Assembly: GCF_024464185.1 (NCBI RefSeq)
Contig: NZ_JANHAU010000002.1
Span: 248,001-312,000, forward strand
Length of the DNA: 64,000 nt
Reading direction: 5' to 3'
From: Haloarchaeobius salinus
GTDB taxonomy: Archaea > Halobacteriota > Halobacteria > Halobacteriales > Natrialbaceae
Positions 1-64,000 of the stretch are shown here, piece by piece. The position numbers and the translations under genes were made by a program. Every line of letters begins with the position of its first letter. The stretch's first letter is position 1. A model generated the notes under the pieces. It ran no database searches. It had not been told where the DNA came from and worked only from the letters and a program-made list of their open reading frames with translations.

Positions 1-765
1 GAACGCGCCGAGGCCCTCGACGCGGCGGTCGCCGACGCGCCACCCATCGAGGACAACGTCGGGAGCGACGACCCGGTGGTCGCCGACGGCGAGGCGACGG
101 TCTGGGTCTGGTTCGGCCGCGAGAGCCGGTTCGGGCTGGACGAGGCCCGGCGCGAGGTCGAGTCGACGATGATCGGCCACCACCGCGTGAAGACGGCGGC
201 CCGGTCGGCCAACACCGCCGTCGACTTCGTGGAGGCCGTCTGCGACGACCCCGGCGAGGGTGAGTTCCCGTTCCGCGCCGTCAGCGAGGGCTTCGGGCCG
301 CGGCTGGGCGACCGTCTCGGCATCCACCACGGCAAGCCCGAGGGTCGGGCGTTCACGCTCGGCCGGGGCGAGGTCACCGAGTTCGACCCGGACGCGGGCA
401 CGCTCACCGTCGAGCGGTCGATGACCGGCGGCGGCACCTACGACGCGCTCGGCACGCCACGCGAGTCCGGCGACACAGCCGTCACGAAGCTGAAGGAGGG
501 TCGCTGGTGGTACCCGACGGTGTACCGCGATTCGGAGGGGGAATCGAAGGGCACCTACGTCAACATCTGCACGCCCGTCGAGCTGTTCCCCGACGTGGCC
601 CGGTACGTCGACCTGCACGTCGACGTGGTGAGACACGGGGACGGCACCGTCGAACGGGTCGACGACGACGAGCTCGACGATGCGGTCGCGGCCGGTCACG
701 TCCCCGAGCCGCTCGCCGAGAGGGCCCGGCAGGTCGCGACCGCCGTCGAGCGGGCGCTCGACTAG
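1..765 (+). CDS. Probable ribonuclease FAU-1 (AU-1), C-terminal part, truncated by the window start
   Basis: This is the 3' part (254 codons) of an FAU-1/AU-1 family RNA-binding ribonuclease. The frame is open from the first base, so the true start lies upstream. FAU-1 proteins bind AU-rich RNA and have RNase E/G-related activity; they are usually around 450-480 residues, so about half is missing. The visible part holds the DUF402-type domain, with the signature GHHRVKTAARSANTAVDF near the middle and NICTPVELFPDVARY near the C-terminus. The stop codon overlaps the stop of the convergent downstream gene: both use the four bases CTAG at 762-765. Confidence 0.85.
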   Translation, partial: ERAEALDAAVADAPPIEDNVGSDDPVVADGEATVWVWFGRESRFGLDEARREVESTMIGHHRVKTAARSANTAVDFVEAVCDDPGEGEFPFRAVSEGFGPRLGDRLGIHHGKPEGRAFTLGRGEVTEFDPDAGTLTVERSMTGGGTYDALGTPRESGDTAVTKLKEGRWWYPTVYRDSEGESKGTYVNICTPVELFPDVARYVDLHVDVVRHGDGTVERVDDDELDDAVAAGHVPEPLAERARQVATAVERALD

Positions 766-1061
766 AACGGCAGCCGACGACGGAGCTCGTCGACGAGGGA
801 GGGGTCGTCTTCCAGGTCCTCGGGATCGGGGACGACCCTCTCGGCAGGCTTGATGACGGTCCGCGAGGCCGACGGCTGTTCGACGACGATGAGGCCGTCG
901 TCCTTCAGCCCGGCCAGGGCGTCCTCGAGGGCGTCGATCTCGACCTCGACGTGCGACCGCAGTTCGAAGACGGTCATCCCGTCGTGCTGGCGGTCGACGA
1001 GGGCGTCGAGCACCGAAACGTCGATCTCGTCCCGGTCCCGGTACTCCCGCTTTGCCTTCAT
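762..1061 (-). CDS. Small haloarchaeal winged-helix-like protein (DUF6432-type)
   Basis: A 99-residue acidic protein that begins MKAKREYRDRDEIDVSVLDA and has the heptad-rich make-up of a small winged-helix or MarR-like DNA-binding fold (LRSHVEVEIDALEDALAGLK, then DDGLIVVEQ). From memory it fits the haloarchaeal DUF6432 family; its function is unknown. The ATG at 1061 is preferred over the GTG one codon upstream. A TATA-like AATCGTATCC lies about 20-30 bp upstream, which suits a leaderless transcript. The gene converges on FAU-1 with a 3-4 bp overlap of stop codons and diverges from the zinc-motif gene at 1188. Confidence 0.75.
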   Translation of the reverse strand: MKAKREYRDRDEIDVSVLDALVDRQHDGMTVFELRSHVEVEIDALEDALAGLKDDGLIVVEQPSASRTVIKPAERVVPDPEDLEDDPSLVDELRRRLPF

Positions 1062-1187
1062 CACCCCACACTTCGCGTGGATACGATTTGATGTTTGTCC
1101 CTGCTTGACGGGTTCGCGTCGGACGCGTGTCAGACGCCGACTGCCGCGGCAGTAGCCTTTTAGGCACGGACAGGGTAGGCGCTCACA

Positions 1188-2357
1188 ATGGGTCTGATGT
1201 GTTCGCTCCGTGGTCACGACTGGAGCGAGAGGGAACTGGAGGACGAGCGCGACGAGCGCGGGAACGAGGTCGTGCTGACGGTCCGGGAGTACGAGGTCTG
1301 CTCTCGCTGCGACGCCCGGAACCTCGTCAGCGAGAACACGGAGGTCACGTCGGTCGCGAGCACCGAGGACGAGGCGGACGAGGCGGACGAGGCGGACGAG
1401 ACGGCTGCGGACGGGACGACCGCGGACACTGGACAGCACGCCGACACCGAGGGCGGCGACGACACCACGGTCGACGATGCGGCGACAGAGGTGGTGGAGG
1501 GCGGCGTCGGCGAGGACGGTATCGGCGAGGACGGCGTCGGCGAGGACGGCGTCGGCGAGGACGCCGCCGACGCGGTCGTCGAGGGTGACGACGCCGCCAT
1601 CATCGTCGACGCCGAGGACGGCGATGAGGCCGACACGGCTGCGGCCGACGCCACCGAGGAACCGGCGGCGGCGACCGACGAGCCGGCAGTCGACCCCGCG
1701 GAGGAGGATGCGATGGTCATGACGGACGACGACGACGAACCGAGCGGGGCTGGCACGGACGCCGATGCGACCGAGGCCACTCCCGACGCGTCGGCGTCCT
1801 CGGCCGACCCCCACGAGGACCCCACGACGGACGACGGCGTCATCCTCCCCGGCGAGACGGAGTCGTCGACCGACGACGAGCGTGGCCACGGCGAGTGGCC
1901 GGAGCACGAGCAGGCGGCCGCCCCGGAGTCCGGCGAGGCCACGGCGTGGCCCGAGCACGAGACCGACGACGACGGCTACGACGCACAGGTCCCCGACGAC
2001 GAGGCGGCCGACGTGGAGTTCGGCGGCGGCCTCGCACCGGAGGCCGAAGACGACGCCGGGGACGCCGAACCCGAGGAGGGCCACGACGCCGAGTTCGTCG
2101 ACAACGCGGTCGGACGTGCGCCAGAGCGCGAGCGGGCGGAGCCCGAGCCGGGACGGTCGACCGACGGCGAGAGCGTCACCGGCATCGCCAGCGCGAGCGA
2201 GGTCACCGCGCCCTCGGAGGGCACGAGCACGAGCCCCGACGCCCAGCTCGTCTGCCCGGCCTGTGGCAACGCCGAGAGCCGGTCGCGCACCTCGCTGCGA
2301 GCCGGCGACATCTGTCCGGAGTGCAAGCGGGGCTACCTGGCGGAGACGGACGAGTGA
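1188..2357 (+). CDS. Acidic zinc-motif protein (DUF7093-type), function unknown
   Basis: A 389-residue protein in three parts. The N-terminus (about residues 1-55) has the motif CSLRGHDW, then EVCSRCDARN, a pattern seen in haloarchaeal DUF7093 proteins. A roughly 270-residue linker follows that is almost entirely Asp, Glu, Ala, Thr and Gly and is surely disordered. The C-terminus holds a zinc ribbon, CPACGNAESR then ICPECKRGYL, with four cysteines. The linker contains a 15-bp tandem repeat (1503-1562). A TATA-like CTTTTAG lies about 26 bp ahead of the ATG. Nothing shows a catalytic role; an RNA- or protein-binding adaptor is possible but is inference. Confidence 0.75.
   Translation: MGLMCSLRGHDWSERELEDERDERGNEVVLTVREYEVCSRCDARNLVSENTEVTSVASTEDEADEADEADETAADGTTADTGQHADTEGGDDTTVDDAATEVVEGGVGEDGIGEDGVGEDGVGEDAADAVVEGDDAAIIVDAEDGDEADTAAADATEEPAAATDEPAVDPAEEDAMVMTDDDDEPSGAGTDADATEATPDASASSADPHEDPTTDDGVILPGETESSTDDERGHGEWPEHEQAAAPESGEATAWPEHETDDDGYDAQVPDDEAADVEFGGGLAPEAEDDAGDAEPEEGHDAEFVDNAVGRAPERERAEPEPGRSTDGESVTGIASASEVTAPSEGTSTSPDAQLVCPACGNAESRSRTSLRAGDICPECKRGYLAETDE
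1503..1562 (+). repeat. Four tandem 15-bp repeats inside the acidic linker
   Basis: The unit GGCGTCGGCGAGGAC occurs four times head to tail (the second copy has GGTATC in place of GGCGTC). It encodes GVGED, GIGED, GVGED, GVGED in the disordered linker of the zinc-motif protein. Its length is likely variable between strains through slippage. Confidence 0.9.
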
Positions 2358-2394
2358 CGAAACAAGTAAACCGACCCCTGTCATTGACCCACCC

Positions 2395-2784
2395 ATGAAG
2401 GAGTACAAGATGCGACGCGGCGAGTACCTCGAGGAACGAATCCCGGACCTCGAATCGACCGTCGAGGAGTACTTCGGTCCCATCACAGGCACCGAGGAGT
2501 ACAAGGGGAGCGACCTGTTCGTCATCGCGGAGCCCGACAACCCCGTGTTCGAGCGCGTCGTCGCCGGTGCCGTCTCCTACTCCGGCAAGAAGGACAAACT
2601 CGCCGTCGAGTTCCACGAGCGCGACGTCGCCGACCTGGGCCCCGACGAGCTGGAGGCCGCCGGCGACGCCGTCGACAGGAAGAACGACTTCCTGCTCGAG
2701 GCGACCGGTCGCGACGCCAAGTCCCGCCGCAAGTCGATGAAGCGGTCGGTCGAGGACGACCCCGACCACGACGTCGACGCCTGA
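2395..2784 (+). CDS. DUF5611 family protein, function unknown
   Basis: A 129-residue acidic cytoplasmic protein (MKEYKMRRGEYLEERIPDLE at the start). It matches my recollection of the haloarchaeal DUF5611 family, which has no assigned function. It has no signal peptide or membrane segment. The C-terminus turns basic (KSRRKSMKR) before a short acidic tail. The gene starts 37 bp after the zinc-motif gene on the same strand and may be co-transcribed with it. The first ATG is used because the region upstream in this frame does not resemble the family. Confidence 0.75.
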   Translation: MKEYKMRRGEYLEERIPDLESTVEEYFGPITGTEEYKGSDLFVIAEPDNPVFERVVAGAVSYSGKKDKLAVEFHERDVADLGPDELEAAGDAVDRKNDFLLEATGRDAKSRRKSMKRSVEDDPDHDVDA

Positions 2785-2857
2785 ACGCAGTTTCTGCTCG
2801 TCTCCCGACCGGAATGGGAGCCTTTACCCGCGAACGACGCCAACCTCGGCACAGAGA

Positions 2858-3955
2858 ATGACGGTCATCGAGTCGGTCCACGCGGACCACGGAGCCACGT
2901 TCACGGAGCGCGGCGGCCGTCGGGTCGTCGATCACTACGGACGTCCGGAGCGGGTGCACAAGGCCGTCCGGCGCGTCGTCGGCGTCATCGAGCTCGGCTA
3001 CGGCGTCCTCGTCGTCTCCGGCGACGACCGCGTCGAGTTCGTCGACAACGCGGTCTCCAACCGGGTTCCGGCGGACGACGGCCAGGGCTGTTACGCGCTG
3101 CTCCTCGACCCGCAGGGCGGCATCGAGACGGACATGTACGTCTACAACGCGGGCGAGCGACTCCTGCTCTTTACGCCGCCCCAGCGCGCCGAACCGCTCG
3201 CCGAGGACTGGGCCGAGAAGGTGTTCATCCAGGACGTCGATATCCGGGTCGCCACCGACGAGTTCGCCACCTTCGGCGTCCACGGCCCGAAGTCCACCGA
3301 GAAGATAGCGAGCGTACTGAACGGCGCGGGCAGCCCGGAGGGCCACCTCTCGTTCGACCGCGGCTCGATGGGCGACGACGGCGTCACCGTCATCGCCAGC
3401 GACGCGCCCGCCGGCGACGAGGGCTACGAGGTCGTCTGCAGCGCCGACGCCGCCGCCAGCGTGTTCGACACGCTCGTCAACCACGGACTGAACGCCGCGC
3501 CGTTCGGCTACCGGACGTGGGACGCGCTGACGCTCGAAGCCGGGACGCCCACGTTCGACACCGAACTCGAAGGGAGGATCCCGAACGTCGCCGGTATCCG
3601 GAACGCGCTCGACTTCGAGAAGGGCTGCTACGTCGGCCAGGAGGTCGTCTCCCGCGTCGAGAACCGCGGTCGCCCGAGCAAGCGGCTGGTCGGGGTGGAG
3701 CCCGACGCAGTCCCCGAGTCCGGCGCGGCCGTCTTCGCTGGCGACGCCGCCGTCGGCGAGGTAACGCGTGCCGTCGAGAGCCCGATGCTGGAGCGGCCGA
3801 TCGCGCTGGCGTACGTCGAGTGGGACGCCGCCGACGGCGAGACGGACCTGAGCGTCCGGTACGAGGGTGACGAAACCGACGCCGCGGTCGTCGACCTGCC
3901 GTTCGTCGACGGGAGCGACCGCTCCGCCAGACTGCCGGCGTACCCCGAAGCGTAG
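2858..3955 (+). CDS. YgfZ/GcvT-type folate-binding protein
   Basis: A 365-residue member of the YgfZ/aminomethyltransferase fold. The family hallmark KGCYVGQE is at about residues 255-262. It carries the cysteine that marks YgfZ-type proteins, which bind tetrahydrofolate and support iron-sulfur cluster enzymes, as distinct from true GcvT of the glycine cleavage system. No glycine-cleavage genes lie nearby, which favours the YgfZ-like role. A TATA-like CCTTTACC is about 33 bp ahead of the ATG. The gene converges on the phosphatase, with only five bases between them. Whether it acts in Fe-S maintenance in this organism is inferred from the family. Confidence 0.85.
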   Translation: MTVIESVHADHGATFTERGGRRVVDHYGRPERVHKAVRRVVGVIELGYGVLVVSGDDRVEFVDNAVSNRVPADDGQGCYALLLDPQGGIETDMYVYNAGERLLLFTPPQRAEPLAEDWAEKVFIQDVDIRVATDEFATFGVHGPKSTEKIASVLNGAGSPEGHLSFDRGSMGDDGVTVIASDAPAGDEGYEVVCSADAAASVFDTLVNHGLNAAPFGYRTWDALTLEAGTPTFDTELEGRIPNVAGIRNALDFEKGCYVGQEVVSRVENRGRPSKRLVGVEPDAVPESGAAVFAGDAAVGEVTRAVESPMLERPIALAYVEWDAADGETDLSVRYEGDETDAAVVDLPFVDGSDRSARLPAYPEA

Positions 3956-3960
3956 ATTCC

Positions 3961-4884
3961 CTACACCTCCCGCAGTTCCACACCGCCGCCGCCCTGCCTG
4001 ACCAGCGCCCGCAGCGAGTCCGGCGTCTCGACGAGCACGGCCTCGCCGCCCGGTGTCTCGCGGTTGTTCAATACCACGTCCCCACAGACGACGTTCCCGG
4101 TTCTCGTGGGCTCCTCGTGGCGGGTGTGGCCGACGATCTGCGGTGGTGCGGCCGCCGGAAGGTGGTCGAAGCCGAGCCAGAGCGGGCCAGCGCCCGGGCC
4201 CTTCACGTGGCCGTCGCCCCCGTCGAGGATGTGGAGGCCGGCGTCGAACACGGGATACTCGCCGAACCGGTCGACGACGCTCCGGAGGTCGTCCTCGGAC
4301 GTGCCGACGACCGAGCGCAGGTCCGCGGCGGCCGCCGCTGCCTCGTCGTTCACCGCAGCGGGGTCGACGCCGTCGGGCTGGCCGGCGTGGCTGTACGTGT
4401 AGTTGTACCCCTCGTAGGCGACGGCCATGTCGCCGTCGACGATGGCGTCGTACATGGCACGCCGTCGGTCGTCGGGGACGGCGTCGCAGTACCAGCTGCC
4501 GTCCTCGGGGTCGTTCGGGAGCAGGCAGAACCACTCGTGGTTGCCCAGATGCTGGCGCACGTGGCCCTCGGGCGCTTCGTCACGGAGCCGGTCGACCAGG
4601 GCGAGACAGCCCGCGGAGTCCGGCCCGCGGTCGACCGCGTCGCCGTTGAACACGAAGACGTAGTCGTTGCCGGCCCAGTGCAGCCGGCCGTCGTCCCGCT
4701 CCTCGACGATGGGGTCGAAGGCGTCGTGGTCCGAGAGCGTCAGGAGCGCGCTGCGGGCCCGGTCGAGGTAGCCGTGAACGTCGCTCAGGCTGACGATGGT
4801 TGGGGCCCCGTAGAGGGTGGCGACCGAGTCACGTGCATCGGCGGCGACCGATCCGCTCGCGCTGGCGGCGGTGTCATCACTCAT
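3961..4884 (-). CDS. PPP-family metallophosphoesterase (serine/threonine phosphatase-like)
   Basis: A 307-residue metallophosphoesterase with all the PPP signatures: SDVHG (residues 34-38, metal-binding Asp and His), GDAVDRG (81-87), GNHEW (114-118) and VGHTRHEEP near residue 257. These residues build the two-metal centre of PP1/PP2A/ApaH-type enzymes. The substrate may be a phosphoprotein or a dinucleotide polyphosphate and cannot be told from sequence. A short Ala/Ser-rich N-terminal extension precedes the domain. The T-rich TTTTTATCGG (4905-4914 read on the minus strand) can serve as TATA box and also lies just past the end of the upstream reductase gene. Confidence 0.85.
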   Translation of the reverse strand: MSDDTAASASGSVAADARDSVATLYGAPTIVSLSDVHGYLDRARSALLTLSDHDAFDPIVEERDDGRLHWAGNDYVFVFNGDAVDRGPDSAGCLALVDRLRDEAPEGHVRQHLGNHEWFCLLPNDPEDGSWYCDAVPDDRRRAMYDAIVDGDMAVAYEGYNYTYSHAGQPDGVDPAAVNDEAAAAAADLRSVVGTSEDDLRSVVDRFGEYPVFDAGLHILDGGDGHVKGPGAGPLWLGFDHLPAAAPPQIVGHTRHEEPTRTGNVVCGDVVLNNRETPGGEAVLVETPDSLRALVRQGGGGVELREV

Positions 4885-4922
4885 GCGCCGCTCTAGCGCC
4901 CGACCCGATAAAAACGCCCGCC

Positions 4923-6005
4923 TCAGGGGCGGAGCATCTTCTTCAGGTGCTCGACCGAGAGGACGCTGGTCGGGCGGTCCATGTGCACGCCGATCTCGCC
5001 CGACACCGACGCGAGCCCGAGCGTCTGGATCGGCTCCGGCAGCGAGTACGCCTTCCGGATGAGGTGGCCCAGCCGGATCTCCGTCGAGAGGTCGTCGCGC
5101 CACGCCGCCTCGTAGTCCGCCAGCGTGCGCGGGTCGTCCGGGTCCACCGTGCGCACCGCGTGGTCCACCGCGGTCATCCCGTAGAGGATGCCGCCGCCGG
5201 TGAACGGCTTCGTCTGCGCGGCGGCGTCGCCGACCAGGAGGCCACGGCGCGTGGTCACCACGCCCGGCGGCCCGACCGGGATGAGCCCCGAGCAGCGTCT
5301 CTCGATGTCGGCTCCGTAGCCCGCGACCAGCTCGTCGAACAGCTCGTTCACCTGCTGGCCGGGCGGACACGCCAGCCCGTACTCCACGCCCGCGTCGGCC
5401 CGCGGGATGCGCCACGCGAAGAAGCGCGGCGCGGTCAGGTGGACGTCCACGAAGTCCCCCGGGTCCGCGTCCGGGTCGAAGCCGAGCACGCCGTGGAGCA
5501 GCTCGCCCGGCTCGGGCAGGTTCAGTGCCTTGCGCACTCGCGACGTGGGCCCGTCCGCGCCGACGACCATCTTCGCCTCGTGCGTCCCGACGCCGTCCGG
5601 GCCGCGGGCCGTGACCGTGACTGAATCGCGCTCCTCCTCGACCTCGGTGACGGTGTGCTCCTCGCGCAGGTCAGCGCCCGCCTCGCGTGCGAGCGCCGCG
5701 AGATGGCGGTCCAGCCCCACGCGGTCGATGACGTTCGAGACCACGTCGTGCTTGTAGAACACGTGGGAACCCGACCCCGGTCCGCCGACGTGGAAGCGCG
5801 CGCCGAACACCTCGTTCTGGAGGAGCTCCGACCGCGCTTCGGGTCCGGTGAACTCCCAGATGTCGGTGCTCACGTGCCCCGAACACGCCAGCGGCTCGCC
5901 GACGCGGCCCTGCTCCAGCGCGAGCACGTCGTGGCCCGCCTCGCTCGCACGCCGAGCGAATCGGGAGCCGGCGGGTCCGGCACCGACGACGACGAAGTCG
6001 TACAT
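4923..6005 (-). CDS. Geranylgeranyl reductase family FAD-dependent enzyme
   Basis: A 360-residue flavoprotein of the geranylgeranyl reductase family, which saturates isoprenoid chains of archaeal membrane lipids or related prenyl groups. The N-terminal Rossmann motif GAGPAGS is at residues 8-14, and the second FAD motif (GLLVGDAAAQTKPFTGGG) lies about two thirds of the way in; its GD-A and TGGG are typical. A conserved ACSGHVS follows the N-terminal domain. The protein is shorter than the 400-residue digeranylgeranylglycerophospholipid reductases, so another prenyl substrate is possible. A TATA-like GGTATTTACC sits 25-33 bp upstream of the ATG, suggesting leaderless transcription. Confidence 0.85.
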   Translation of the reverse strand: MYDFVVVGAGPAGSRFARRASEAGHDVLALEQGRVGEPLACSGHVSTDIWEFTGPEARSELLQNEVFGARFHVGGPGSGSHVFYKHDVVSNVIDRVGLDRHLAALAREAGADLREEHTVTEVEEERDSVTVTARGPDGVGTHEAKMVVGADGPTSRVRKALNLPEPGELLHGVLGFDPDADPGDFVDVHLTAPRFFAWRIPRADAGVEYGLACPPGQQVNELFDELVAGYGADIERRCSGLIPVGPPGVVTTRRGLLVGDAAAQTKPFTGGGILYGMTAVDHAVRTVDPDDPRTLADYEAAWRDDLSTEIRLGHLIRKAYSLPEPIQTLGLASVSGEIGVHMDRPTSVLSVEHLKKMLRP

Positions 6006-6107
6006 GTCCGTCGGCTAGCGGGTCGCGGGTAAATACCTTCCTCGTCTGTTCTTGGTGGGTGAGTGTGAGTAGTGAGTGGCTTCTCGGTTTGTCGTGAGGG
6101 TTGCTGG

Positions 6108-6125
6108 TTCCGACAGCAGTCGGAA
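6108..6125. other. Hairpin next to an A/T run (possible terminator)
   Basis: Arms TTCCGAC and GTCGGAA, with a four-base loop AGCA, form a perfect 7-bp stem. It is followed on the plus strand by AAAACCCC. No gene on the plus strand ends here, so its role is unclear. Confidence 0.4.
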
Positions 6126-6500
6126 AAACCCCGTCAATCGTGGGACTCACTTGAACCGCGAACAGCCAGAAAGCCCCCGCGTTCTCCACTCCCGCGACTT
6201 GCTGCGCTCCTCGTTCCTGCGGTGCTTGCTGCGTCGGGGTTCGTCGAGAACGCGGCCCCTTTCAGTCCCATCCCGCACAGCACCGCAACCGCCCTCGAAC
6301 CCCCCCAACCTCCTGCGATGCTCGCTGCTCCACGGCTCGCTGGCGCTCGCCGTTCCGCGTGGAGACGCTCCCTGGCGGTCGCGTCTCCCGCCCGCTGCGC
6401 TTCTCGTCCCTCGCGCGGAATGGCTCGACGTGCTCGCTGCGCTCGCACAGTCTCGCCAGCCGCGCGCCACCCGGCTGGTTCTTCGATGAAGCAGGCCCAA

Positions 6501-6521
6501 AGTTTACAATAGTTGTAAACT
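6501..6521. promoter_or_regulatory. Perfect 9+3+9 palindrome, likely operator
   Basis: AGTTTACAA, then TAG, then TTGTAAACT: a perfect inverted repeat in an otherwise GC-rich region, about 80 bp ahead of the Usp start at 6604. Its AT-rich, dyad-symmetric form is that of a binding site for a dimeric winged-helix regulator. Which regulator binds is unknown. Confidence 0.55.
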
Positions 6522-6603
6522 CTCTCGGTCCGCGACACCGACAGCGGACGCCACCCACGCACGAGGGGGCACGTTTTTGGTGCGTGCCGACGCACTCCCG
6601 CAC

Positions 6604-7056
6604 ATGACCGAGGCGCTCGACGTAGACCTCGTACTCGTGCCGGTCGACGGGAGCGACGAGTCCGTCACGGCGGTCGAGTACGCGGTGGCGATTGCGGGCA
6701 GCTACGACGCGAGGGTGCACGCGGTGTACGTCGTCGGGCAGGACGTCACGCGGGCCATCGAGGAGGGTGTGATCGACGACGACGAGGTCGCCACGGAGGC
6801 GCAGTCGTTCGTCGACGACACCGTCGCGGTGGCGGCCGACCAGGACGTCGAGCTGTCGACGTCGACGGCGTACGGCTTCTCCACGCACCGCAAGACCCAG
6901 CACCCCGGCAGCGTCGTGCTCGACACCGCCGAGGAGCTGGGCGCGGACTTCATCGTCGTCCCGCGCGAGTCGATGGCCGACGACGCGGGCGACGTGCTGG
7001 CGAAGGCGGCCGAGTACGTGCTGCTGTACGCGAGCCAGCCGCTGCTGTCGGTGTAA
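6604..7056 (+). CDS. Universal stress protein (UspA family)
   Basis: A 150-residue single-domain Usp protein. It begins with the strand LVLVPVDGSDES, typical of the nucleotide-binding fold, and ends ASQPLLSV. The usual ATP-binding G-x2-G-x9-G-S/T motif is degraded here (FIVVPRESMADDAGDV), so ATP binding is doubtful. The ATG at 6604 places the first strand at residue 6, as in other members; an upstream GTG would add nine residues. The palindrome at 6501-6521 may control the gene. Haloarchaea have many Usp paralogues and the specific stress cannot be read from sequence. Confidence 0.85.
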   Translation: MTEALDVDLVLVPVDGSDESVTAVEYAVAIAGSYDARVHAVYVVGQDVTRAIEEGVIDDDEVATEAQSFVDDTVAVAADQDVELSTSTAYGFSTHRKTQHPGSVVLDTAEELGADFIVVPRESMADDAGDVLAKAAEYVLLYASQPLLSV

Positions 7057-7125
7057 GCCCACCTTTCTCAGCGTCGGCTGCCGCCGCTTCGCTCCGGCAC
7101 CACTCCTCGCAAACCATGGGTGGAA

Positions 7126-7145
7126 AAGGCCGGCTGCCCGGCCTT
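7126..7145 (-). terminator. Perfect hairpin with T run between convergent genes
   Basis: AAGGCCGG, loop CTGC, CCGGCCTT: an 8-bp perfect stem. Read on the minus strand it runs into CCTTTTCC, giving an intrinsic-terminator-like structure about 85 bp beyond the end of the acetyltransferase gene. It may also stop transcription from the Usp gene. Confidence 0.55.
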
Positions 7146-7230
7146 CGGCCTCGCAGTCGGGGAACCGCGCTCGCGTCGTTCGCGCGGACGACCACTCGAT
7201 CGCCGCCGGCGGTGGGAACTGGTGGGGGTG

Positions 7231-7779
7231 TCACCCACTCAGCCGCAGCGACATCTCGAGCTCGAAGCTCTCCGAGCCACACGTCTCGAAGCCGACGTCG
7301 CGGTAGAGCTCGACGGCGGCGCGGTTCCAGCGTTCGACGGTGAGCCAGACGCGCTCGATGCCCTCGCGTTTCCCGTAGCCGAGCAGCGTGGTGAGCAGCT
7401 TGCGGCCGATGCCGGCGCGCTGGTGGGACTGGAGGACGAAGATGGCGAGCTCGTAGGCGCACTCGTCGCCCTCGCCGTTGGCGGTGTCGGGGACGAGCGT
7501 CGCGTGGCCGACGACGGTGTCGCCGTCGCGGGCGACGACGTTGAGCCCCTCGCCGAAGATGGTGTCGAGCCACTCGCGGATGCGGTCCTCGCCGGTCGGG
7601 GGGATGCCCTGGGCGCGGTCGGCGGGGTCGAAGTCGCAGTACATCTCGGTGACGGCGTCGACGTCAGCGTCGGCAGCGGTCACGACCGATATCTCCCGGT
7701 CCTCCCTGTCCGCGAACGTCTGTGGCGGCTCGGGGAACGGACCGGCCGGCTCCTCGGGGTAGACTCGCTGACGGGTCAT
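7231..7779 (-). CDS. GNAT family N-acetyltransferase
   Basis: A 182-residue GCN5-related acetyltransferase. The acetyl-CoA site is visible as HQRAGIGRKLL (the Q/R-x-x-G-x-G/A pattern), followed by the C-terminal strand ERWNRAAVELYRDVGFE. The first 40 residues form an extended N-terminal arm rich in Pro and Glu. The substrate is unknown. The start codon overlaps the stop of the upstream Usp gene by 4 bp, so the two form an operon with Usp first. A convergent terminator hairpin follows at 7126-7145. Confidence 0.85.
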   Translation of the reverse strand: MTRQRVYPEEPAGPFPEPPQTFADREDREISVVTAADADVDAVTEMYCDFDPADRAQGIPPTGEDRIREWLDTIFGEGLNVVARDGDTVVGHATLVPDTANGEGDECAYELAIFVLQSHQRAGIGRKLLTTLLGYGKREGIERVWLTVERWNRAAVELYRDVGFETCGSESFELEMSLRLSG

Positions 7780-8144
7780 CGGACGAGCCTCACGGTGACG
7801 TTCGCGTTCAGCAGGACGAACTCGGTGATGGGCCCGAGCCGTATCTTCCCCATCGGGCTCTCCGTGCCGCCGCCGATGGCGAGCTGGTCGAACGACTCGC
7901 GCTCCGCGATGTCGACGAGCGTGCTCCCGGGGTCGCCGGAGACGACGCGGACCTCGACGTCGAGGCCGGCGTCGCCGACGAGCTCGCGGGCGGCGGCCGC
8001 CATCTCGTCCTGCGAGCGCTTGGCTTCGTCCTTCGGGACGACCACGACGGTCAGGTCGTCGCCGGCCTCCAGGGTGCGGTCGATGGTCTTGCGCAACGTC
8101 CTCATCGACTCGTCGCTCCCGTCGATTCCCAGCAGCACCTTCAT
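7776..8144 (-). CDS. Universal stress protein (UspA family), second copy
   Basis: A 122-residue Usp-fold protein starting MKVLLGIDGSDESMRTLRK. It keeps the ATP-type nucleotide motif better than the copy at 6604: IGGGTESPMGKIRLGPITEFV shows the G-x2-G-x9-G-(S/T) spacing approximately. I start it at the ATG at 8144; a GTG two codons upstream is possible. It is the first gene of a two-gene operon with the GNAT gene (ATGA overlap). Two adjacent palindromes (8163-8208) lie in the divergent promoter region it shares with the beta-propeller gene. Confidence 0.85.
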   Translation of the reverse strand: MKVLLGIDGSDESMRTLRKTIDRTLEAGDDLTVVVVPKDEAKRSQDEMAAAARELVGDAGLDVEVRVVSGDPGSTLVDIAERESFDQLAIGGGTESPMGKIRLGPITEFVLLNANVTVRLVR

Positions 8145-8162
8145 ACCCACCCACTCCGCCCG

Positions 8163-8208
8163 AACCGTGAAAACGGTTGCCCTCGCAAGCTGAAACCGCC
8201 GTTTCAGC
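8163..8208. promoter_or_regulatory. Two adjacent palindromes in a divergent promoter region
   Basis: AACCGT-GAAA-ACGGTT (8163-8178) and GCTGAAAC-CGCC-GTTTCAGC (8189-8208) are both perfect, and their centres lie about 28 bp apart. They fill the space between the Usp-GNAT operon and the beta-propeller gene and may be operators for one or both. Confidence 0.5.
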
Positions 8209-8248
8209 CAGCGATACGGCCTTTATGTCGGGTGTCGTCTCCCCGTGT

Positions 8249-10339
8249 ATGCGACGCTCCCTCCAGGTAGTGGTGTTGCTGGCCGCCATCGCGACGGTGG
8301 CGGTCGGCGTGGGTGCCTTCGCGCTCATGACGGACAGTCCGGGCGACGCGACCGACCCACCGACGACCGACCCGCCGACGGTCGACGGCGAGGCGACGGT
8401 CGAACAGTTCGGGTCGGACGCGGCGTTCGAGGAGTACGTCAGGGCGGCACAGCGTGACAGCGGCGGGACGTTCCTCGCTGGCGGCGGTGGCGGTCGGGTC
8501 ACGTTCCAGGCTGGTGACGACGTGGAAGTCGAGACCGCCGACGCCGCGACCAACAGCCAGCGGGCGGGCGGCAGCGACGGTGGCGGCAGCGACGCCCGCA
8601 TCTCCGACACCAACGTGCAGGTCGGCGGGGTCGACGAGCCCGACCGGCTGAAGACCGGGCAGGACACGCTGTACTACGCCGACGGCCGCTACTGGGGCGG
8701 CGGCTACGTCCGCGACGACGGCTACGGCCGGACCCGCTTCATCGACGCGAGCGACCCCGCCGCGCCCGAGATCGTCGGCGGCATCCCCGACTCGGGTCAG
8801 CTCCTGCTCGTGAACGACACCCTCGTCGTCCTCTCGAACGAGCGCGTCACCGGCTACGATATCTCGGACCGCGAGAACCCCGAGCAGGTGTGGGAGGTCG
8901 GCCTGAACTCGCACATCCAGACCGCCCGGATGACCGAGGGTCGCCTCGTGCTCGTCCTCCAGCAGGGCGTCTCGCTGGACGACCCGTGCCCGGTCGAGCC
9001 GTTCACCGACCGCCCCGGCACCGCCTGCGGCGACGTGTACCACCCCGGCGCGGACGCCGACGCCTCCGTGACCTACACCGTCGTCTCGATGGACCCGCAC
9101 ACCGGCGACGAGCACGACCGCGTGACGTTCCTCGGGACGCGCCAGCACTCCGCGACGTACGTCACGAACGACTCGGTGTACCTGACCTACACGCAGCGGG
9201 TGCCCTACGCGGAGACGTACCAGGCGTACCTGCAGAGCAGCGCGATGCTCGACGAGACGGCCCACGACCGCCTCGACGAGCTGGCGACGTACGACCTCAC
9301 CCGGAGCGCCCGGATGACCGAGCTCCACGCGCTCGTCCAGGACTGGCTCGCCCGCCAGCCCGCCGACGAGCGCGACCAGCTCCGGTCGGACCTCCAGTCC
9401 GGCTACGAGGAGTACGTCGACGAGCGCAAGCGCGACCTGCTGCGCTCCGGCATCGTCCGCATCGACCGCGAGGGCGACTCCCTCTCGGTCGCCGAGACGG
9501 GCGCGGTGCCCGGTCGGCCGCTGAACCAGTGGGCGCTCGACGAGCACGAGGGCACGCTGCGCATCGCGACGACGGTCGACCCGCACGGCGCGACCTCGGT
9601 GAACGACGTGTACACGCTCGACGGCTCGCTCGACGTGCAGGGCTCGGCCCGGGACATGGGCGAGACCGAGCAGATATACTCGGTGCGCTTCGAGGGCGAC
9701 ACCGCCTACGTCGTCACGTTCCGGGAGATAGACCCGTTCTACACGCTCGACCTCTCGGACCCGGAGAACCCCGAGATACAGGGCGAGCTGAAGCTCCCCG
9801 GCTTCTCGCGCTACCTCCACCCGCTCTCGGAGGACCGGATCCTCGGCATCGGGCAGGAGGACGGCCAGGTGAAGGCGACGGTGTTCGACGTGTCGGACCC
9901 GCAGGACCCGACCGTCGCGGAGTCCCGCATCCTCGAAGCCCGCTGGTCAGCCATCGCACAGACCCACCACGCGTTCCTCTACGACCAGCGCCACGAGGTG
10001 TTCTTCCTGCCGACCGAACGGGGCGGCTACGTCTTCGACACCGAGCTGAACCAGCAGGCGTTCGTGCGGACCGACTCGCCGGCGACCCGCGCGGCGTACG
10101 TCGGTGACTACCTCTACGTCTTCTCGAACGACGGCCTGACCGTCGTCGACGAGGAGACCTGGGAGCCCGTCTCCGAGCTGCCGTTCGACCGCGTCGACTC
10201 CGGGGAGCCGACGGAGCCCGTCGAGGAGCCCGCCGGCCCCGAGCCGCGCCCGGCCGACCCCGGCGAGCCCGTCCGGCCCGTCGAACCCGTGGACGCAGAG
10301 TGGCCCGCTGGTACACCCGGTGCCGACGCGACTCGCTGA
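8249..10339 (+). CDS. Membrane-anchored secreted beta-propeller protein
   Basis: A 696-residue exported protein. A single hydrophobic segment (about residues 6-27, following MRRS) acts as signal or anchor. The rest is extracellular and matches the haloarchaeal/methanogen family of secreted proteins with a beta-propeller (COG4880, Beta_propel), seen in repeated blades such as SDPAAPEIVGGI, SDRENPEQVWEV, SDPENPEIQGEL and SDPQDPTVAESR. The C-terminus is Pro/Glu-rich. The ATG at 8249 is chosen over that at 8225 because TTTATG at 8222-8227 is the likely TATA box and because it leaves the normal short basic n-region. The ligand or role is unknown. Confidence 0.8.
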   Translation: MRRSLQVVVLLAAIATVAVGVGAFALMTDSPGDATDPPTTDPPTVDGEATVEQFGSDAAFEEYVRAAQRDSGGTFLAGGGGGRVTFQAGDDVEVETADAATNSQRAGGSDGGGSDARISDTNVQVGGVDEPDRLKTGQDTLYYADGRYWGGGYVRDDGYGRTRFIDASDPAAPEIVGGIPDSGQLLLVNDTLVVLSNERVTGYDISDRENPEQVWEVGLNSHIQTARMTEGRLVLVLQQGVSLDDPCPVEPFTDRPGTACGDVYHPGADADASVTYTVVSMDPHTGDEHDRVTFLGTRQHSATYVTNDSVYLTYTQRVPYAETYQAYLQSSAMLDETAHDRLDELATYDLTRSARMTELHALVQDWLARQPADERDQLRSDLQSGYEEYVDERKRDLLRSGIVRIDREGDSLSVAETGAVPGRPLNQWALDEHEGTLRIATTVDPHGATSVNDVYTLDGSLDVQGSARDMGETEQIYSVRFEGDTAYVVTFREIDPFYTLDLSDPENPEIQGELKLPGFSRYLHPLSEDRILGIGQEDGQVKATVFDVSDPQDPTVAESRILEARWSAIAQTHHAFLYDQRHEVFFLPTERGGYVFDTELNQQAFVRTDSPATRAAYVGDYLYVFSNDGLTVVDEETWEPVSELPFDRVDSGEPTEPVEEPAGPEPRPADPGEPVRPVEPVDAEWPAGTPGADATR

Positions 10340-10417
10340 CCGCGGTCGGTTCGAACGGTCCCGGCCGTGACGACCGGGAGGCTGACACTCTTGGGTCCGG
10401 CGACCGCATCACCCTAC

Positions 10418-11281
10418 ATGGCGACACAGAACCAGTCGGAGACGTTCGACCTGGACGGCGAGACGACGGTCAACCGCCTCGGCTTCGGCGCGATGCGGCT
10501 CACCGGCGAGGACATCATCGGGCCGCCCGACGACGAGGCCGAGGCCCGACGCGTGGCCCAGCGCGCGGTCGAGCTCGACGTGGACCTCGTCGACACCGCG
10601 GACTCCTACGGTCCCGGTGTCTCCGAGCGCATCCTCGGCGAGGCCATCGACTGCAGGCGTGACGACCTCGTCGTCGCGACGAAGGGCGGGCTCCTCCGGA
10701 ACCGCGACGGCGACTGGCTCCCCCACGGCGACCCGGACTACCTCCGGAACGCCGTGCTCTGCAGCCGCGACCGCCTCGGCGTCGACACCATCGACCTCTA
10801 CCAGTACCACCGCCCCGACCCCGACACCGACTTCGAGGACTCCATCCACGCCCTCGCCGAGCTGAAGGACGACGGCGTCGTCGACCACGTCGGCGTCAGC
10901 AACGTCAGCGTCGAGCAACTGGAGACCGCCCTCGACATCGTGGACGTGGCGACCGTCCAGAACCGGTTCAACGTCGGCTACCGCGAGGAGAGCGACGTGC
11001 TCGCCGCCTGCGAGGACCACGGCATCGGCTTCATCCCGTGGTACCCCCTCGGCGCGAGCGAACTCGATGACGACGTCGCCGCGGCCGTCGACGACGTGGC
11101 CGACGCGCACGACGCCTCGCAGCAACAGGTCGCCATCGCGTGGCTGCTCGGGCACTCCGACGTGACCCTCCCGATTCCCGGCACCGGCAGCGTCGCCCAC
11201 GTCGAGGAGAACGTCGCCGCCTCCGCGCTGGAACTCACCGACGACGAGATGGCCCGGCTGGATGCGGTCGGGGCGGAGTAG
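10418..11281 (+). CDS. Aldo/keto reductase
   Basis: A 287-residue aldo/keto reductase with a TIM-barrel fold and NADPH dependence by family. The catalytic Asp and Tyr are in DTADSYGPG, the Lys in VATKGGLL, and the usual His position is in DLYQYHRPD. The NADPH-binding end reads IPGTGSVAHVEEN. The substrate is not predictable. The start at 10418 gives the normal N-terminus ahead of VNRLGFGAMRLTG. It follows the beta-propeller gene by 78 bp on the same strand. A T-rich stretch (CTTTTTCT, 11293-11300) after the stop is a plausible terminator. Confidence 0.88.
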   Translation: MATQNQSETFDLDGETTVNRLGFGAMRLTGEDIIGPPDDEAEARRVAQRAVELDVDLVDTADSYGPGVSERILGEAIDCRRDDLVVATKGGLLRNRDGDWLPHGDPDYLRNAVLCSRDRLGVDTIDLYQYHRPDPDTDFEDSIHALAELKDDGVVDHVGVSNVSVEQLETALDIVDVATVQNRFNVGYREESDVLAACEDHGIGFIPWYPLGASELDDDVAAAVDDVADAHDASQQQVAIAWLLGHSDVTLPIPGTGSVAHVEENVAASALELTDDEMARLDAVGAE

Positions 11282-11419
11282 GGCGTCGATTCACTTTTTC
11301 TACCATCCGCGCGAGGGACGCTCCCGTCGACCCACGCCCAAACAACTGCTAACGGGGGGTAACACTGAAACGACCGCACCGAGAACGCACCCGATGATGC
11401 AGAACGGAGGCACGACGGG

Positions 11420-12262
11420 ATGAGCCTCGAGTCCCAGTTCGTCGACCTGTTCGGGACGAACGCGCTGGTCTGGGGGCTGGTCGGGGGGCTCGTCATCGCG
11501 GGGATGAACCTCGTGGGGGCGTGTCTGGTGTTCGTCTGGACCGACCCCTCGGAGCCCGAGCTCGACGGGCTGCTCGGCTTCGCGGCGGGCGTGATGCTCT
11601 CGGCGAGCTACACGAGCCTCATCCTGCCCGGCATCGAGCTCGCGGGCGGGAGCCTGTTCCCGGTCGTCGTCGGCTTCGGGCTCGGCGTGCTCCTGCTCGA
11701 CCAGGCCGACGAGTGGGTGCCACACGTCCACGTGTTCGTCACGGGGAAGACCCGGGACGAGGGCCGTGGCGACGACGCCCGGGTCGCGTCTGTCCTGCTG
11801 TTCATCGTGGCGATCACGCTGCACAACATGCCGGAGGGGCTGGCCGTCGGGGTCGGCCTCGGCTCGGCGGCGCTGGACCCGGGAGCGACCGTCGACGGCC
11901 AGTCCGCGCTGGGCAACGCCATCTCGCTGATGCTCGCCATCGGCATCCAGAACATCCCGGAGGGCTTCGCGGTGTCCGTCGCCGCGGTCAACGCCGGGCT
12001 CGGAAAGCGGTTCTACGCCGCGTTCGCGGGTATCCGGGCCGGACTGGTGGAGATCCCGCTCGCGCTGTTCGGCGCGCTGGCGGTCAGCATCGCCGCGCCC
12101 ATCCTCCCGTACGCGATGGGCTTCGCGGCGGGCGGGATGCTGTTCGTCATCAGCGACGAGATCGTCCCGGAGACCCACGCCCGCGGGAACGAGCGCGTCG
12201 CCACGCTCGGGACGATGCTCGGCGTGGTCGTGATGCTCTCGCTCGACGTGGCGCTCGGGTGA
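11420..12262 (+). CDS. ZIP family metal transporter
   Basis: A 280-residue integral membrane protein of the ZIP (zinc/iron permease) family, with about eight membrane helices. The metal-site helices are clear: HNMPEGLAVG in TM4, QNIPEGFAVS in TM5 and SDEIVPETH near the C-terminus. A histidine-bearing loop (WVPHVHVF) follows TM3. It imports divalent cations, probably Zn(II), Mn(II) or Fe(II), into the cytoplasm. A Shine-Dalgarno-like GGAGG lies 9 bases ahead of the ATG, so the start is well supported. A hairpin follows the gene at 12276-12297. Confidence 0.9.
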   Translation: MSLESQFVDLFGTNALVWGLVGGLVIAGMNLVGACLVFVWTDPSEPELDGLLGFAAGVMLSASYTSLILPGIELAGGSLFPVVVGFGLGVLLLDQADEWVPHVHVFVTGKTRDEGRGDDARVASVLLFIVAITLHNMPEGLAVGVGLGSAALDPGATVDGQSALGNAISLMLAIGIQNIPEGFAVSVAAVNAGLGKRFYAAFAGIRAGLVEIPLALFGALAVSIAAPILPYAMGFAAGGMLFVISDEIVPETHARGNERVATLGTMLGVVVMLSLDVALG

Positions 12263-12275
12263 TACAAGGGGCACT

Positions 12276-12297
12276 AGGGAGGTACATACTCCTCCCT
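12276..12297. terminator. Hairpin after the ZIP transporter gene
   Basis: AGGGAGG and CCTCCCT form a perfect 7-bp stem around an 8-base loop, 14 bp past the ZIP stop codon. No T run follows, so it may instead be an mRNA 3'-end or regulatory structure. Confidence 0.4.
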
Positions 12298-12355
12298 CGA
12301 CTACGGTACACACACGCAGGAGAGGCTTTTACCCGTCGAGAACGTCCCGTCTAGT

Positions 12356-12682
12356 ATGACCAACCCCCGTGTCGACGCACCCGGCGACGGCACACGCACC
12401 CGTCGCAAGGCCACGTTGTTCTGTGGGGCCTGCGACCACGAGAGTTCGTCCGATGGAGACTGGCTCTTCCGGGACCACTCGTCGGGTACCGCCCTGATCT
12501 GCCCCGACTGCGGCCACACCCTCACCGTCCGCCGTTCGTACGGCGACGCCGAGGACGCCGGCGACCGCGACAGCATCGCGGTGCTGGCCGCCGCCCCTGC
12601 CCGCCTGCTGAGCGACTACGCCACGGCCGTCAACCGTGCCGCGAGCGCCTGGAGCGAGACCACCTGGACCACCGGCGACTGA
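12356..12682 (+). CDS. Small zinc-ribbon protein, function unknown
   Basis: A 108-residue protein with one zinc ribbon: LFCGACDHES at about residues 21-30 and ICPDCGHTL at about 49-57 give four cysteines (CxxC and CxxC). The rest is an acidic, helix-prone tail. A TATA-like CTTTTACC lies about 25 bp ahead of the ATG. Such proteins are common in haloarchaea and are mostly unstudied; a role as transcription-associated or RNA-binding zinc protein is only a guess. Confidence 0.7.
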   Translation: MTNPRVDAPGDGTRTRRKATLFCGACDHESSSDGDWLFRDHSSGTALICPDCGHTLTVRRSYGDAEDAGDRDSIAVLAAAPARLLSDYATAVNRAASAWSETTWTTGD

Positions 12683-12736
12683 GCCGTCGCGCAAAACCAC
12701 ATCGTACTTACTGTCCCCCGTCGTCCCTCCGACCGA

Positions 12737-13486
12737 ATGGACGACCCCGTCCTGCTCACCGGCGCGTCCGGCCACGTCGGCACCGCCATCCTCGAGGAGC
12801 TGGCCGACGACTACGAGTGGCGGTGCCTCGACCGCGACCCGCCGACCGACCCAGACCGGTTCCCCGGCGAGTTCGTCGTCGCCGACGTGACCGACGAGGA
12901 CGCCATCCGCGACGCGGTCGAGGGCTGTGGCGCGGTCGTCCACCTCGCCGGCGACCCCCGGAAGACAGCGCCCTGGGACAGCGTGCTCGCCAACAACATC
13001 GACGGCACCCAGAACGTGCTCTCCGCGGCGGTCGACGCCGGCGTCGAGCGTGTCGCCTTCGCCTCCTCGAACCACGCCGTCAAGCACTACGAGACCGAGC
13101 GCAAGCCCGACCTCTACCGGACCCACGACGAGTTCCGGCTGGACGGGTCGGAGTTGCCGCGACCGGGCAACCTCTACGGCGTCTCCAAGGCCAGCGGCGA
13201 ACTCCTCGGACGCTACTACCACGACGAGCACGACCTCTCGTTCGTCGCGGTCCGCATCGGCAACCTCACGAAGGGCCACCCGCCGAAGGACTACGAGCGC
13301 GGGCAGGCGATGTGGCTCTCCTACCGGGACTGCGCGCACCTGTTCGACTGCTGTCTCACGGCGGACTACGACTACGAGATCGTCTACGGCATCTCGGACA
13401 ACGACCGGAAGTACTACTCGCTGGAGAACGCGAGGGAGGTGCTCGGCTACGAGCCGCTGGACAACTCGGCGGATTGGACGGACTGA
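12737..13486 (+). CDS. azf: NAD-dependent glucose-6-phosphate dehydrogenase Azf-like (extended SDR)
   Basis: A 249-residue extended short-chain dehydrogenase. The NAD site GASGHVG is at residues 9-15, and the catalytic Tyr147 and Lys151 lie in YGVSK. The segments DPRKTAPWDSVLANNIDGTQ, RIGNLTKGHPPK and YGISDNDRKYYS match my recollection of Haloferax volcanii Azf, which oxidises glucose-6-phosphate with NAD+ in the haloarchaeal oxidative pentose phosphate pathway. It is slightly shorter than that protein (about 262 residues). Uronate dehydrogenases are close relatives, so the exact substrate remains an inference. It is followed by an independent TATA box for the lipid kinase gene. Confidence 0.85.
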   Translation: MDDPVLLTGASGHVGTAILEELADDYEWRCLDRDPPTDPDRFPGEFVVADVTDEDAIRDAVEGCGAVVHLAGDPRKTAPWDSVLANNIDGTQNVLSAAVDAGVERVAFASSNHAVKHYETERKPDLYRTHDEFRLDGSELPRPGNLYGVSKASGELLGRYYHDEHDLSFVAVRIGNLTKGHPPKDYERGQAMWLSYRDCAHLFDCCLTADYDYEIVYGISDNDRKYYSLENAREVLGYEPLDNSADWTD

Positions 13487-13510
13487 ACCGTCACCGACGA
13501 CCGCCCGTGC

Positions 13511-13517
13511 TTAAATA
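13511..13517 (+). promoter_or_regulatory. TATA box of the lipid kinase gene
   Basis: TTAAATA, 23-29 bp before the ATG at 13540, in a GC-rich surround. The spacing implies a leaderless transcript. Confidence 0.65.
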
Positions 13518-13539
13518 GCAGGCCGCCGTCCAACCGGGT

Positions 13540-14445
13540 ATGCAGGTCGGGTCCCGGCGTGCCATCGTGAACCCCATCAGCGGCGGCGGCGGGCACGCGG
13601 ACTACGCGCGACGGCTGCTCGAAGCCCGTGGCTTCGCGGTCCACGAGACGGAGGGACCCGAGGACGGCGTGGAGCTCGCGCTGGCGGCCGGCCGGGACGG
13701 CGTCTCCGAACTCGCGGTCGTCGGCGGCGACGGCACGGTGAACGAGGTGCTGCGTGGGCTGTCGGCGGCGGACCACCTCGACGAGGTGACGCTCTCGGTC
13801 GTCCCAGCCGGCACCGCCAACATCCTCGCCCGACAGATCGGCGTCGTCGACATGGAGCAGGGCATCGAGATCGCGGACACGGGCGACGTGCGCACCATCG
13901 ACCTCGGGATGGCGGACGGCCAGCCGTTCGCCGTCTCCTGTATCGCGGGCTTCCCCGCGGAGGCGAGCGTCGCCGCGACGAGCGATCTGAAGGCTCGCTT
14001 CGGCACGCTCGCGTTCCTCGTCACCGGCGCGCAGGAGGCGCTGGAGTTCGAACCCCTCTCCATCGATCTGGAGCTGGCGACCGACCACGGCGACGAGCGC
14101 TGGTCCGGCGAGGCGCTCTGCGTGCTCGTCGGCAACGCCCGGAAGTTCGTCGAGGAGGGCGGGCAGGCCGACCTCGAGGACGGGCTGTTCGACGTGGCCG
14201 TCGTCGAGCAGATGCCGACGAGCAACCTCGTCGCGGAGGCGGTCCAGCACCGGCTGCTCGGGTCGGGCAGCGAGAACGTCACGCACTTCCAGGCCGCCCG
14301 GGTGACCGTCCGCGACACCGACGGCGAGCCCATCACGTTCAGCCGCGACGGCGAGCTGAGCGAGCACGAATGCCTCGCGCTCGATGTCTCGTCGGGGGCG
14401 CTCGACATCCGTGTGGGGGCCGACTACACGCCGCACCCGGGGTAG
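13540..14445 (+). CDS. Diacylglycerol kinase-type lipid kinase (YegS/BmrU family)
   Basis: A 301-residue lipid kinase-like protein. The nucleotide-binding signature GGDGTVNEV is at residues 62-70, PAGTANILARQ follows at 89-99, and N-terminal NPISGGGGHA is the usual opening strand and glycine loop. The family phosphorylates diacylglycerol, sphingoid bases or, in archaea, isoprenoid lipids; the substrate here is unknown. The C-terminal beta-sandwich domain is present and the length is normal. The gene ends six bases short of the convergent DUF309 gene. Confidence 0.85.
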   Translation: MQVGSRRAIVNPISGGGGHADYARRLLEARGFAVHETEGPEDGVELALAAGRDGVSELAVVGGDGTVNEVLRGLSAADHLDEVTLSVVPAGTANILARQIGVVDMEQGIEIADTGDVRTIDLGMADGQPFAVSCIAGFPAEASVAATSDLKARFGTLAFLVTGAQEALEFEPLSIDLELATDHGDERWSGEALCVLVGNARKFVEEGGQADLEDGLFDVAVVEQMPTSNLVAEAVQHRLLGSGSENVTHFQAARVTVRDTDGEPITFSRDGELSEHECLALDVSSGALDIRVGADYTPHPG

Positions 14446-14451
14446 GTTGGG

Positions 14452-15069
14452 TCAGTCGAACAGGCCCTCCACGTCGCGCTCGCGGTGGCGGCGCTGCTCG
14501 ACGTGGCCGGCGAGGCGCTGGTGGACGATGCCGCGATTGGCGGGGTCGGCGGCGAAGTCCCGCACGAGGTGGACGAACCGGCTGTTCTCCAGTCCGTCGG
14601 CGAGGGCATCGCGAGCGTAGGCCACCCCGCGGTCGACCACCGTCTCGTCGTAGCCCTCGCGCTCCGCGTAGACGCCCGCGGCGACCGCCGCCGCCTCGAA
14701 GTCGAGGTCCTCGAGCAGGACGTGCGCACCCTCGTGGGTGAGCAACGGCGCGCCACGGCGGTACAGCACCTCCGGGTCCCGCGAGATCCCGGCGAGGATG
14801 CGCCGCACACGGGCAACGTCGATACCGCGGTAGTCGTCGGGGAGCCCGGAGAGATACTCGTCCGCGCTCTCGGCCAGCCCCACACAGCCCGTCCAGTTGC
14901 GGCCGTAGCCGTGGTGGACTGCGCCCGTGAACTGGATGAGACCGTGGAGCAGCCGCTCGTCGTCGGTGTCCGACTCGAGGTCGAGCCAGCGGTCCTCCCA
15001 CGCGTCGTGGGCGTCGTGGAAGTCGCCCGCGTTGAAGACGGCGATGCCCGCCCGGAGGTGCTCGCGCAT
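14452..15069 (-). CDS. DUF309 domain protein
   Basis: A 205-residue helical protein with the DUF309 signature: FNAGDFHDAHDAWEDRW near residue 12 and LLHGLIQFTGAVHHGYGRNW near residue 40. The conserved His, Glu and Trp of the N-terminal helix pair are present. The family's function is unknown. The C-terminal half is a helical extension (about residues 100-205) without a recognised domain. It converges on the lipid kinase and diverges from the alcohol dehydrogenase, with 93 bp between starts. Confidence 0.8.
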   Translation of the reverse strand: MREHLRAGIAVFNAGDFHDAHDAWEDRWLDLESDTDDERLLHGLIQFTGAVHHGYGRNWTGCVGLAESADEYLSGLPDDYRGIDVARVRRILAGISRDPEVLYRRGAPLLTHEGAHVLLEDLDFEAAAVAAGVYAEREGYDETVVDRGVAYARDALADGLENSRFVHLVRDFAADPANRGIVHQRLAGHVEQRRHRERDVEGLFD

Positions 15070-15162
15070 TCACCCCCGGCTACGATGGCGGGCCGGAAAC
15101 CCCTTTCCGGTTCGACGGCCCCGGCATTGACACTTATTGGCACGGCACCCGATGGGTCGAGT

Positions 15163-16206
15163 ATGCACGCTGCACGGCTCCACGAGTACACCGAGGACAT
15201 GAGTCACGGGCTCTCCGTCGACGAGGTGGACCGCCCCACGGCGACGCACCCCACGGACGTGGTCGTCGAGGTCGAGGGCGCGGGCTGGTGCCAGACGGAC
15301 AACCACATCATCGAGGGGATGTGGACGGAGTACGTCGACCAGGACCTCCCGATGACGCTCGGCCACGAGAACGCCGGCACCGTCACCGAGGTCGGCTCGG
15401 CGGTGACGCTGGTCGAGCCCGGCGACACCGTCGTCTGCCACCCCGTCCAGACCTGTGGCACCTGCCGCCCCTGCCGGCAGGGCGAGGACATGTACTGCGA
15501 GAACCAGTCGTTCAACGGGCTCACCACCGACGGCGGCTTCGCGGAGTACCTGCTGACGAACGAGCGCGCCGTCGTCCGGCTCCCCGACGGCGTCGACCCC
15601 GTCGACATCGCACCGCACGCCGACGCGGGCATCACGGCCTACCACGCCGCGAAGAAGGCGACCCGGCGGCTCAACCCTGGCGACACCGCGGTCGTCATCG
15701 GTATCGGCGGCCTCGGCCACATCGGCGTCCAGTGCCTCGACGCGATGAGCGCCGCCGACGTCGTCGCGGTGGACCTCAAGGACGCCGCCCTCGAACTCGC
15801 CGAAGACGGCGGCGCGGACCACACCGTCAACCCGACCGAGAGCGACGTCCCGGCCGTCCTCGACAGCTTCACCGACGGCGTCGGCGCTGCGCAGGTGCTC
15901 GACTTCGTCGGCGCGGACGAGACCACCGGCTACGCCCCCGACATCGTCGCCGCCGGCGGCGACCACCACGTCATCGGCTACGGCGGCCACGTCCACGCAC
16001 CCTGCCAGGCGCTCGTCAACGGCGAGTTCTCCTACGAGGGCAACATCGTCGGCCGCTACGCCGAGCTGCAGGAGCTCGTCGCCCTCGTCGAGCGCGGCGA
16101 CGTCGAACTCCGTACGGAACGACACGACCTCGACGAGATAAACGACGTCGCGGAACGGCTCGAACACGGCGAGATTGAGGGGCGGGCGGTCATCGTACCG
16201 CCGTGA
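15163..16206 (+). CDS. Zinc-dependent alcohol dehydrogenase (medium-chain family)
   Basis: A 347-residue medium-chain dehydrogenase. Catalytic zinc ligands are C43 (GWCQTDNH) and H68-E69 (GHEN). The structural zinc site has four cysteines at 98, 101, 104 and 112 (CGTCRPC...YC). The NAD(P) Rossmann motif GIGGLGHIG is near residue 180. It oxidises alcohols or reduces aldehydes; the substrate is unknown. A TATA-like CTTATTGG lies about 25-30 bp ahead of the ATG, so the transcript is probably leaderless. Confidence 0.88.
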   Translation: MHAARLHEYTEDMSHGLSVDEVDRPTATHPTDVVVEVEGAGWCQTDNHIIEGMWTEYVDQDLPMTLGHENAGTVTEVGSAVTLVEPGDTVVCHPVQTCGTCRPCRQGEDMYCENQSFNGLTTDGGFAEYLLTNERAVVRLPDGVDPVDIAPHADAGITAYHAAKKATRRLNPGDTAVVIGIGGLGHIGVQCLDAMSAADVVAVDLKDAALELAEDGGADHTVNPTESDVPAVLDSFTDGVGAAQVLDFVGADETTGYAPDIVAAGGDHHVIGYGGHVHAPCQALVNGEFSYEGNIVGRYAELQELVALVERGDVELRTERHDLDEINDVAERLEHGEIEGRAVIVPP

Positions 16207-16291
16207 GGACCGGGTCCGGAGACTGTTCGTGGAGAGCGGCCAACGTGGACAGCAGGCGAAACAGCTGGCTTTCCACGCCGTCACCTGCTCG

Positions 16292-16966
16292 CTAGCCGTA
16301 GAACTGTCCGAGTGTCGCGAAGACCCACACGAGGACGTGTGCGCCGACCACGGGGACCAGCGTTCGTCGGCGGAGGTAGACCACGGTGAGGACTGCGGCA
16401 ACCAGTGAGGTCTGGAGCAGGCTTCCGGCCGGCCAGTTCATCGCGTGGGCGGCGGTGAACACGAGCCACGTCACCCCACCGGCGACGAGCGAGCTGTCCG
16501 TGTACGCGAGCAGTCGCTCGATCGGGTAGCCCCTGTAGAGGACCTCCTCGACGATCCCGATGGTCACGGACTGGAAGAGCGCCAGACCGATCCCGACACC
16601 GGCTCCTACCGCGGTCGTTCCCTCACTCACCGGCAGGCCAAGCGCTTCTATCAGCGGTGGTGTGGTGGTGTACACGAGGATGATACCGACCGACGTCGCG
16701 AAGAGGTAGCCGAAGTCGACGAGGGCTGGACGCCGGAACCCGAGGTCGGCTACGGAGAGCCCTTCACCCCTCACTGCGACGCCGACGACGAGAAGCGCCA
16801 GTGCCCAGTAGACGCCGATGGTCGTCACCGTCCGAACATCCGTGCTGGTCACCGCCAGCAGGACGACGAACAGCGGCAGTCCGAGGAGCGCGAGAGCGAG
16901 GTTCCCGGCTGTCAGCGGTGGCAGACGACCGAGGGCGGACAGCGGGTGCTCCATCTCTCCGGCCAT
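16292..16966 (-). CDS. CPBP family intramembrane metalloprotease
   Basis: A 224-residue membrane protein with about six to seven helices. The glutamate motif EEVLYRGY marks the CPBP (CAAX protease/bacteriocin processing, ABI) family, and the second conserved His is in FTAAHAMNW. Members cleave or process proteins within the membrane; the substrate is unknown. I start it at the ATG at 16966 because ATTAAAAG (minus strand, 16993-17000) is a TATA box 27-34 bp upstream; a GTG at 16987 would fall within the promoter spacing. It converges on the alcohol dehydrogenase with 85 bp between stops. Confidence 0.85.
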   Translation of the reverse strand: MAGEMEHPLSALGRLPPLTAGNLALALLGLPLFVVLLAVTSTDVRTVTTIGVYWALALLVVGVAVRGEGLSVADLGFRRPALVDFGYLFATSVGIILVYTTTPPLIEALGLPVSEGTTAVGAGVGIGLALFQSVTIGIVEEVLYRGYPIERLLAYTDSSLVAGGVTWLVFTAAHAMNWPAGSLLQTSLVAAVLTVVYLRRRTLVPVVGAHVLVWVFATLGQFYG

Positions 16967-17300
16967 ATCTGTCCTTTGTGAACACACACCATCTTTTAAT
17001 CTCGGATATGTACAACGGCTCTCTGGGCTACTGGTGTGTCGATCCCCGCTGCGCTCGTCGTCGTTGCGTCGAGCGGAACGTCCGGACGGAGTCCCCGCGA
17101 GCGTAGCGAGCGGGGGCAGGCCGGACGTGACGTAGTGACTGAACGAAGTGAAGGAACGAAGGAACGTCCGGACGGAGATTTGAACTCACTCGCTTCGCTC
17201 ACTCCGTTCGCTGCGCTCGCTGCTCAAATCTCCGTTGCGGAGTTTCCTCCAGCGCGGACGAACCGCTCGCTGGCGCTCACGGTTCTGCGCTGGAGAGAAA
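16967..17300. other. Gene-free stretch with broken copies of the tRNA-Arg 3' end
   Basis: The left end is the CPBP promoter. From 17036 onward the DNA is made of haloarchaeal low-complexity intergenic motifs (GAGCGTAGCGAGCGGGGG, CGCTCGCTGCTC) and two partial copies of the neighbouring tRNA-Arg 3' end at 17077-17091 and 17163-17187. No protein-like reading frame is visible. Confidence 0.65.
17163..17187 (-). repeat. Direct repeat of the tRNA-Arg 3' end (25 nt)
   Basis: The 25 bases here are identical to 17299-17323, which cover the 3' acceptor strand and much of the T arm of tRNA-Arg plus two flanking bases. A third, 15-base copy is at 17077-17091. Such repeats are typical scars of integration or recombination at tRNA genes. 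Confidence 0.85.
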
Positions 17301-17373
17301 CGTCCGGACGGAGATTTGAACTCCGGTCCCTGGCTCCGCAAGCCAAGAGGATAGTCCACTACCCTACCCGGAC
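17301..17373 (-). tRNA. tRNA-Arg (anticodon GCG)
   Basis: A complete 73-nt tRNA without encoded CCA. Acceptor strands GTCCGGG and TCCGGAC pair with one G-U; the anticodon stem TTGGC/GCCAG closes the loop TTGCGGA, giving anticodon GCG (codon CGC); the T arm is CGGAG-TTCAAAT-CTCCG. A TATA-like CTTATC lies 25-30 bp upstream on the minus strand. The 3' end is repeated twice downstream. Confidence 0.95.
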
Positions 17374-17530
17374 TCATCTACACGTTCCGCGGAGAAGGAT
17401 AAGAGGGTTACGATGTGGTGGGCCCGCGACGTGTGCGGGCATCTGTCACGCAGTTCGTCTCGGGTTCGCAACTGAAACGAGATTTTCACCGTGGGAAAGG
17501 GATTTGAAATTAGGGAACGTCGGTTGGAGT

Positions 17531-18208
17531 ATGAAGCGACGGGAGCTACTCACGAAAGCGGGTACAGTGGCGGCGATCGGATCGATTGCGGGCTGTATCG
17601 GCTCGCTGGAGACCGACGACGCCCCGGGCGGCGGCGGGGAGGACACGAGCACGCCGACCGACGGGTCCGGTGGCTCCGGCGGTGATGGCGGCGATGACGA
17701 AGGCGGCGACGACGGAGACAGCGGCGATGACGAAGGCGGCGACAGCGACGGCACGACCGACAGCGACGATGACTCCGACAGCGATGGCACGACCGACGGC
17801 GACGACTCGTCGGACTCGGACGTCTCGGACGATGGGGAGCCGACCAGTCCCGACCTGCAGTCCCGGGACATCACCACGACCGACACCGGCTGTGGCTCGA
17901 CCAGCGAGGCCGCGGTGACGTTCGACGGTGGCTCGTCGACGGTGCGCGTCGACGGCTCCATCATGGCGTCGGACCCGTGCCACGTCGCGACGGTCGAGCG
18001 TGCCGCGGTGTCCGACGGCACGCTCACGGTCGTCGTCGGTGTCGAAGCGGCCGACGCCGACGCGTGCCAGCAGTGTCTCGGACAGGTCCAGTACGAGGCA
18101 CGCTTCGCGTTCGCCGACGCGCTCCCGGGCACCGTCGAGGTCCAGCACGCGAGCCAGGGTGAGACGACGACGGTCACGACCGAGTCGCGCAACGTCCAGC
18201 CGCACTGA
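17531..18208 (+). CDS. Tat lipoprotein with acidic linker, function unknown
   Basis: A 225-residue predicted lipoprotein. It begins MKRRELLTKAG with a twin-arginine motif and has the lipobox SIAGC at about residues 20-24, after which the mature protein would be lipid-anchored outside the cell. A Gly/Asp/Ser-rich linker (about 30-110) leads to a small C-terminal domain (about 115-225) with three to four cysteines (TGCGST, SDPCHVAT, ADACQQCLG). The GTC-rich strand pattern suggests a beta-sandwich. A TATA-like TTTGAAAT sits about 25 bp ahead of the ATG. No known domain is recognised. Confidence 0.75.
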   Translation: MKRRELLTKAGTVAAIGSIAGCIGSLETDDAPGGGGEDTSTPTDGSGGSGGDGGDDEGGDDGDSGDDEGGDSDGTTDSDDDSDSDGTTDGDDSSDSDVSDDGEPTSPDLQSRDITTTDTGCGSTSEAAVTFDGGSSTVRVDGSIMASDPCHVATVERAAVSDGTLTVVVGVEAADADACQQCLGQVQYEARFAFADALPGTVEVQHASQGETTTVTTESRNVQPH

Positions 18209-18376
18209 CCGGGCACTGACCGACGGGCACGTGACCGTCCCGAAGTTCTTGAAGGAAGCCGCCCAAGCGTCGGGTATGTTCAGCCGGCGATGGACGCGAA
18301 AACCACCAGCAAGAGGCGACCGTCCACTGCAAGGACAACGCTTAAGCGACGCCCAACCCTGCGAAATTCTAGGATT

Positions 18377-19834
18377 ATGGGCGCTATAGAGGACGTCTAC
18401 GAGGACCTCGAGGCCGACGTCTCCTTCGAGGAGTTCGAGGAGGCCGTCGAGGCCAAGGTCGAGCAGATGGGGGGACTGGCCGACGAGGAGACGGCGGCGA
18501 TGCTCATCGCGCACGAGCTGCGCGACGAGGAGGTCAACGGCATCGCCGACGTGGCCCCGGGGATGGACGAGGTGAAGTTCCTCGCGAAGGTCACCGCCAT
18601 CGGCGACGTGCGGACGTTCGAGCGCGACGGTGACGACGCCGATGACGGCCGCGTCGTCAACGTCGACGTGGCCGACGAGACCGGTTCGCTCCGGCTCGCC
18701 TTCTGGGACGAGAAGGCCGCCGCCGCCGAGAACGAACTCGAGGTCGGGCAGGTGCTCCGCGTGAAGGGCCGGCCGAAGGAGGGCTACAACGGCATCGAGG
18801 TGAACGTCGACGAGGTCGAGGTCGACGAGGACGCCGAGATCGACGTGCAGATCCGGGACTCCTACCGCGTCGAGGACCTCTCGCTGGGGCTCTCGGACGT
18901 GAACACCAAGGGACGCATCCTCGACACCGAGTCCATCCGGACGTTCGACCGCGACGACGGCTCCGAGGGGAAGGTCGCGAACCTCACCCTCGGCGACCCG
19001 ACCGGGCGCATCCGCGTGACGATGTGGGACGGGCAGGCCGACACCGTCGAGGAGCTCTCGGCGGGGACGAGCGTCGAGGTCGTCGACGGCTACGTGCGCG
19101 AGCGCGACGGGAGCCTCGAACTCCACGTCGGCGAGCGCGGGGCCATCGAGGAGCTCGACGAGGAGATCCAGTACGAGCCGGAGAGCACGCCCATCGAGGC
19201 ACTGGAGCTCGACGAGACGGTCGACATCGCCGGCGTCATCCGGTCGGCGGACCCGAAGCGGACGTTCGACCGGGACGACGGCAGCGAGGGGCAGGTCCGG
19301 AACATCCGCGTGCAGGACGAGACGGGCGACATCCGGGTCGCGCTCTGGGGCGACAAGGCCGACTACAACATCGGACCCGGTGACAGGGTCGCCTTCGCCG
19401 ACGTCGAGATACAGGACGGCTGGCAGGACGACCTCGAGGCCTCGGCGGGGTGGCGTGCGAGCGTGACCGTCCTCGACGGTGCTGGCGACGCACCCGGTGG
19501 CGACGACGGCGACGGTGTCGACGAGCAGGCGACCGGACTCGACGCCTTCGCTGGCGGGGACGCGGACGACGGTGCTGACGGGACCGGGACGACCGACGAC
19601 GCGGGCACCGCGGTCGCCGATTCGGGCGGCGCAGGCGGCTCCGCTTCGGCGTCGCTCCAGGGCGAGGTCGTCGAGTTCACCGGCACCGTCGTACAGGCGG
19701 GTTCGCCGGTCATCCTCGACGACGGCGAGGAAACGATGAGCGTCGAGACGGACGCGGACGTCCACCTCGGCCAGGAGGTCACGGTCCGCGGCACGGTCTC
19801 CGACGGCACGCTCGACGCCGCCGACGTGTTCTGA
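18377..19834 (+). CDS. rpa2: Replication protein A-type single-stranded DNA-binding protein
   Basis: A 485-residue ssDNA-binding protein of the archaeal RPA family. After a helical N-terminal region (1-70) it has three OB folds, at about 70-165, 175-275 and 290-380, each showing the family pattern G-x-V-(R/N)-x-(F)D-R-D-DGSEG...V.N....D.TG.IR...W. An acidic linker and a short fourth strand-rich domain (about 430-485) close the protein. Haloferax volcanii Rpa2 has the same stand-alone form and also precedes the histone gene, which supports the symbol. No zinc finger or rpap gene is adjacent. It binds ssDNA in replication and repair. Confidence 0.85.
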   Translation: MGAIEDVYEDLEADVSFEEFEEAVEAKVEQMGGLADEETAAMLIAHELRDEEVNGIADVAPGMDEVKFLAKVTAIGDVRTFERDGDDADDGRVVNVDVADETGSLRLAFWDEKAAAAENELEVGQVLRVKGRPKEGYNGIEVNVDEVEVDEDAEIDVQIRDSYRVEDLSLGLSDVNTKGRILDTESIRTFDRDDGSEGKVANLTLGDPTGRIRVTMWDGQADTVEELSAGTSVEVVDGYVRERDGSLELHVGERGAIEELDEEIQYEPESTPIEALELDETVDIAGVIRSADPKRTFDRDDGSEGQVRNIRVQDETGDIRVALWGDKADYNIGPGDRVAFADVEIQDGWQDDLEASAGWRASVTVLDGAGDAPGGDDGDGVDEQATGLDAFAGGDADDGADGTGTTDDAGTAVADSGGAGGSASASLQGEVVEFTGTVVQAGSPVILDDGEETMSVETDADVHLGQEVTVRGTVSDGTLDAADVF

Positions 19835-19953
19835 GGCGGTGGTCCGGTCCCGGGCGCACCGAACGAGACCCACTCTGGCCTGCATCGACCGAGTCGCGGC
19901 CGATGCTGGCGTGACGGAAAACTACAAAGGGACGGGAGAACTCGGTTCAGGGT

Positions 19954-20385
19954 ATGAGCGTTGAGCTACCGTTCGCCCCGGTGGACTCCATCATCCGACG
20001 GAACGCAGGCGACCTTCGGGTCAGCGCCGGTGCCGCAGAGGAGCTGGCACGACGCATCCAGCTCCACGGTGCGGCGCTGGCGAAGGACGCGGCTGAGGTC
20101 GCCACGGCGGACGGGCGGAAGACGCTGATGGCGAGCGATTTCGGCGTCGAGGCGTCCATCGACAAGGACGAACTGGAGCTGCCGGTCGCCCCGGTCGACC
20201 GTATCGCCCGCCTCGACATCGACGACTCGTATCGGGTCGCGATGGACGCCCGCGTCGCGCTCGCGGACATCCTGGAGGACTACGCCGACAACGTCGCGGC
20301 GGCGGCCGCGACGCTCGCGCGCCACGCAGACAGACGCACCATCAAGGCCGAAGACATCGAGACGTACTTCGCCCTGTTCGAATGA
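19954..20385 (+). CDS. hstA: Archaeal histone doublet
   Basis: A 143-residue protein made of two fused histone folds. The first (about 1-68) starts LPFAPVDSIIRRNAG and the second (about 75-143) LPVAPVDRIARLDI; both keep the RhvSxxA-like second helix and the final T-I-K-A-E-D-I pattern. Haloarchaea encode such doublets, which act as chromatin or transcription-affecting proteins. It has no lysine-rich tail. A TATA-like CTACAAAG lies about 26-33 bp ahead. One base after its stop the deacetylase gene begins, so the two are one transcript. Confidence 0.92.
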   Translation: MSVELPFAPVDSIIRRNAGDLRVSAGAAEELARRIQLHGAALAKDAAEVATADGRKTLMASDFGVEASIDKDELELPVAPVDRIARLDIDDSYRVAMDARVALADILEDYADNVAAAAATLARHADRRTIKAEDIETYFALFE

Positions 20386-20386
20386 G

Positions 20387-21394
20387 ATGAAGTTCGGATA
20401 CAGCCCCCGCTGTCTCGAGCACGACACCGGCCCACGGCACCCGGAGACGCCGGACCGCCTGCGGGCCATCCGTGAGGGGCTGAAGCGCAAGCACAGCGTG
20501 GCGTACGTCGACCCCGACCCGGCGTCCGTCGAGACCATCACGGGCGTCCACGAGGCCGACTACATCGAGGAGGTCCGCCAGTTCTGCGCCGACGGCGGCG
20601 GCGACTGGGACCCCGACACGACCGCCGTCGAGGAGTCCTGGGTCGCCATGCTGAAGAGCGCGGGCAGTGCCCAGTGGGCCGCGACGAGCGCACTCGACGG
20701 CGAACAGGGCCGGAACACGCCGTTCTCGCTCGGTCGACCGCCGGGCCACCACGCCATCTACGACGACGCGATGGGCTTCTGTTTCGTCAACAACGTCGCC
20801 GTCGCCGCCCAGACCGCCATCGAGGAGCGCGACGTGGACCGCGTCGCCATCGTCGACTGGGACGTCCACCACGGCAACGGCACGCAGGACATCTTCTACG
20901 ACCGCGGCGACGTGTTCTTCGCGTCCGTCCACGAGGACGGGCTCTACCCGGGCACCGGCGACGTCGACGAGACCGGGGAGGACGACGGCGACGGGGCGAC
21001 GATGAACGTCCCGCTCCCCGCTGGCGCGGACACGAACGACTACGCCACCGTCTTCGAGCGCACGGTCGAGCCGGCGATCGAGCGGTTCGACCCGGGGCTC
21101 CTGCTCGTCAGCGCGGGCTTCGACGCGCACCGGCACGACCCCATCTCGCGGATGCGCCTCTCGACTGAGGGCTACGCCGTCCTCACCGCCCGACTCCGTG
21201 ACCTCTGCGAGCGCGTCGACGCGCCCATCGCGTTCGTCCTCGAGGGCGGCTACGGGCTGGACGTGCTCGCCGACGGGGTCGCCATGGTCCACGAGACGTT
21301 CGACGGCCGCGACCCCATCGACCCCGACGGCGAGGTCAACGAGGACGTCGCCGACCTGCTCGGCGAGGTTCGCGCCGCACACGACCTCGACTGA
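20387..21394 (+). CDS. Histone deacetylase/acetoin utilisation family hydrolase
   Basis: A 335-residue zinc deacetylase. The active-site features are all present: GRPPGHHA (tandem His), DWDVHHGNGTQD (zinc Asp and His), SAGFDAH (second zinc Asp) and LEGGYGLD with the catalytic Tyr. The family removes acetyl groups from lysine or small amines. The gene is fused transcriptionally to the histone gene (one base apart). In Haloferax volcanii the equivalent gene is reported to be needed for viability. Whether the histone itself is the substrate is an inference from position. Confidence 0.9.
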   Translation: MKFGYSPRCLEHDTGPRHPETPDRLRAIREGLKRKHSVAYVDPDPASVETITGVHEADYIEEVRQFCADGGGDWDPDTTAVEESWVAMLKSAGSAQWAATSALDGEQGRNTPFSLGRPPGHHAIYDDAMGFCFVNNVAVAAQTAIEERDVDRVAIVDWDVHHGNGTQDIFYDRGDVFFASVHEDGLYPGTGDVDETGEDDGDGATMNVPLPAGADTNDYATVFERTVEPAIERFDPGLLLVSAGFDAHRHDPISRMRLSTEGYAVLTARLRDLCERVDAPIAFVLEGGYGLDVLADGVAMVHETFDGRDPIDPDGEVNEDVADLLGEVRAAHDLD

Positions 21395-21427
21395 CCCACG
21401 GCGGTCGCCACCGACCGCGAACCGGCG

Positions 21428-22792
21428 TCAGGGCCGCGGCGAGAAGTAGACCGCCAGTTCTTCGCCGAACTCCTCCGCGAGCACCGCGACCTCGTCACCC
21501 ACGAGCACCTCGTAACCGTCCTGGAGCGCCCGCTCGACGCCCGCGCCGAGCGCCACGTCGAACAGCCGGTCGCTCCGGATGAACGCCGCCGCGCTCGTGC
21601 AGTCGCGTCCCCGCTCGACCACGTAGCGGTCGTCGTCGACGAACGGCCCGTACGGCGGCCTCTCGTCCATCCCGGCGTACTTCTCGTAGAAGCCGGTCGC
21701 GTGGTCGCGAACGTGGACGGGCGGGCCGGCGTGGCGTTCGACGGCCGGGCGCTCCGCCACGGCGAGTTCGACGAACAGGGCCGCCGTCTCGTCGGCCAGC
21801 GCGGTCGCCCGGAAGGTGTCGAACCCGCGCCGGTCGAGTTCGTCGGCGACGCCGTCCAGCGACTTCCGGAGCTGCGGCCAGAGCTGGTCCGCGACCACGT
21901 CCGGCGGGTCGAACCGCACCGCCACGGGTGTCGTCCCCCGAACGTCGAGGTGCTCGCGCACGTCGGCCGGCGAGAGCGGGTCGAGTTCGCGCGGCTCGAA
22001 CCGTTCCGGGTCCGGATCCGCGAGCAGCGCCCGCGCGTGGTGCTGGAACCGTGCCACGTTCGTCGGCGAGACCACCGCGGCCACGTTTCGCTCGGGGTCC
22101 GTCGGGTCGACGACGACGAGCGGGTCGTCGAACGACCGCGTGCCGTGGTCCTCCGGGTCGAGCTCGACCTGCGGGTGCCAGTCCGCCGCCGCCGCGACGA
22201 GCTCGCGGAAGCCGCCGTACCCGAGCACCAGGAGTTCGACGAGGTAGCCGGAGAACCCCTCCGTGCGGAGGTCGCTGCCGTAGACGCCGATGCCCTTGCA
22301 GAACGCCTTCGCGACGCGCACGTCGCCCGCAAGCTCGTCGTCCAGCCGTTCGCCGAGGTAGGCGTTGTGGAACGGGGTCCGGTCGACCGCCGACCGGATC
22401 TCCGTCGCGCTGTCGACGCGGAAACACGGCACGAGGTCCACGTCGAACCCCTCGTACTCGCCTTTCACGTACGGGTGCTCGGCGTACTCCTCGTGGCCGT
22501 CGGGCAGCACCGCGCGGCCGACCTCTAACCCGTACTGCTCCAGTGCCTCCCGGTCGATATCCGTCGGGAACCGCACGAACACGTCGATGTCGCGGTCGCC
22601 CGCCGTCCACGTCCCCCGGGCCGTGCTCCCGACCTGGACAACGTCGGCGTCCGCGACGCGCTCCGTGGCTGCTGCCTGCGCCCGCTCGACCAGCTCGTCG
22701 GCGACCGACCGGAGGCGCTCTCGCTCCGCGGGCGACGGATCCACCCGCTCGCGGACCGCCGCGACCGTCGCCTCGAAGGCGTCCTCGCTCAT
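21428..22792 (-). CDS. cca: CCA tRNA nucleotidyltransferase (class I, archaeal)
   Basis: A 454-residue archaeal CCA-adding enzyme. The nucleotidyltransferase signature GSTARGTWTAGDRDIDVFVRF is at about residues 52-72, with the catalytic Asp pair in DIDVF and a third Asp in FDVDLVPCF. The central domain and the C-terminal tRNA-binding arm (from about residue 290) are complete. It rebuilds the 3' CCA of tRNAs; fittingly, none of the four tRNA genes in this window encodes CCA. It is divergent from tRNA-Asn and convergent with the deacetylase gene. Confidence 0.92.
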   Translation of the reverse strand: MSEDAFEATVAAVRERVDPSPAERERLRSVADELVERAQAAATERVADADVVQVGSTARGTWTAGDRDIDVFVRFPTDIDREALEQYGLEVGRAVLPDGHEEYAEHPYVKGEYEGFDVDLVPCFRVDSATEIRSAVDRTPFHNAYLGERLDDELAGDVRVAKAFCKGIGVYGSDLRTEGFSGYLVELLVLGYGGFRELVAAAADWHPQVELDPEDHGTRSFDDPLVVVDPTDPERNVAAVVSPTNVARFQHHARALLADPDPERFEPRELDPLSPADVREHLDVRGTTPVAVRFDPPDVVADQLWPQLRKSLDGVADELDRRGFDTFRATALADETAALFVELAVAERPAVERHAGPPVHVRDHATGFYEKYAGMDERPPYGPFVDDDRYVVERGRDCTSAAAFIRSDRLFDVALGAGVERALQDGYEVLVGDEVAVLAEEFGEELAVYFSPRP

Positions 22793-22875
22793 GCTCGCCG
22801 GATACTCGGCCGGCCCCTAAACGGATGTCGATGGGGTGGTGACACGGCACCCGGCCACGGTAAAGCGAAAGTCTC

Positions 22876-22882
22876 TTTATAT
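22876..22882 (+). promoter_or_regulatory. TATA box of tRNA-Asn
   Basis: TTTATAT, 29-35 bp ahead of the tRNA 5' end, a standard archaeal box A. Confidence 0.7.
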
Positions 22883-22910
22883 CCGGCAGGCCTACCTGAG
22901 AACGCGACGA

Positions 22911-22983
22911 GCCGTCATAGCTCAGTTGGTAGAGCACCACGCTGTTAACGTGGTGGTCCCAGGTTCGAGCCCTGGTGACGGCG
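22911..22983 (+). tRNA. tRNA-Asn (anticodon GTT)
   Basis: A complete 73-nt tRNA without encoded CCA. Acceptor GCCGTCA/TGACGGC pairs perfectly; anticodon stem CCACG/CGTGG closes the loop CTGTTAA with anticodon GTT; T arm CCAGG-TTCGAGC-CCTGG; discriminator G. Confidence 0.97.
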
Positions 22984-23127
22984 CTTCTCGCACTTTCACG
23001 TCGTGCAGCGCGCCAGCTTCGAGTAAGTGCACAGCTCCCGATGTTCCCACGAGCAACCAGGTTGAGCCACTCCCTGCCCGTACTTTCGACACGTCTATTA
23101 TCCCGGGTCGGGAACTACCGACCGTCA

Positions 23128-23238
23128 GGGCCCTTAGCTCAGCCTGGTTAGAGCGCTCGGCTCATATCGACCGTGGACTCGTGTCGGGTCCGGTCGTGGG
23201 ACACCGAGTGGTCGATGGTTCGAATCCGTCAGGGCCCA
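23128..23238 (+). tRNA. tRNA-Met (anticodon CAT), elongator type, with a 36-nt intron
   Basis: Acceptor GGGCCCT/AGGGCCC, anticodon stem CTCGG/CCGAG, anticodon CAT at 23163-23165, discriminator A. The anticodon loop is interrupted after position 37 by about 36 nt (23167-23202), the canonical archaeal intron site cut by the splicing endonuclease. The acceptor stem is not of the initiator type, and haloarchaeal elongator tRNA-Met is known to carry an intron. tRNA-Ile with a modified CAT anticodon is the main alternative. A TATA box TCTATTAT is at 23094-23101. Confidence 0.93.
23167..23202 (+). other. Intron of tRNA-Met
   Basis: The 36-nt insertion between nucleotides 37 and 38 of the anticodon loop. 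Its ends can base-pair with the anticodon stem region to make a bulge-helix-bulge, but the exact cut sites may differ by a base or two. Confidence 0.75.
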
Positions 23239-23393
23239 TCTAGGCGACACACGATTCTCCACCGTTCGGGACTCGGGTACTCTCGCCGGTCGAGGATCCG
23301 GGCTGATCTTCGACGCAGTTCGACGGTTCTGCGGGTATCTGGCACCTTCCCAAGAGTATTAATCGGTGCCGTGGGTACGTGGAGCAACGACGC

Positions 23394-25322
23394 ATGACCG
23401 ACCCCATCCGGGTCCTGCACGTCGACGACGAGCCGGCGTTCCTGGCCCTCACCAGCGAGTTCCTCGCTCGAGAGCTCGACGCAGTCGAGGTCGAGACGGC
23501 GACGAGTGCGACGGAGGCACTGGACCGTCTCGACGCGTTCGACCCGGACTGCGTGGTCAGCGACTACCAGATGCCCGAGATGGACGGGCTGGAGCTGCTG
23601 GAGGCGGTCCGCGAGCGGCGGCCGGAGCTACCGTTCGTCCTCTTCACCGGACACGGCTCCGAGCAAATCGCGAGCGACGCCATCTCGGCGGGCGTGACGG
23701 ACTACCTCCAGAAGGGGAGCGCGAACGAGCAGTTCCAGCTGCTCGCGAACCGGATCCGGAACGCGGTCGAGGCACACCGCACCCAGGCGGCGTTCGAGGA
23801 GTCCGAACGGATGTTCTCGACGCTCATCTCCAACCTGCCGGGCATGGTGTACCGGTGTCGGAACGCCCCCCAGTGGCCGATGGAGTTCGTCAGTCAGGGC
23901 TGTCTGGACCTCACCGGCTACCAGCCCGCGGTGCTCGAACGCGGGGAGGTGGTCTGGGGCGAGGACGTCCTCCATCCGGAGGACCAGGAGATGGCGTGGG
24001 GGACCGTCCAGAGCGCCCTCGAGGACGAGGAGTCGTTCGAGGTCACCTATCGCATCCGCCGGCGCGACGGGGCGGTACGCTGGATGTGGGAGCAGGGCCG
24101 CGGCGTGTACGGCGACGGCGGCGAGCTGCTGGCGCTCGAGGGGTTCATCACCGACGTGACCGAGCGCGTCCGCTACGAGCACCGGCTCGACGCGCTCAAC
24201 GAGGTGCTCGGCCGACTGCTCGAGACGGCGGACAGACACGAGTGCGCGTGGGTCGCCGTCGAGGCCGCCTGTGACTCGCTGGAGTTCCCCATCGCGTCGG
24301 TCAGGCTGTACGACGCGGACACGGACGAACTGGAGCCGGTCGCCGTGACCGACGCCACGGCGACCGAGCTGGCGGAGCGACTGGCGTTCCCGGGCGAGAA
24401 CGGCCCCGCCTGGGACGCCTACACCACGGGCGAGGTGCAGTGGTATCCCGACATCGCCACGGAGTCGGTGACCGTCGAGTCCCACGCGGACATCCGGTCG
24501 CTGCTCGTCCTCCCGCTCGGGGAGTACGGGACGCTCGTGCTCGCGTCGCCGACGCCCGACGACTTCGCGGAGACCGACCACAACCTCGCGCGCATCCTCG
24601 CGGCGAACCTGCAGTCGGCACTCGACCGCGCCGACCGCGAGCTGGCGGTCCGCGAGCGCGAGCGCGAACTCCGCGAGCAGAACGCCCGGCTGGAGGAGTT
24701 CACGAACATCGTCAGCCACGACCTGCGGAACCCACTCGCCGTCGTCCGTGGGCAGCTCGAGCTCGCGCGCGAGACCGGGTCCGACGAGCACTTCGACCGT
24801 GCGGAGGCGTCGCTGACGCGGATCGAAAACCTCGTCTCGGATATGCTCACGCTCGCCAAACAGGGGATGGTCGTCGGCGAGACCGAGGCGCTCTACCTCG
24901 AGGTCGTCGCCCGGCGCGCCTGGGGCGCGGTCGAGACCGACGGGGCCGACCTCGCGGTCGACGGCGACCTCGGGCTGGTCGCCGACCGGGGGCGACTCCA
25001 GCAGCTCCTCGAGAACCTGTTCGCCAACGCGGTCGAGCACGGGTCGGGAGACGACCCGTCATCCGACGGCACGGTCAGCATCACCGTCGGCGAACTCGAC
25101 GGCGCGTCGGGCTTCTACGTCACCGACGACGGCCACGGCATCCCCGCCGCCGAGCGTGATTCGGTGTTCGAGCCCGGATTCAGCACCGACGACCAGGGTA
25201 CTGGCTTCGGGCTGGCCATCGTCCAGCAGATCGCCAGCGCCCACGGCTGGTCGGTCGACGTCACCGCGAGCGACGCCGGCGGTGCCCGGTTCGAGTTCAC
25301 CGATGTCGAACTGACCGGGTGA
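23394..25322 (+). CDS. Receiver-PAS-GAF hybrid histidine kinase
   Basis: A 642-residue cytoplasmic sensor kinase. Order: receiver domain (1-125; acidic pair D11-D12, phosphoacceptor D57 in VVSDYQMP, conserved Lys in DYLQKGS), PAS (about 135-260), GAF (about 275-415), coiled coil, dimerisation domain with the phospho-His H442 in VSHDLRNP, and HATPase (about 530-640; N box in LLENLFANAVEHG, G boxes DDGHGIP and GTGFGLAI). All catalytic residues are intact, unlike the kinase at 41438. The ATG at 23394 is chosen because AGTATTAAT about 32-40 bp upstream is the likely TATA box. The signal sensed is unknown. Confidence 0.88.
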   Translation: MTDPIRVLHVDDEPAFLALTSEFLARELDAVEVETATSATEALDRLDAFDPDCVVSDYQMPEMDGLELLEAVRERRPELPFVLFTGHGSEQIASDAISAGVTDYLQKGSANEQFQLLANRIRNAVEAHRTQAAFEESERMFSTLISNLPGMVYRCRNAPQWPMEFVSQGCLDLTGYQPAVLERGEVVWGEDVLHPEDQEMAWGTVQSALEDEESFEVTYRIRRRDGAVRWMWEQGRGVYGDGGELLALEGFITDVTERVRYEHRLDALNEVLGRLLETADRHECAWVAVEAACDSLEFPIASVRLYDADTDELEPVAVTDATATELAERLAFPGENGPAWDAYTTGEVQWYPDIATESVTVESHADIRSLLVLPLGEYGTLVLASPTPDDFAETDHNLARILAANLQSALDRADRELAVRERERELREQNARLEEFTNIVSHDLRNPLAVVRGQLELARETGSDEHFDRAEASLTRIENLVSDMLTLAKQGMVVGETEALYLEVVARRAWGAVETDGADLAVDGDLGLVADRGRLQQLLENLFANAVEHGSGDDPSSDGTVSITVGELDGASGFYVTDDGHGIPAAERDSVFEPGFSTDDQGTGFGLAIVQQIASAHGWSVDVTASDAGGARFEFTDVELTG

Positions 25323-25373
25323 ACGAGTCACGCCGACCGAACGCTTTTCGGCGGGCCCGCCGACGATCAATCC

Positions 25374-25883
25374 ATGTCAGAGCACGTCCTCCGCCCGGCC
25401 GAGCGGGCGGACGTTCCGGGTGTCCAGCGCGTCGCCCGCGCCGGCTGGCACGCCGCCTACGACGACGTCATGGACCCCGACACCGTCGACGACTGCATCG
25501 ACGACTGGTACGACGCCGAGACGCTCGTCGAGGCCATCGAAGACGACGACGTCGACTACCTCGTCGCCACGGTCGACGACCGGGTCGTCGGCTACGCGTC
25601 GGTCGGCCCGACGGGGGACGACCACCCCGCGTCGGTCGCCGGGCTGTACAGCATCTACGTTCACCCCCGCTGCTGGGGGCAGGGCATCGGGACGTCGCTG
25701 TTCGAGCGCTGTGTGACCCGGCTCCGCGAGCGCGGCTTCGAGCGGCTCGTCCTCCGGGTCATCGCCGATAACGACGTCGGCATCTCGTTCTACCGGCGTC
25801 ACGGCTTCGAGCGGACCGGGGAGGAGACGGTCGAGCTGAAGGGCCAGCCCCTCACGGAGTGCGAGTTCGCCCGCGACCTCTAG
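25374..25883 (+). CDS. GNAT family N-acetyltransferase
   Basis: A 169-residue acetyltransferase with a complete GNAT fold. The acetyl-CoA-binding motif is HPRCWGQGIGTSLFE (Q/R-x-x-G-x-G), and the C-terminal strand-helix NDVGISFYRRHGFER is typical of the RimI-like/phosphinothricin-type subfamily. The substrate is unknown. It starts 51 bp after the kinase gene and may be read through from it. Its TAG stop shares the four bases CTAG (25880-25883) with the stop of the convergent DUF4397 gene. Confidence 0.87.
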   Translation: MSEHVLRPAERADVPGVQRVARAGWHAAYDDVMDPDTVDDCIDDWYDAETLVEAIEDDDVDYLVATVDDRVVGYASVGPTGDDHPASVAGLYSIYVHPRCWGQGIGTSLFERCVTRLRERGFERLVLRVIADNDVGISFYRRHGFERTGEETVELKGQPLTECEFARDL

Positions 25884-26776
25884 AGCAGCTGCATCGTCGT
25901 CGTCGTCGTATCGGTCGCGAGCAGCAGGTCGAACGGCTCGTCACCCGGCGCGTTCGCCGGCTCGAGGTAGCCCACGGCGAACGCCGAGTACGCCGTCCCG
26001 CCCTCGAGGTCGACGTCGAACGTCGCGACCGGATCGCCCCCGCTCGCGGGCCGCACCTCGAGTGTGTACGACCCCGCGGGGACCGTCGTGTAGTCCGTCT
26101 GCTCGCCGTAGCCGAGGTTCTCGAACAGCGCGTCACCGCTCGACGCGACCGTCACCGTGACCGGCGGGGCGTCCGGGGACGCGTGGAACAGGCCCACCGC
26201 CGCCTCGTCCGAACCGACCGACGGCGGTGCATCCTCGAGTACGCCGACCGCGAACTCGTCAGCCGTGAGGTTCCCGAACGCGACCACGGTGTAGCTCGTG
26301 TCCGCCTGGACCGTCACCGTGCTATCGAACACGACGGTGCTCTCGTCGCCCGCCGCAGTGATGCGGACCGCCCGTTCGCCCGCCGGTGCCGTCTGGTAGT
26401 CGCTGATAGTTCCGAACGACACATCGGTCAGCATCGCCTCGCCGTCGACGTACACGTCCACGGCCGGCGCGTCCGGTGACGCGTGGACGGCCCGCAGCCG
26501 TCCCGAACCGCCGGTCGTCGTCGTCTGCTCCTCGGTGGTCCCCTGTTCGGTCGTCCCCTCCGTCGTCTGTTCCGTCGTGCCATTGGCCGTCCCCTCCGTC
26601 GTCTGCATCCCGCCATCTGTCGTGCCCGCGGTCGTCCCCATCGGCCCGGTCGTCGTGCCGTTCCCGGTCCCGTTGCTGCCACCATCGCCCGTGTCCGCAC
26701 AGCCCGCCAGGGCCGCTGTCGCGAGTCCAGCCGTCAGCTGAAGGACGCGTCGCCGTCGGAGGCCATCTGGTTTCAT
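25880..26776 (-). CDS. Tat lipoprotein with two DUF4397 repeats
   Basis: A 298-residue exported lipoprotein. MKPDGLRRRRVLQLTAG carries the twin-arginine motif and LAGC is the lipobox (about residues 23-26). A Thr/Gly/Glu linker with short TTEGT repeats (about 30-90) spaces two DUF4397 domains off the membrane: LRAVHASPDAPAVDVYVDG starts the first and VGLFHASPDAPPVTVTV the second. DUF4397 domains are small beta-sandwiches common in secreted prokaryotic proteins; function unknown. The internal ATG at 26776 is chosen because only it gives a proper Tat signal. It is divergent from tRNA-Phe. Confidence 0.85.
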   Translation of the reverse strand: MKPDGLRRRRVLQLTAGLATAALAGCADTGDGGSNGTGNGTTTGPMGTTAGTTDGGMQTTEGTANGTTEQTTEGTTEQGTTEEQTTTTGGSGRLRAVHASPDAPAVDVYVDGEAMLTDVSFGTISDYQTAPAGERAVRITAAGDESTVVFDSTVTVQADTSYTVVAFGNLTADEFAVGVLEDAPPSVGSDEAAVGLFHASPDAPPVTVTVASSGDALFENLGYGEQTDYTTVPAGSYTLEVRPASGGDPVATFDVDLEGGTAYSAFAVGYLEPANAPGDEPFDLLLATDTTTTTMQLL

Positions 26777-26914
26777 ACGGACCAAACCGTCGGGAGATGG
26801 ACGTGTAAGTCTGGTTCCGGGTTCACCGGCAGTTAGGGACCAGTAGGCGGCGGGACGTCGTGCCTTCTGCAACCGACTCCCGACTGCTGGGTACCCGCTG
26901 GTGATTCGAAATCC

Positions 26915-26921
26915 TTTTTTA
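26915..26921 (+). promoter_or_regulatory. TATA box of tRNA-Phe
   Basis: TTTTTTA, 27-33 bp ahead of the tRNA 5' end. Confidence 0.65.
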
Positions 26922-26947
26922 GTGCATCCACCGAAGTCAGAGTGCGC

Positions 26948-27021
26948 GCCGCCTTAGCTCAGACTGGGAGAGCACTCGACTGAAGATCGAGCTGTCCCCG
27001 GTTCAAATCCGGGAGGCGGCA
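26948..27021 (+). tRNA. tRNA-Phe (anticodon GAA)
   Basis: A complete 74-nt tRNA without encoded CCA. Acceptor GCCGCCT/AGGCGGC, anticodon stem CTCGA/TCGAG with loop CTGAAGA, T arm CCCGG-TTCAAAT-CCGGG, discriminator A. It forms the left border of the accessory-looking segment that carries nitrile hydratase. Confidence 0.97.
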
Positions 27022-27222
27022 TACGAATTTCGCGTCGATTTTCCCCGAGCCTTCTCGCTCACCTGAACTCGAACTGTTCCTTTTCCGCGAGCGCGGCGAC
27101 CGAGTAGCTACAAGATCCGGCCGGGGTCGTCTTTCGGAAGTTCACGATCCAGGTGGCGACACCTCTCTGTGGCTGTCACTCTCGGCGGATGGCGTGGAGG
27201 AATCGAGAAGGAGCTCGGATGC

Positions 27223-27558
27223 TCACGCGGACGCTTCGAGACAGTTCTCGTGGACGGTCTCGTTGTTTTCGTTCGGCGTTCGGGCTTGTCCCGTGACGAT
27301 GGGTTCCTCGCAGATCGCACAGCGCAGCTTTTCGGTCTCGCTCGTTGGTTCGGTGCCGAGGCTCTCCGAGAAGTTTTCCTTCACGTCGCCGGATCCGGTC
27401 GACGCGCTGTATCCGAGCGCAACGGCACCGATTCCCGCCAGCACGCCGCGTGGTCGCTTGCCCTTCCGGAGCGACCAGAGGGCGAATACTGCCAGGCCGG
27501 CGGCGAAGAGTTTGCGAGCGAGCCCGTCGCGATCGTCGAGGTTCTCTGTCAGCTCCAT
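27223..27558 (-). CDS. Small two-helix membrane protein with C-terminal Cys motif
   Basis: A 111-residue protein. Residues about 15-55 contain two hydrophobic helices around a basic turn (FALWSLRKGKRPRGVLAGIG), like DUF2892-type inner membrane proteins. The C-terminal half is cytoplasmic or external and holds CAICEEPI and, 20 residues on, HENCLEA, a likely C-x2-C...H-x2-C zinc site. The start at 27558 (MELTENLDDRDG) is preferred over frames upstream because the sequence before it lacks family-like composition. Function unknown. It lies downstream of the nitrile hydratase genes on the same strand, 234 bp away. Confidence 0.65.
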   Translation of the reverse strand: MELTENLDDRDGLARKLFAAGLAVFALWSLRKGKRPRGVLAGIGAVALGYSASTGSGDVKENFSESLGTEPTSETEKLRCAICEEPIVTGQARTPNENNETVHENCLEASA

Positions 27559-27792
27559 ACTCTCGTTTCGTGCTCCGTACCCTTGTACTCGTCCGTGCCT
27601 CGGGATGAGATCGGATGGCGCCACCTGAGAGCGGCCGGTTACCCCGGCAGTAGTCCAGCCGTCGGGTTCGGTGCTGTCTCCACGTGTCGCGTTCCGTGGT
27701 CGAGCGTCGGTGGCGGCGAAGTGTTCGAACGGACAGCAGGGGACGGTACGCTACCGCCGCGTCGAAGACGGAATGGCGTCGGAGAGGTCCGG

Positions 27793-28962
27793 TCAATGGG
27801 TGCGGTCGCCGGCGACGAACTCCTCGGCCGTCCGATCGCCGGCGGCGAATTCGGCCGCTCGAGCGTCGATTGCGTCGGACTCGAGGGCGTCGTGAGAGAC
27901 GAGCAAGCGCTCGAGGGCGGTGTGCCACTGGTCATAGTAGATGCGTTCGGTCGTGGCGGCGGTTTCGCTCGTTTCGCTTCTGGCTCCGGTTCCGGTGCCG
28001 GGACCGTCTCGCTCGCGGTCGCCGTCGGTGGCGTAGGCGTCGGTCGGCGTCGCCTCGACGGCATCGATCAAGCGTCGCTGGAACGCCGACCAATCGAATC
28101 CGTCGCCCTCGTCGTACAGGGCGACGGTCACGCCGAAGGCTCGGGCCTGCCACGGTTCCGAGAACGTCGGCTCCGCGTCGACGCCGAGCAGGTCCGCGAA
28201 GGCGCTGGTGGGGTCGGCGTGTCCGCCGTCGGCGGCTGGTCCCGAGGTCGCGTCCGCGCCCCCGTCCGCCGAGCCGTGACCGGCGAGTCGCTCGACGCCG
28301 ATCATCGCGTCGCGGGTGACGAGTTCCGCGAGTTCGTCTTCGTCGTAGCCGCCCGTTCCCTCGGGGCGTCTCGGGAGCACCATGTACCTGATCTCGGAGC
28401 TGGAGTCCCAGACGTCGACGTCGATCCCGTCGTCGAGTTCGAGCCCGAACTCCTCGAGGACGGCTCGCGGCTCCCGGACCATTCGCGATCGATAGGACGG
28501 CGTCTTGTACCACGTCGGCGGCAGCCCGAGTAGCGACCACGGATAGCACGAACACAGCGTGCAGACGACGGCGTTGTGGACGTCTTCGGTGTTCTTCTTC
28601 ACGTCGATGTGCTGGACGCCGACGTCGAAATCGAACGCCTCGAGTGCAGCGGGGGCGTCCTCGAGGAGTCGCTCCTCGAAGTCGGGATCGGTCCACGCCC
28701 GGGCGACGACGCGAGCCCCGTTCTTCGGGCCGATATCGCGTTCGTAGGAGGCGATCGCCTCGTCGATCGCGTCGGTCGAGACGAGCCCCTTCTCGACGAG
28801 CAGCGACTGGATCGCTCGAACGCGGGGCCGTGGATCGGCCGCGGTTTCGTCGTTTTGGTGGTGGTCGTCGTGGTGGTGATGGTCGTCGTGCTGGTCGTGA
28901 CTGTGTTCGTTTTCGTGAGCGTGGTCGTCGTCGTCGTGGCTGTGCCCGTGCTCGTCGGTCAT
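27793..28962 (-). CDS. nthA: Nitrile hydratase alpha subunit fused to its activator, cobalt type
   Basis: A 389-residue fusion. Residues 1-35 contain 14 histidines in an acidic tail, a likely metal store. Residues about 45-235 are nitrile hydratase alpha subunit with the metal motif VCTLCSCYPW (C134, C137, C139); the Thr after the first Cys marks the cobalt type. Residues about 260-375 match the separate activator/accessory proteins that load the metal (FSEPWQARAFGVTVALYDEG, then YYDQWHTALERLL). The enzyme hydrates nitriles to amides. The start overlaps the beta-subunit stop by 4 bp. In bacteria the activator is normally encoded by its own gene, so the fusion is unusual. Confidence 0.9.
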   Translation of the reverse strand: MTDEHGHSHDDDDHAHENEHSHDQHDDHHHHDDHHQNDETAADPRPRVRAIQSLLVEKGLVSTDAIDEAIASYERDIGPKNGARVVARAWTDPDFEERLLEDAPAALEAFDFDVGVQHIDVKKNTEDVHNAVVCTLCSCYPWSLLGLPPTWYKTPSYRSRMVREPRAVLEEFGLELDDGIDVDVWDSSSEIRYMVLPRRPEGTGGYDEDELAELVTRDAMIGVERLAGHGSADGGADATSGPAADGGHADPTSAFADLLGVDAEPTFSEPWQARAFGVTVALYDEGDGFDWSAFQRRLIDAVEATPTDAYATDGDRERDGPGTGTGARSETSETAATTERIYYDQWHTALERLLVSHDALESDAIDARAAEFAAGDRTAEEFVAGDRTH

Positions 28963-29648
28963 CGTTCCGCCTCCGCGGGTCGCAGATACGGTTCCCAGAG
29001 ATCGACGTGGATCGTGTCGTCGGGGTCCTCGGCGTCGGGACCCCACACCTCGGCGGCGTCGAAGGCGACGGTGTACAGCGGCTCGTCTCGTTCCTCGCCG
29101 TGGGCGTTGGCGTCCGGGAAGACGTGGTTTCCGTGGACGGTTCGGATCTCGCCGGTCGTTCGCCGGACGTACCGAGGGCAGCGCGTGTGTCCCTCGGGGT
29201 GGTCGTTGCGCACGCGAACCGCGTCTCCTACGCCGAACCGGGGCTCGTCGTTCGGCCGATCGAACGACGCCGGCCGCTCGAACGCCGCTCTCACTCGCTC
29301 GGCGAGGTCGGGATCCTGCCGTTCGGGGACCAGTTCCCCGGGGTCCTCGAGGTCGCGAGCCCGCTGGTGGGCGGCCTCGATCTCGTCCTCGGTGAGGTGG
29401 CCCTTCTCCACGAGGTTCCGCTCGAGGCTCGCCAGCCAGCGTTCGAAGTACGACGCCGCGAGGTAGTCCACCGGATCCATCCGCTCGATTCCGTAGCGAC
29501 TCTCGTCGATGTTGTAGATGCCCTGCGGTCGTATCGCGCGCACTAACGCGAAGACGACCCGTTCCCAGTCCGCGTGGAACTGGGCCTCATCGTCGACGGG
29601 GACAGCCCCGAATCCGTGCATCCCGCCCATGTCGTGGATGCCGTTCAC
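28959..29648 (-). CDS. nthB: Nitrile hydratase beta subunit
   Basis: A 229-residue beta subunit. It opens with the near-invariant MNGIHDMGGMHGFG, starting at a GTG codon (29648), and has the usual C-terminal SH3-like barrel (FGVGDAVRVRNDHPEGHTRCPRYVR, an unbroken family signature in parts, to the end). It pairs with the alpha subunit to form the active site. The order beta-alpha is that of cobalt-type operons. CTATTTGCG on the minus strand about 28-35 bp upstream is the likely TATA box, making this the first gene of the operon. A loading His tail is on the partner, not here. Confidence 0.93.
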   Translation of the reverse strand: MNGIHDMGGMHGFGAVPVDDEAQFHADWERVVFALVRAIRPQGIYNIDESRYGIERMDPVDYLAASYFERWLASLERNLVEKGHLTEDEIEAAHQRARDLEDPGELVPERQDPDLAERVRAAFERPASFDRPNDEPRFGVGDAVRVRNDHPEGHTRCPRYVRRTTGEIRTVHGNHVFPDANAHGEERDEPLYTVAFDAAEVWGPDAEDPDDTIHVDLWEPYLRPAEAER

Positions 29649-29930
29649 GCGAATCGCATTCGCCGCGTTCGCGCAAATAGCTTTGGACGATCATGGGCTA
29701 CGAGGACGAAATTCGCGAGCTCTTGCGGGAGTACTTCACCGAGACTAACCCCGTCCATCGTTCGAGCTGTCCCCTCTCCCTGCGAGCGCAGCGAGCGGGG
29801 AAGCGAGACGCCAGTCTCGCGTTTTTCAAATCCGGCGGCGTCACGTATCGGACGTCGGTCTCGTTCAGCAGGGCGTGAAATCCGGATCGGTACCTGTACG
29901 GGATGAGAATCAGGGCTGGTAGCGTGGGGG
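29649..29930. other. Gap between nitrile hydratase and serine hydrolase genes, with a possible gene remnant
   Basis: The right-hand gene ends and the left operon starts here on the minus strand. On the plus strand an ATG at 29693 opens MGYEDEIRELLREYFTETNP, which looks like real protein for 20 codons and then turns into Arg/Ser-rich noise, as if a gene had been cut. The stretch also holds the motif GCGAGCGCAGCGAGC near 29783 and a textbook terminator at 29803-29826. Confidence 0.5.
29803..29826 (+). terminator. Intrinsic-type terminator
   Basis: GCGAGAC, loop GCCA, GTCTCGC, then GTTTTT: a perfect 7-bp GC-rich stem with a T5 tail on the plus strand. No intact plus-strand gene precedes it, which supports the idea that the ORF starting at 29693 is a remnant. 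Confidence 0.6.
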
Positions 29931-32198
29931 TTAGACGATGTCGAGGGTGATTGCGAGGTCCACGGCGGCGTTTTTCACGTGGTCGTTGTCTTCGGATTGT
30001 CGGTTCGATTGGACGGCGACGACGACGTCGTCTTCGGGGAAGACCATGAGGGAGGCGTTCCCACCGGTATTGCTCCCGTCGTGCCCGACCCTGTCTATCC
30101 CCCAGAGGGTATCGGTGTGCCACCCGAGGGCTCGCTGTGGCTCCACGTCGGGATTGTACGGCTCCCACATCTCGTCGCGACTACTCTCCTCTAGTATCTG
30201 GTTGTCGAGGACGAGTTGCCCGAGGCGGGCGAGGTCGGTGACGTGGGATTCGAGACCGGCACCGAGGACCGACCAGCTGTTGCTGTCGACGTACTCCCAG
30301 GCGTCGTCGTCGGGGCCGGGGTCGCCCTCTTCGAGGGCGACGTTCTTCGCCCAGGCGACGTAGTCGTCGTCGTCCTCGCCGGGATAGGTCTGATCGACGT
30401 CGTCGTCGAACTCGTAGATCCGGGCTCGATGCGGGTCGTCCTCGCGGCGGTCCTCTCGCCGGAGGGAGTGGAGGTCGAATGGTTCGCTGAGTTCCTCGCG
30501 AACGAGGTCGTCGACGACCGTCCCGGTCGCTTCCTCGTACGCCGCGCCGAGTAGCGTGTAGCCGGCCGTACTGTACCGGTACGCCTCGCCAGCAACGCAC
30601 TCGCTCGCGTCTGGCCCGAGATCGATGTCGTCCTCGTCTACTTCGCCGAACTCCAGTGACTTCTCGTCCTCGCCGTCACCGTCCTCGTCCAGCTCGACGG
30701 GTTCTTCGATGAGTTCCTCGTCCCAGTAGTCGAATGCTTCGGCGGCGTCGACCGCCGACTCGTAGTGATCGTACTCGCCAGTGGTCACTGTGGACTCGGC
30801 GTAGTGCGGGATACAGCCGTGGTGCGCGAGCAAGTCCGCGAGCGTGTGCTCGTGTGCGTCGCCGAGCGGGAGGTAGTCGCTCGTTTCGTCCGCCGTGAGG
30901 TCGACGTCACCGGCTTCCTGCAGGCGGAATCCGAGGAGTCCCCCGATCGGCTTGCTGACCGACGCGAGCCGATAACGCGTGCGGGCGTCGGCCGGGCGCT
31001 GCTCGTCGATGTCGCGGTAGCCGAACCCGCGCCGGTAGACGTTCACGCCGTCCTGGTAGATGGCTGCGCTGATGCTCGGGAGGTCGTGGTCGGTGATGAA
31101 GTCGAGCAGTTCGTCGTCGGCGTCCGCTCGATCCGCCCAGCTGGGGCGCATCGAGTTTTGGCGCCACGCGGCCGCGTGACTTCCTGCACCGCCGACCGCG
31201 TCGACGAGGGACAGACTCACGGGTCGGTAGCCTCGATCGTGCATCTCCCGGACCGTGTCGCTGTACGCCGTTCTCGTGAGGTCGACGTGCGCGTCCCACG
31301 CGCGACCGTCGCCGTCGTCGGTGCCGTCCTGACTGCCCTGGAACGCGTTCCGGTCGGTGTTCTCCACCCAGATGGCCGCGACCGCGCACGTCCCGTCGTT
31401 GGCGTACACCGAGACGTCGACGAGCCGGTAGCCCTCGCTTCGTTTCGAGTCGTTCGCGGACTCGAACTCGTCGACGGTCATGTCGCGTGCGAGCTCCCAC
31501 TCGCGGTCGTCGACGTTCTCGACCCACGCCCAGGCGTACTTGACTTCCTCCGCCCACTCGTCCCAGTATCCCTCGACGTCGACGGGCACGAGGGCGGGGT
31601 CGAGCTGGGTTTCGTAGTTCGCGGCCATCTCGTCGAACTGCCCGTCGAGGACGACCTGTGACGACCGCCACTCGAACTCGTCGGGGTTCTCGAGCCAGAT
31701 GCCGCCGTAGCATCGACCGTCGTCGCCCACGGTCTCGTCGGGGAGGAAGTACTGTACCTGGTCGACGAGGCGGTAGTCGGCTTCGAGGTCGTCGTTGACT
31801 CCCTCGAACTCGTCGTACGCGAGATCCCAGTGTGCTTCCCAGTCGAAGTGCTCTGAGAACTCCACGTGTCTGACGTTCTCGTGCCAGACGCCGTAGTAGT
31901 CCCTGGTGGTCGTATCGACGCCGAGTTCCACCAGCATGAGTCCGTCCGCTCGGGCGTCGTCGTTCATCTGCTCGAATCGTTCGCTGGTCGTGGCCCGATC
32001 GGCGACCCAGTCGACGGATTCGGGATCGAGGAGCGGGGTTTCGGCTTCGTTGGCTATCTCCTCGACGGCGTCGAGCCCGGACTGGATCGAACAGCCGGCC
32101 GTCGCAGTCACCCCGGCTAGTACACTCGACGTCTTCAGGACGTCCCGCCGCGAGAGCCCGGAACCGATCCGGCTCCCGTCGGCGTCTCGTTCGTGCAT
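29931..32198 (-). CDS. Secreted polyglycine hydrolase-like serine hydrolase (tandem repeats plus beta-lactamase fold)
   Basis: A 755-residue Tat lipoprotein: SRRDVL at 16-21 and lipobox TAGC ending at C36. Residues about 70-350 hold five copies of a roughly 55-residue repeat, each with a (W)xENxD-type turn: YYGVWHEN, CYGGIWLEN, YAWAWVEN, AVAAIWVEN, HAAAWRQN. This is the pattern of the polyglycine hydrolase/BTRD1 repeat. Residues about 360-755 are a class C beta-lactamase-like serine hydrolase with S413-V-S-K416, a Y542-S-T motif and the late GHDGSNTGG. Fungal relatives cleave glycine-rich linkers of plant chitinases; the substrate here is unknown. Long acidic insertions (about 500-530) fit halophilic life. 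Confidence 0.85.
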   Translation of the reverse strand: MHERDADGSRIGSGLSRRDVLKTSSVLAGVTATAGCSIQSGLDAVEEIANEAETPLLDPESVDWVADRATTSERFEQMNDDARADGLMLVELGVDTTTRDYYGVWHENVRHVEFSEHFDWEAHWDLAYDEFEGVNDDLEADYRLVDQVQYFLPDETVGDDGRCYGGIWLENPDEFEWRSSQVVLDGQFDEMAANYETQLDPALVPVDVEGYWDEWAEEVKYAWAWVENVDDREWELARDMTVDEFESANDSKRSEGYRLVDVSVYANDGTCAVAAIWVENTDRNAFQGSQDGTDDGDGRAWDAHVDLTRTAYSDTVREMHDRGYRPVSLSLVDAVGGAGSHAAAWRQNSMRPSWADRADADDELLDFITDHDLPSISAAIYQDGVNVYRRGFGYRDIDEQRPADARTRYRLASVSKPIGGLLGFRLQEAGDVDLTADETSDYLPLGDAHEHTLADLLAHHGCIPHYAESTVTTGEYDHYESAVDAAEAFDYWDEELIEEPVELDEDGDGEDEKSLEFGEVDEDDIDLGPDASECVAGEAYRYSTAGYTLLGAAYEEATGTVVDDLVREELSEPFDLHSLRREDRREDDPHRARIYEFDDDVDQTYPGEDDDDYVAWAKNVALEEGDPGPDDDAWEYVDSNSWSVLGAGLESHVTDLARLGQLVLDNQILEESSRDEMWEPYNPDVEPQRALGWHTDTLWGIDRVGHDGSNTGGNASLMVFPEDDVVVAVQSNRQSEDNDHVKNAAVDLAITLDIV

Positions 32199-32539
32199 AC
32201 CGTCACTCCTCGAGGCGATATCTACCCGGATCGGTCCTCGATCGCTGTCCCCCGCTCCCCGCGGTTCGTAACGGATTCATCTAGCCATAAAACATTCTCA
32301 TGTGACAAGTAGATTTGCCCCAGTGGCGGTGGCGGCCGTCCGATACGGGGAGGAGTCGGGGGGATTGGTCCGCGGTGCTCTTCCGTCCCGAGCAAAGCGG
32401 CTTCCAGGGGACGGGCGTGAAGCGGGGAGTCGTGGAGACGAACACCGGATGGTCGTCGACGACTCGCGGGAGACCCACCAGAGCACGGGCGGTCGTTCGT
32501 GACCGAGACGTTCGGTCGAGCCGGACCCCGGACCGCGTC
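32199..32539. other. 341-bp gene-free stretch
   Basis: Holds the promoter of the serine hydrolase gene (candidate boxes on the minus strand: TAGATATC about 20-27 bp upstream of its start, and TTTTATGG at 32284-32291 in the AT-richest part). The rest, up to the stop of the regulator gene, contains no protein-like frame, repeat or RNA gene that I can see. It probably marks the right edge of the accessory segment. Confidence 0.5.
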
Positions 32540-33319
32540 TCAGGCGACGGCTTCCGGCACGTCCAGCGGCTCCGCATCGCGCCGGTACTTGCGGTACAGT
32601 TCGGCAGCCCACTCGCGGGCGTCGGGGTCGTCGGTCACCACGGAGGCGACGGGCAGGGAGGTCTCGCTGTCGAAGCCGCCGACGATGACAACGTCGTCGA
32701 TGATGCCCATGGTGAACGGGAGGCCGGGGTGGGTGTAGAGCGACGGTGCCTCGGCGCTGGCGATGGTGTCGAACGCCTCTTCGGACGCGTTCTGGTCGGC
32801 TTCGAGTGCCAGCGGCGTACAGATGGACTCGAAGTCGACGTCGTTCCGGGCGTGCTCGACGCCCAGCTTGGTGACCGCGGGCGGGCAGCCGGCGACGACC
32901 AGGGTCCGGCAGCGGTCGAACGACTCGAAGTGTTCGAGCCAGGGTTCGACCGGGGCGCTCGGGTTCTGTGGCGTGGCGACGGCGAGTTCGGCATCGGCGA
33001 AGCGGTGGATGTTTCGCGTGAGTTCCGGTGCGGAGAGCTGGGAGAGCAGGGGTTGCAGCCGGTCGATGGCGGCCATGGAGCGCTCGAACCGTTCGGCGGC
33101 ATCGATGGCGGCACAGCCCGCTCCGGTCGCGCGGTAGCCCGTCGGCGTCTGTTCGAGCAGTCCCTCCTCGGTGAGCGCGGAGGTCCGGCGGTAGGCCGTC
33201 GCGCGGGAGATGTCGAGTTCGTCCTGCAGGGTCGACCGGTCCACCGACCGGTCGCGGGTCGCTTCGAGCACCGGGACCCGGTTCAGCACCGTCAGATACT
33301 CGTGTTCGTGTTGGTTCAT
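32540..33319 (-). CDS. Winged-helix transcriptional regulator with C-terminal MetF-like sensor domain
   Basis: A 259-residue regulator of the type found widely in haloarchaea and methanogens. Residues about 10-75 form a winged helix (recognition helix LDISRATAYRRTSALTEEG). The C-terminal part (about 120-255; CRTLVVAGCPP, SLYTHPGLPFTMGIIDDVVIVGG) resembles the methanogenesis-regulator FilR1/DUF1724-like sensor domain. The ligand is unknown. It is divergent from the large surface protein gene, and a near-perfect inverted repeat (33371-33387) lies between them, so it may control that gene and itself. Confidence 0.8.
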   Translation of the reverse strand: MNQHEHEYLTVLNRVPVLEATRDRSVDRSTLQDELDISRATAYRRTSALTEEGLLEQTPTGYRATGAGCAAIDAAERFERSMAAIDRLQPLLSQLSAPELTRNIHRFADAELAVATPQNPSAPVEPWLEHFESFDRCRTLVVAGCPPAVTKLGVEHARNDVDFESICTPLALEADQNASEEAFDTIASAEAPSLYTHPGLPFTMGIIDDVVIVGGFDSETSLPVASVVTDDPDAREWAAELYRKYRRDAEPLDVPEAVA

Positions 33320-33370
33320 GTGAAATTCTCGAAGTTACGGGTGGTAAGCGTTTCGGCAGAATCTCACGGG

Positions 33371-33387
33371 GTGAAACATCGTCTCAC
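33371..33387. promoter_or_regulatory. Inverted repeat 7+3+7, probable operator
   Basis: GTGAAAC-ATC-GTCTCAC has one mismatch between arms. It ends 8 bp ahead of the TATAA of the surface-protein transcript and about 50 bp ahead of the divergent regulator start, the usual place for an archaeal repressor or activator site. Confidence 0.45.
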
Positions 33388-33395
33388 TCGATGCC

Positions 33396-33400
33396 TATAA
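33396..33400 (+). promoter_or_regulatory. TATA box of the surface-protein transcript
   Basis: TATAA, 26-30 bp ahead of the ATG at 33426, the start of a short leader ORF, and about 97 bp ahead of the surface-protein start. Confidence 0.55.
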
Positions 33401-33425
33401 TCCGGGGTCGGCCCTCACCGTCTAC

Positions 33426-33500
33426 ATGGATGCGACAGGGACGACGGGAGCTGCCGGCTCCGGCCGGCAGCGGCGACCTGCAGGGAGGAGGATTGCGTGA
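33426..33500 (+). CDS. Possible 24-codon leader ORF overlapping the surface-protein start
   Basis: ATG 26 bp after TATAA begins a 24-residue peptide (MDATGTTGAAGSGRQRRPAG and four more). Its TGA lies at 33498-33500 and overlaps the GTG start of the surface-protein gene at 33497 (GTGA). The layout suggests leaderless translation of the peptide followed by re-initiation on the main gene, helped by GGGAGGAGG at 33483-33491. The peptide has no known relative, and the coding status is unproven. Confidence 0.4.
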   Translation: MDATGTTGAAGSGRQRRPAGRRIA

Positions 33501-36500
33501 CGACGAATCCAGGGGGGAGATGGGGGGTGGTCACGTTCTCGTTGCTGCTGGTTGCGTCGATGCTCGCGGCCGCGTCCGTCGGCGTCGTCGGCGTCGCTGG
33601 CGCATCCGACAGCTCGCCGGCACCGGACTGTAGTACGGTCTCGTGGACGACACAGACCGTCTCTGGGGAGACGTACTACGAGGTCGACAGCCTGGAGACG
33701 CTCCAGTGCATCGAGAGCCAGGGGCTCGACAGCAACTACATCCTGACCGACAGTATCGACGCGAGCGAGACCGCGACCTGGAACGGCGGGAGCGGGTTCG
33801 ACCCGATCGGGGACAAGAACAACGAGTTCACCGGGACCTTCGACGGCAACGATCACACGATCTCGGGACTGACCATCGACCGGGGTGGGACGTACTCCGT
33901 TGGCCTGTTCAGTGAGGTTGGGTCGGGCGGAACGATCACGGCGGTTGGTCTCGAAGGCGGATCCGTTACCGGCGCGAGACGGACCGGACAGCTCGCCGGG
34001 TTCAACGATGGGACGGTCGAGGACTCCCACGCGACTGGCGAAGTCTCCGGGACCGAGCGGGTCGGCGGCCTGGTGGGCCGAAACGATGGGACGATTCGTC
34101 GCTCCTACACGAGCGGGGAACCCACTCGCGGTACCGATTGGGTCGGCGGACTGGTCGGTTTCAATCGGGGGACGGTCAATCGCTCCTTCGCTGCACGCGC
34201 CGTCGTCGGAGAGGGGGGCAGTTTCGATGGCGCGTCTGCTGGCGGACTCGTCGGCGTCGTCTCCACGGGAACGATCGAGGATTCCTACGCCACTGGCACG
34301 GTAACTGCAAGCTGGTTCGTCGGTGGACTGCTCGGGTCGTACCAGGCGGACGACGGGGGAACGACTCGGCGCTCCTACGCCACTGGAGCCCTCAGTATCG
34401 GCGACGAGAGCCAGGGGATCGGTGGAATCGTCGGTGGTTCCGCTGTTAGTGATACCACCGTGGAAAACGCCTACTGGGACGTGGGAACGACGAACGAGGC
34501 GAGCGTCAGTGGGCAGTCGATCGAAACTGTGACCGGCGTCAGCGGCTTCGGGTCGACGGCGGACACCGCCCCCGCTCCCGAGATGCAGGGCGCGAGCGCG
34601 GAGACGAACCTGCCCGGTCTCGACTTCACGAGCACGTGGGAGACGGTCGAGAGCGAGGACCCGGACGCGGCGATGGACGGCTATCCGATACTGCGGGGGG
34701 TCAACCGGACGGTCCAGCTGCGAGCCCAGGGCAACACGCCGGACACTGCTCCGACGGCGACGGACTGCGCCGGCCTCTCCTGGACGACTCGGGAGATCTC
34801 GGGCGCGACGTACCACGAGGTCGACAGCCTGTACAAACTCCAGTGTATCGAGCAGCAGGGACTGGGGAACGACTACGTGCTGACCGGAGACATCGACGCG
34901 GGTCCGACGGCCGGATGGAACGGCGGCAGCGGCTTCGAGCCGCTCGGTGACTCCGATACCGGATTCACGGGCACCTTCGACGGCGACGGCTACACGATCT
35001 CGGGACTCACCATCGACCGACCGGGGGCGGAGGAGGTCGGTCTGTTCGGTTACGTCGGTTCGGCGGGGACGATAGCGAACGTCACGCTTGAGGGCGGTAA
35101 CGTCACCGGACAGTTCCGGGTCGGACAGCTAGTCGGGCTTAATTACGGGACGATCAAAGATTCTGCTGCTACAGGTCCCACCAACGGGAACAAGTACGTT
35201 GGCGGACTGGTCGGCCGGAACGATGGCACGATTCGTCGCTCCTCGGCCACTGGGCAAAGTACCAGTGAGAACAGTAGGGCTGGCGGGCTAGTTGGCCAAA
35301 GCTTCGGAACGGTCGACCGTTCCTACGCCACTGGAGACGTCGACGCAGACACGCTTGCTGGCGGGCTGGTCGGCCACAACGAGGGGACGATAGCGGATTC
35401 CTACGCCACCGGAACGGTCACCGCAGGGTACACTGCCGGTGGGCTGGTCGGGAAGAACACCGGTGCGGATCCTAGTGGTATTGGTCTCGGGACAGTCAGG
35501 CGCTCCTACGCCACCGGGACCGTCACTGCCACTGAAGGCGACGCGGAGGCCGGTGGGTTGGCTGGTCGCAACGAGCGACCGGACGGCGACGGCACTATCG
35601 AGAACTCCTACTGGGACGTGGGAACGACGGGTCAGGAACGCGCGGGCGGAGACGGTGGTATCCTGACCGACAACGCTGGTTTCGGTTCGGTGGGCGATAG
35701 CACCCCGGCGGCGAACGCCACGGGCGACGCCGTCTACGACAGCATGCCCGCGCTGGACTTCGACGCGACGTGGACCGTCACCAGCGACTATCCCCGCCTC
35801 CAGTGGGAGGGCGTCGACGTACTCGCCGTCGAGTCGCTCGGTGCCACGGACCCGGCAGTCGGGGAGAACGGGACCGGGAGCATCACGGTGACGGCGACGG
35901 ACAGCGAGGGGGGTGCCGTCGAGGGCGCGACCATCGAGGTGACGAACGCCGACGGTCTCCCGGGACTCTCCGGCGAGGCGGTCACCGACGCGAACGGGCA
36001 GGCGACGTTCCCGTTCACCGCGGGGATGCCGGACGACCACGCCCCGGAGTTCGCCTGGAAGTACGACGACGAAGTCGGCGAGACCGTCGCGACGCCGTCG
36101 TCCGTCACCGTCCTCGACGCGCCGGACGTCGACTCTATCACGCGGACCAGTGCGAGTCCGACCAGCGCCGACAGCGTCGACTTCGACGTGACGTTCTCCG
36201 AGAGCGTCGTCGGTGTCACCGCGGACGACTTCGTCGCGACGCAGGCGGGCGGTGACGTGTCCGGGACCGTCTCGGCCGTAACTGGGTCCGGGAGCACGTA
36301 CACCGTCACCGTCGACTCCATCATCGGCGACGGCGACCTCCGTCTCGACGTGACCGACGACGACAGCATCACGAGCGACGGGACCGGCGTCGAACTGGGC
36401 GGTGTGGGAACGACCGGGGCGGGCGACGGTGGGTTCACCGGCGGCGAGACGGTCGCCATCGACAATACGGCCCCGACCGCGGACGCTGGTTCCGACCGGA

Positions 36501-38035
36501 CCGTCGACGAGGGAACGACGGTGACGTTCGATGCCTCGAACTCCTCGGACGACGACGCGATCGCGGCCTTCGAGTGGGCCTTCGGCGACGGCTCGGCGAA
36601 CGCGACCGGCGCGACGCCGACGCACACGTACGACGACGCCGGCGACTACACGGTCACCCTGGCCGTCACCGACGCGAGCGGCAACACCGCCACCGAGACG
36701 GTGACCGTGGCGGTCCAGCGGGACGACGACGGCGCTGCCCCGGACGACTGGAACGCCATCCCGACCGCGAACGCCGACTCGTACAGCCTGTCGGCGGGGG
36801 CGCGCCTCGACGTGGCGACCGGGGATGGACTGCTGGCGAACGACAGCGACCTCGACGGCGCGGTGAGCGACCTCACCGTCTCGGTCGTGGACGGACCGAC
36901 CGACGGCTCGCTCGACCTCGGCTCCGATGGGTCGTTCACGTACACGCCCGACGACGGCTTCACCGGCACGGACGTGTTCACCTACGCGGTCGCCGACCTG
37001 GAGGGCGCGACCGACAGTGCGACGGTCACACTCGTCGTCGACGATGGTGTCGAACGCACCGTGTTCGAGGACCCGGAGACGATCCGCCGGCTCCTCGAAC
37101 TGCCGGAGAACACGACCCCGACGTACGCGGAACGGGTCTCGGTGACGGCGGGGCCGTCGGGCTCCCCGTCGGTCAACTTCACGTCGAACTCGACCGTCTC
37201 CTTGGTTCGGTTCGGCCCCGACACCGACGCGAGGGGCAACCTCACCGTGACGGCGTTCGCCACGAACGCCTCGCTCCCCGACGGCGTCCCCGGACGGGTG
37301 CTCGTGCCGCTCCGGCTCACCGGCTCGCAGGCGGTCGAGAACACGTCCGCGACTGTCCGGATGCGGGTCCCACGGGCCGAGCTCCGGGCGGCCGGCGCGA
37401 ACGCATCCGCAGTCCGGGTCGCGCACTACGCCGGGGGCACGTGGGAGTTGCTGAACGCGACCGTCGTCGACGAGACCGACGATTCGGTGACCGTCGAGTT
37501 CACGACGACCGGCTTCTCGCCGTTCGCGGTGACCGCGGTCGGGACCCCCGAGGCGACGTTCTCGGCGCTCCCGGCCGCGGTGACGGCCGGCGACGAACTC
37601 GCGCTCGATGCGAGCGAGTCGTCGACGCCGTACGGCGACCTCACGGGCTACGAGTGGTCGGTCGCCGGACGGGAACTGTCCGGCGAGACCACGACGGTCA
37701 CGCTCGACGAACCGGGCGAGTACACGGTCGCGCTGACGGTGACGAACGACGCCGGTCGCACGGCCACCGTGAGGGAGACGGTGACCGTCGAGGAGTCAGA
37801 TCCCCCGACGGCGACGGCGACGGCGATGCCGACGACCGCGGCTGACACGCCGACCGAGGCCACTGGCGGGCCAACCTCCCCGACGAGTCCGCCGGCGGAC
37901 GGTGGGACGCCGGCCGAGACGTCCGCTATTGTGCCCGAAACCACACCGAACGGGTCGGGCGGGCTCGGCCTCGGCCCCGCCGTCGCCATCGTGGCGATGC
38001 TGGCGCTCTCGGTCCTCGCAGCACGGCGTCGCTGA
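33497..38035 (+). CDS. Large surface adhesin-like protein with GLUG repeats, Ig-like, PKD and C-terminal anchor
   Basis: A 1512-residue exported protein. After a signal peptide (about 1-35) two related modules (about 45-415 and 415-760) each open with a D-C-x-x-(L/V)SWTT segment and carry GLUG repeats (for example VGGLVGRNDGTIRRSYTSG). Then come an Ig-like bacterial domain (about 775-870), a second Ig-like domain (about 880-985), a PKD domain (about 990-1070), a cadherin-like domain (about 1085-1180), a pre-anchor domain, a second PKD domain (about 1350-1430) and a Thr/Pro-rich stalk. The end is a hydrophobic helix plus ARRR, like archaeosortase signals, though PGF itself is absent. A strong Shine-Dalgarno precedes the GTG start. 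It probably mediates adhesion or surface structure. Confidence 0.85.
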   Translation: MTTNPGGRWGVVTFSLLLVASMLAAASVGVVGVAGASDSSPAPDCSTVSWTTQTVSGETYYEVDSLETLQCIESQGLDSNYILTDSIDASETATWNGGSGFDPIGDKNNEFTGTFDGNDHTISGLTIDRGGTYSVGLFSEVGSGGTITAVGLEGGSVTGARRTGQLAGFNDGTVEDSHATGEVSGTERVGGLVGRNDGTIRRSYTSGEPTRGTDWVGGLVGFNRGTVNRSFAARAVVGEGGSFDGASAGGLVGVVSTGTIEDSYATGTVTASWFVGGLLGSYQADDGGTTRRSYATGALSIGDESQGIGGIVGGSAVSDTTVENAYWDVGTTNEASVSGQSIETVTGVSGFGSTADTAPAPEMQGASAETNLPGLDFTSTWETVESEDPDAAMDGYPILRGVNRTVQLRAQGNTPDTAPTATDCAGLSWTTREISGATYHEVDSLYKLQCIEQQGLGNDYVLTGDIDAGPTAGWNGGSGFEPLGDSDTGFTGTFDGDGYTISGLTIDRPGAEEVGLFGYVGSAGTIANVTLEGGNVTGQFRVGQLVGLNYGTIKDSAATGPTNGNKYVGGLVGRNDGTIRRSSATGQSTSENSRAGGLVGQSFGTVDRSYATGDVDADTLAGGLVGHNEGTIADSYATGTVTAGYTAGGLVGKNTGADPSGIGLGTVRRSYATGTVTATEGDAEAGGLAGRNERPDGDGTIENSYWDVGTTGQERAGGDGGILTDNAGFGSVGDSTPAANATGDAVYDSMPALDFDATWTVTSDYPRLQWEGVDVLAVESLGATDPAVGENGTGSITVTATDSEGGAVEGATIEVTNADGLPGLSGEAVTDANGQATFPFTAGMPDDHAPEFAWKYDDEVGETVATPSSVTVLDAPDVDSITRTSASPTSADSVDFDVTFSESVVGVTADDFVATQAGGDVSGTVSAVTGSGSTYTVTVDSIIGDGDLRLDVTDDDSITSDGTGVELGGVGTTGAGDGGFTGGETVAIDNTAPTADAGSDRTVDEGTTVTFDASNSSDDDAIAAFEWAFGDGSANATGATPTHTYDDAGDYTVTLAVTDASGNTATETVTVAVQRDDDGAAPDDWNAIPTANADSYSLSAGARLDVATGDGLLANDSDLDGAVSDLTVSVVDGPTDGSLDLGSDGSFTYTPDDGFTGTDVFTYAVADLEGATDSATVTLVVDDGVERTVFEDPETIRRLLELPENTTPTYAERVSVTAGPSGSPSVNFTSNSTVSLVRFGPDTDARGNLTVTAFATNASLPDGVPGRVLVPLRLTGSQAVENTSATVRMRVPRAELRAAGANASAVRVAHYAGGTWELLNATVVDETDDSVTVEFTTTGFSPFAVTAVGTPEATFSALPAAVTAGDELALDASESSTPYGDLTGYEWSVAGRELSGETTTVTLDEPGEYTVALTVTNDAGRTATVRETVTVEESDPPTATATAMPTTAADTPTEATGGPTSPTSPPADGGTPAETSAIVPETTPNGSGGLGLGPAVAIVAMLALSVLAARRR

Positions 38036-38065
38036 CCGGGCCCGGATGACCGGTACAGCCGGGGT

Positions 38066-38986
38066 TCATACGCCGGCAGCGCCGGGGCCGAGCGTCACCA
38101 GCGCAGCGCCGATGACGACCAGCACGGCCCCCAGTACGACCCCCCGCGTCACGCGTTCCAGATCTCTGAGGAGGAAGTACGCGAAGACGGTCGTGAACAG
38201 TGGTGCGGTCGACGCGAGCGACTCGACGATGGCGACGCGGCCGGCCGGCAGCGCGAGCGCGCCGAACAGCGAGAGCAGGGCGACCGCGGTGAGACAGCCG
38301 CTGACGGCGAAGTAGCCGTAGGAGCTGCGGTCGGCCGAGCGGAAGCCCTCCGTTCCCCGGACCGAGGCGTAGGCGAGGAAGACGAGGAGCGCGCCGGCCT
38401 CGTTGAGCGCGACGGCCTGGAGCACGGTCGCGCCGCCGTCCTCCAGCCCGAACCGTCTGAGGACGTTGCCGAACGCGAACAGCGCGCCCGAGCCGAGGGG
38501 GTAGACGAGGTCGCGGGGCTCCCAGCCGGCGAGGTCGCCGCCCTTCGCGAGGCTGAGGACGACGAGGCCGACGACGAGCACGACGATGCCGACCGCGGTG
38601 CTGGCCGTGACGGGTTCCCCGAGCAGACCGAGGGCGAACGCGGCCCCGAACAGGGGGCGGGCGCTCACCACCGCGCTGTTGATGCTCGCGCCGACGCGGT
38701 CGACGCCGACGAAGATGGCGAGCCGGCCGAGTGCGGTCCCGGTCGCGCCGGCGAAGAGGAACAGCCCTGCGATGGCGGGGTCGAGCCCCGCGAGCAGTGC
38801 GGGGCCGCGGAGTGCGAGCAGCGCGAGGACGAACAGCGAGAGGTCGACGACGACCACGGTGAGCGCCGCCTGCAGCGCGGTGCCGTCGGCGGACATCCCG
38901 CGCTTGTCCAGGACGGGGGTGAACCCCCAGATGACGGCCGGGAGGAGCGCCAGGAGGTACACCGTGACGTCGGCGTCGACGACCAT
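38066..38986 (-). CDS. EamA/DMT family transporter
   Basis: A 306-residue membrane protein with ten predicted helices in two five-helix halves, the EamA drug/metabolite transporter layout. The second half repeats the first (TAVGIVVLVVGLVVLSL versus GVVLGAVLVVIGAALVTL). The substrate cannot be inferred. The gene converges on the surface-protein gene with a 30-bp gap and is divergent from the HAD hydrolase gene. The ATG at 38986 is the only start that leaves the first helix complete. Confidence 0.85.
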   Translation of the reverse strand: MVVDADVTVYLLALLPAVIWGFTPVLDKRGMSADGTALQAALTVVVVDLSLFVLALLALRGPALLAGLDPAIAGLFLFAGATGTALGRLAIFVGVDRVGASINSAVVSARPLFGAAFALGLLGEPVTASTAVGIVVLVVGLVVLSLAKGGDLAGWEPRDLVYPLGSGALFAFGNVLRRFGLEDGGATVLQAVALNEAGALLVFLAYASVRGTEGFRSADRSSYGYFAVSGCLTAVALLSLFGALALPAGRVAIVESLASTAPLFTTVFAYFLLRDLERVTRGVVLGAVLVVIGAALVTLGPGAAGV

Positions 38987-39105
38987 ACTCGGCGTGCGGC
39001 CGGCGGCGGGAAGAAGGTACGTCTTGCGGCGATGACGGCGAGGTGGTGTCGTGTGGGACGGCCCGCCGTCGAAAGGCTGAACAGCCCGCTGGTCGTCCCT
39101 TCGAC

Positions 39106-39786
39106 ATGGAGACCGGCCCCGCCGCAGTCACCCTCGACCTGGACGACACACTCTGTCGGTACGACCGCTCGACCGCGGACCTGCTCGCACTCGCCTTCGA
39201 CCGGGCCGACGTCGAGCCCTTCTTCACCGCCGCCGAGTTCGTGGCGACGATTCCGACCGTCACCGGCGAGAGTCCGCTCGACCTGCGTCGGAAGTGCTTC
39301 AGAGTGCTCGCCGCGGAGAACGGGCGGTCGGTCGCCGTCGCGGACCGGCTCGCGGAGCAGTACCCCGAGCGTGACCCGACCGCGGTCTCGTTCCTGCCCG
39401 GCGCTCGCGAGGCGCTCGACTCGCTCGCCGACCACCATCGGCTCGCGCTCGTCTCCAACGGCGAGCCGTCCCACCAGCGAGCCAAGCTCGAGACGCTCGG
39501 TATCAGCGGTGCGTTCGAGACGACGGTGTTCGGGACGCCCGAGACCGGCGTCAAACCCGACCCGGAACCGTTCTACCGTGTGTTGGACGCACTGGGCGTG
39601 CAGTCGGAGCGAGCAGTTCACGTCGGGAACTCGCTCGCCTCCGACGTCGTGGGTGCCCAGGCCGCGGGGATACCCGCGGTGTGGCTCCGTGCGGACGGTT
39701 CGGCTGACGACGAGACGGTACCGGAGTACGTCGTCGACGACCTCGCCGAACTGCACAGGCGGCCGTTCCCGTGGGAGCAGGGGTGA
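39106..39786 (+). CDS. HAD-superfamily hydrolase
   Basis: A 226-residue HAD phosphatase-type hydrolase. Motif I is TLDLDDTLC (nucleophile D11 and D13), motif II is VSNGEPSHQ, motif III is KPDPEPF and motif IV is GNSLASDVVGAQ. The cap (about 20-90) is helical, as in the phosphoglycolate phosphatase/haloacid dehalogenase subgroup. Phosphatase activity is most likely; the substrate is unknown. Start chosen at 39106 because the nucleophile then lies at residue 11, as usual. Confidence 0.88.
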   Translation: METGPAAVTLDLDDTLCRYDRSTADLLALAFDRADVEPFFTAAEFVATIPTVTGESPLDLRRKCFRVLAAENGRSVAVADRLAEQYPERDPTAVSFLPGAREALDSLADHHRLALVSNGEPSHQRAKLETLGISGAFETTVFGTPETGVKPDPEPFYRVLDALGVQSERAVHVGNSLASDVVGAQAAGIPAVWLRADGSADDETVPEYVVDDLAELHRRPFPWEQG

Positions 39787-39815
39787 CGTCAGGACATCCC
39801 GTAGAGCCGACGCCG

Positions 39816-41258
39816 TCAGTGGTGGTCGTGCCCGTGGTCGTGTCCCGGCTGCGAGAACTGCCCGGAGAACGCTCGCTGGACGACCTCCGGGAGCGCCGGG
39901 TGGATGTGGACGGCGTTCCGGATGTCCGCGACCGTGCCGCTCCCGGCCGTCATCGCCACGACGACCTCCTGGACGAGCGTGGCGGCCTCGGGGCCGATGA
40001 CGTGACAGCCGAGTATCTCGCCGTCGAGGTCGACGATGACCTTCACGAACCCGTCGGCGTGCATCGCGTCGCCGCGGGCGGTGTTCTCGTAGCGGTACGT
40101 GTTCGTCGCGTACTCCCGGCCCTCGGCGCGGAGGTCCTGCTCCAGTGCACCGACGCCGGCCACCTCGGGCGAGGCGAAGACGGCGAACGGCATCGCGGTG
40201 TAGTCGACCGGCTCGAGCTCGCCGCCGAAGATGTTCCGTGCCGCGGTCCGTGCCTCGTGGTTCGCGCTGTGTTTCAGCAGGTACTCGCCGACGATGTCGC
40301 CGAGCGCCCAGACGCCCTCCGCGGTCGTCCTGAGGTACTCGTCGGTCTCGACGAAGCCGGCGTCGTCGACCGCGACGCCCGTCGCGTCGACGTCCAGGAT
40401 GTCGGTGTTCGGGACGCGCCCCGCCGCGACCAGCAGCGCGTCGCCGGTGACCTCGACCGGCTCGGCGGCCTCGTCGACGCCGCCGCCGGGGCCGTACTCG
40501 TACGGTCGCGCCTCGACGGTCACCCGCCCGTCGCCGTCCTCGGACACCGCCGTCGCCGCGTGGCCCGTGTGGAGGGTGAAGCGGTCGGCGTAGCGCTCGG
40601 TGAAGGCCTCGGCGACCGTCTCGTCGGCCTCGGGCAACAGGTTCGGTCGACGACCGACGATGGTCACCTCGCTCCCGAACGTCCCGAAGAAGTGCCCGAG
40701 CTCCGCGGCGATGTAGCCGCCACCGACGACGACCAGGTGCTCGGGGGGCGTCTCCAGCCGCAGCGCCTCGGTGCTGGTCAGGTAGTCGACGGTCTCGATG
40801 CCGTCGATGTCCGGTACCCCCGGACGGGTCCCCGCCGCGAGCAGCACGGTGTCCGCCCGGAGCGTCGCGCCCTCGGCGTCCCCGTCGACGATCTCGACCG
40901 TGCGGTCGTCGACGAACCGCCCGGTCCCCCGGAACAGCTCGTGCTGTGGCGAGGACTCCAGCCCGCGCCGGATGGAGTCGGCGTCCCCGGCGACGTCCTC
41001 GTTCACCTTGCGGACGATCTCCGCGAAGTCCACGCCGTCGACGGACACCTCGATGTCGAACTCGCCGGCCCGCTCGACGGTCTCCATCACGTCGGCGTGG
41101 TACAGCAGCTGCTTCGAGGGGATGCAGCCGCGGTTCAGGCAGGTGCCGCCGAGCGGCCCCTTCTCGACGACGGCGACCGACTGTCCCCGGTTCGCTGCCA
41201 CGTTCGCCACGTCGAGCCCGGAGCCGGACCCGACGACGAGAAAGTCGAACTCCTCCAT
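39816..41258 (-). CDS. Pyridine nucleotide-disulfide oxidoreductase, dihydrolipoyl dehydrogenase/mycothione reductase-like
   Basis: A 480-residue FAD disulfide reductase. The FAD motif GSGSGLD is at residues 10-16 and the redox pair C40/C45 in GGTCLNRGCIPSK. The second NAD-binding domain has VVGGGYIAAELG, and the C-terminal catalytic His-Pro is in HIHPALPEVV. The N-terminus and the HPALPEVV ending are closer to mycothione or bis-gamma-glutamylcystine reductases than to E3 of 2-oxoacid complexes, and no E1/E2 genes are nearby. A histidine-rich tail (GHDHGHDHH) follows the fold and may bind metal. TATA-like CCATTCAAGG lies about 26-34 bp upstream. Confidence 0.82.
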   Translation of the reverse strand: MEEFDFLVVGSGSGLDVANVAANRGQSVAVVEKGPLGGTCLNRGCIPSKQLLYHADVMETVERAGEFDIEVSVDGVDFAEIVRKVNEDVAGDADSIRRGLESSPQHELFRGTGRFVDDRTVEIVDGDAEGATLRADTVLLAAGTRPGVPDIDGIETVDYLTSTEALRLETPPEHLVVVGGGYIAAELGHFFGTFGSEVTIVGRRPNLLPEADETVAEAFTERYADRFTLHTGHAATAVSEDGDGRVTVEARPYEYGPGGGVDEAAEPVEVTGDALLVAAGRVPNTDILDVDATGVAVDDAGFVETDEYLRTTAEGVWALGDIVGEYLLKHSANHEARTAARNIFGGELEPVDYTAMPFAVFASPEVAGVGALEQDLRAEGREYATNTYRYENTARGDAMHADGFVKVIVDLDGEILGCHVIGPEAATLVQEVVVAMTAGSGTVADIRNAVHIHPALPEVVQRAFSGQFSQPGHDHGHDHH

Positions 41259-41437
41259 GTGTCGTGCTTCGGTGCGCCGCTCCTTGAATGGCCAAGCTAC
41301 CTGCAGGTGACCGGGGAGTCACGGCCGTCGACGGCCGCGGCTGGTCGTCGTGAGACTGCATCCATCGCACAGCCGCATCTCCGGGCGCGGAACAGGTGGA
41401 CAATCGCGGACGGTCCCACAGCGACGCCCGTGTCCTG

Positions 41438-42568
41438 TCAGGGTCGCTGGAGCGTGACCGTCGCTATGGTCCCGCGCGGTTGGTTGTCGGCGAACTCGAT
41501 CTCGCCGTCGAGCTGCTCGAGGAGCACCGTCACGAGGAACAAGCCCGTGCCGATCCCGGTCTCGTCGTGCGACTCGGCCTCGAGATCGGTGAGACCGTCC
41601 CGCACCCTGGCCGGCATCCCCACGCCGTCGTCCGCGACGACCACGGTGACCGCCTGTGGCGAAGCGTCGACGGACACCTCGACCCGCGGCGTCTCGCGGT
41701 CGGTGTGCAGGACCGCGTTCGAGAGGAGCTGTCGGAACACCGCTGCGAGCATCGGTGTCGCCCCGACCGTCAGCGTGGACTCACCTGGACGACTGACCGT
41801 GATGTCGACTGCACGACGGTCCCGAACGCGTGCCACCTCGCGGTCGAGCACCGCCGTCACGTCGATCGGTTCGCGGTCGACATCGGGACCGGCCGTGAGG
41901 GCGTCCACGATCGCGGCGACCGTCTCGATGCGCCCGACGACATCCTGGGCCGTGTCGAGGAGGCCGTCCACGAGCATCGCGCCCTGCTGGTCGACGTGTC
42001 CGCGGAGTTCGTCGCTCTGCCCGACGATGACGCCCGCGTCGTTCCTGATGTCGCGCCGGATGATACGGTTCAGGAGCATCAGCTGACGGTTCGTCGTCGC
42101 CTGCTCGCGCTCGCGCTCGTGCCGTTCGATCGCGTAACGGAGCGTCCGTCGGAGCAACTCGGCCGTGATGCTGGCCTTCCCCAGGTAGTCCTGGGCGCCG
42201 GCCCGGATAGCCGCCGGCCCGAGACCGGTGTCGGTGTTGCCGGTGACGACGACCACGGGGACGTCCGGGGCCGCCGACACCACGGCTTCGAGGGTTCCGA
42301 GGCCGTCGCTGTCGGGGAGCCGGAGGTCGAGCAACACGACGTCGGGTTCGCACTCGGTCAGCCGGTCGAGTGCGTCGGCGAGCCGGTCGGTGTGCGCGGC
42401 GAGTTCGAACCCGGCGAGCCGGTCGGTCTCCGGAACCTGGCGCGCTGCCGAGAGCAATCGCTGGAAGTGCCTGGCGTCGTCGGCGTCGTCCTCGACGAGG
42501 AGCACTTCGACGGTCTGGGTCGCTGTGTTGGACGGCACGGTTGATCTCTCGGTCGGTCCTCCGCACAT
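41438..42568 (-). CDS. Receiver-histidine kinase protein lacking the phospho-His
   Basis: A 376-residue hybrid. The receiver domain (about 20-145) is intact: acidic pair in LVEDDADD, phospho-Asp in VVLLDLRLP, Lys in DYLGKAS. A helical linker leads to the dimerisation helix, which reads LNRIIRRDIRND; haloarchaeal kinases normally have RH(D/N)(I/L)RN, so the phosphoacceptor His is replaced by Arg (codon CGC). The HATPase part is complete: LLSNAVLHTD, ADDGVGMP, GTGLFL. I start at the ATG at 42568; a GTG at 42538 is also possible. It is divergent from the HxlR-receiver-HalX gene. Confidence 0.83.
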   Translation of the reverse strand: MCGGPTERSTVPSNTATQTVEVLLVEDDADDARHFQRLLSAARQVPETDRLAGFELAAHTDRLADALDRLTECEPDVVLLDLRLPDSDGLGTLEAVVSAAPDVPVVVVTGNTDTGLGPAAIRAGAQDYLGKASITAELLRRTLRYAIERHEREREQATTNRQLMLLNRIIRRDIRNDAGVIVGQSDELRGHVDQQGAMLVDGLLDTAQDVVGRIETVAAIVDALTAGPDVDREPIDVTAVLDREVARVRDRRAVDITVSRPGESTLTVGATPMLAAVFRQLLSNAVLHTDRETPRVEVSVDASPQAVTVVVADDGVGMPARVRDGLTDLEAESHDETGIGTGLFLVTVLLEQLDGEIEFADNQPRGTIATVTLQRP

Positions 42569-42748
42569 CGCGGCGGTCGACGGACGACGACATGTGTTCG
42601 TGTCCGGCCTGAGTAAAGTATTCCGGCGTTTCGGGCCGCCGATGCTGCGGTTCTGTGCGACGTCGCCCAGCCCGAATCGCCTGTCGCTGCGGCCGGATTC
42701 GACGTGGCGAGTCCATACCTCTAAGAGCATACTGTCTGAAGTACGGGC

Positions 42749-43570
42749 ATGGGTCGTCAGGAGGTCGACGTGTCGCCAGACCGGCAGGCAGCGCTCGACG
42801 CGGTGGCGGTGCTGTCCGGGAAGTGGCACCCGACCGTCCTGATCGTGCTCGCCGACCGCGGCCCGAGCGGTTTCAACGAACTCCTGGAGTCGGTCCCGGG
42901 GATCTCGGGGAAGGTCCTCACCGAGACGCTGACGGCGCTCGAGGACGTCGACCTCGTCGACCGCACCGTCGTCAGCGAGTCCCCGCTCCGGGTCGAGTAC
43001 GCACTCACGCCCGCGGGCGAGGACCTCGACGCGGTGTTCGACGTGCTCGCGTCGTGGGCCAACCGTCACCTGGGGTCGGTGGTCCCCACCGTCCTCGTCG
43101 CGGACGGCGACCGACGCCTCACCGAGATGTACGGCCGCTGGCTCGATGCGTCCTACATCGCGGTCCGTGCGCACAACGACGAGGAGTTCGAGGCACGCTT
43201 CGGGGACGAGATCGACGTGGTCCTCGTCGCCGAGAGCGTCCCCGGCATCGCCCCGGAGCGCATCGCGGAGCGGGTCCGGCCGACGGCGCAGGTCGTGCTG
43301 GTGGTCGAAGAACGACCCGGGTTCGACATACTCGCCGTCGAGTGCGACGGTGTCGTCCGGAAGCCGCTCGTCCGCGAGCAGTTGCGTTCCGTCCTCGAGG
43401 AACAGCTCTCACGCCGCGGGGCGTCCGAGGCAGTCCGCGAGTACGGCACACTCGCGGCGAAGCGCTCGTTGCTGGAGTCGCACTACTCGCCGGAGACGCT
43501 CGCCGGCAACGACACCTACGAGACGCTGTGTTCGCGGATGGACGCGCTCGAGGACCGCATCGAGGACTGA
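42749..43570 (+). CDS. HxlR-type DNA-binding domain fused to a receiver-like domain and HalX
   Basis: A 273-residue regulator in three parts. Residues about 10-105 are an HxlR winged helix (LSGKWHPTVLIVLADRGPSGFNEL; GISGKVLTETLTALE). Residues about 113-225 are a receiver fold: it keeps the first acidic loop (VADGDRRL) and the Lys-Pro end (VVRKPLV), but the phosphoacceptor Asp is lost (DVVLVAESVPG where DVVLLDRRMP is usual). Residues about 228-273 match HalX (YGTLAAKRSLLESHY; LCSRMDALEDRIED). Together with the divergent kinase that lacks its His, this pair is unlikely to work by normal phosphotransfer. It converges on the lipoprotein gene with a 13-bp gap. Confidence 0.82.
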   Translation: MGRQEVDVSPDRQAALDAVAVLSGKWHPTVLIVLADRGPSGFNELLESVPGISGKVLTETLTALEDVDLVDRTVVSESPLRVEYALTPAGEDLDAVFDVLASWANRHLGSVVPTVLVADGDRRLTEMYGRWLDASYIAVRAHNDEEFEARFGDEIDVVLVAESVPGIAPERIAERVRPTAQVVLVVEERPGFDILAVECDGVVRKPLVREQLRSVLEEQLSRRGASEAVREYGTLAAKRSLLESHYSPETLAGNDTYETLCSRMDALEDRIED

Positions 43571-43583
43571 CCGACCACCGGGG

Positions 43584-44084
43584 TCACGTGTCGGCCGCGC
43601 AGCCCTCGCCATCGTACCAGGTGGCCCGTACCACGTAGTCGTTCGTCCCCAAGAGCGGGCGGTTCTTGATCCGGACGGTGTAGGTACCGTCCGCAGCCGC
43701 CGCGATCGAGTGGATGGTCGCGCTCGGCTCGCTCACGTCGACGAGCGCCGCGCCGTCGGGGTCGAGTATCACGAGTGCCGGGAGATGGTAATCGGCACGA
43801 GGCCGCTCCTTGTACAGGTAGACGTCGAGCTCCTCGCCCGCTTGCAGCTCGATGTGCCACTCCTTCGCCGCCGACCCGATCAGGGAGGACGTCAGGCGCC
43901 CGCGCAGTCTGACGTTCTCGTCCAGGAACTCCGCTTCGGGACACTCTCGACCGACCTCGTCGGCCGGTGCCTCCGGGTCGTACGTCCCGAGGGTCTCGGT
44001 GCTGCCACTCAGACAGCCCGCGAGCGTCGCCGACGCGACTGCGCCTGCACCGCCGAGGAACGTTCGTCGCTTACGATCCACCAT
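43584..44084 (-). CDS. Tat lipoprotein, function unknown
   Basis: A 166-residue exported lipoprotein starting MVDRKRRTFLGGAGAV with twin arginines and lipobox LAGC (about residues 21-24). The mature part is a beta-rich domain (LRGRLTSSLIGSAAKEWHIE, LDVYLYKERP, GTYTVRIKN), like bacterial pre-peptidase C-terminal or DUF-type sandwiches. Two cysteines (RECPEAEF and DGEGCAAD) could form a disulfide. It is the last gene of a three-gene operon and overlaps the end of the S74-domain gene by 14 bp. Confidence 0.75.
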   Translation of the reverse strand: MVDRKRRTFLGGAGAVASATLAGCLSGSTETLGTYDPEAPADEVGRECPEAEFLDENVRLRGRLTSSLIGSAAKEWHIELQAGEELDVYLYKERPRADYHLPALVILDPDGAALVDVSEPSATIHSIAAAADGTYTVRIKNRPLLGTNDYVVRATWYDGEGCAADT

Positions 44085-45441
44085 TTACCTGGGATTCGAG
44101 TGCCACGAGGCGTTCTTCGAGGTCGTCGATGCGCTCCTCGCGCTCCTCGATGTCGGCCTGCTGGCACTGAATGGCGTCGATCAGGACCGGCACGAGTTTG
44201 GAGTAGCTGAGACTGAGTGTCGAATCCTCGTCGCCTTCGTCCGAGCGTCGGACGACCTCCGGGACGACCTCCTGGACCTCCTGTGCGATGAGGCCCAGCT
44301 GACGGCCATCCGTTCGGTTTTCGTCCGTCCACTCGTAGGTGACCGGCCGGAGTGACGTTACTGCTTCGAGCCCGGCCTCGAGTCGGGCGACGTTCTCCTT
44401 CAGACGCGCGTCCGAGTTCTCGATTAGGTCGTCTGCAAACACGGTCTCCGCCCAGAGCCCGTTGAAACGCAGCCCGTCACCACTGCCGAGGTCAACACCT
44501 TCGTTCTCTGTCGGGGCCAGAGTGGGGACGTCTCTGAAGCCGTCGTCGAACCCGTCGGTTATCCTGAGTTGTTCTTCGCCGGCTCCGAGAAGCATGTTGT
44601 TCTGATCGACGGCGTCCGTTCCCCGGGCGACCAAGTGGACGGTTCCGGAGTCCTCCCCCTCCGTCTCGACGTGGACGAAGAAGCGGTGATCGTCCGTTCC
44701 GATCTTGAAGTCGCCCTCCATCGCAGGGTCGTCCGTGGGACCGACGTGCAGCGGGGCGTCCGGGGCGGTGCCGATGCCGACCCCGCCCACCGCGTTCACG
44801 ATGAACTGATTGTCACCCCCGGAACGGAATCGGCTACCGCTGTTGTTCCAGACGAACGTCCCCGTACCGATTGCCTCGGCTTTCCGACCGGCTGCGAAGC
44901 TGTAGTCACCGGCCGCGACGTTCTGACGACCGCCCGGGACGGTCGCGCTCGCGCCGCCGGCTCGATTCCGATACCCGCCGCCGACGGTCGCCCGCTCGCT
45001 CGAGGCACGGTTGAGGGAGCCCCCACCGATGGTCGCGTCGGAGTCGTTGGCCCGGTTGCTCTCGCCGCCACCGACCGTCGCGCCGTCGCCGCTCGCCTCG
45101 TTCCCGTCGCCGCCACCGACCGACGCGCCGTCGGCGTCGCCGGTGTCGTTGTCGGAGCCGCCGAAGGCGACGCTCCCCGCGTTGCTCGGGTCGGTTGGTG
45201 GCGTGTAACGGCCCGCCTGCAAGGTCGCCAGCCAGTCGGAGCCGTCGCCGACGTAGACGACGCCGGTGTCGGTCGCGAGGAACTTCGCGCCCGCCTGTGG
45301 CTCGTAGTTCTCGAGGTTGGCCGATTCGTCGCGCAGCTCGATATCGACGTCGTAGGCCTCGAAGTTCTCGTTCAGCGGTCGGTGCCAGTCCTCCTCGCCC
45401 GCTTCGGGGACGTTGTAGCCGTGGTTCGGTGTGTCAGTCAT
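44071..45441 (-). CDS. Fibre-like protein with head repeats and S74 intramolecular chaperone domain
   Basis: A 456-residue protein built like a phage tail fibre or trimeric adhesin. Residues about 1-70 are a leader like those of phage receptor-binding proteins (YNVPEAGEEDWHRPLNENFE). Residues about 95-200 are short Gly-Gly-Gly repeats of the YadA-head/Hep_Hag type (GGGESNRANDSDATIGGG). Residues about 340-430 are a peptidase S74 intramolecular chaperone with S343-D and K (NSDARLKENVARLE; LGLIAQEVQEVVPE), which self-cleaves and drives trimer formation. A coiled coil ends the protein. There is no signal peptide, so its export route is unknown. It sits between two Tat lipoprotein genes. Confidence 0.82.
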   Translation of the reverse strand: MTDTPNHGYNVPEAGEEDWHRPLNENFEAYDVDIELRDESANLENYEPQAGAKFLATDTGVVYVGDGSDWLATLQAGRYTPPTDPSNAGSVAFGGSDNDTGDADGASVGGGDGNEASGDGATVGGGESNRANDSDATIGGGSLNRASSERATVGGGYRNRAGGASATVPGGRQNVAAGDYSFAAGRKAEAIGTGTFVWNNSGSRFRSGGDNQFIVNAVGGVGIGTAPDAPLHVGPTDDPAMEGDFKIGTDDHRFFVHVETEGEDSGTVHLVARGTDAVDQNNMLLGAGEEQLRITDGFDDGFRDVPTLAPTENEGVDLGSGDGLRFNGLWAETVFADDLIENSDARLKENVARLEAGLEAVTSLRPVTYEWTDENRTDGRQLGLIAQEVQEVVPEVVRRSDEGDEDSTLSLSYSKLVPVLIDAIQCQQADIEEREERIDDLEERLVALESQVNGGS

Positions 45442-45462
45442 GGTGGTCTCAGTCTCGTCGGC

Positions 45463-45846
45463 TCAGCGAGTGACGCCGCCGTATCCGAACTCGCCGTAGA
45501 ACTGCTCGCCGTAGTCGTCGTCCGGTCCGGTCGTGGTCGATTCCGTCGTCGTCGCGCCCGTCGTCTCGCTATCGGTTCTCGTCCCGGTACTCCCGTCGCT
45601 CGTGTCGGTGGGAATCGACGTCGTAGTCGCAGTCACGACGGTCGTCGCCACCGTCGTCTGCGTGCCGCCGTAGCCGAACGTCGTCTCGGTGTCCTCGTCC
45701 TCGCCGTCGCCATCGTCACCGCCGTCACCGACCCCGAACTCGTGGCCGGCGATCTGGACGCTGCATCCGGCGGTCGAGACCGCCGCGACCAGCGCGCCGG
45801 CGCACAACAGTGCTCGCCGGGTCGTCTCGTCGTTCCCGTCAACCAT
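45463..45846 (-). CDS. Small Tat lipoprotein with Thr-rich stalk
   Basis: A 127-residue lipoprotein starting MVDGNDETTRRALLCAGAL. Twin arginines precede a hydrophobic helix that ends in the lipobox STAGC. The mature part is a short Gly/Asp segment, a Thr-rich stalk (about 65-110) likely to be O-glycosylated, and a C-terminal GEFGYGGVTR that mirrors an internal TTFGYGGTQ. Function unknown. ATAATTA at 45875-45881 (TAATTAT on the minus strand) gives a leaderless start at the ATG at 45846. It is the first gene of the surface operon, 21 bp ahead of the S74 gene. Confidence 0.78.
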   Translation of the reverse strand: MVDGNDETTRRALLCAGALVAAVSTAGCSVQIAGHEFGVGDGGDDGDGEDEDTETTFGYGGTQTTVATTVVTATTTSIPTDTSDGSTGTRTDSETTGATTTESTTTGPDDDYGEQFYGEFGYGGVTR

Positions 45847-45874
45847 CCGTAAGGACGCGATACGTCGGAGAACC

Positions 45875-45881
45875 ATAATTA
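45875..45881 (-). promoter_or_regulatory. TATA box of the surface-fibre operon
   Basis: TAATTAT on the minus strand, 29-35 bp ahead of the first start codon. Confidence 0.6.
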
Positions 45882-45893
45882 CGAGCTAACGAC

Positions 45894-45923
45894 GAGGTAA
45901 TTGCGTAACTTACCTCTAGGTAA
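45894..45923. promoter_or_regulatory. Array of three AGGTAA half-sites
   Basis: GAGGTAA, TTACCTC and AGGTAA stand at 45894-45900, 45910-45916 and 45918-45923. The first two form a perfect 7-bp dyad with a 9-bp spacer; the last two form TTACCT-CT-AGGTAA. The array lies just upstream of the TATA box of the surface operon, so it is a likely activator or repressor site. Confidence 0.5.
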
Positions 45924-46059
45924 CCTTCCGACTGGCAGCGGTCGAGCGGCCCGAACGGCCGCCGTCCTCGCAGTGTCCCCGCTCCCGAGCCCCGCCCGGT
46001 CCGTCCGACGGATCGAAGACCCCGAGCCGGTCGATCTAGCGACCGACCCGTCCCGGCAG

Positions 46060-47061
46060 TCAGTCGTACGTGTGGAAGTCGACGGCCTGCTCCAGCAGCT
46101 CGTCGGGGATGCCGGGCACCTCCTCGTCGCGGACCGGGCCCATCTCGTCCAGCTCCTCGGGGCTGCGCGGGAAGTCCCTGAGCCGGAAGTGGACGTCGAT
46201 GCCGGCCTTCGCCCCCTGGCCGAGCGCGACGGGGATCTGGTTGTGGCCGGGCGTGCAGTCGCCCACGGCGTACACCCCGTCGACTGAAGTCTCGCCGTGG
46301 TCGCCGACCTCGATGGTGCCGTCGTCGTTGATGTCACAGCCCAGCTCGCGGGCGAGCCCGTTGTTGTACTCCGCGCCGTACATCGCGAAGCCACCCCTGT
46401 ACTCCCGGACCGAGCCGTCCGCGAACTCCAGCGCCTTCAGCCAGCCGTCCTCGCCGTTCTGGACGCCGGTGACGTCCGCGTGGACCACGTCGATGGGGTG
46501 GGTCTCGATGATGCTCCCCGTCTCGTCGCTCCACTCCGGCTCCGTGCCGCGGGTCAGCAGGTCGACGCCGTCGGTGAAGTTCAGCATGATGCCGGCGACG
46601 TGGGCCGCGCTCTCGGAGTGGCCCATCACGTACACCGACTCGTCGACGAACATGTGCGCGTCGCAGTGCAGACAGTAGTGCAGGCCTCGCCCGGTACGGG
46701 GCAGCGGTGGCTCGGGTCGGACGTCGTTGAACCCGGTCGCGAGGACCACCATCTCGGCCGCGTACTCGCCGCTGTTGCCCGAGAGGTGGAACTGGGCGTC
46801 CTCACCCTCGGCACAGGAGGTGACCATGTCCCGGTGGATGTCGCAGCCGTACTCCGCGAGTTGCTCCTGCCCGATGCCGAGGAACTCCCCGCCGCTGGTC
46901 TCCTCGGGGACGCCGATGAGGTTGTGGACCTCCTGCATCATCGCCGCGCGCCCGCCGCCGCGGTTCACCAGTGCCGTGCTGTGGCCGAGTCGCGTGCTGT
47001 ACAGCGCGGCGGTCATCCCGGCGGGGCCGCCACCGACGACGAGCACGTCGTACTCGGGCAT
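46060..47061 (-). CDS. Thioredoxin reductase-like NAD(P)/FAD oxidoreductase
   Basis: A 333-residue flavoprotein of the thioredoxin reductase family. The FAD motif GGGPAG is at residues 10-15 and the redox-active pair C130/C133 in HYCLHCDAHMF. A second nucleotide-binding segment (VYVMGHSESAAHVAG) lacks part of the classical GGGxSA, so NADPH use is uncertain and it may be of the low-activity or ferredoxin-linked type. The end VYAVGDCTPGHNQIPVALGQG is typical. The start codon follows directly after the stop of the HxlR regulator gene, so they form an operon. Confidence 0.85.
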   Translation of the reverse strand: MPEYDVLVVGGGPAGMTAALYSTRLGHSTALVNRGGGRAAMMQEVHNLIGVPEETSGGEFLGIGQEQLAEYGCDIHRDMVTSCAEGEDAQFHLSGNSGEYAAEMVVLATGFNDVRPEPPLPRTGRGLHYCLHCDAHMFVDESVYVMGHSESAAHVAGIMLNFTDGVDLLTRGTEPEWSDETGSIIETHPIDVVHADVTGVQNGEDGWLKALEFADGSVREYRGGFAMYGAEYNNGLARELGCDINDDGTIEVGDHGETSVDGVYAVGDCTPGHNQIPVALGQGAKAGIDVHFRLRDFPRSPEELDEMGPVRDEEVPGIPDELLEQAVDFHTYD

Positions 47062-47448
47062 CTACGCGCCCTCCGAGGTGGTGCCGTGCTCGACGCTCCA
47101 GCGCAGCACCCCCCAGACCACGGGTTCGAGTGCGGCCCCCCGGTCGGTGAGCGAGTACTCCACCCGGAGCGGCTGGTCGCTGACGAGCTCGCGGTCGACC
47201 AGCCCCCCGTCCTCCAGGCGGGTCAGGCTCTCCGAGAGCATCTTCGAGGAGATCCCCACGACCCGCTCCTTCAGCGCGTTGAACCCCAGCGGCCCGTGTT
47301 CGAGCAGCTGGTAGACGATGCGCAGGTGCCACTTGCGACCGAGCACGTCCTGGACCTCGTCGAACGCCGCCGGTGGCTCGACGAAGAAGGACTCGCTGCT
47401 GGTTCCACCGGGACGGACCTGCCTGACCGCGGTCGATTCAGAGCTCAT
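47062..47448 (-). CDS. HxlR family transcriptional regulator
   Basis: A 128-residue winged-helix protein of the HxlR type. The family core is VLGRKWHLRIVYQLLEHGPLGFNAL, in which KWH and the recognition helix (GISSKMLSESLTRLEDGGLV) are clear. HxlR proteins often sense redox or aldehydes. A 20-residue Ser-rich N-terminal arm precedes the fold and contains no Cys. The stop codon abuts the start of the thioredoxin reductase-like gene with no gap, so the regulator probably controls that gene in the same transcript. Confidence 0.88.
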   Translation of the reverse strand: MSSESTAVRQVRPGGTSSESFFVEPPAAFDEVQDVLGRKWHLRIVYQLLEHGPLGFNALKERVVGISSKMLSESLTRLEDGGLVDRELVSDQPLRVEYSLTDRGAALEPVVWGVLRWSVEHGTTSEGA

Positions 47449-47659
47449 GTGTTGTCCGGATGGACGGCACCACCGCTAATCAAGCTACTACGGACGGGTG
47501 TCGCTCCCTCTCATCCCCGACAGAGTTAAGTTCAGGCACGCTGCCTCGACCCAGACGCCCCGTTCCACGCCCATCGAGCCCAGCCGGCAGCCTGCTCGAA
47601 CACGTGGTCGTCGCTCGCACGCAGAAACTCGTTTCACGCTGCTCGAAGAAGGAGACAGT
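47449..47659. other. Divergent promoter region between HxlR and acetolactate synthase-like genes
   Basis: About 210 bp without a credible gene. On the plus strand GAGTTAAG near 47522-47529 is the only AT-rich box; the leader ORF follows at 47660. The frame that opens at 47498 upstream in phase with it is Pro/Arg-rich and unlikely to be translated. Confidence 0.45.
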
Positions 47660-47773
47660 ATGCAGGTCGTCTTCCCTGCGACCGGCGGCCGGGTCGAACC
47701 GCACGCGGAACCGCCAACGACGTCCACGCGCACCCTCGCGCACGACGACACCGACGCGAGGGTCGGACGATGA
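47660..47773 (+). CDS. Possible 37-codon leader ORF overlapping the acetolactate synthase-like gene
   Basis: GAAGGAGAC at 47648-47656 is a strong Shine-Dalgarno just ahead of the ATG at 47660. The 37-residue peptide (MQVVFPATGGRVEPHAEPP onward) stops at TGA 47771-47773, overlapping the ATG of the next gene by 2 bases (ATGA). The peptide is not Leu/Val/Ile-rich, so classical amino-acid attenuation is not apparent; translational coupling is a simple reading. Coding status unproven. Confidence 0.42.
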   Translation: MQVVFPATGGRVEPHAEPPTTSTRTLAHDDTDARVGR

Positions 47774-49347
47774 AGGCCTCGGACCTGCTCGTCGAGTGCC
47801 TCGAAGCCGAGGGTGTCGAGTACGTCTTCGGGCTCCCCGGCGAGGAGCTGGAGGACCTGCTGTTCTCGCTGGAGGAGTCGGACGTGGCGTTCATCCCGGT
47901 GCGCCACGAGCAGGGCGCGGCGTTCATGGCCGACGTACACGGCCGGCTGACGGGCGAGGCCGGGGTCTGTCTCTCGACGCTGGGACCGGGTGCCACGAAC
48001 CTCATCACCGGCGTCGCCGACGCCCACCTGGACAAGTCGCCGCTGGTCGCCATCACGGGCCAGGGCGGGCTCGAGCGCCTCCACCAGGAGAGCCACCAGG
48101 CACTCGACATCGTCCACATGTTCGAGCCGGTCGTGAAGTGGAACACGCAGATAACCGACGCGGAGATCGTCCCGGAGTCGGTCCGCAAGGCGTTCAAGCT
48201 CGCGGAGTACGAGAAGCCCGGTGCGACCCACCTCGAGTTCCCGGAGGACGTCGCGGGCGAGTCCATCGACGCCGCGCCGCTCCCCGAGCGCCCCCGCGTC
48301 CGCCGGGCCGACCCCGACGAGGCGTCGCTCGAACGGGCCGTCGAGCTCCTCGCCGACGCCACCGACCCGCTCGTGCTGGCCGGCAACGGCACCGTCCGGA
48401 CCGCGACGGCCACCCGCCTGTACGAGCTGGTCGACCACGCGGGGCTCCCCGTCGTCGCGACGTACATGGGGAAGGGTGCGGTGTCCGACCGACTCGACGC
48501 CTCGCTGATGACGCTCGACTCGGGGCCGGACGGGGAGGCCTCGACGGCCGTCGAGCGGGCCGACTGCGTGCTCGCGGTCGGCTACGACATCGCCGAACAC
48601 GACCCGCAGTCGTGGAACCCCGACCTCGACAAGCGGATCGTCCACGTCGACCACGAACCGGCCGAGGTGTACCGGCACTACAACCCGGACGTCGAGATCG
48701 TCGCCGACATCTCGACCGTCCTCCACGAACTGCGCCACCGGCTCGAGCCGTCGACCGTCCCGTCGTGGTGTCGTGACCTCCGCGAGCGCATCGTCGCGGA
48801 CGTGCAGCGGGAACCCGCGGCCGACGAACCGTTCTCGGTCGAGCAGACGCTCCCGTACCTGCGTGCGGCGATGGCCGACGAGGACGTGCTCATCTCCGAC
48901 GTCGGGAGCCACAAGATGGCCATCGCGCAGTCGTTCCCGACGTACGAGCCGAACACCTGCATCGTCTCGAACGGACTGGCGAGCATGGGCATCGCCGTCC
49001 CGGGCGGTGTCGCGGCCGACCTCGCGGTCGACTCGAACGTCGTCGTCGCCACGGGTGACGGCGGCTTCCTGATGAACGCCGCCGAGATAGAGACGGCGAC
49101 CCGGCTCGACCTCGGGTTCACCATCGTCGTGTTCAACGACGACGACTACGGCCTCATCTCCGAGAAGCAGGTCGCCCACACCGGGGAGCACTTCGGCACC
49201 GAGCTGACGAACCCCGACCTCGAACGGTTCGCCGAGAGCTTCGGCATCGCGGGCTACCGGCCCGACAGCTGGGACGAAGTCCAGTCGGTGCTCGACGAGG
49301 CCGTCCCCGCGAACGAGCTGTCGCTGGTCGAGATTCCGCTCCCGTAG
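47770..49347 (+). CDS. Acetolactate synthase large-subunit-like TPP enzyme
   Basis: A 525-residue thiamine-diphosphate enzyme. The activating Glu is E47 (PVRHEQGAAFMA). The TPP motif is VATGDGGFLMNAAE followed about 25 residues later by VFNDDDYGLI. The substrate pocket segment GPGATNLITGVADA is as in acetolactate synthases (ilvB/alsS-like). No regulatory subunit gene is nearby, and the protein is shorter than biosynthetic AHAS, so a catabolic acetolactate synthase or a related decarboxylase is possible. The product feeds branched-chain amino acids or acetoin. Translation may be coupled to the 37-codon ORF upstream. Confidence 0.82.
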   Translation: MKASDLLVECLEAEGVEYVFGLPGEELEDLLFSLEESDVAFIPVRHEQGAAFMADVHGRLTGEAGVCLSTLGPGATNLITGVADAHLDKSPLVAITGQGGLERLHQESHQALDIVHMFEPVVKWNTQITDAEIVPESVRKAFKLAEYEKPGATHLEFPEDVAGESIDAAPLPERPRVRRADPDEASLERAVELLADATDPLVLAGNGTVRTATATRLYELVDHAGLPVVATYMGKGAVSDRLDASLMTLDSGPDGEASTAVERADCVLAVGYDIAEHDPQSWNPDLDKRIVHVDHEPAEVYRHYNPDVEIVADISTVLHELRHRLEPSTVPSWCRDLRERIVADVQREPAADEPFSVEQTLPYLRAAMADEDVLISDVGSHKMAIAQSFPTYEPNTCIVSNGLASMGIAVPGGVAADLAVDSNVVVATGDGGFLMNAAEIETATRLDLGFTIVVFNDDDYGLISEKQVAHTGEHFGTELTNPDLERFAESFGIAGYRPDSWDEVQSVLDEAVPANELSLVEIPLP

Positions 49348-49443
49348 CCCACTGGTTCAGGCATCCCAGGCGATCCGGTTCAGACACCGCAATAGACCGC
49401 GTGTGGCACGAGAAGCGCGTGGTCGGCTCCCCCCGCGTCGCGG

Positions 49444-49590
49444 TCATTCCGTCTCCGCTCTCACGTCGGGTTCGAGGCGGATTCGAACCTCCCGCACGTC
49501 CAACTCAGGGTCGAAGTGGCTGTCCAGGATGTCGGTGTTGTCGTACAGCTGGAACGACGGGTCGGGGCGGTCGCCGACGACGCGCACCAC
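49444..49590 (-). CDS. Possible small protein, function unknown
   Basis: A 48-codon frame with GTG start whose product (VVRVVGDRPDPSFQLYDN and on, ending VREVRIRLEPDVRAETE) has a balanced haloarchaeal composition rather than the Arg/Pro-rich look of shadow frames. No promoter or Shine-Dalgarno is evident. It would be divergent from the lipoprotein gene at 49626. It could equally be the broken end of a longer gene. Confidence 0.3.
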   Translation of the reverse strand: MVRVVGDRPDPSFQLYDNTDILDSHFDPELDVREVRIRLEPDVRAETE

Positions 49591-49625
49591 AGCACTTTCA
49601 CGCTGTCCCTGCGTCCAACCCAGCA

Positions 49626-50027
49626 ATGCCCTCCCGTCGCACGCTCCTCGCGATGACCGCCCTCGCGGCCCCCGGCACTGCCGGCTGTCTCGACCGCGCC
49701 GGCGACGACGTCGACGGCGTCGCCATCGACTCGCTGACCGTCCACAACGACGACGACAGTCGCCACCACCTCGCCGTCGAGCTCCACGCCGACGGTGAGA
49801 CGGTCGCACGGGAGTCGCGGACGCTCGGGCCGCGGTCGGGCGTCGCCATCGAATCGCCGGTCGACGGCCCCGACGACTACGTCCTCGACGTCGGCGTGGA
49901 CGACCAGACCGCCCGGGAACGCCTCACCGACCACGCGAGCGACGGCCAGCAGTGTGTCATCCCCGTCGTCACGGTCGCTACCGATGGTCGACTCCGGCTG
50001 ACCGTGCAGGCGTACGACGACTGCTGA
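49626..50027 (+). CDS. Small Tat lipoprotein
   Basis: A 133-residue lipoprotein that opens MPSRRTLLAMTALAAPGTAGC with twin arginines and lipobox TAGC ending at residue 21. The mature part is an acidic beta-rich domain (about 30-133), with SLTVHNDDDSRHHLAVELH and VLDVGVDD, which looks like a small Ig-like or DUF-type sandwich. Cys residues in QQCVIPVV and YDDC may pair. Function unknown. The start at 49626 gives the only complete signal peptide. Confidence 0.75.
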   Translation: MPSRRTLLAMTALAAPGTAGCLDRAGDDVDGVAIDSLTVHNDDDSRHHLAVELHADGETVARESRTLGPRSGVAIESPVDGPDDYVLDVGVDDQTARERLTDHASDGQQCVIPVVTVATDGRLRLTVQAYDDC

Positions 50028-50280
50028 CGAGGGGGCGAAGCGACGAACCGGGTCGCCGGTTCCGAACGGGTCCACGGCGGTCAGTGTGGCGCTGCTGGCG
50101 TTCCCGTTGAACGCGCTGACCGTGTTCTGGACTCCACCCCGCGATGGACTGGGGCCTGCCGACCGACGACCGCCCGCCCCTCGATTCGTGACCCGTCGGC
50201 CGCCGACCCAACGGCGGTACGGTGGCGTTCCCACCTCCTTTTTGTCGGTCCGAGTCAAATCCGACGACGACCGATCCACC

Positions 50281-52137
50281 GTGACTGCTGATCTCCTCCC
50301 CGTCGTCGCGGTCGTGCTCTTGTCCGGGATCGGGGCGCACCTGCTCGCACAGCGGTTCAGGGTCCCGAGCGTCCTGTTCTACCTCGTGGTCGGGCTGGTC
50401 CTCGGACCGGAACTGCTCGGCGTCGTCACGCTGGAGACGTTCGGCGACGGCCTCGAGACCATCGTCGGCCTCGCCGTCGCGATTATCGTGTTCGACGGCG
50501 CGTTCGCACTACGGTTCGAACGCATCCGGGAGGCGTCGACGACCTCCCTCCGGCTGGTGACCGTCGGCGCGCTCGTGATGTTCCTCGGGACGGCGCTGGT
50601 TGTTCGACTCGTCGAGGGGACGACGTGGGAGCTCGCGCTCCTCGTGGGGGCGCTGCTGGTCGCGACGGGGCCGACGGTGATCACGCCGATACTCGAGGTC
50701 ATCACCGTCAGGGAGCACGTCTCCGCCGCGCTGGAGACCGAGGGCATCGTCAACGACGTGACCGCCGCCATCGGCGCCGTCGTCGTCTTCGAGACGCTGC
50801 TGCTCGACGACGTCGGAGTGTCAGTCACTGCGTTCGCGTTCGTCGAGCGCTTCGGCGTGGGCGTGGCCTCGGGGCTGCTGGCGGCGGTGGTGATCTACGG
50901 CCTCCTGCGGTACGAGACGGAGAAGAACGCCGGCCCGCAGGCCGCACGGTTCCTGACGTTGAGCGCCGCCGTGGGGTCGTTCGTCCTGGCGGAGACCGTC
51001 GCGACCGAGGCGGGCATCGCCGCCGCGGCGACCGCCGGCATCGCGCTCGGGAACCTGGCGTTGCCCCACCGGGGCGAGATCGAGGCGTTCGCCCGGGACC
51101 TGACGCTGCTCGTCCTCGGGTTCGTGTTCATCTCGCTGGCCTCCCTGATCGACGTCCGCGCGGTCGTCGCCCTCGGGGTGCCAGGGCTCGTCATCGTCGC
51201 GGTCGTCATGCTCGTCATCCGCCCGCTGGTGGCCGGGATCGCCACCGTCGGGGTCGAGCAGTTCGACCGGTCGGAGCGCCTGTTCCTCGCGGCGATGGGT
51301 CCCCGGGGCATCATCCCCGCGAGCGTGGCGACGCTGTTCGCCATCGAACTCGCGACGGCGGGGAACGAGGCCGCAGCACAGACCCTGCTGGGCACCGTCT
51401 TCATCGTCATCCTCGTGACCGACACGGTCGAGGCGGGGCTGGCACGACAGATCGGGAGCCTGCTTGGAGTGACACCGATGCGCATCATCATCATCGGCGG
51501 GGGACGGGTCGGCCGTGCCCTCGCCACACGACTGGAGCGACGTGGAGAGTTCGTCGTCATCGTCGAGGACGACCCGGACCGGGTGGAGTCGGCCCGCGAG
51601 GACGGCTTCACCGTCTACCGAGGCGACGGCACAGAGACAGACACGCTGGCCGATGCGGGTATCGAGGAGGCCAAGATCGTCGTCGCCGGCACCGGTGACG
51701 ACGACGTCAACCTGCTCGTCAGCCAACTCGCGAAGACCAAGTTCGGGGTCGAGGACGTGTACGCACGCGTCAACCGGACGGAGAACGTCGGCGCCTTCGA
51801 GTCGCTGTCGGTCTCCGCGATCGACGACCCGCTGGCGACCGCCTACGCCATCGACAACGAGATCGAACGGCCGGCGCTCTCCCAGTGGATGACCGACACG
51901 GCCGATCGACACGATGTCCAGGAGATCGAGGTGACCGCGGCGTCGGTCGCCGGCCTGACCGTCCGCGAACTGCACGACCGCATCCCCCGGGGCTGTCTCA
52001 TCGCGGAGATCGGCACCGGGGCGGACTCGCACGTGCCCGACGCGGACGAGGTCATCGAACTCGGCGACCGGGTGACGTTTCTGGGCGACAGCGACGCGGT
52101 CCGAACGGCCGTCGAACGGTTCCACCCCCGGGACTGA
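50281..52137 (+). CDS. Cation:proton antiporter with C-terminal RCK (TrkA) domains
   Basis: A 618-residue transporter. Residues 1 to about 390 are a CPA-type sodium/hydrogen or potassium/hydrogen exchanger with about 12 helices, including the ion-site region ALLVATGPTVITPIL and EGIVNDVTAAIGAVVVFE. From residue 400 (MRIIIIGGGRVGRALATRLE) comes a TrkA-N/RCK domain that binds a nucleotide, and from about 535 a TrkA-C domain (EVTAASVAGLTVRELH). The GTG at 50281 gives a proper first helix; CTTTTTGT about 35-45 bp upstream is the likely promoter. It sits in the cell membrane and helps ion and pH balance. Confidence 0.88.
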   Translation: MTADLLPVVAVVLLSGIGAHLLAQRFRVPSVLFYLVVGLVLGPELLGVVTLETFGDGLETIVGLAVAIIVFDGAFALRFERIREASTTSLRLVTVGALVMFLGTALVVRLVEGTTWELALLVGALLVATGPTVITPILEVITVREHVSAALETEGIVNDVTAAIGAVVVFETLLLDDVGVSVTAFAFVERFGVGVASGLLAAVVIYGLLRYETEKNAGPQAARFLTLSAAVGSFVLAETVATEAGIAAAATAGIALGNLALPHRGEIEAFARDLTLLVLGFVFISLASLIDVRAVVALGVPGLVIVAVVMLVIRPLVAGIATVGVEQFDRSERLFLAAMGPRGIIPASVATLFAIELATAGNEAAAQTLLGTVFIVILVTDTVEAGLARQIGSLLGVTPMRIIIIGGGRVGRALATRLERRGEFVVIVEDDPDRVESAREDGFTVYRGDGTETDTLADAGIEEAKIVVAGTGDDDVNLLVSQLAKTKFGVEDVYARVNRTENVGAFESLSVSAIDDPLATAYAIDNEIERPALSQWMTDTADRHDVQEIEVTAASVAGLTVRELHDRIPRGCLIAEIGTGADSHVPDADEVIELGDRVTFLGDSDAVRTAVERFHPRD

Positions 52138-52139
52138 CG

Positions 52140-52244
52140 GTGCGTGCGACACCGAGGCGACCCGACGGCCGGGGACTCCCCGACGCGCTCGAAGCTGTGA
52201 TGGGCGAGCTCCAGGACCCGCTCGACCGGCGTGCAGAGGCCTGA
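52140..52244 (+). CDS. Possible 34-codon ORF
   Basis: A GTG two bases after the antiporter stop opens a short frame whose second half (LPDALEAVMGELQDPLDRR) reads like a normal amphipathic helix. No known relative, and no Shine-Dalgarno. It may be noise; recorded because it follows the antiporter so closely. Confidence 0.2.
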   Translation: MRATPRRPDGRGLPDALEAVMGELQDPLDRRAEA

Positions 52245-52344
52245 GCACGCCAGCCCACCGTCGGCTCCCCCCGTCGTCCACGGACCGCCGTCGGCTCGAC
52301 CGTGCGGCCCGAGTGCTTAACGTTCGAGACGTGATTCCCCTCGC

Positions 52345-53100
52345 ATGGCTTCGGTCACCACGGGGCTGGTCTTCCTCGGCATCGCAGTGATCCCCACCTA
52401 CCTGTTCGTCCAGGCGAGACAGGCCTCGCAGGCGGTCGGCGAGACCGAGACGCGCTCGACCGCGTCGCTGACCGACGGCACCGTCGCGGTCGCCGGCACG
52501 GTCGAGGCCGGCCCCGCCGGGACGCTCACCCATCCGGTCACGGGCACCGACGCGCTCGCGGTCCGCTGGGACGTCGAGGAACGAGGCGTCGACGACGAGG
52601 TCGCCGAGGTGAACGACAGCGGCCGCCAGACCGTCCCCTTCCGTCTGGTCGACGACGACGGCGCGGTCGACGTCGACCCAACCGGAGCAGACCTCCACCT
52701 CTCGACGACCCACGGCGAGACGTTCGTCGACCAGCTGCGAGCCCCCGGCGAGCAGGCCCGGACGTTCATCGAGCGCGTGCAGGAGAACGAACGCCGGAGC
52801 CACGACGCCGGCACCACACAGGTCCACAACACCCCCATCAACGAGGCCAGGGTCCACGGCGTCGACGGACTCGACTACCAGAGCCGAGCACTCCAGCCCG
52901 GCGACACCGGCTACGTCCTCGGGTACGCCCGACAGAACGACGACGGCACCGACACCATCGGCGACGACGGCGGGGAGTTCATCGTCTCCGACATGACCCG
53001 GGACGAACTCACCGCGGACCTCGGAACCAACCAGTGGCTCCTCGTCGGCGTCGCCCTGCTGTTCTACGCCCTCGCGGTGTACGTGGGCTTCCTCGCCTGA
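52345..53100 (+). CDS. GIDE-domain membrane protein (E3 ligase-related fold)
   Basis: A 251-residue membrane protein with an N-terminal helix (about 4-22), an external or cytoplasmic domain, and a C-terminal helix (about 230-250). The middle fits the GIDE domain seen in the mitochondrial E3 ligase MULAN and in many prokaryotes: GTVEAGPAGTLTHPVTGTDAL, AVRWDVEE, VQENERRSHDAGT. No RING finger is present, so ligase activity is not expected. Function unknown. GCTTAACG lies 24-31 bp ahead of the ATG. Confidence 0.8.
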   Translation: MASVTTGLVFLGIAVIPTYLFVQARQASQAVGETETRSTASLTDGTVAVAGTVEAGPAGTLTHPVTGTDALAVRWDVEERGVDDEVAEVNDSGRQTVPFRLVDDDGAVDVDPTGADLHLSTTHGETFVDQLRAPGEQARTFIERVQENERRSHDAGTTQVHNTPINEARVHGVDGLDYQSRALQPGDTGYVLGYARQNDDGTDTIGDDGGEFIVSDMTRDELTADLGTNQWLLVGVALLFYALAVYVGFLA

Positions 53101-53231
53101 GGTCCCGTTCTTCCTCGGTGGCGACTCTGTCGAGACGTGTTCCCCGACAGGGAGCGGTGCCAACGAGGCCTGGAGCGCTCGAACACCGACTTGCTCACCC
53201 CGACGAGTCCCCGCCACACCAATCCTTAGAA

Positions 53232-53239
53232 TTTAAATA
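53232..53239 (+). promoter_or_regulatory. Consensus TATA box of the pilus operon
   Basis: TTTAAATA, 23-30 bp ahead of the first ATG, flanked by the lowest-GC stretch in the right half of the window (53225-53262). It implies a strong, leaderless promoter for the seven-gene operon. Confidence 0.85.
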
Positions 53240-53261
53240 CAGATGTGATGCAATTTAATCT

Positions 53262-55484
53262 ATGACTGACGACCCGACGCTCGAACACCCCGACCACGAG
53301 GGTCGAGCGTCGACCGACGACGACGGGCGCGTCCCCCCGCCCATCCCGCCGGGCGACCCCGACGCCTGGTACGCACCCGACGTGCGGGACCACTACACCG
53401 TCCACGGCGACGTGGTTGCGACCGTCGCCGAGACCGAGGAGGGCTTCACGTACGACGTGCGGGAGCCGTCGCTCACCGCCGACGAGGAGACGACGCTTGC
53501 GGAGATCCGCGAGCACTTCGCGGCGGCGAACCTTCGCCGGCCACGCACCCGCGAGGGAACCGTCTCGCGGATGGAGACCGGGCTGCGGCCGAAGTACCGT
53601 ACGGCTCTCGACCAGATCCTCGAGGGGAGCCCGGAGACACGCCGGCGGCTTCGGTACTACGCGCTCCGGGACGTGGGCTGTCTGGGCGCGGTGACGCCGC
53701 TCGCGCTGGACGAACACGTCGAGGTCGCCGACCCCGGCGAGGACCGGCTGTCGGTCCACACGACGAACTTCGCGCCCGCCGAGACCGAGTTCCCGGCGGA
53801 CGTACGCTTCCTCGACCGTGTCGCGAGCGAGCGGCTGACCACGTACCGGGTCCCGTTCCGGGGGTTCTCGATTCCCGTCGTGCTCTACCGCGAGCGACTG
53901 CTCGGCCACGACGCGTTCGCGACGAAGTACGCGGTGCGCGAGCCGGGTCTCCTCCCGGGCGACGAGGAGCTGCTCGCCGAGGCCAAGGAGCGCATCTGGG
54001 AGACGAACGTCGAGCACGTCGTCGACGACAGCACCGCGTTCGTCCGCGAGCGGGCCGAGCAGCTGCTCGCCCGGCGACTCACGGCACGCAACGCGAGCGC
54101 GTGGCTCGACGCGACCCGCCACCGCGTCCGGAGCGTACTCGCCGATACCGGGCTCGGGGTACCGCCGGTCGATGGCCGCTACGAGGACGGCCGGCTGGCC
54201 GACCTCGTCTACTACGTCCTCCGGGACTACGTCGGCGAGGGACAGCTCACCGTCCCCATCCGCGACCCGAACCTCGAGGACATCGAGGCGAACCGGGTCG
54301 GCGAGCGCGTGAAGGTCGTGCCGCGCACCGACGTGGGCCACGATGGGCGCATCCCGACGAACCTCACCTTCGAAGACGAGTCGGCGTTCGTCAACGTCGT
54401 CACCCAGCTCGCGGCCGCCGACGGCGCGGAGCTCAACGCCTCCAACCCCTCAGCGAAGGTGAACCTCCGCCCTGGCGAGGTCGACGACGGCGTGACCATC
54501 CGTTGTGCGGTCGCGCTGCCGGTCATCTCCGAGGACGGCCCGCACATCTCCATCCGGAAGCAGGCACCCGACGCGCTGACGCCGGTCGACCTCGTGGAGG
54601 GCGGGAGCCTCACCGCCGACCTCGTCACGGTGCTCTGGCTGCTGTACGAGCACCACGGCGTCGTGCTGTTCTCGGGCCCGACCGGGGTCGGGAAGACGAC
54701 GCTGATGAACGCGCACATGCCGTTCGTCCCGTTCGACGACCGACCCATCTCCATCGACGAGGGGAGCCGGGAGGTCAGGCTCCCCCACGAGACCGGTATC
54801 TCGCTGACGACGCGCGACCACGAGGACGAGTTCAAGGCGGTGACGATGGCCGACCTGATGACCGAGGCGAACTACCTGAACCCCGACGTGGAGGTAATCG
54901 CGGAGATCAACACGCCCGCGTCGTTCTCGACCTTCGCGGAGAGCCTCAATACAGGACACGGGTTACTGGGAACGACCCACGCCGAGAACGTCGAGAAGCT
55001 CGTCAACCGGGTCGTCGAGCAGGGACTTCCGCCGTACCTGCTCCGCGAGCTCGACCTCGTCGTCTTCCCGAAGCGCGTCGACGGGGAGCGCTACGTCGGG
55101 AGCGCGGTCGAGTTCGTCGACGAGGAGACGTACCGCACGTGCAGCGGCCGCTGTGGCGTCGTCGAGAAGCACGACACCACGGTCTACTGGAACGCCATCT
55201 TCGAGCGGACCGTCGAGGGCGAGTTCGCGTTCGACTACGCACATCCGGTGGTCCACGACGTGGAGAACCGGCGCTGCGGTGTCGACCTGTTCGAGCGGCT
55301 CGCCGACCGCACGGACCGTCCCACCGAGGATGTCGAGCGGGAGTTCCACCGCAAGCATCGCTACGTGGAGTACCTGGTCCGCGAGGGCGTCGACGACTTC
55401 GACGAGCTGTTCTCGTTCCTCTCGGACCTCCGCACGGACGAGGCGGCGACGGTCGAGCGCATCGGCGCGGGGAGGGGAGCGTGA
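53262..55484 (+). CDS. Type II/IV secretion-type ATPase (archaeal PilB/TadA family)
   Basis: A 740-residue secretion ATPase that powers assembly of a pilus-like structure at the cytoplasmic membrane. The Walker A GPTGVGKTT is at residues 472-480. The following Asp box (ISIDEGSREVRLPHETGI), Walker B region VEVIAEINTPASFS and His box GTTHAENVEKLVN are all in place. The N-terminal 300 residues are the haloarchaeal-type adapter domain. It is the first gene of an operon; its TGA overlaps the GTG start of the membrane platform gene. It belongs to the PilB/GspE rather than the archaellum FlaI branch as judged by context. Confidence 0.9.
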   Translation: MTDDPTLEHPDHEGRASTDDDGRVPPPIPPGDPDAWYAPDVRDHYTVHGDVVATVAETEEGFTYDVREPSLTADEETTLAEIREHFAAANLRRPRTREGTVSRMETGLRPKYRTALDQILEGSPETRRRLRYYALRDVGCLGAVTPLALDEHVEVADPGEDRLSVHTTNFAPAETEFPADVRFLDRVASERLTTYRVPFRGFSIPVVLYRERLLGHDAFATKYAVREPGLLPGDEELLAEAKERIWETNVEHVVDDSTAFVRERAEQLLARRLTARNASAWLDATRHRVRSVLADTGLGVPPVDGRYEDGRLADLVYYVLRDYVGEGQLTVPIRDPNLEDIEANRVGERVKVVPRTDVGHDGRIPTNLTFEDESAFVNVVTQLAAADGAELNASNPSAKVNLRPGEVDDGVTIRCAVALPVISEDGPHISIRKQAPDALTPVDLVEGGSLTADLVTVLWLLYEHHGVVLFSGPTGVGKTTLMNAHMPFVPFDDRPISIDEGSREVRLPHETGISLTTRDHEDEFKAVTMADLMTEANYLNPDVEVIAEINTPASFSTFAESLNTGHGLLGTTHAENVEKLVNRVVEQGLPPYLLRELDLVVFPKRVDGERYVGSAVEFVDEETYRTCSGRCGVVEKHDTTVYWNAIFERTVEGEFAFDYAHPVVHDVENRRCGVDLFERLADRTDRPTEDVEREFHRKHRYVEYLVREGVDDFDELFSFLSDLRTDEAATVERIGAGRGA

Positions 55485-57385
55485 GCCTCTCCGACGACGA
55501 CCGCCCCACGCTCGGCGCGAACCGGGACGCCCTCCTCGACCAGGTCTGTTACGCGCTGTTCTCGCGCCACGCCGACCGGACCCGCCACGACGGCGACCGG
55601 GATCGCTACCGGGGCACCGACCTGCACGTGCCGTTCGACCTCTACCTCTCGCGGCTCTACGCGCTGTCGTGGCTCGCGGCGGCCGTCGGTTTCCTCGTCG
55701 GGGCCTCGCTCGCCCTGGCGCTACGGTCGGCGACGCTCCGGGGCGTCGCCGACTTCGTCCAGATCGGGCTCCCTCTGCTATCGCCGGGGTCCGTCCCGGT
55801 GGTCTCCCAGGCGGCGGTCGCGGTCGGCGTGGGGCTCCTCGTCGCGGCCGCGACCAAGCTCGGCACCCGACTGGTCGGCGGGCGCTACCTGCAGTGGCTC
55901 GTCGCGGCACGGCGGTCCGCCATCGAGGCGACACTGCCCGGGGCGGTCCGGTACCTCCGGGCGCTCTCGACCGGCAGCGACGACCAGCGCGAGATGCTCC
56001 GGAAGGTCGCGGCAAACCGGGAGGCCTACGGCGAGACGGCCGTCGCCTGTCGGACGGTCCTGAACAAGGCCGAACTGACGGGCAGTCTCGACGACGGCCT
56101 CCGCATCGTCGCCCGCGACACACCGTCGCGGGACGCGCTCGCCCCCTTCCTCCTGAAGTTCCGCGAGCACGCCGACCAGGGGTCTGCCGAACTGACCAGC
56201 TACCTCCGGATGGAGGCGCGGATGCTCGGCCATCGGCAGTCCCGCGACCGGAACCGCGCCGAGGGGTTCCTCGAACTGCTCGCCGAGCTGTTCATCGTCC
56301 TGCTGGTGCTGCCGGCGCTGCTCGTCATCGTCCTCACCGTGATGAGCGTCCTGACGCCCGGACTGAACCAGCCGGCGAGCACGCCGCTCGGTCAGGTGAC
56401 GCCCCGGGCCGTCCTCGTCTACGGTTCCGGGTTCTTCGTGCTGGCTGTCGGGGCCTGCGCCGCCGCGCTCGTCGCGAGCCTGCGGCCGCCGACGGGGCGG
56501 CCGTCGTACCGCCGGCCCGCCGGCCTCCTCGATCTGCTCGGGACCGCGACGACGAACCCGTCGAGCGCCGCCGTCGTCTGGGCGCTCCCGGCCGCGCTGT
56601 TCGCACTCATCGTCTTCACGGCGGGCGAGCGCCCCCTCGCCGCCGCCCTGCTCGGCTACGTCGCATACGCCGTCCCGGTCGGGCTGGTCGCCACCCGGCG
56701 TGCGCGCATCGACGACGCGAAGGACCGCGAGATCAAGGACTTCGTCCACGCCGTCTCGGGCCACGTCGCGCTCGGCCGGCCGTTCGCCGAGGCCGTCGAC
56801 CTGGTCGCCCGCGACGTGGACCTCGGCCCGCTCGACGAGGACGTCGCCGACCTCGCGTTCAACGCGACGCTGACAACCCGCGAGGGCGACCTCCGTGCGG
56901 CGGCGTTGGAGCGGTTCGTCGACCGCGTGGGCACGCCGCTGGCCGAGCAGACGATGGGGCTGGTGACCGGTGCGCTCGACGCCGGCAGCGACGTGGAGAC
57001 GGTGTTCGACACGCTCCAGACCGAGGTCGGCCGGCTCTACCACGAGAAGAAGTCGCTCCGGAACGCGATGCTCGTCTACGTCGCGGTCGGCTGGACCGTC
57101 GCACTGCTCGTCGTCGGCATCATGGTCGCCGTCAACGGCTACGTGCTCGACAGCTTCACCCAGCTCTCGGCGGTCTCGACACCGGGCACCGGCTTCGTCC
57201 TCGATTCGGACGCGGTCGACGTCTCCCGGGAGCACTACCGCTTCTACGTCGTCACGCAGTGTACGATGCTGGCCAGCGGCTGGTTCGCGGGCGTCGCAAA
57301 CCGCGACCGGTACGACGCCCTGCTCCAGTCCGGCCTGCTCGTTCTCGTCGCACACGTCGTGTTCAGGGGGGCGGGGATGGTATGA
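55481..57385 (+). CDS. Type II secretion F-family membrane platform protein (PilC/TadC-like)
   Basis: A 634-residue polytopic protein with two T2SSF modules. The first covers about 110-270 (LRALSTGSDDQREMLRKVA; ETAVACRTVLNKAELTGSLDDGL), the second about 420-560 (DFVHAVSGHVALGRPFAEAV; VTGALDAGSDVETVFDTLQ). Eight or so membrane helices follow the halves. It forms the inner-membrane platform on which the ATPase acts. Its GTG start overlaps the ATPase stop (GTGA), with a Shine-Dalgarno GGAGGGGAGC just ahead. Its own TGA overlaps the next ATG. Confidence 0.9.
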   Translation: MSLSDDDRPTLGANRDALLDQVCYALFSRHADRTRHDGDRDRYRGTDLHVPFDLYLSRLYALSWLAAAVGFLVGASLALALRSATLRGVADFVQIGLPLLSPGSVPVVSQAAVAVGVGLLVAAATKLGTRLVGGRYLQWLVAARRSAIEATLPGAVRYLRALSTGSDDQREMLRKVAANREAYGETAVACRTVLNKAELTGSLDDGLRIVARDTPSRDALAPFLLKFREHADQGSAELTSYLRMEARMLGHRQSRDRNRAEGFLELLAELFIVLLVLPALLVIVLTVMSVLTPGLNQPASTPLGQVTPRAVLVYGSGFFVLAVGACAAALVASLRPPTGRPSYRRPAGLLDLLGTATTNPSSAAVVWALPAALFALIVFTAGERPLAAALLGYVAYAVPVGLVATRRARIDDAKDREIKDFVHAVSGHVALGRPFAEAVDLVARDVDLGPLDEDVADLAFNATLTTREGDLRAAALERFVDRVGTPLAEQTMGLVTGALDAGSDVETVFDTLQTEVGRLYHEKKSLRNAMLVYVAVGWTVALLVVGIMVAVNGYVLDSFTQLSAVSTPGTGFVLDSDAVDVSREHYRFYVVTQCTMLASGWFAGVANRDRYDALLQSGLLVLVAHVVFRGAGMV

Positions 57386-58119
57386 CGGGCTGGCACCGAC
57401 CATCGGTCGAACGTGGACAGTCGAACGTCGTCGGCGTCGCGCTGCTGCTCGGTATCACCGTCGTCGCCCTCGGCGTCCTCACGGCGAGCATCGGGCTCGC
57501 GGTCGACGCAGGCACGGGTGCAGCCGACGCCGCACGGGTCGGTGACGACGTCGACGACGCGCTCAGGCCGGTCGAGGTGACCGGCGAGCACGTCGGGTCG
57601 GTCCGGGCGACCGACGGCCAGCTCAGGACCGTCGCCCGCGACGTGCGCGTGCTGAACGACTCCGGTACCGTCGCCCGTCTCGAAGCTGACGCGCTCGTCT
57701 ACGAGACGGACGGCCAGCGCGTGACGTTCCTCGCCGGTGGCGTCGTGCGCGGTGAGGGGCGCGGTGCCCGACTCGCCACCGAGCCGCCTGTCGTCGCCAC
57801 CCCGGACGGCGACGTGCTCGTCTTCGGCGTCGCGACCCTCGGCGCGGACCGGACGAGCGTCGACTTCGCCGGCGAACCCGTCCGGCTCCGCACGAACGTC
57901 ACGCACGAGCGTCGTCCCCTCGGTTCCGACGAGTACCGGCTGGCCATCGAGACCGAGACGCCGGCGGCGTGGCGTTCGTACTTCCGTGACCTCGGCGCGA
58001 CCGTCACCGACCGCGACCTCGACGGGGACGGTGTCGACAGCGTCGTCGCGACGTTCCCGGACGAGCGGACCGCATACCTGGTCGTCCACGCGCTGAATCT
58101 GGAGGTGGGCGATGCGTAG
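57382..58119 (+). CDS. Pilin-like membrane protein 1 (DUF7289-type)
   Basis: A 245-residue secreted protein with an N-terminal pilin-like segment: a short arm with RGQSN followed by a hydrophobic helix (VVGVALLLGITVVALGVLTA, about 16-35). The rest is an acidic extracellular domain. It resembles the haloarchaeal DUF7289 proteins that sit in this type of operon; that link is from memory. It is the third gene, overlapping its neighbours by 4 and 8 bp, so it is translated in step with them. Likely minor or major subunit of the pilus. Confidence 0.75.
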   Translation: MTGWHRPSVERGQSNVVGVALLLGITVVALGVLTASIGLAVDAGTGAADAARVGDDVDDALRPVEVTGEHVGSVRATDGQLRTVARDVRVLNDSGTVARLEADALVYETDGQRVTFLAGGVVRGEGRGARLATEPPVVATPDGDVLVFGVATLGADRTSVDFAGEPVRLRTNVTHERRPLGSDEYRLAIETETPAAWRSYFRDLGATVTDRDLDGDGVDSVVATFPDERTAYLVVHALNLEVGDA

Positions 58120-58594
58120 CGGGCGCTCGGGCCGTCCCCGCGACGGACGTGCCGTCTCGCCGGTCGTCGGGAAGACGCTCGAGATCGGCGTCGTCGTCCT
58201 CTACATCGGGCTCCTGTCGACGACGCTGTACGGCGGTGTCGTCCCCGACTTCAGGTCGACGGCGGGCGACGAGCTGGCGGACCGCACGCTCGCCGGGGCG
58301 ACACAGGAGATCGAGGACGCGGTGCCGCCGGGCTCGATGACGGCGGTCGACGTCCGGCGGCGGGTCGAGCTCCCCCGGACCGTCCGGGGCGAGCCGTACC
58401 ACGTCCGCACCGACGACCGTACGCTCGTCCTCGACCACCCGGACCCCAACGTGGGCACCGAGACGACGCTCGCGGTGCCCGCCGCGGTCGTCCGGGTCGA
58501 GGGCTCGTGGTCGAGCACCGCCGAGGCGTTCGTCGTCGTCGAGCGGACCGACGCGGGGCTGGTCGTCCGACTGGCACGGGGTGAGGCGTCGTGA
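58112..58594 (+). CDS. Pilin-like membrane protein 2 (DUF7266-type)
   Basis: A 160-residue protein whose N-terminus RDGRAVSPVVGKTLEIG is the classical haloarchaeal type IV pilin-like leader with a long hydrophobic helix (about 17-45). The C-terminal part is a small beta-rich domain. It would be exported and assembled in the membrane or pilus. It overlaps the upstream gene by 8 bp and has a Shine-Dalgarno GGAGGTG inside that gene. Assignment to DUF7266 is from memory. Confidence 0.75.
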   Translation: MRSGRSGRPRDGRAVSPVVGKTLEIGVVVLYIGLLSTTLYGGVVPDFRSTAGDELADRTLAGATQEIEDAVPPGSMTAVDVRRRVELPRTVRGEPYHVRTDDRTLVLDHPDPNVGTETTLAVPAAVVRVEGSWSSTAEAFVVVERTDAGLVVRLARGEAS

Positions 58595-59286
58595 CCGAGT
58601 TCGAAACCGTCCGGACGAACCGGGGGCAGGCGAACCTCGTCGCCCTCGGCGTGGCGCTGCTCGCGCTCACGGCCGTGCTCGGCGTCGCACTCGTCGTCGC
58701 CGACGGTGCGTTCGCCGGTGCCGACCGCGAACCGGGCGAGCACAGGCTCGCGAACTCGCTGTCGGACCGACTCGTCGACGGCACCGGGCCGTTGACCACC
58801 CGTACGAACGTGCTGAACGCGACCGCGGTCGACGACCTCGACGGCGACGCGCTCGCGGACTCGTTCCCGGTGGTCGAGGGGCGGGACGTGCGGGTCCGAC
58901 TCGACGGCGAGACTGTCGCCTGGACCGGGGACGTGACCGACGGGTCGACCGTCCGTCGTATCGTCCTCGTCGAACGCGAGGAGACGGTGACGACAACGCC
59001 GAACCTCGACCGCGACGCGGTGACTCTCCCACGACGGACCGACCGTGTCACACTGGACGTCGACCCGCCGACCGGCACGCGACTCACGACGGTCCGCGCG
59101 AACGGCCGCGTCGTCGCGCACGACCCGGCCGGCCTGACGGGGAACGTCACGGTCTCCGTCTCGCGCTTCGAGACGACGACACTCGCGTTCGACGCGAACG
59201 GGACGCTCCCGACCGGTAGCGTGCGGCTCACCTACCACCCGACGCGGACGATCAAGGCACTGCTCGTGGTGACCGTCGATGACTGA
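58591..59286 (+). CDS. Pilin-like membrane protein 3 (DUF7263-type)
   Basis: A 231-residue protein: N-terminal TNRGQANLVALGVALLALTA gives an RGQ plus hydrophobic helix (about 12-38) as in the other pilin-like members. The extracellular part is acidic and beta-rich, ending in a short hydrophobic ALLVVTVDD. GTG start overlapping the previous stop by 4 bp. Function within the pilus unknown. The DUF7263 match is from memory. Confidence 0.72.
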   Translation: MTEFETVRTNRGQANLVALGVALLALTAVLGVALVVADGAFAGADREPGEHRLANSLSDRLVDGTGPLTTRTNVLNATAVDDLDGDALADSFPVVEGRDVRVRLDGETVAWTGDVTDGSTVRRIVLVEREETVTTTPNLDRDAVTLPRRTDRVTLDVDPPTGTRLTTVRANGRVVAHDPAGLTGNVTVSVSRFETTTLAFDANGTLPTGSVRLTYHPTRTIKALLVVTVDD

Positions 59287-59686
59287 GCGTGCACAGCTGT
59301 CGCTGCCCGCCGTCGAGGCCGCCATCGGCGTGTTGCTCGTGCTCGCCGTCGTCGCGACGTTCGCCCTGCCGGTCGCCGACGGCGACACGACTGAGGCACA
59401 GCTCGACACCTACGCGGGCGACGCGGCGACGGTGCTCTCGGGGGAACCCCCGCGACACGGCGGGGCGACGCGGCTCTCCGAGGTCGCCCGGTCCGAGACC
59501 TCGTTCGAGCGCGAGCACGAGGCGCTGGAGCGGCGCGTCGAGCGCATCCTGCCGGACAACCTCCTGTACCGCGTCGAGACCCCGCATGGCGCGGTCGGCT
59601 ATCGCGTCCCGGCGGGCGTCTCGGTCGGCGTCGCGACGGTGCCGACGGGTCGGGGAGAGGTGACGATACGGGTGTGGTACGTATGA
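59279..59686 (+). CDS. Pilin-like membrane protein 4 (DUF7262-type)
   Basis: A 135-residue protein starting MTERAQLSLPAVEAAIGVLL, with the RAQLSL motif leading into one hydrophobic helix (about 8-30). The small external domain (about 35-135) is acidic. Overlaps its neighbours by 8 and 4 bp. It is one of five small membrane-anchored proteins in the pilus operon. The DUF7262 match is from memory. Confidence 0.72.
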   Translation: MTERAQLSLPAVEAAIGVLLVLAVVATFALPVADGDTTEAQLDTYAGDAATVLSGEPPRHGGATRLSEVARSETSFEREHEALERRVERILPDNLLYRVETPHGAVGYRVPAGVSVGVATVPTGRGEVTIRVWYV

Positions 59687-60207
59687 TGCGGGTCCCACGA
59701 CGCGCGCAGCTCGTCCTCGCGGCCGCCGGCGTCCTCGCGGTCGCGTTGCTACCGCTGACGTTCGCGTACCTCCAGCTCGGTGCCCACCCTGACATCGACG
59801 CGAGCGAGGACGCCGCGAGCTCGGTCCGCGACGGTGTCCGCGTGCTCGAGCGGGCCGTCCACGAGGCGGGGAGCGACGCGACGGGGCAGTCGTGGGCTGA
59901 CCGAGGGGAAAGTGCGGCGACCGTCCGCGAGATGCTCGCACCCCGATTCCGGTCGCTCGAGGCGTCCCGGGTCGCGGAGGGCGTCGCCTACGAGGTGGCG
60001 TTGAACGACTCGGCGGCGAGCGCGTGGGCGGCCGAACACTGCCCGTCCGGTCCCGACCGGCAGTTCGGGGACTGCGAGGCCGTCGACGGCGTCGTCGTGC
60101 AGGAGCGCGCCGGCGAGACGACCGTGCTCGCCGTCGCGGTGGACCTGACGGTGACGACGCGCGACGGTGTCTCGGCGGTGACGGTGGTCGTGCCGGTCGT
60201 GGGGTGA
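59683..60207 (+). CDS. Pilin-like membrane protein 5 (DUF7261-type)
   Basis: A 174-residue protein starting MMRVPRRAQLVLAAAGVLAV, with RRAQ and a hydrophobic helix (about 9-30). The external domain (about 35-174) is rich in Asp, Glu and Ala, with two cysteines (EHCPSG and GDCEAVDG) that may form a disulfide. It is the last gene of the operon and stops four bases before the convergent decarboxylase gene. Its first ATG overlaps the previous stop. The DUF7261 match is from memory. Confidence 0.72.
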   Translation: MMRVPRRAQLVLAAAGVLAVALLPLTFAYLQLGAHPDIDASEDAASSVRDGVRVLERAVHEAGSDATGQSWADRGESAATVREMLAPRFRSLEASRVAEGVAYEVALNDSAASAWAAEHCPSGPDRQFGDCEAVDGVVVQERAGETTVLAVAVDLTVTTRDGVSAVTVVVPVVG

Positions 60208-60211
60208 TAGC

Positions 60212-61651
60212 TCAGTCTCGCTCGCCGTCGAGGAACGCCTCGATACCGCCGACCAGCCGGTCGACCGTCGTCGCGTCGGTGTAGGGGTTCAACAGGGCGA
60301 CGCGGAGCCACCGACTCCCCCGGTAGGTCGGCAGGGAGACGAACACGTCGTGCTCCCGAAGCAGGCTCTCCTGCACCCGGCCGTTGAGGTCGTCCAGTTC
60401 CTCGGCTGGACACCAGTCGGGGGCCGCACGGAAGCAGCACAGGTTCATGTCGGGCTCGGTGGCGGCTTCGAGCGCGGGATGTGTCCGGACTCGCTCGAAA
60501 AGGAGGTCTGTGAGCCGGTAGCTCTCGTCGACGAGCTGTGTCAGCCCGGCCCGACCGAGGTGCTGGAACGTGAGCCAGAGCTTGAGCACGTCGGCGTGGC
60601 GGGTCCCCTGCACGCTCAGCTCCCCGAGGTTCGGAATCGCATCCTCGCCCCGCATGTAGGGTGCGCCGACGCGGAACTCGTCGTGGAGATGGTCCATCTC
60701 GGCGAACAGGACCATCGCGCAGGTCTTTGCGACGTAGCACCACTTCTGCGGGTTGAACGTGACGGAGTTGGCGGCCTCGATGCCGGCGAGGCGGTCACGC
60801 TCCCGCTCGGAGAAGACGAGCGCGCCACCGTAGGCGGCGTCGACGTGGAACCAGAGCCCCCGCGCTGCTGCCACGTCCCGAATCTCGGGGAGCGGGTCGA
60901 TGTTCCCGGTTGTCGTCGTGCCCGCAGTGGCGACGACGCAGAACGGGTCGCGGCCGTCCGCTTCGGCGGCCTCGACGGCGGCGTCGAGCGCGTCGGGTTC
61001 CATGCGGGAGTTGGCGTCCGTCTCGACGGGGACGACGGCGTCGGTGCCCAGCCCGAGGATCATCGCGGCCTTCTGGAGCGAGGTGTGTGCGACTTCGGAT
61101 GCGAGAATCACGGGCAGGTGGGTGGTCGCGGTGAGGCCCCCCTCGTGTACGTCGAACGCGTGGTTGCGGGCCACGGCGAGCGCGTGGAGGTTGGCGAGGC
61201 TGCCGCCGCTCGTGAGCACGCCACCGGCGTCGGGTCCGAGGCCGAACTCGGCGGCGATGGCGTCGGTCAGGTCGACCTCCAGGGTGGAGAGCACCGGCGA
61301 CATCTCGACGCTGAGCATGTTGTTGTTGATGGCGGCCGCGACGAGATCGCCGAGCGCCGAGACGGTCGTCGGGACGGTGTCCATGTGGCCGATGTACCCC
61401 GGATGTGCGGGGTTCATCGAGCCGGCGATCACGTCGTCCAGATCGTCGAGGATGGCGTCGGTCGGTCGGGACGAGTCGGGGACTTCGGCAGCCGGGACCG
61501 CCGGGTCGGCCGGCATCGGTGAGCGCTCGTCGGCCGTCGTCAGCTGGTCGAGCAGGGAGTCGAGCACCGACTCGGAGAGGTGCCGTACCGCGTCGGCGTT
61601 CCCGCCGCCCGGGTCGACGAAGGCCGCGTCGGGGAGTGCGGACCGGTCCAT
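60212..61651 (-). CDS. PLP-dependent amino acid decarboxylase (group II)
   Basis: A 479-residue pyridoxal-phosphate enzyme of group II (aromatic amino acid, glutamate or diaminobutyrate decarboxylase-like). The PLP lysine is in [13 protein letters not shown], the cofactor Asp and Ala in [14 protein letters not shown], and the N-terminal SxGGSxANL in [12 protein letters not shown]. The preceding [13 protein letters not shown] is also family-typical. The best relative by eye is the L-2,4-diaminobutyrate or aspartate decarboxylase group; the substrate is not fixed by sequence. It shares a divergent region with the sulfotransferase-like gene, with two 20-bp direct repeats between them. Confidence 0.83.
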
Positions 61652-61698
61652 ACGACGGCAACGGACGGCTGCAACGAGTAGGTACTGGTGGCCACGCT

Positions 61699-61740
61699 GG
61701 CGGGGAACTGCTGACCACCCGGTGGGGAACTGCTGTCCAC
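61699..61740. promoter_or_regulatory. Two 20-bp direct repeats with a 22-bp period
   Basis: GGCGGGGAACTGCTGACCAC (61699-61718) and GGTGGGGAACTGCTGTCCAC (61721-61740) differ at two positions. The period is about two helical turns, so both sites face the same side. They stand between two divergent genes and about 50-110 bp ahead of each. Confidence 0.5.
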
Positions 61741-61849
61741 GTTGGCGGCGGTGTCGTCGGTGTGGGTGGGCGGCGACGTCCTCTCGCAGCCAGCGAAGGC
61801 TACTGGAAACCGTAGCTTGATTACGCTCTGATACTGACCACACGGACTA

Positions 61850-63433
61850 GTGCTATCCAGACGGACTGCCCGGATCATACTCGCGATCGTGCTTCTCGTC
61901 TGCAGTGCCACGCTCGTCGTCGGGTACACCGGGGTACTGGGAGACGAGCGCGTGGACGTGGCGCAGGCCGTCTCGAACGGCGATATCGAGCCGCAGGTCC
62001 GCGGCGGCGAGGCGGTGACGCGGACCGACGACGCCGAACCGGTCGTCGAGCCCCGGGAGAACGTGACGGTCGTCGCTACCGACTCGAACACGTGGCTCGG
62101 TGATGCCCAACAGGGGCCGCGCGCGAACGCGGAGCTGATCGCCTTCGACACGGACGGGAGCGTCCTGTACTACGAGGACGACCACACGCGCTACTGGGAC
62201 GTGGACCCGGTTCCGGGGACCGAGGCGACCGTGGAGTTCCTCTACGCCGACCACCTCTCGCCGTCGGAGTGCGGTGGGGAGTCAGCGTGTACCCGGAACG
62301 GCATCGAGCGGGTGAACCTGACGACGGGCGAGTCGACCGACGTGTACAGCCGGGTGACGCCGGGCAAGCACTCGACGCGCTGGCACGACGGCGACCGGGT
62401 GGACGGCGAGCGCTACGCCGTCGCGGACATCGCCGAGGACCGGCTGTTCGTCGCGAACACGACGACCGGGCACGTCGAGTGGGCGTGGGACGCACAGACC
62501 GAGTTCGACCCGGCGAGCAGCGGCGGTCCGTACCCGGAGGACTGGACCCACGTCAACGACGTCGAGGTGCTGCCCGACGGGCGGTTCATGGCGAGTCTGC
62601 GGAACCACGACCAGGTGGTGTTCGTCGACCCCGAGACGGGCATGGACGGGGAGTGGACGCTCGGGAGCGACGGCGACCACGGGACGCTGTACGAACAGCA
62701 CAACCCGGACTACATCCCCGAGTCGGCGGGCGGGCCGGCGGTCGTCGTCGCGGACTCGGAGAACAGCCGCCTGGTGGAGTACCAGCGGGATGACGGCGAG
62801 TGGAACCGGACGTGGAGCTGGGCGGACCAGCGACTCCAGTGGGGTCGTGACGCCGACCGGCTCCCGAACGGGCACACGCTCGTCGCGGACTCGAACGGGA
62901 ACCGCGTGTTCGAGGTCGACCGCGACGGCGAGATCGTCTGGAGCGCCGACGTGGCGTTCCCGTACGAGGTCGAACGACTGGGCACGGGCGACGAGAGTAC
63001 GGGTGGCCCGAGCGCCGCGTCGGCCGACCTCGAATCGCGGACGCCCGGGGAGACGGCCGAGGGTGGGTCGCCCGGGCTGCTGACCTCGGTGTGGCTGACG
63101 ATCCGGTCGACGTTCGCGGGGCCGTACCTGAGTGCCGTGTTCTACGTCCTCCCGTACTGGATGGGGGCCGCGGAGGCGCTGGCGCTCCTCGGGTTCGTGC
63201 TCGTCGGGGCGGCGTGGGTCGTCACGGAGCTGTACTGGGCCCCCTACACGGTCACGGTGCGGTCGCCGGTCCGGCTTCGCTCGACGGGTGCCGAGGCGAT
63301 GTCGGTCGGGGCCGCCGAGGACGGCGGCGGTGACGGGACGGACACCGACGAGCCGACGACTGGCGGTACGAACGAGGGGTCGGCGGAGAGTGGCCACGAG
63401 GACGTGGACGGAACCGATCAGGAAGACACATGA
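61850..63433 (+). CDS. Membrane-anchored arylsulfotransferase (ASST)-like protein
   Basis: A 527-residue protein. An N-terminal helix (about 8-28) anchors or exports it, a large beta-propeller domain (about 40-385) follows, then a transmembrane stretch (about 415-460) and an acidic cytoplasmic tail. The propeller is of the arylsulfotransferase/ASST type: THVNDVEVLPDGRFMASLRN, DADRLPNGHTLVADSNGNRV and VVVADSENSRLVEY. The catalytic residues of true ASST are not certain here, so sulfate transfer is unproven. GTG start, with GATTACGC or GATACT as AT-rich boxes 20-30 bp ahead. The membrane glycosyltransferase gene starts 13 bp after its stop, suggesting a common role in surface glycan work. Confidence 0.78.
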   Translation: MLSRRTARIILAIVLLVCSATLVVGYTGVLGDERVDVAQAVSNGDIEPQVRGGEAVTRTDDAEPVVEPRENVTVVATDSNTWLGDAQQGPRANAELIAFDTDGSVLYYEDDHTRYWDVDPVPGTEATVEFLYADHLSPSECGGESACTRNGIERVNLTTGESTDVYSRVTPGKHSTRWHDGDRVDGERYAVADIAEDRLFVANTTTGHVEWAWDAQTEFDPASSGGPYPEDWTHVNDVEVLPDGRFMASLRNHDQVVFVDPETGMDGEWTLGSDGDHGTLYEQHNPDYIPESAGGPAVVVADSENSRLVEYQRDDGEWNRTWSWADQRLQWGRDADRLPNGHTLVADSNGNRVFEVDRDGEIVWSADVAFPYEVERLGTGDESTGGPSAASADLESRTPGETAEGGSPGLLTSVWLTIRSTFAGPYLSAVFYVLPYWMGAAEALALLGFVLVGAAWVVTELYWAPYTVTVRSPVRLRSTGAEAMSVGAAEDGGGDGTDTDEPTTGGTNEGSAESGHEDVDGTDQEDT

Positions 63434-63446
63434 CCGGAGTAGACGA

Positions 63447-64000
63447 ATGACTGGGTTGGACACACCCGCGGACGGGGACGAGGAGGAACCGGCAGCCACG
63501 GAACCGGGCGGACGGGTGCCGCTCGACACCGCGCAGTCGTGGCTGGTTGCTGCCGTGGTCGCCGCGACCGTCGCCTATCTCGCGTACGTCCTGACCCACC
63601 CCTATCCAGCCTACGGGGCCGGACTGTACATGCAGATCGCCGACGAGATCACCGGGGCGGGCTTCGCGCTCCCGGAGACCATCCCGCAGTACACCGAGGA
63701 TGGCGTCCCGTTCGCCTACCCGCCGCTGCTGTTCTACGCCCTCGCCGGGCTCCGGTCGGCCGGTGCGAACGCGATAGTGGTGAGCCGGTTCGCCCCCGGA
63801 CTCTTCGTCATCCTGGCCGTCGTCCCGTACTACTTCATCGCTCGCGAACTGCTCGACTCGCGTCGCGTGGCCGGGTTCGCGACGTTCCTCTTCGCGTGTG
63901 CGCCGGCGGTTCTGCAGTGGCACCTCTCCGCCGGCGGCCTCGTTCGTGCGCCGTCGTTCCTGTTCGCGATCTGTGGGGTGTACACGGGTATCCGGACGTA
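63447..64000 (+). CDS. Membrane glycosyltransferase (ArnT/PMT-like), truncated by the window end
   Basis: The first 184 codons of a polytopic protein. After an acidic cytoplasmic arm (about 1-30) come several hydrophobic helices (from WLVAAVVAATVAYLAYVL). The loop DEITGAGFALPETIPQYTED followed by VPFAYPPLLFYA is like the first external loop of dolichol-phosphate-sugar GT39/ArnT transferases, where an Asp or Glu lies in the active site. The 3' end lies outside. It follows the ASST-like gene and may act with it on surface glycans. Confidence 0.7.
   Translation, partial: MTGLDTPADGDEEEPAATEPGGRVPLDTAQSWLVAAVVAATVAYLAYVLTHPYPAYGAGLYMQIADEITGAGFALPETIPQYTEDGVPFAYPPLLFYALAGLRSAGANAIVVSRFAPGLFVILAVVPYYFIARELLDSRRVAGFATFLFACAPAVLQWHLSAGGLVRAPSFLFAICGVYTGIRT

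Follow-up and report, generated by a model that had tools for sequence, protein, structure and literature searches.

A predicted surface hydrolase of Haloarchaeobius salinus joins the repeat domain of fungal polyglycine hydrolases to a LACTB-like active site

Fungal polyglycine hydrolases, namely Fvan-cmp (PDB 7tpu), Bz-cmp and Es-cmp, are secreted proteins in which an N-terminal repeat domain is joined to an S12 catalytic domain. The published fold of the N-domain consists of five strand-helix-strand-strand (EHEE) repeats of about 44 residues each (PMC9912923). Its function is openly acknowledged to be unknown, and the substrate positioning or exosite binding raised by the authors of the structure is speculation on their part (PMC9912923). 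The catalytic domain of Fvan-cmp contains the motifs SVSK and YSN, and the third S12 motif is missing, a bulky Phe in the active site occupying the position of its Gly (PMC9912923). The same domain order, with five repeats in most cases, is found in a main lineage of bacterial BTRD1-S12 proteins (Myxococcus, Paenibacillus, Saprospiraceae and others). Two further S12 enzymes, neither of which has BTRD1 repeats, are relevant here: LACTB (7v21, 7ulw), a mitochondrial, filament-forming protein with the motifs SISK, YST and HTG (PMC9815587), and the archaeal peptidase Pab87 (2qmi), which has a C-terminal CubicO domain, a YxN motif and an HxG third motif, and for which, as a D-peptidase, the processing of D-peptides from the environment has been proposed (PMC2651629).

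Within the window (the whole stretch of DNA analysed, 64,000 nucleotides or 64 kb), a complete and uninterrupted open reading frame of 755 codons with an ATG start (29931-32198, minus strand, as are all features of this gene given below) encodes a predicted secreted lipoprotein hydrolase of 755 amino acids, here called P0001. Pfam recognizes both BTRD1 (PF17660; 82.2 bits against a cut-off of 23, E 2.4e-23) and Beta-lactamase (PF00144; 148.4 bits, E 3.6e-43) in P0001, and two BTRD1 stretches each clear the Pfam threshold alone. P0001 is the sole BTRD1 match in its own genome, and BTRD1 matches were found in 0 of 14 control genomes; we therefore conclude that the match is not due to chance. A preliminary description of this DNA had noted an architecture known from fungal polyglycine hydrolases and from BTRD1 proteins of bacteria, and P0001 indeed shares with them a five-repeat N-domain and an S12 domain. 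The protein also looks exported, in keeping with its earlier designation as an extracellular Tat lipoprotein: the putative signal peptide (residues 1-36; 32091-32198) visibly contains a twin-arginine motif, S16-R17-R18-D19, and a lipobox that reads T-A-G-C36, and the scores in two TAT profiles fall slightly below both cut-offs (18.3 versus 22.7, and 16.5 versus 16.7). Judged by these sequence features, P0001 would reside outside the cell, anchored via C36. The mature protein is acidic, with a pI of 4.05 and a D+E content of 25%.

Structure models support the assignment of the N-domain. The full-length AlphaFold model, built from an input alignment of 28 sequences, contains five consecutive strand-helix-strand-strand units followed by an S12 fold (mean pLDDT 75.7), and its low-confidence parts are mainly acidic insertions. 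A model of the N-domain only, from an alignment of 33 rows, reached a mean pLDDT of 80.5 and a pTM of 0.82. The five E-H-E-E units correspond to residues 64-107 (31878-32009, with W105HEN), 120-170 (31689-31841, W168LEN), 177-227 (31518-31670, W225VEN), 234-279 (31362-31499, W277VEN; the best Pfam BTRD1 stretch, at 233-280) and 301-347 (31158-31298, W345RQN); three of these repeats were missed by Pfam and recovered in the models. The earlier count of five WxEN-type repeats is thus correct as to number, but only four read WxEN, the fifth being of the form WxQN. When the N-domain model was compared with the PDB, only the polyglycine hydrolase 7tpu matched significantly (E 3.8e-7): the model superposed on residues 13-269 of this structure with a Z of 26.1 and an rmsd of 2.9 over 249 residues, and the next row had a Z of 5.2. 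Similarly, 7tpu was the only significant match to a sequence profile of the N-domain (2.9e-20). With a score above the curated cut-off and a five-repeat E-H-E-E fold, P0001 belongs to the BTRD1 structural-repeat family. Prediction of half-barrel repeats and their superposition on the fungal enzymes had been proposed as a check on the preliminary description; since five repeats are modelled and superpose on 7tpu, the objection that a structure without repeats would have raised does not apply. Stand-alone BTRD1-repeat proteins of about 316 amino acids that contain no hydrolase domain occur in Cyanobacteria, mostly Nostoc (L041-L043, L046, L047, L055, L056, L059 and L060), a distribution that points to an independent function of the repeat domain.

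The catalytic domain (residues 355-755; 29934-31136) exhibits the fold and the SxxK, Y-x-N/T and K/H-x-G motifs of S12/class C beta-lactamase-like proteins. P0001 is not a true class C beta-lactamase: it scores 23 bits, and the NCBIfam class C cut-off is 415. All three S12 catalytic motifs are intact. The first, S413-V-S-K416 (30951-30962), would supply the nucleophile and general base; the second, Y542-S-T544 (30567-30575), is of the LACTB type (PMC9815587), the fungal polyglycine hydrolase having YSN instead; and the third, H706-D-G708 (30075-30083), is missing from the fungal enzyme (PMC9912923). The SVSK and GHDGSNTGG sequences previously noted in this domain were located at residues 413-416 and 705-713, respectively. 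In addition, a pair of cysteines specific to the clade of P0001, C462 of the sequence GCIPHY (30813-30815) and C534 (30597-30599), may form a disulfide. By structure, the domain superposes about equally on Pab87 (Z 36.0), a DL-peptidase (Z 35.5) and LACTB (Z 35.3). The sequence profile of the P0001 clade has LACTB as its best match (3.3e-25), and its best stretch of match to 7tpu falls within the repeats, whereas P0002, a main-lineage protein from a congener, reaches 7tpu via the catalytic domain (2.5e-22). P0001 does not have the active-site signature of the solved fungal enzyme (YSN and a lost third motif), and it further differs from the fungal enzymes in its Cys pair, its apparently LACTB-like branch, its predicted lipid anchor, its acidity and its archaeal host. 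Given a LACTB-like site with YST, HDG and a Cys pair, compared with YSN and no third motif in Fvan-cmp, we conclude that P0001 has a polyglycine-hydrolase scaffold and an active site of a different type.

The relatives of P0001 fall into two lineages. A profile scan of species genomes yielded 73 loci from many bacterial phyla, and the nearest full-length relatives came from a Saprospiraceae MAG (L019, 4e-65) and a genome of the same order (L112, 1.4e-62). Like P0001, these Bacteroidota proteins contain five BTRD1 repeats, all of them strong, and an S12 domain with SxSK, YST, HxG and the Cys pair, and they are collinear with P0001 over its full length; P0001 differs from them by its acidic insertions and putative Tat signal, and identity is about 30%. 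In a catalytic-domain tree, built without 7tpu itself, P0001, L019, L112 and the stand-alone protein L115 form one clade (support 100/99), and P0002, P0003 and other bacterial BTRD1 proteins fall apart from it. The repeat-domain tree recovers the same clade at 98/94. Both YST in motif 2 and the Cys pair are present in 4/4 members of this clade and in 0/61 others; the main-lineage proteins have YxN and no Cys pair. To judge from sequence, 7tpu appears to resemble the main lineage, which includes P0002 of the same archaeal genus. Within the repeat tree, the branch leading to the N-domain of P0001 is very long (3.9); this domain has thus evolved very fast, and its binding role may therefore have changed or weakened.

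BTRD1 is rare in Halobacteria, occurring in 3 of 391 sampled genomes: that of P0001, that of the congener with P0002, and that of Halobacteriales archaeon QH_6_64_20 (P0003, L037). The word archaeal, by which the preliminary description had singled out this protein, is true of P0001 but not unique to it, as the two other haloarchaeal genomes encode BTRD1-S12 proteins of the other lineage. Haloarchaea thus contain both lineages of BTRD1-S12 proteins. A single ancestral haloarchaeal gene, with P0001, P0002 and P0003 together, was rejected (p-AU 0.0002, in a tree with long branches). An origin of the catalytic domain from haloarchaeal stand-alone S12 proteins was also considered and rejected: these proteins sit in other clades. 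No orthologue of P0001 was found in five congeners when six genomes of the genus were compared, and exact peptide patterns taken from P0001 alone retrieved no close relative from genome contigs. A plasmid collection gave only weak S12 matches without repeats, and a search for viral relatives of the N-domain gave none that was convincing.

The gene lies in a strain-specific segment of 5.4 kb (27024-32474), which breaks at the 3' end of a tRNA-Phe gene (26948-27021) and holds P0001 together with nitrile hydratase. On the minus strand, the order is a regulator of the HVO_A0261/FilR1 type, P0001, nitrile hydratase beta and a nitrile hydratase alpha-accessory fusion. In the closest congener (L159), the flanking DNA is 95% identical over 32475-39869 and 88% identical over 23332-27023, and 27024-32474 is absent; between the tRNA-Phe and the same regulator, this congener instead contains a GmrSD-type restriction gene, a DUF7845 gene and a phage-type integrase (L159:7236-12508). 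A second congener (L160) has no matching DNA. Because the closest congener carries a different insert at the same site, and both nitrile hydratase and P0001 are absent from it, we conclude that P0001 is part of an acquired, exchangeable segment. The region from the tRNA-Phe 3' end to 32474 has the appearance of an integration hot spot. At a classical att site, the tRNA-Phe end would be repeated where the segment ends; no such copy was found, and the longest shared stretch, of 13 bases, lies inside the segment. The GC content of the P0001 gene is 65.6%, compared with 69.3% for the window. Members of the genus can do without this gene, as its absence from congeners shows.

The neighbouring genes are of separate interest. 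The nitrile hydratase alpha gene (27793-29046, minus strand), whose product has a CTLCSCY metal motif, lies next to the beta gene (28959-29648, minus strand), and the alpha subunit is fused at its C-terminus to an accessory (activator) domain (TIGR03889, 57.7 bits against a cut-off of 46). Nitrile hydratase is likewise missing from the five congeners, and in the open-access literature we found no paper that names it together with haloarchaea. On the other side, a plus-strand gene (33497-38035), divergent from the regulator (32540-33319), encodes a surface protein of 1512 amino acids in which GLUG, PKD and cadherin-like domains are accompanied by a hydrophobic anchor at the C-terminus; it is present in the 95%-identical congener and therefore lies outside the acquired segment.

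The domain combination of P0001 is a known one, of which this protein represents a divergent and horizontally acquired form. Its repeat domain is that of polyglycine hydrolases and its active site is closer to that of LACTB; it is therefore very likely that P0001 acts as a secreted peptidase or esterase. Our preferred reading, which we regard as probable, is that P0001 is a Tat-exported, lipid-anchored, acidic S12 hydrolase, most likely a peptidase or amidase, that was acquired horizontally. Tat export and the lipid anchor would place this acidic, halophilic protein on the outer cell surface. In S12 enzymes with three intact motifs, acyl-enzyme catalysis by Ser is expected; in P0001, Ser413, activated by Lys416 and Tyr542, would attack the carbonyl to give the acyl-enzyme, water would then resolve this intermediate, and the strand bearing H706-D-G708 would hold the substrate. 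The five-repeat N-domain would probably serve to keep the substrate, a polymer or a protein, close to the active site. The source of the gene, now in the variable segment at tRNA-Phe, was probably bacterial and related to the Bacteroidota homologues.

Esterase activity would be less likely than peptidase or amidase activity. Against the preferred reading stands the fact that esterases and enzymes specific for D-amino acids are numerous among S12 proteins; the fold of P0001 is also common to the esterases EH7 and EstCE1. The nearest sequences and structures, however, are mostly peptidases, and a large, conserved five-repeat domain would suggest a macromolecular substrate; we therefore think it unlikely that P0001 is a generic extracellular esterase whose BTRD1 repeats are incidental. 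As a special case of the preferred reading, P0001 might, like Pab87, be a scavenger enzyme, a D-peptidase or muropeptide hydrolase that trims D-amino-acid peptides from bacteria in the brine. Pab87 is the top structural match, with the others tied within 1 Z unit, the third motif is HxG in both proteins, and the gene has bacterial relatives. Nevertheless, motif 2 of P0001 is YST rather than YxN, the sequence profile favours LACTB, and no peptide transporter was recognized adjoining the gene, whose neighbours encode nitrile hydratase; we consider so specific a role rather improbable.

The preliminary description had pointed to a peptidase or esterase acting on glycine-rich surface proteins; apart from the shared architecture, we found no support for the glycine-rich substrates: the catalytic domain appears to be of another S12 branch, and no polyglycine protein adjoins the gene. 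Runs of seven GGN codons do exist in relatives and in the genome itself (32 overlapping matches), but none lies within the 64-kb window, and six-glycine runs were found in 2/76 loci of relatives. In the congener, P0002 (L010:6612-8744, minus strand) is divergently paired with a surface subtilase (8953-13794, plus strand) with a linker of ten glycines close to the C-terminus, an adjacency that, estimated from counts of GGN runs, would arise by chance in about 5% of cases (about 1/20). On these counts, we rejected a general association of BTRD1-S12 genes with polyglycine proteins. P0002, as a main-lineage protein, and its neighbouring subtilase form a candidate enzyme-substrate pair for a true haloarchaeal polyglycine hydrolase. 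For P0001 itself, the five-repeat and S12 architecture and the N-domain fold match Fvan-cmp, but with YST and HDG in its active site and a profile that meets 7tpu best in the repeats, it is most unlikely to be a true polyglycine hydrolase, that is, an endopeptidase that attacks Gly-Gly bonds in the glycine-rich linkers of surface proteins of archaea.

If P0001 is just another secreted S12 hydrolase, it is of modest interest only. A bolder proposal, which we put forward as speculative, is that the five repeats form a portable module for holding substrates, which became fused on more than one occasion to different S12 hydrolases, and that P0001 is a surface endopeptidase of undescribed specificity, distinct from both polyglycine hydrolases and LACTB. 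With the same N-domain placed on a LACTB-type active site, a comparison of the two lineages asks which part of these proteins sets specificity, and P0001 offers a halophilic test protein.
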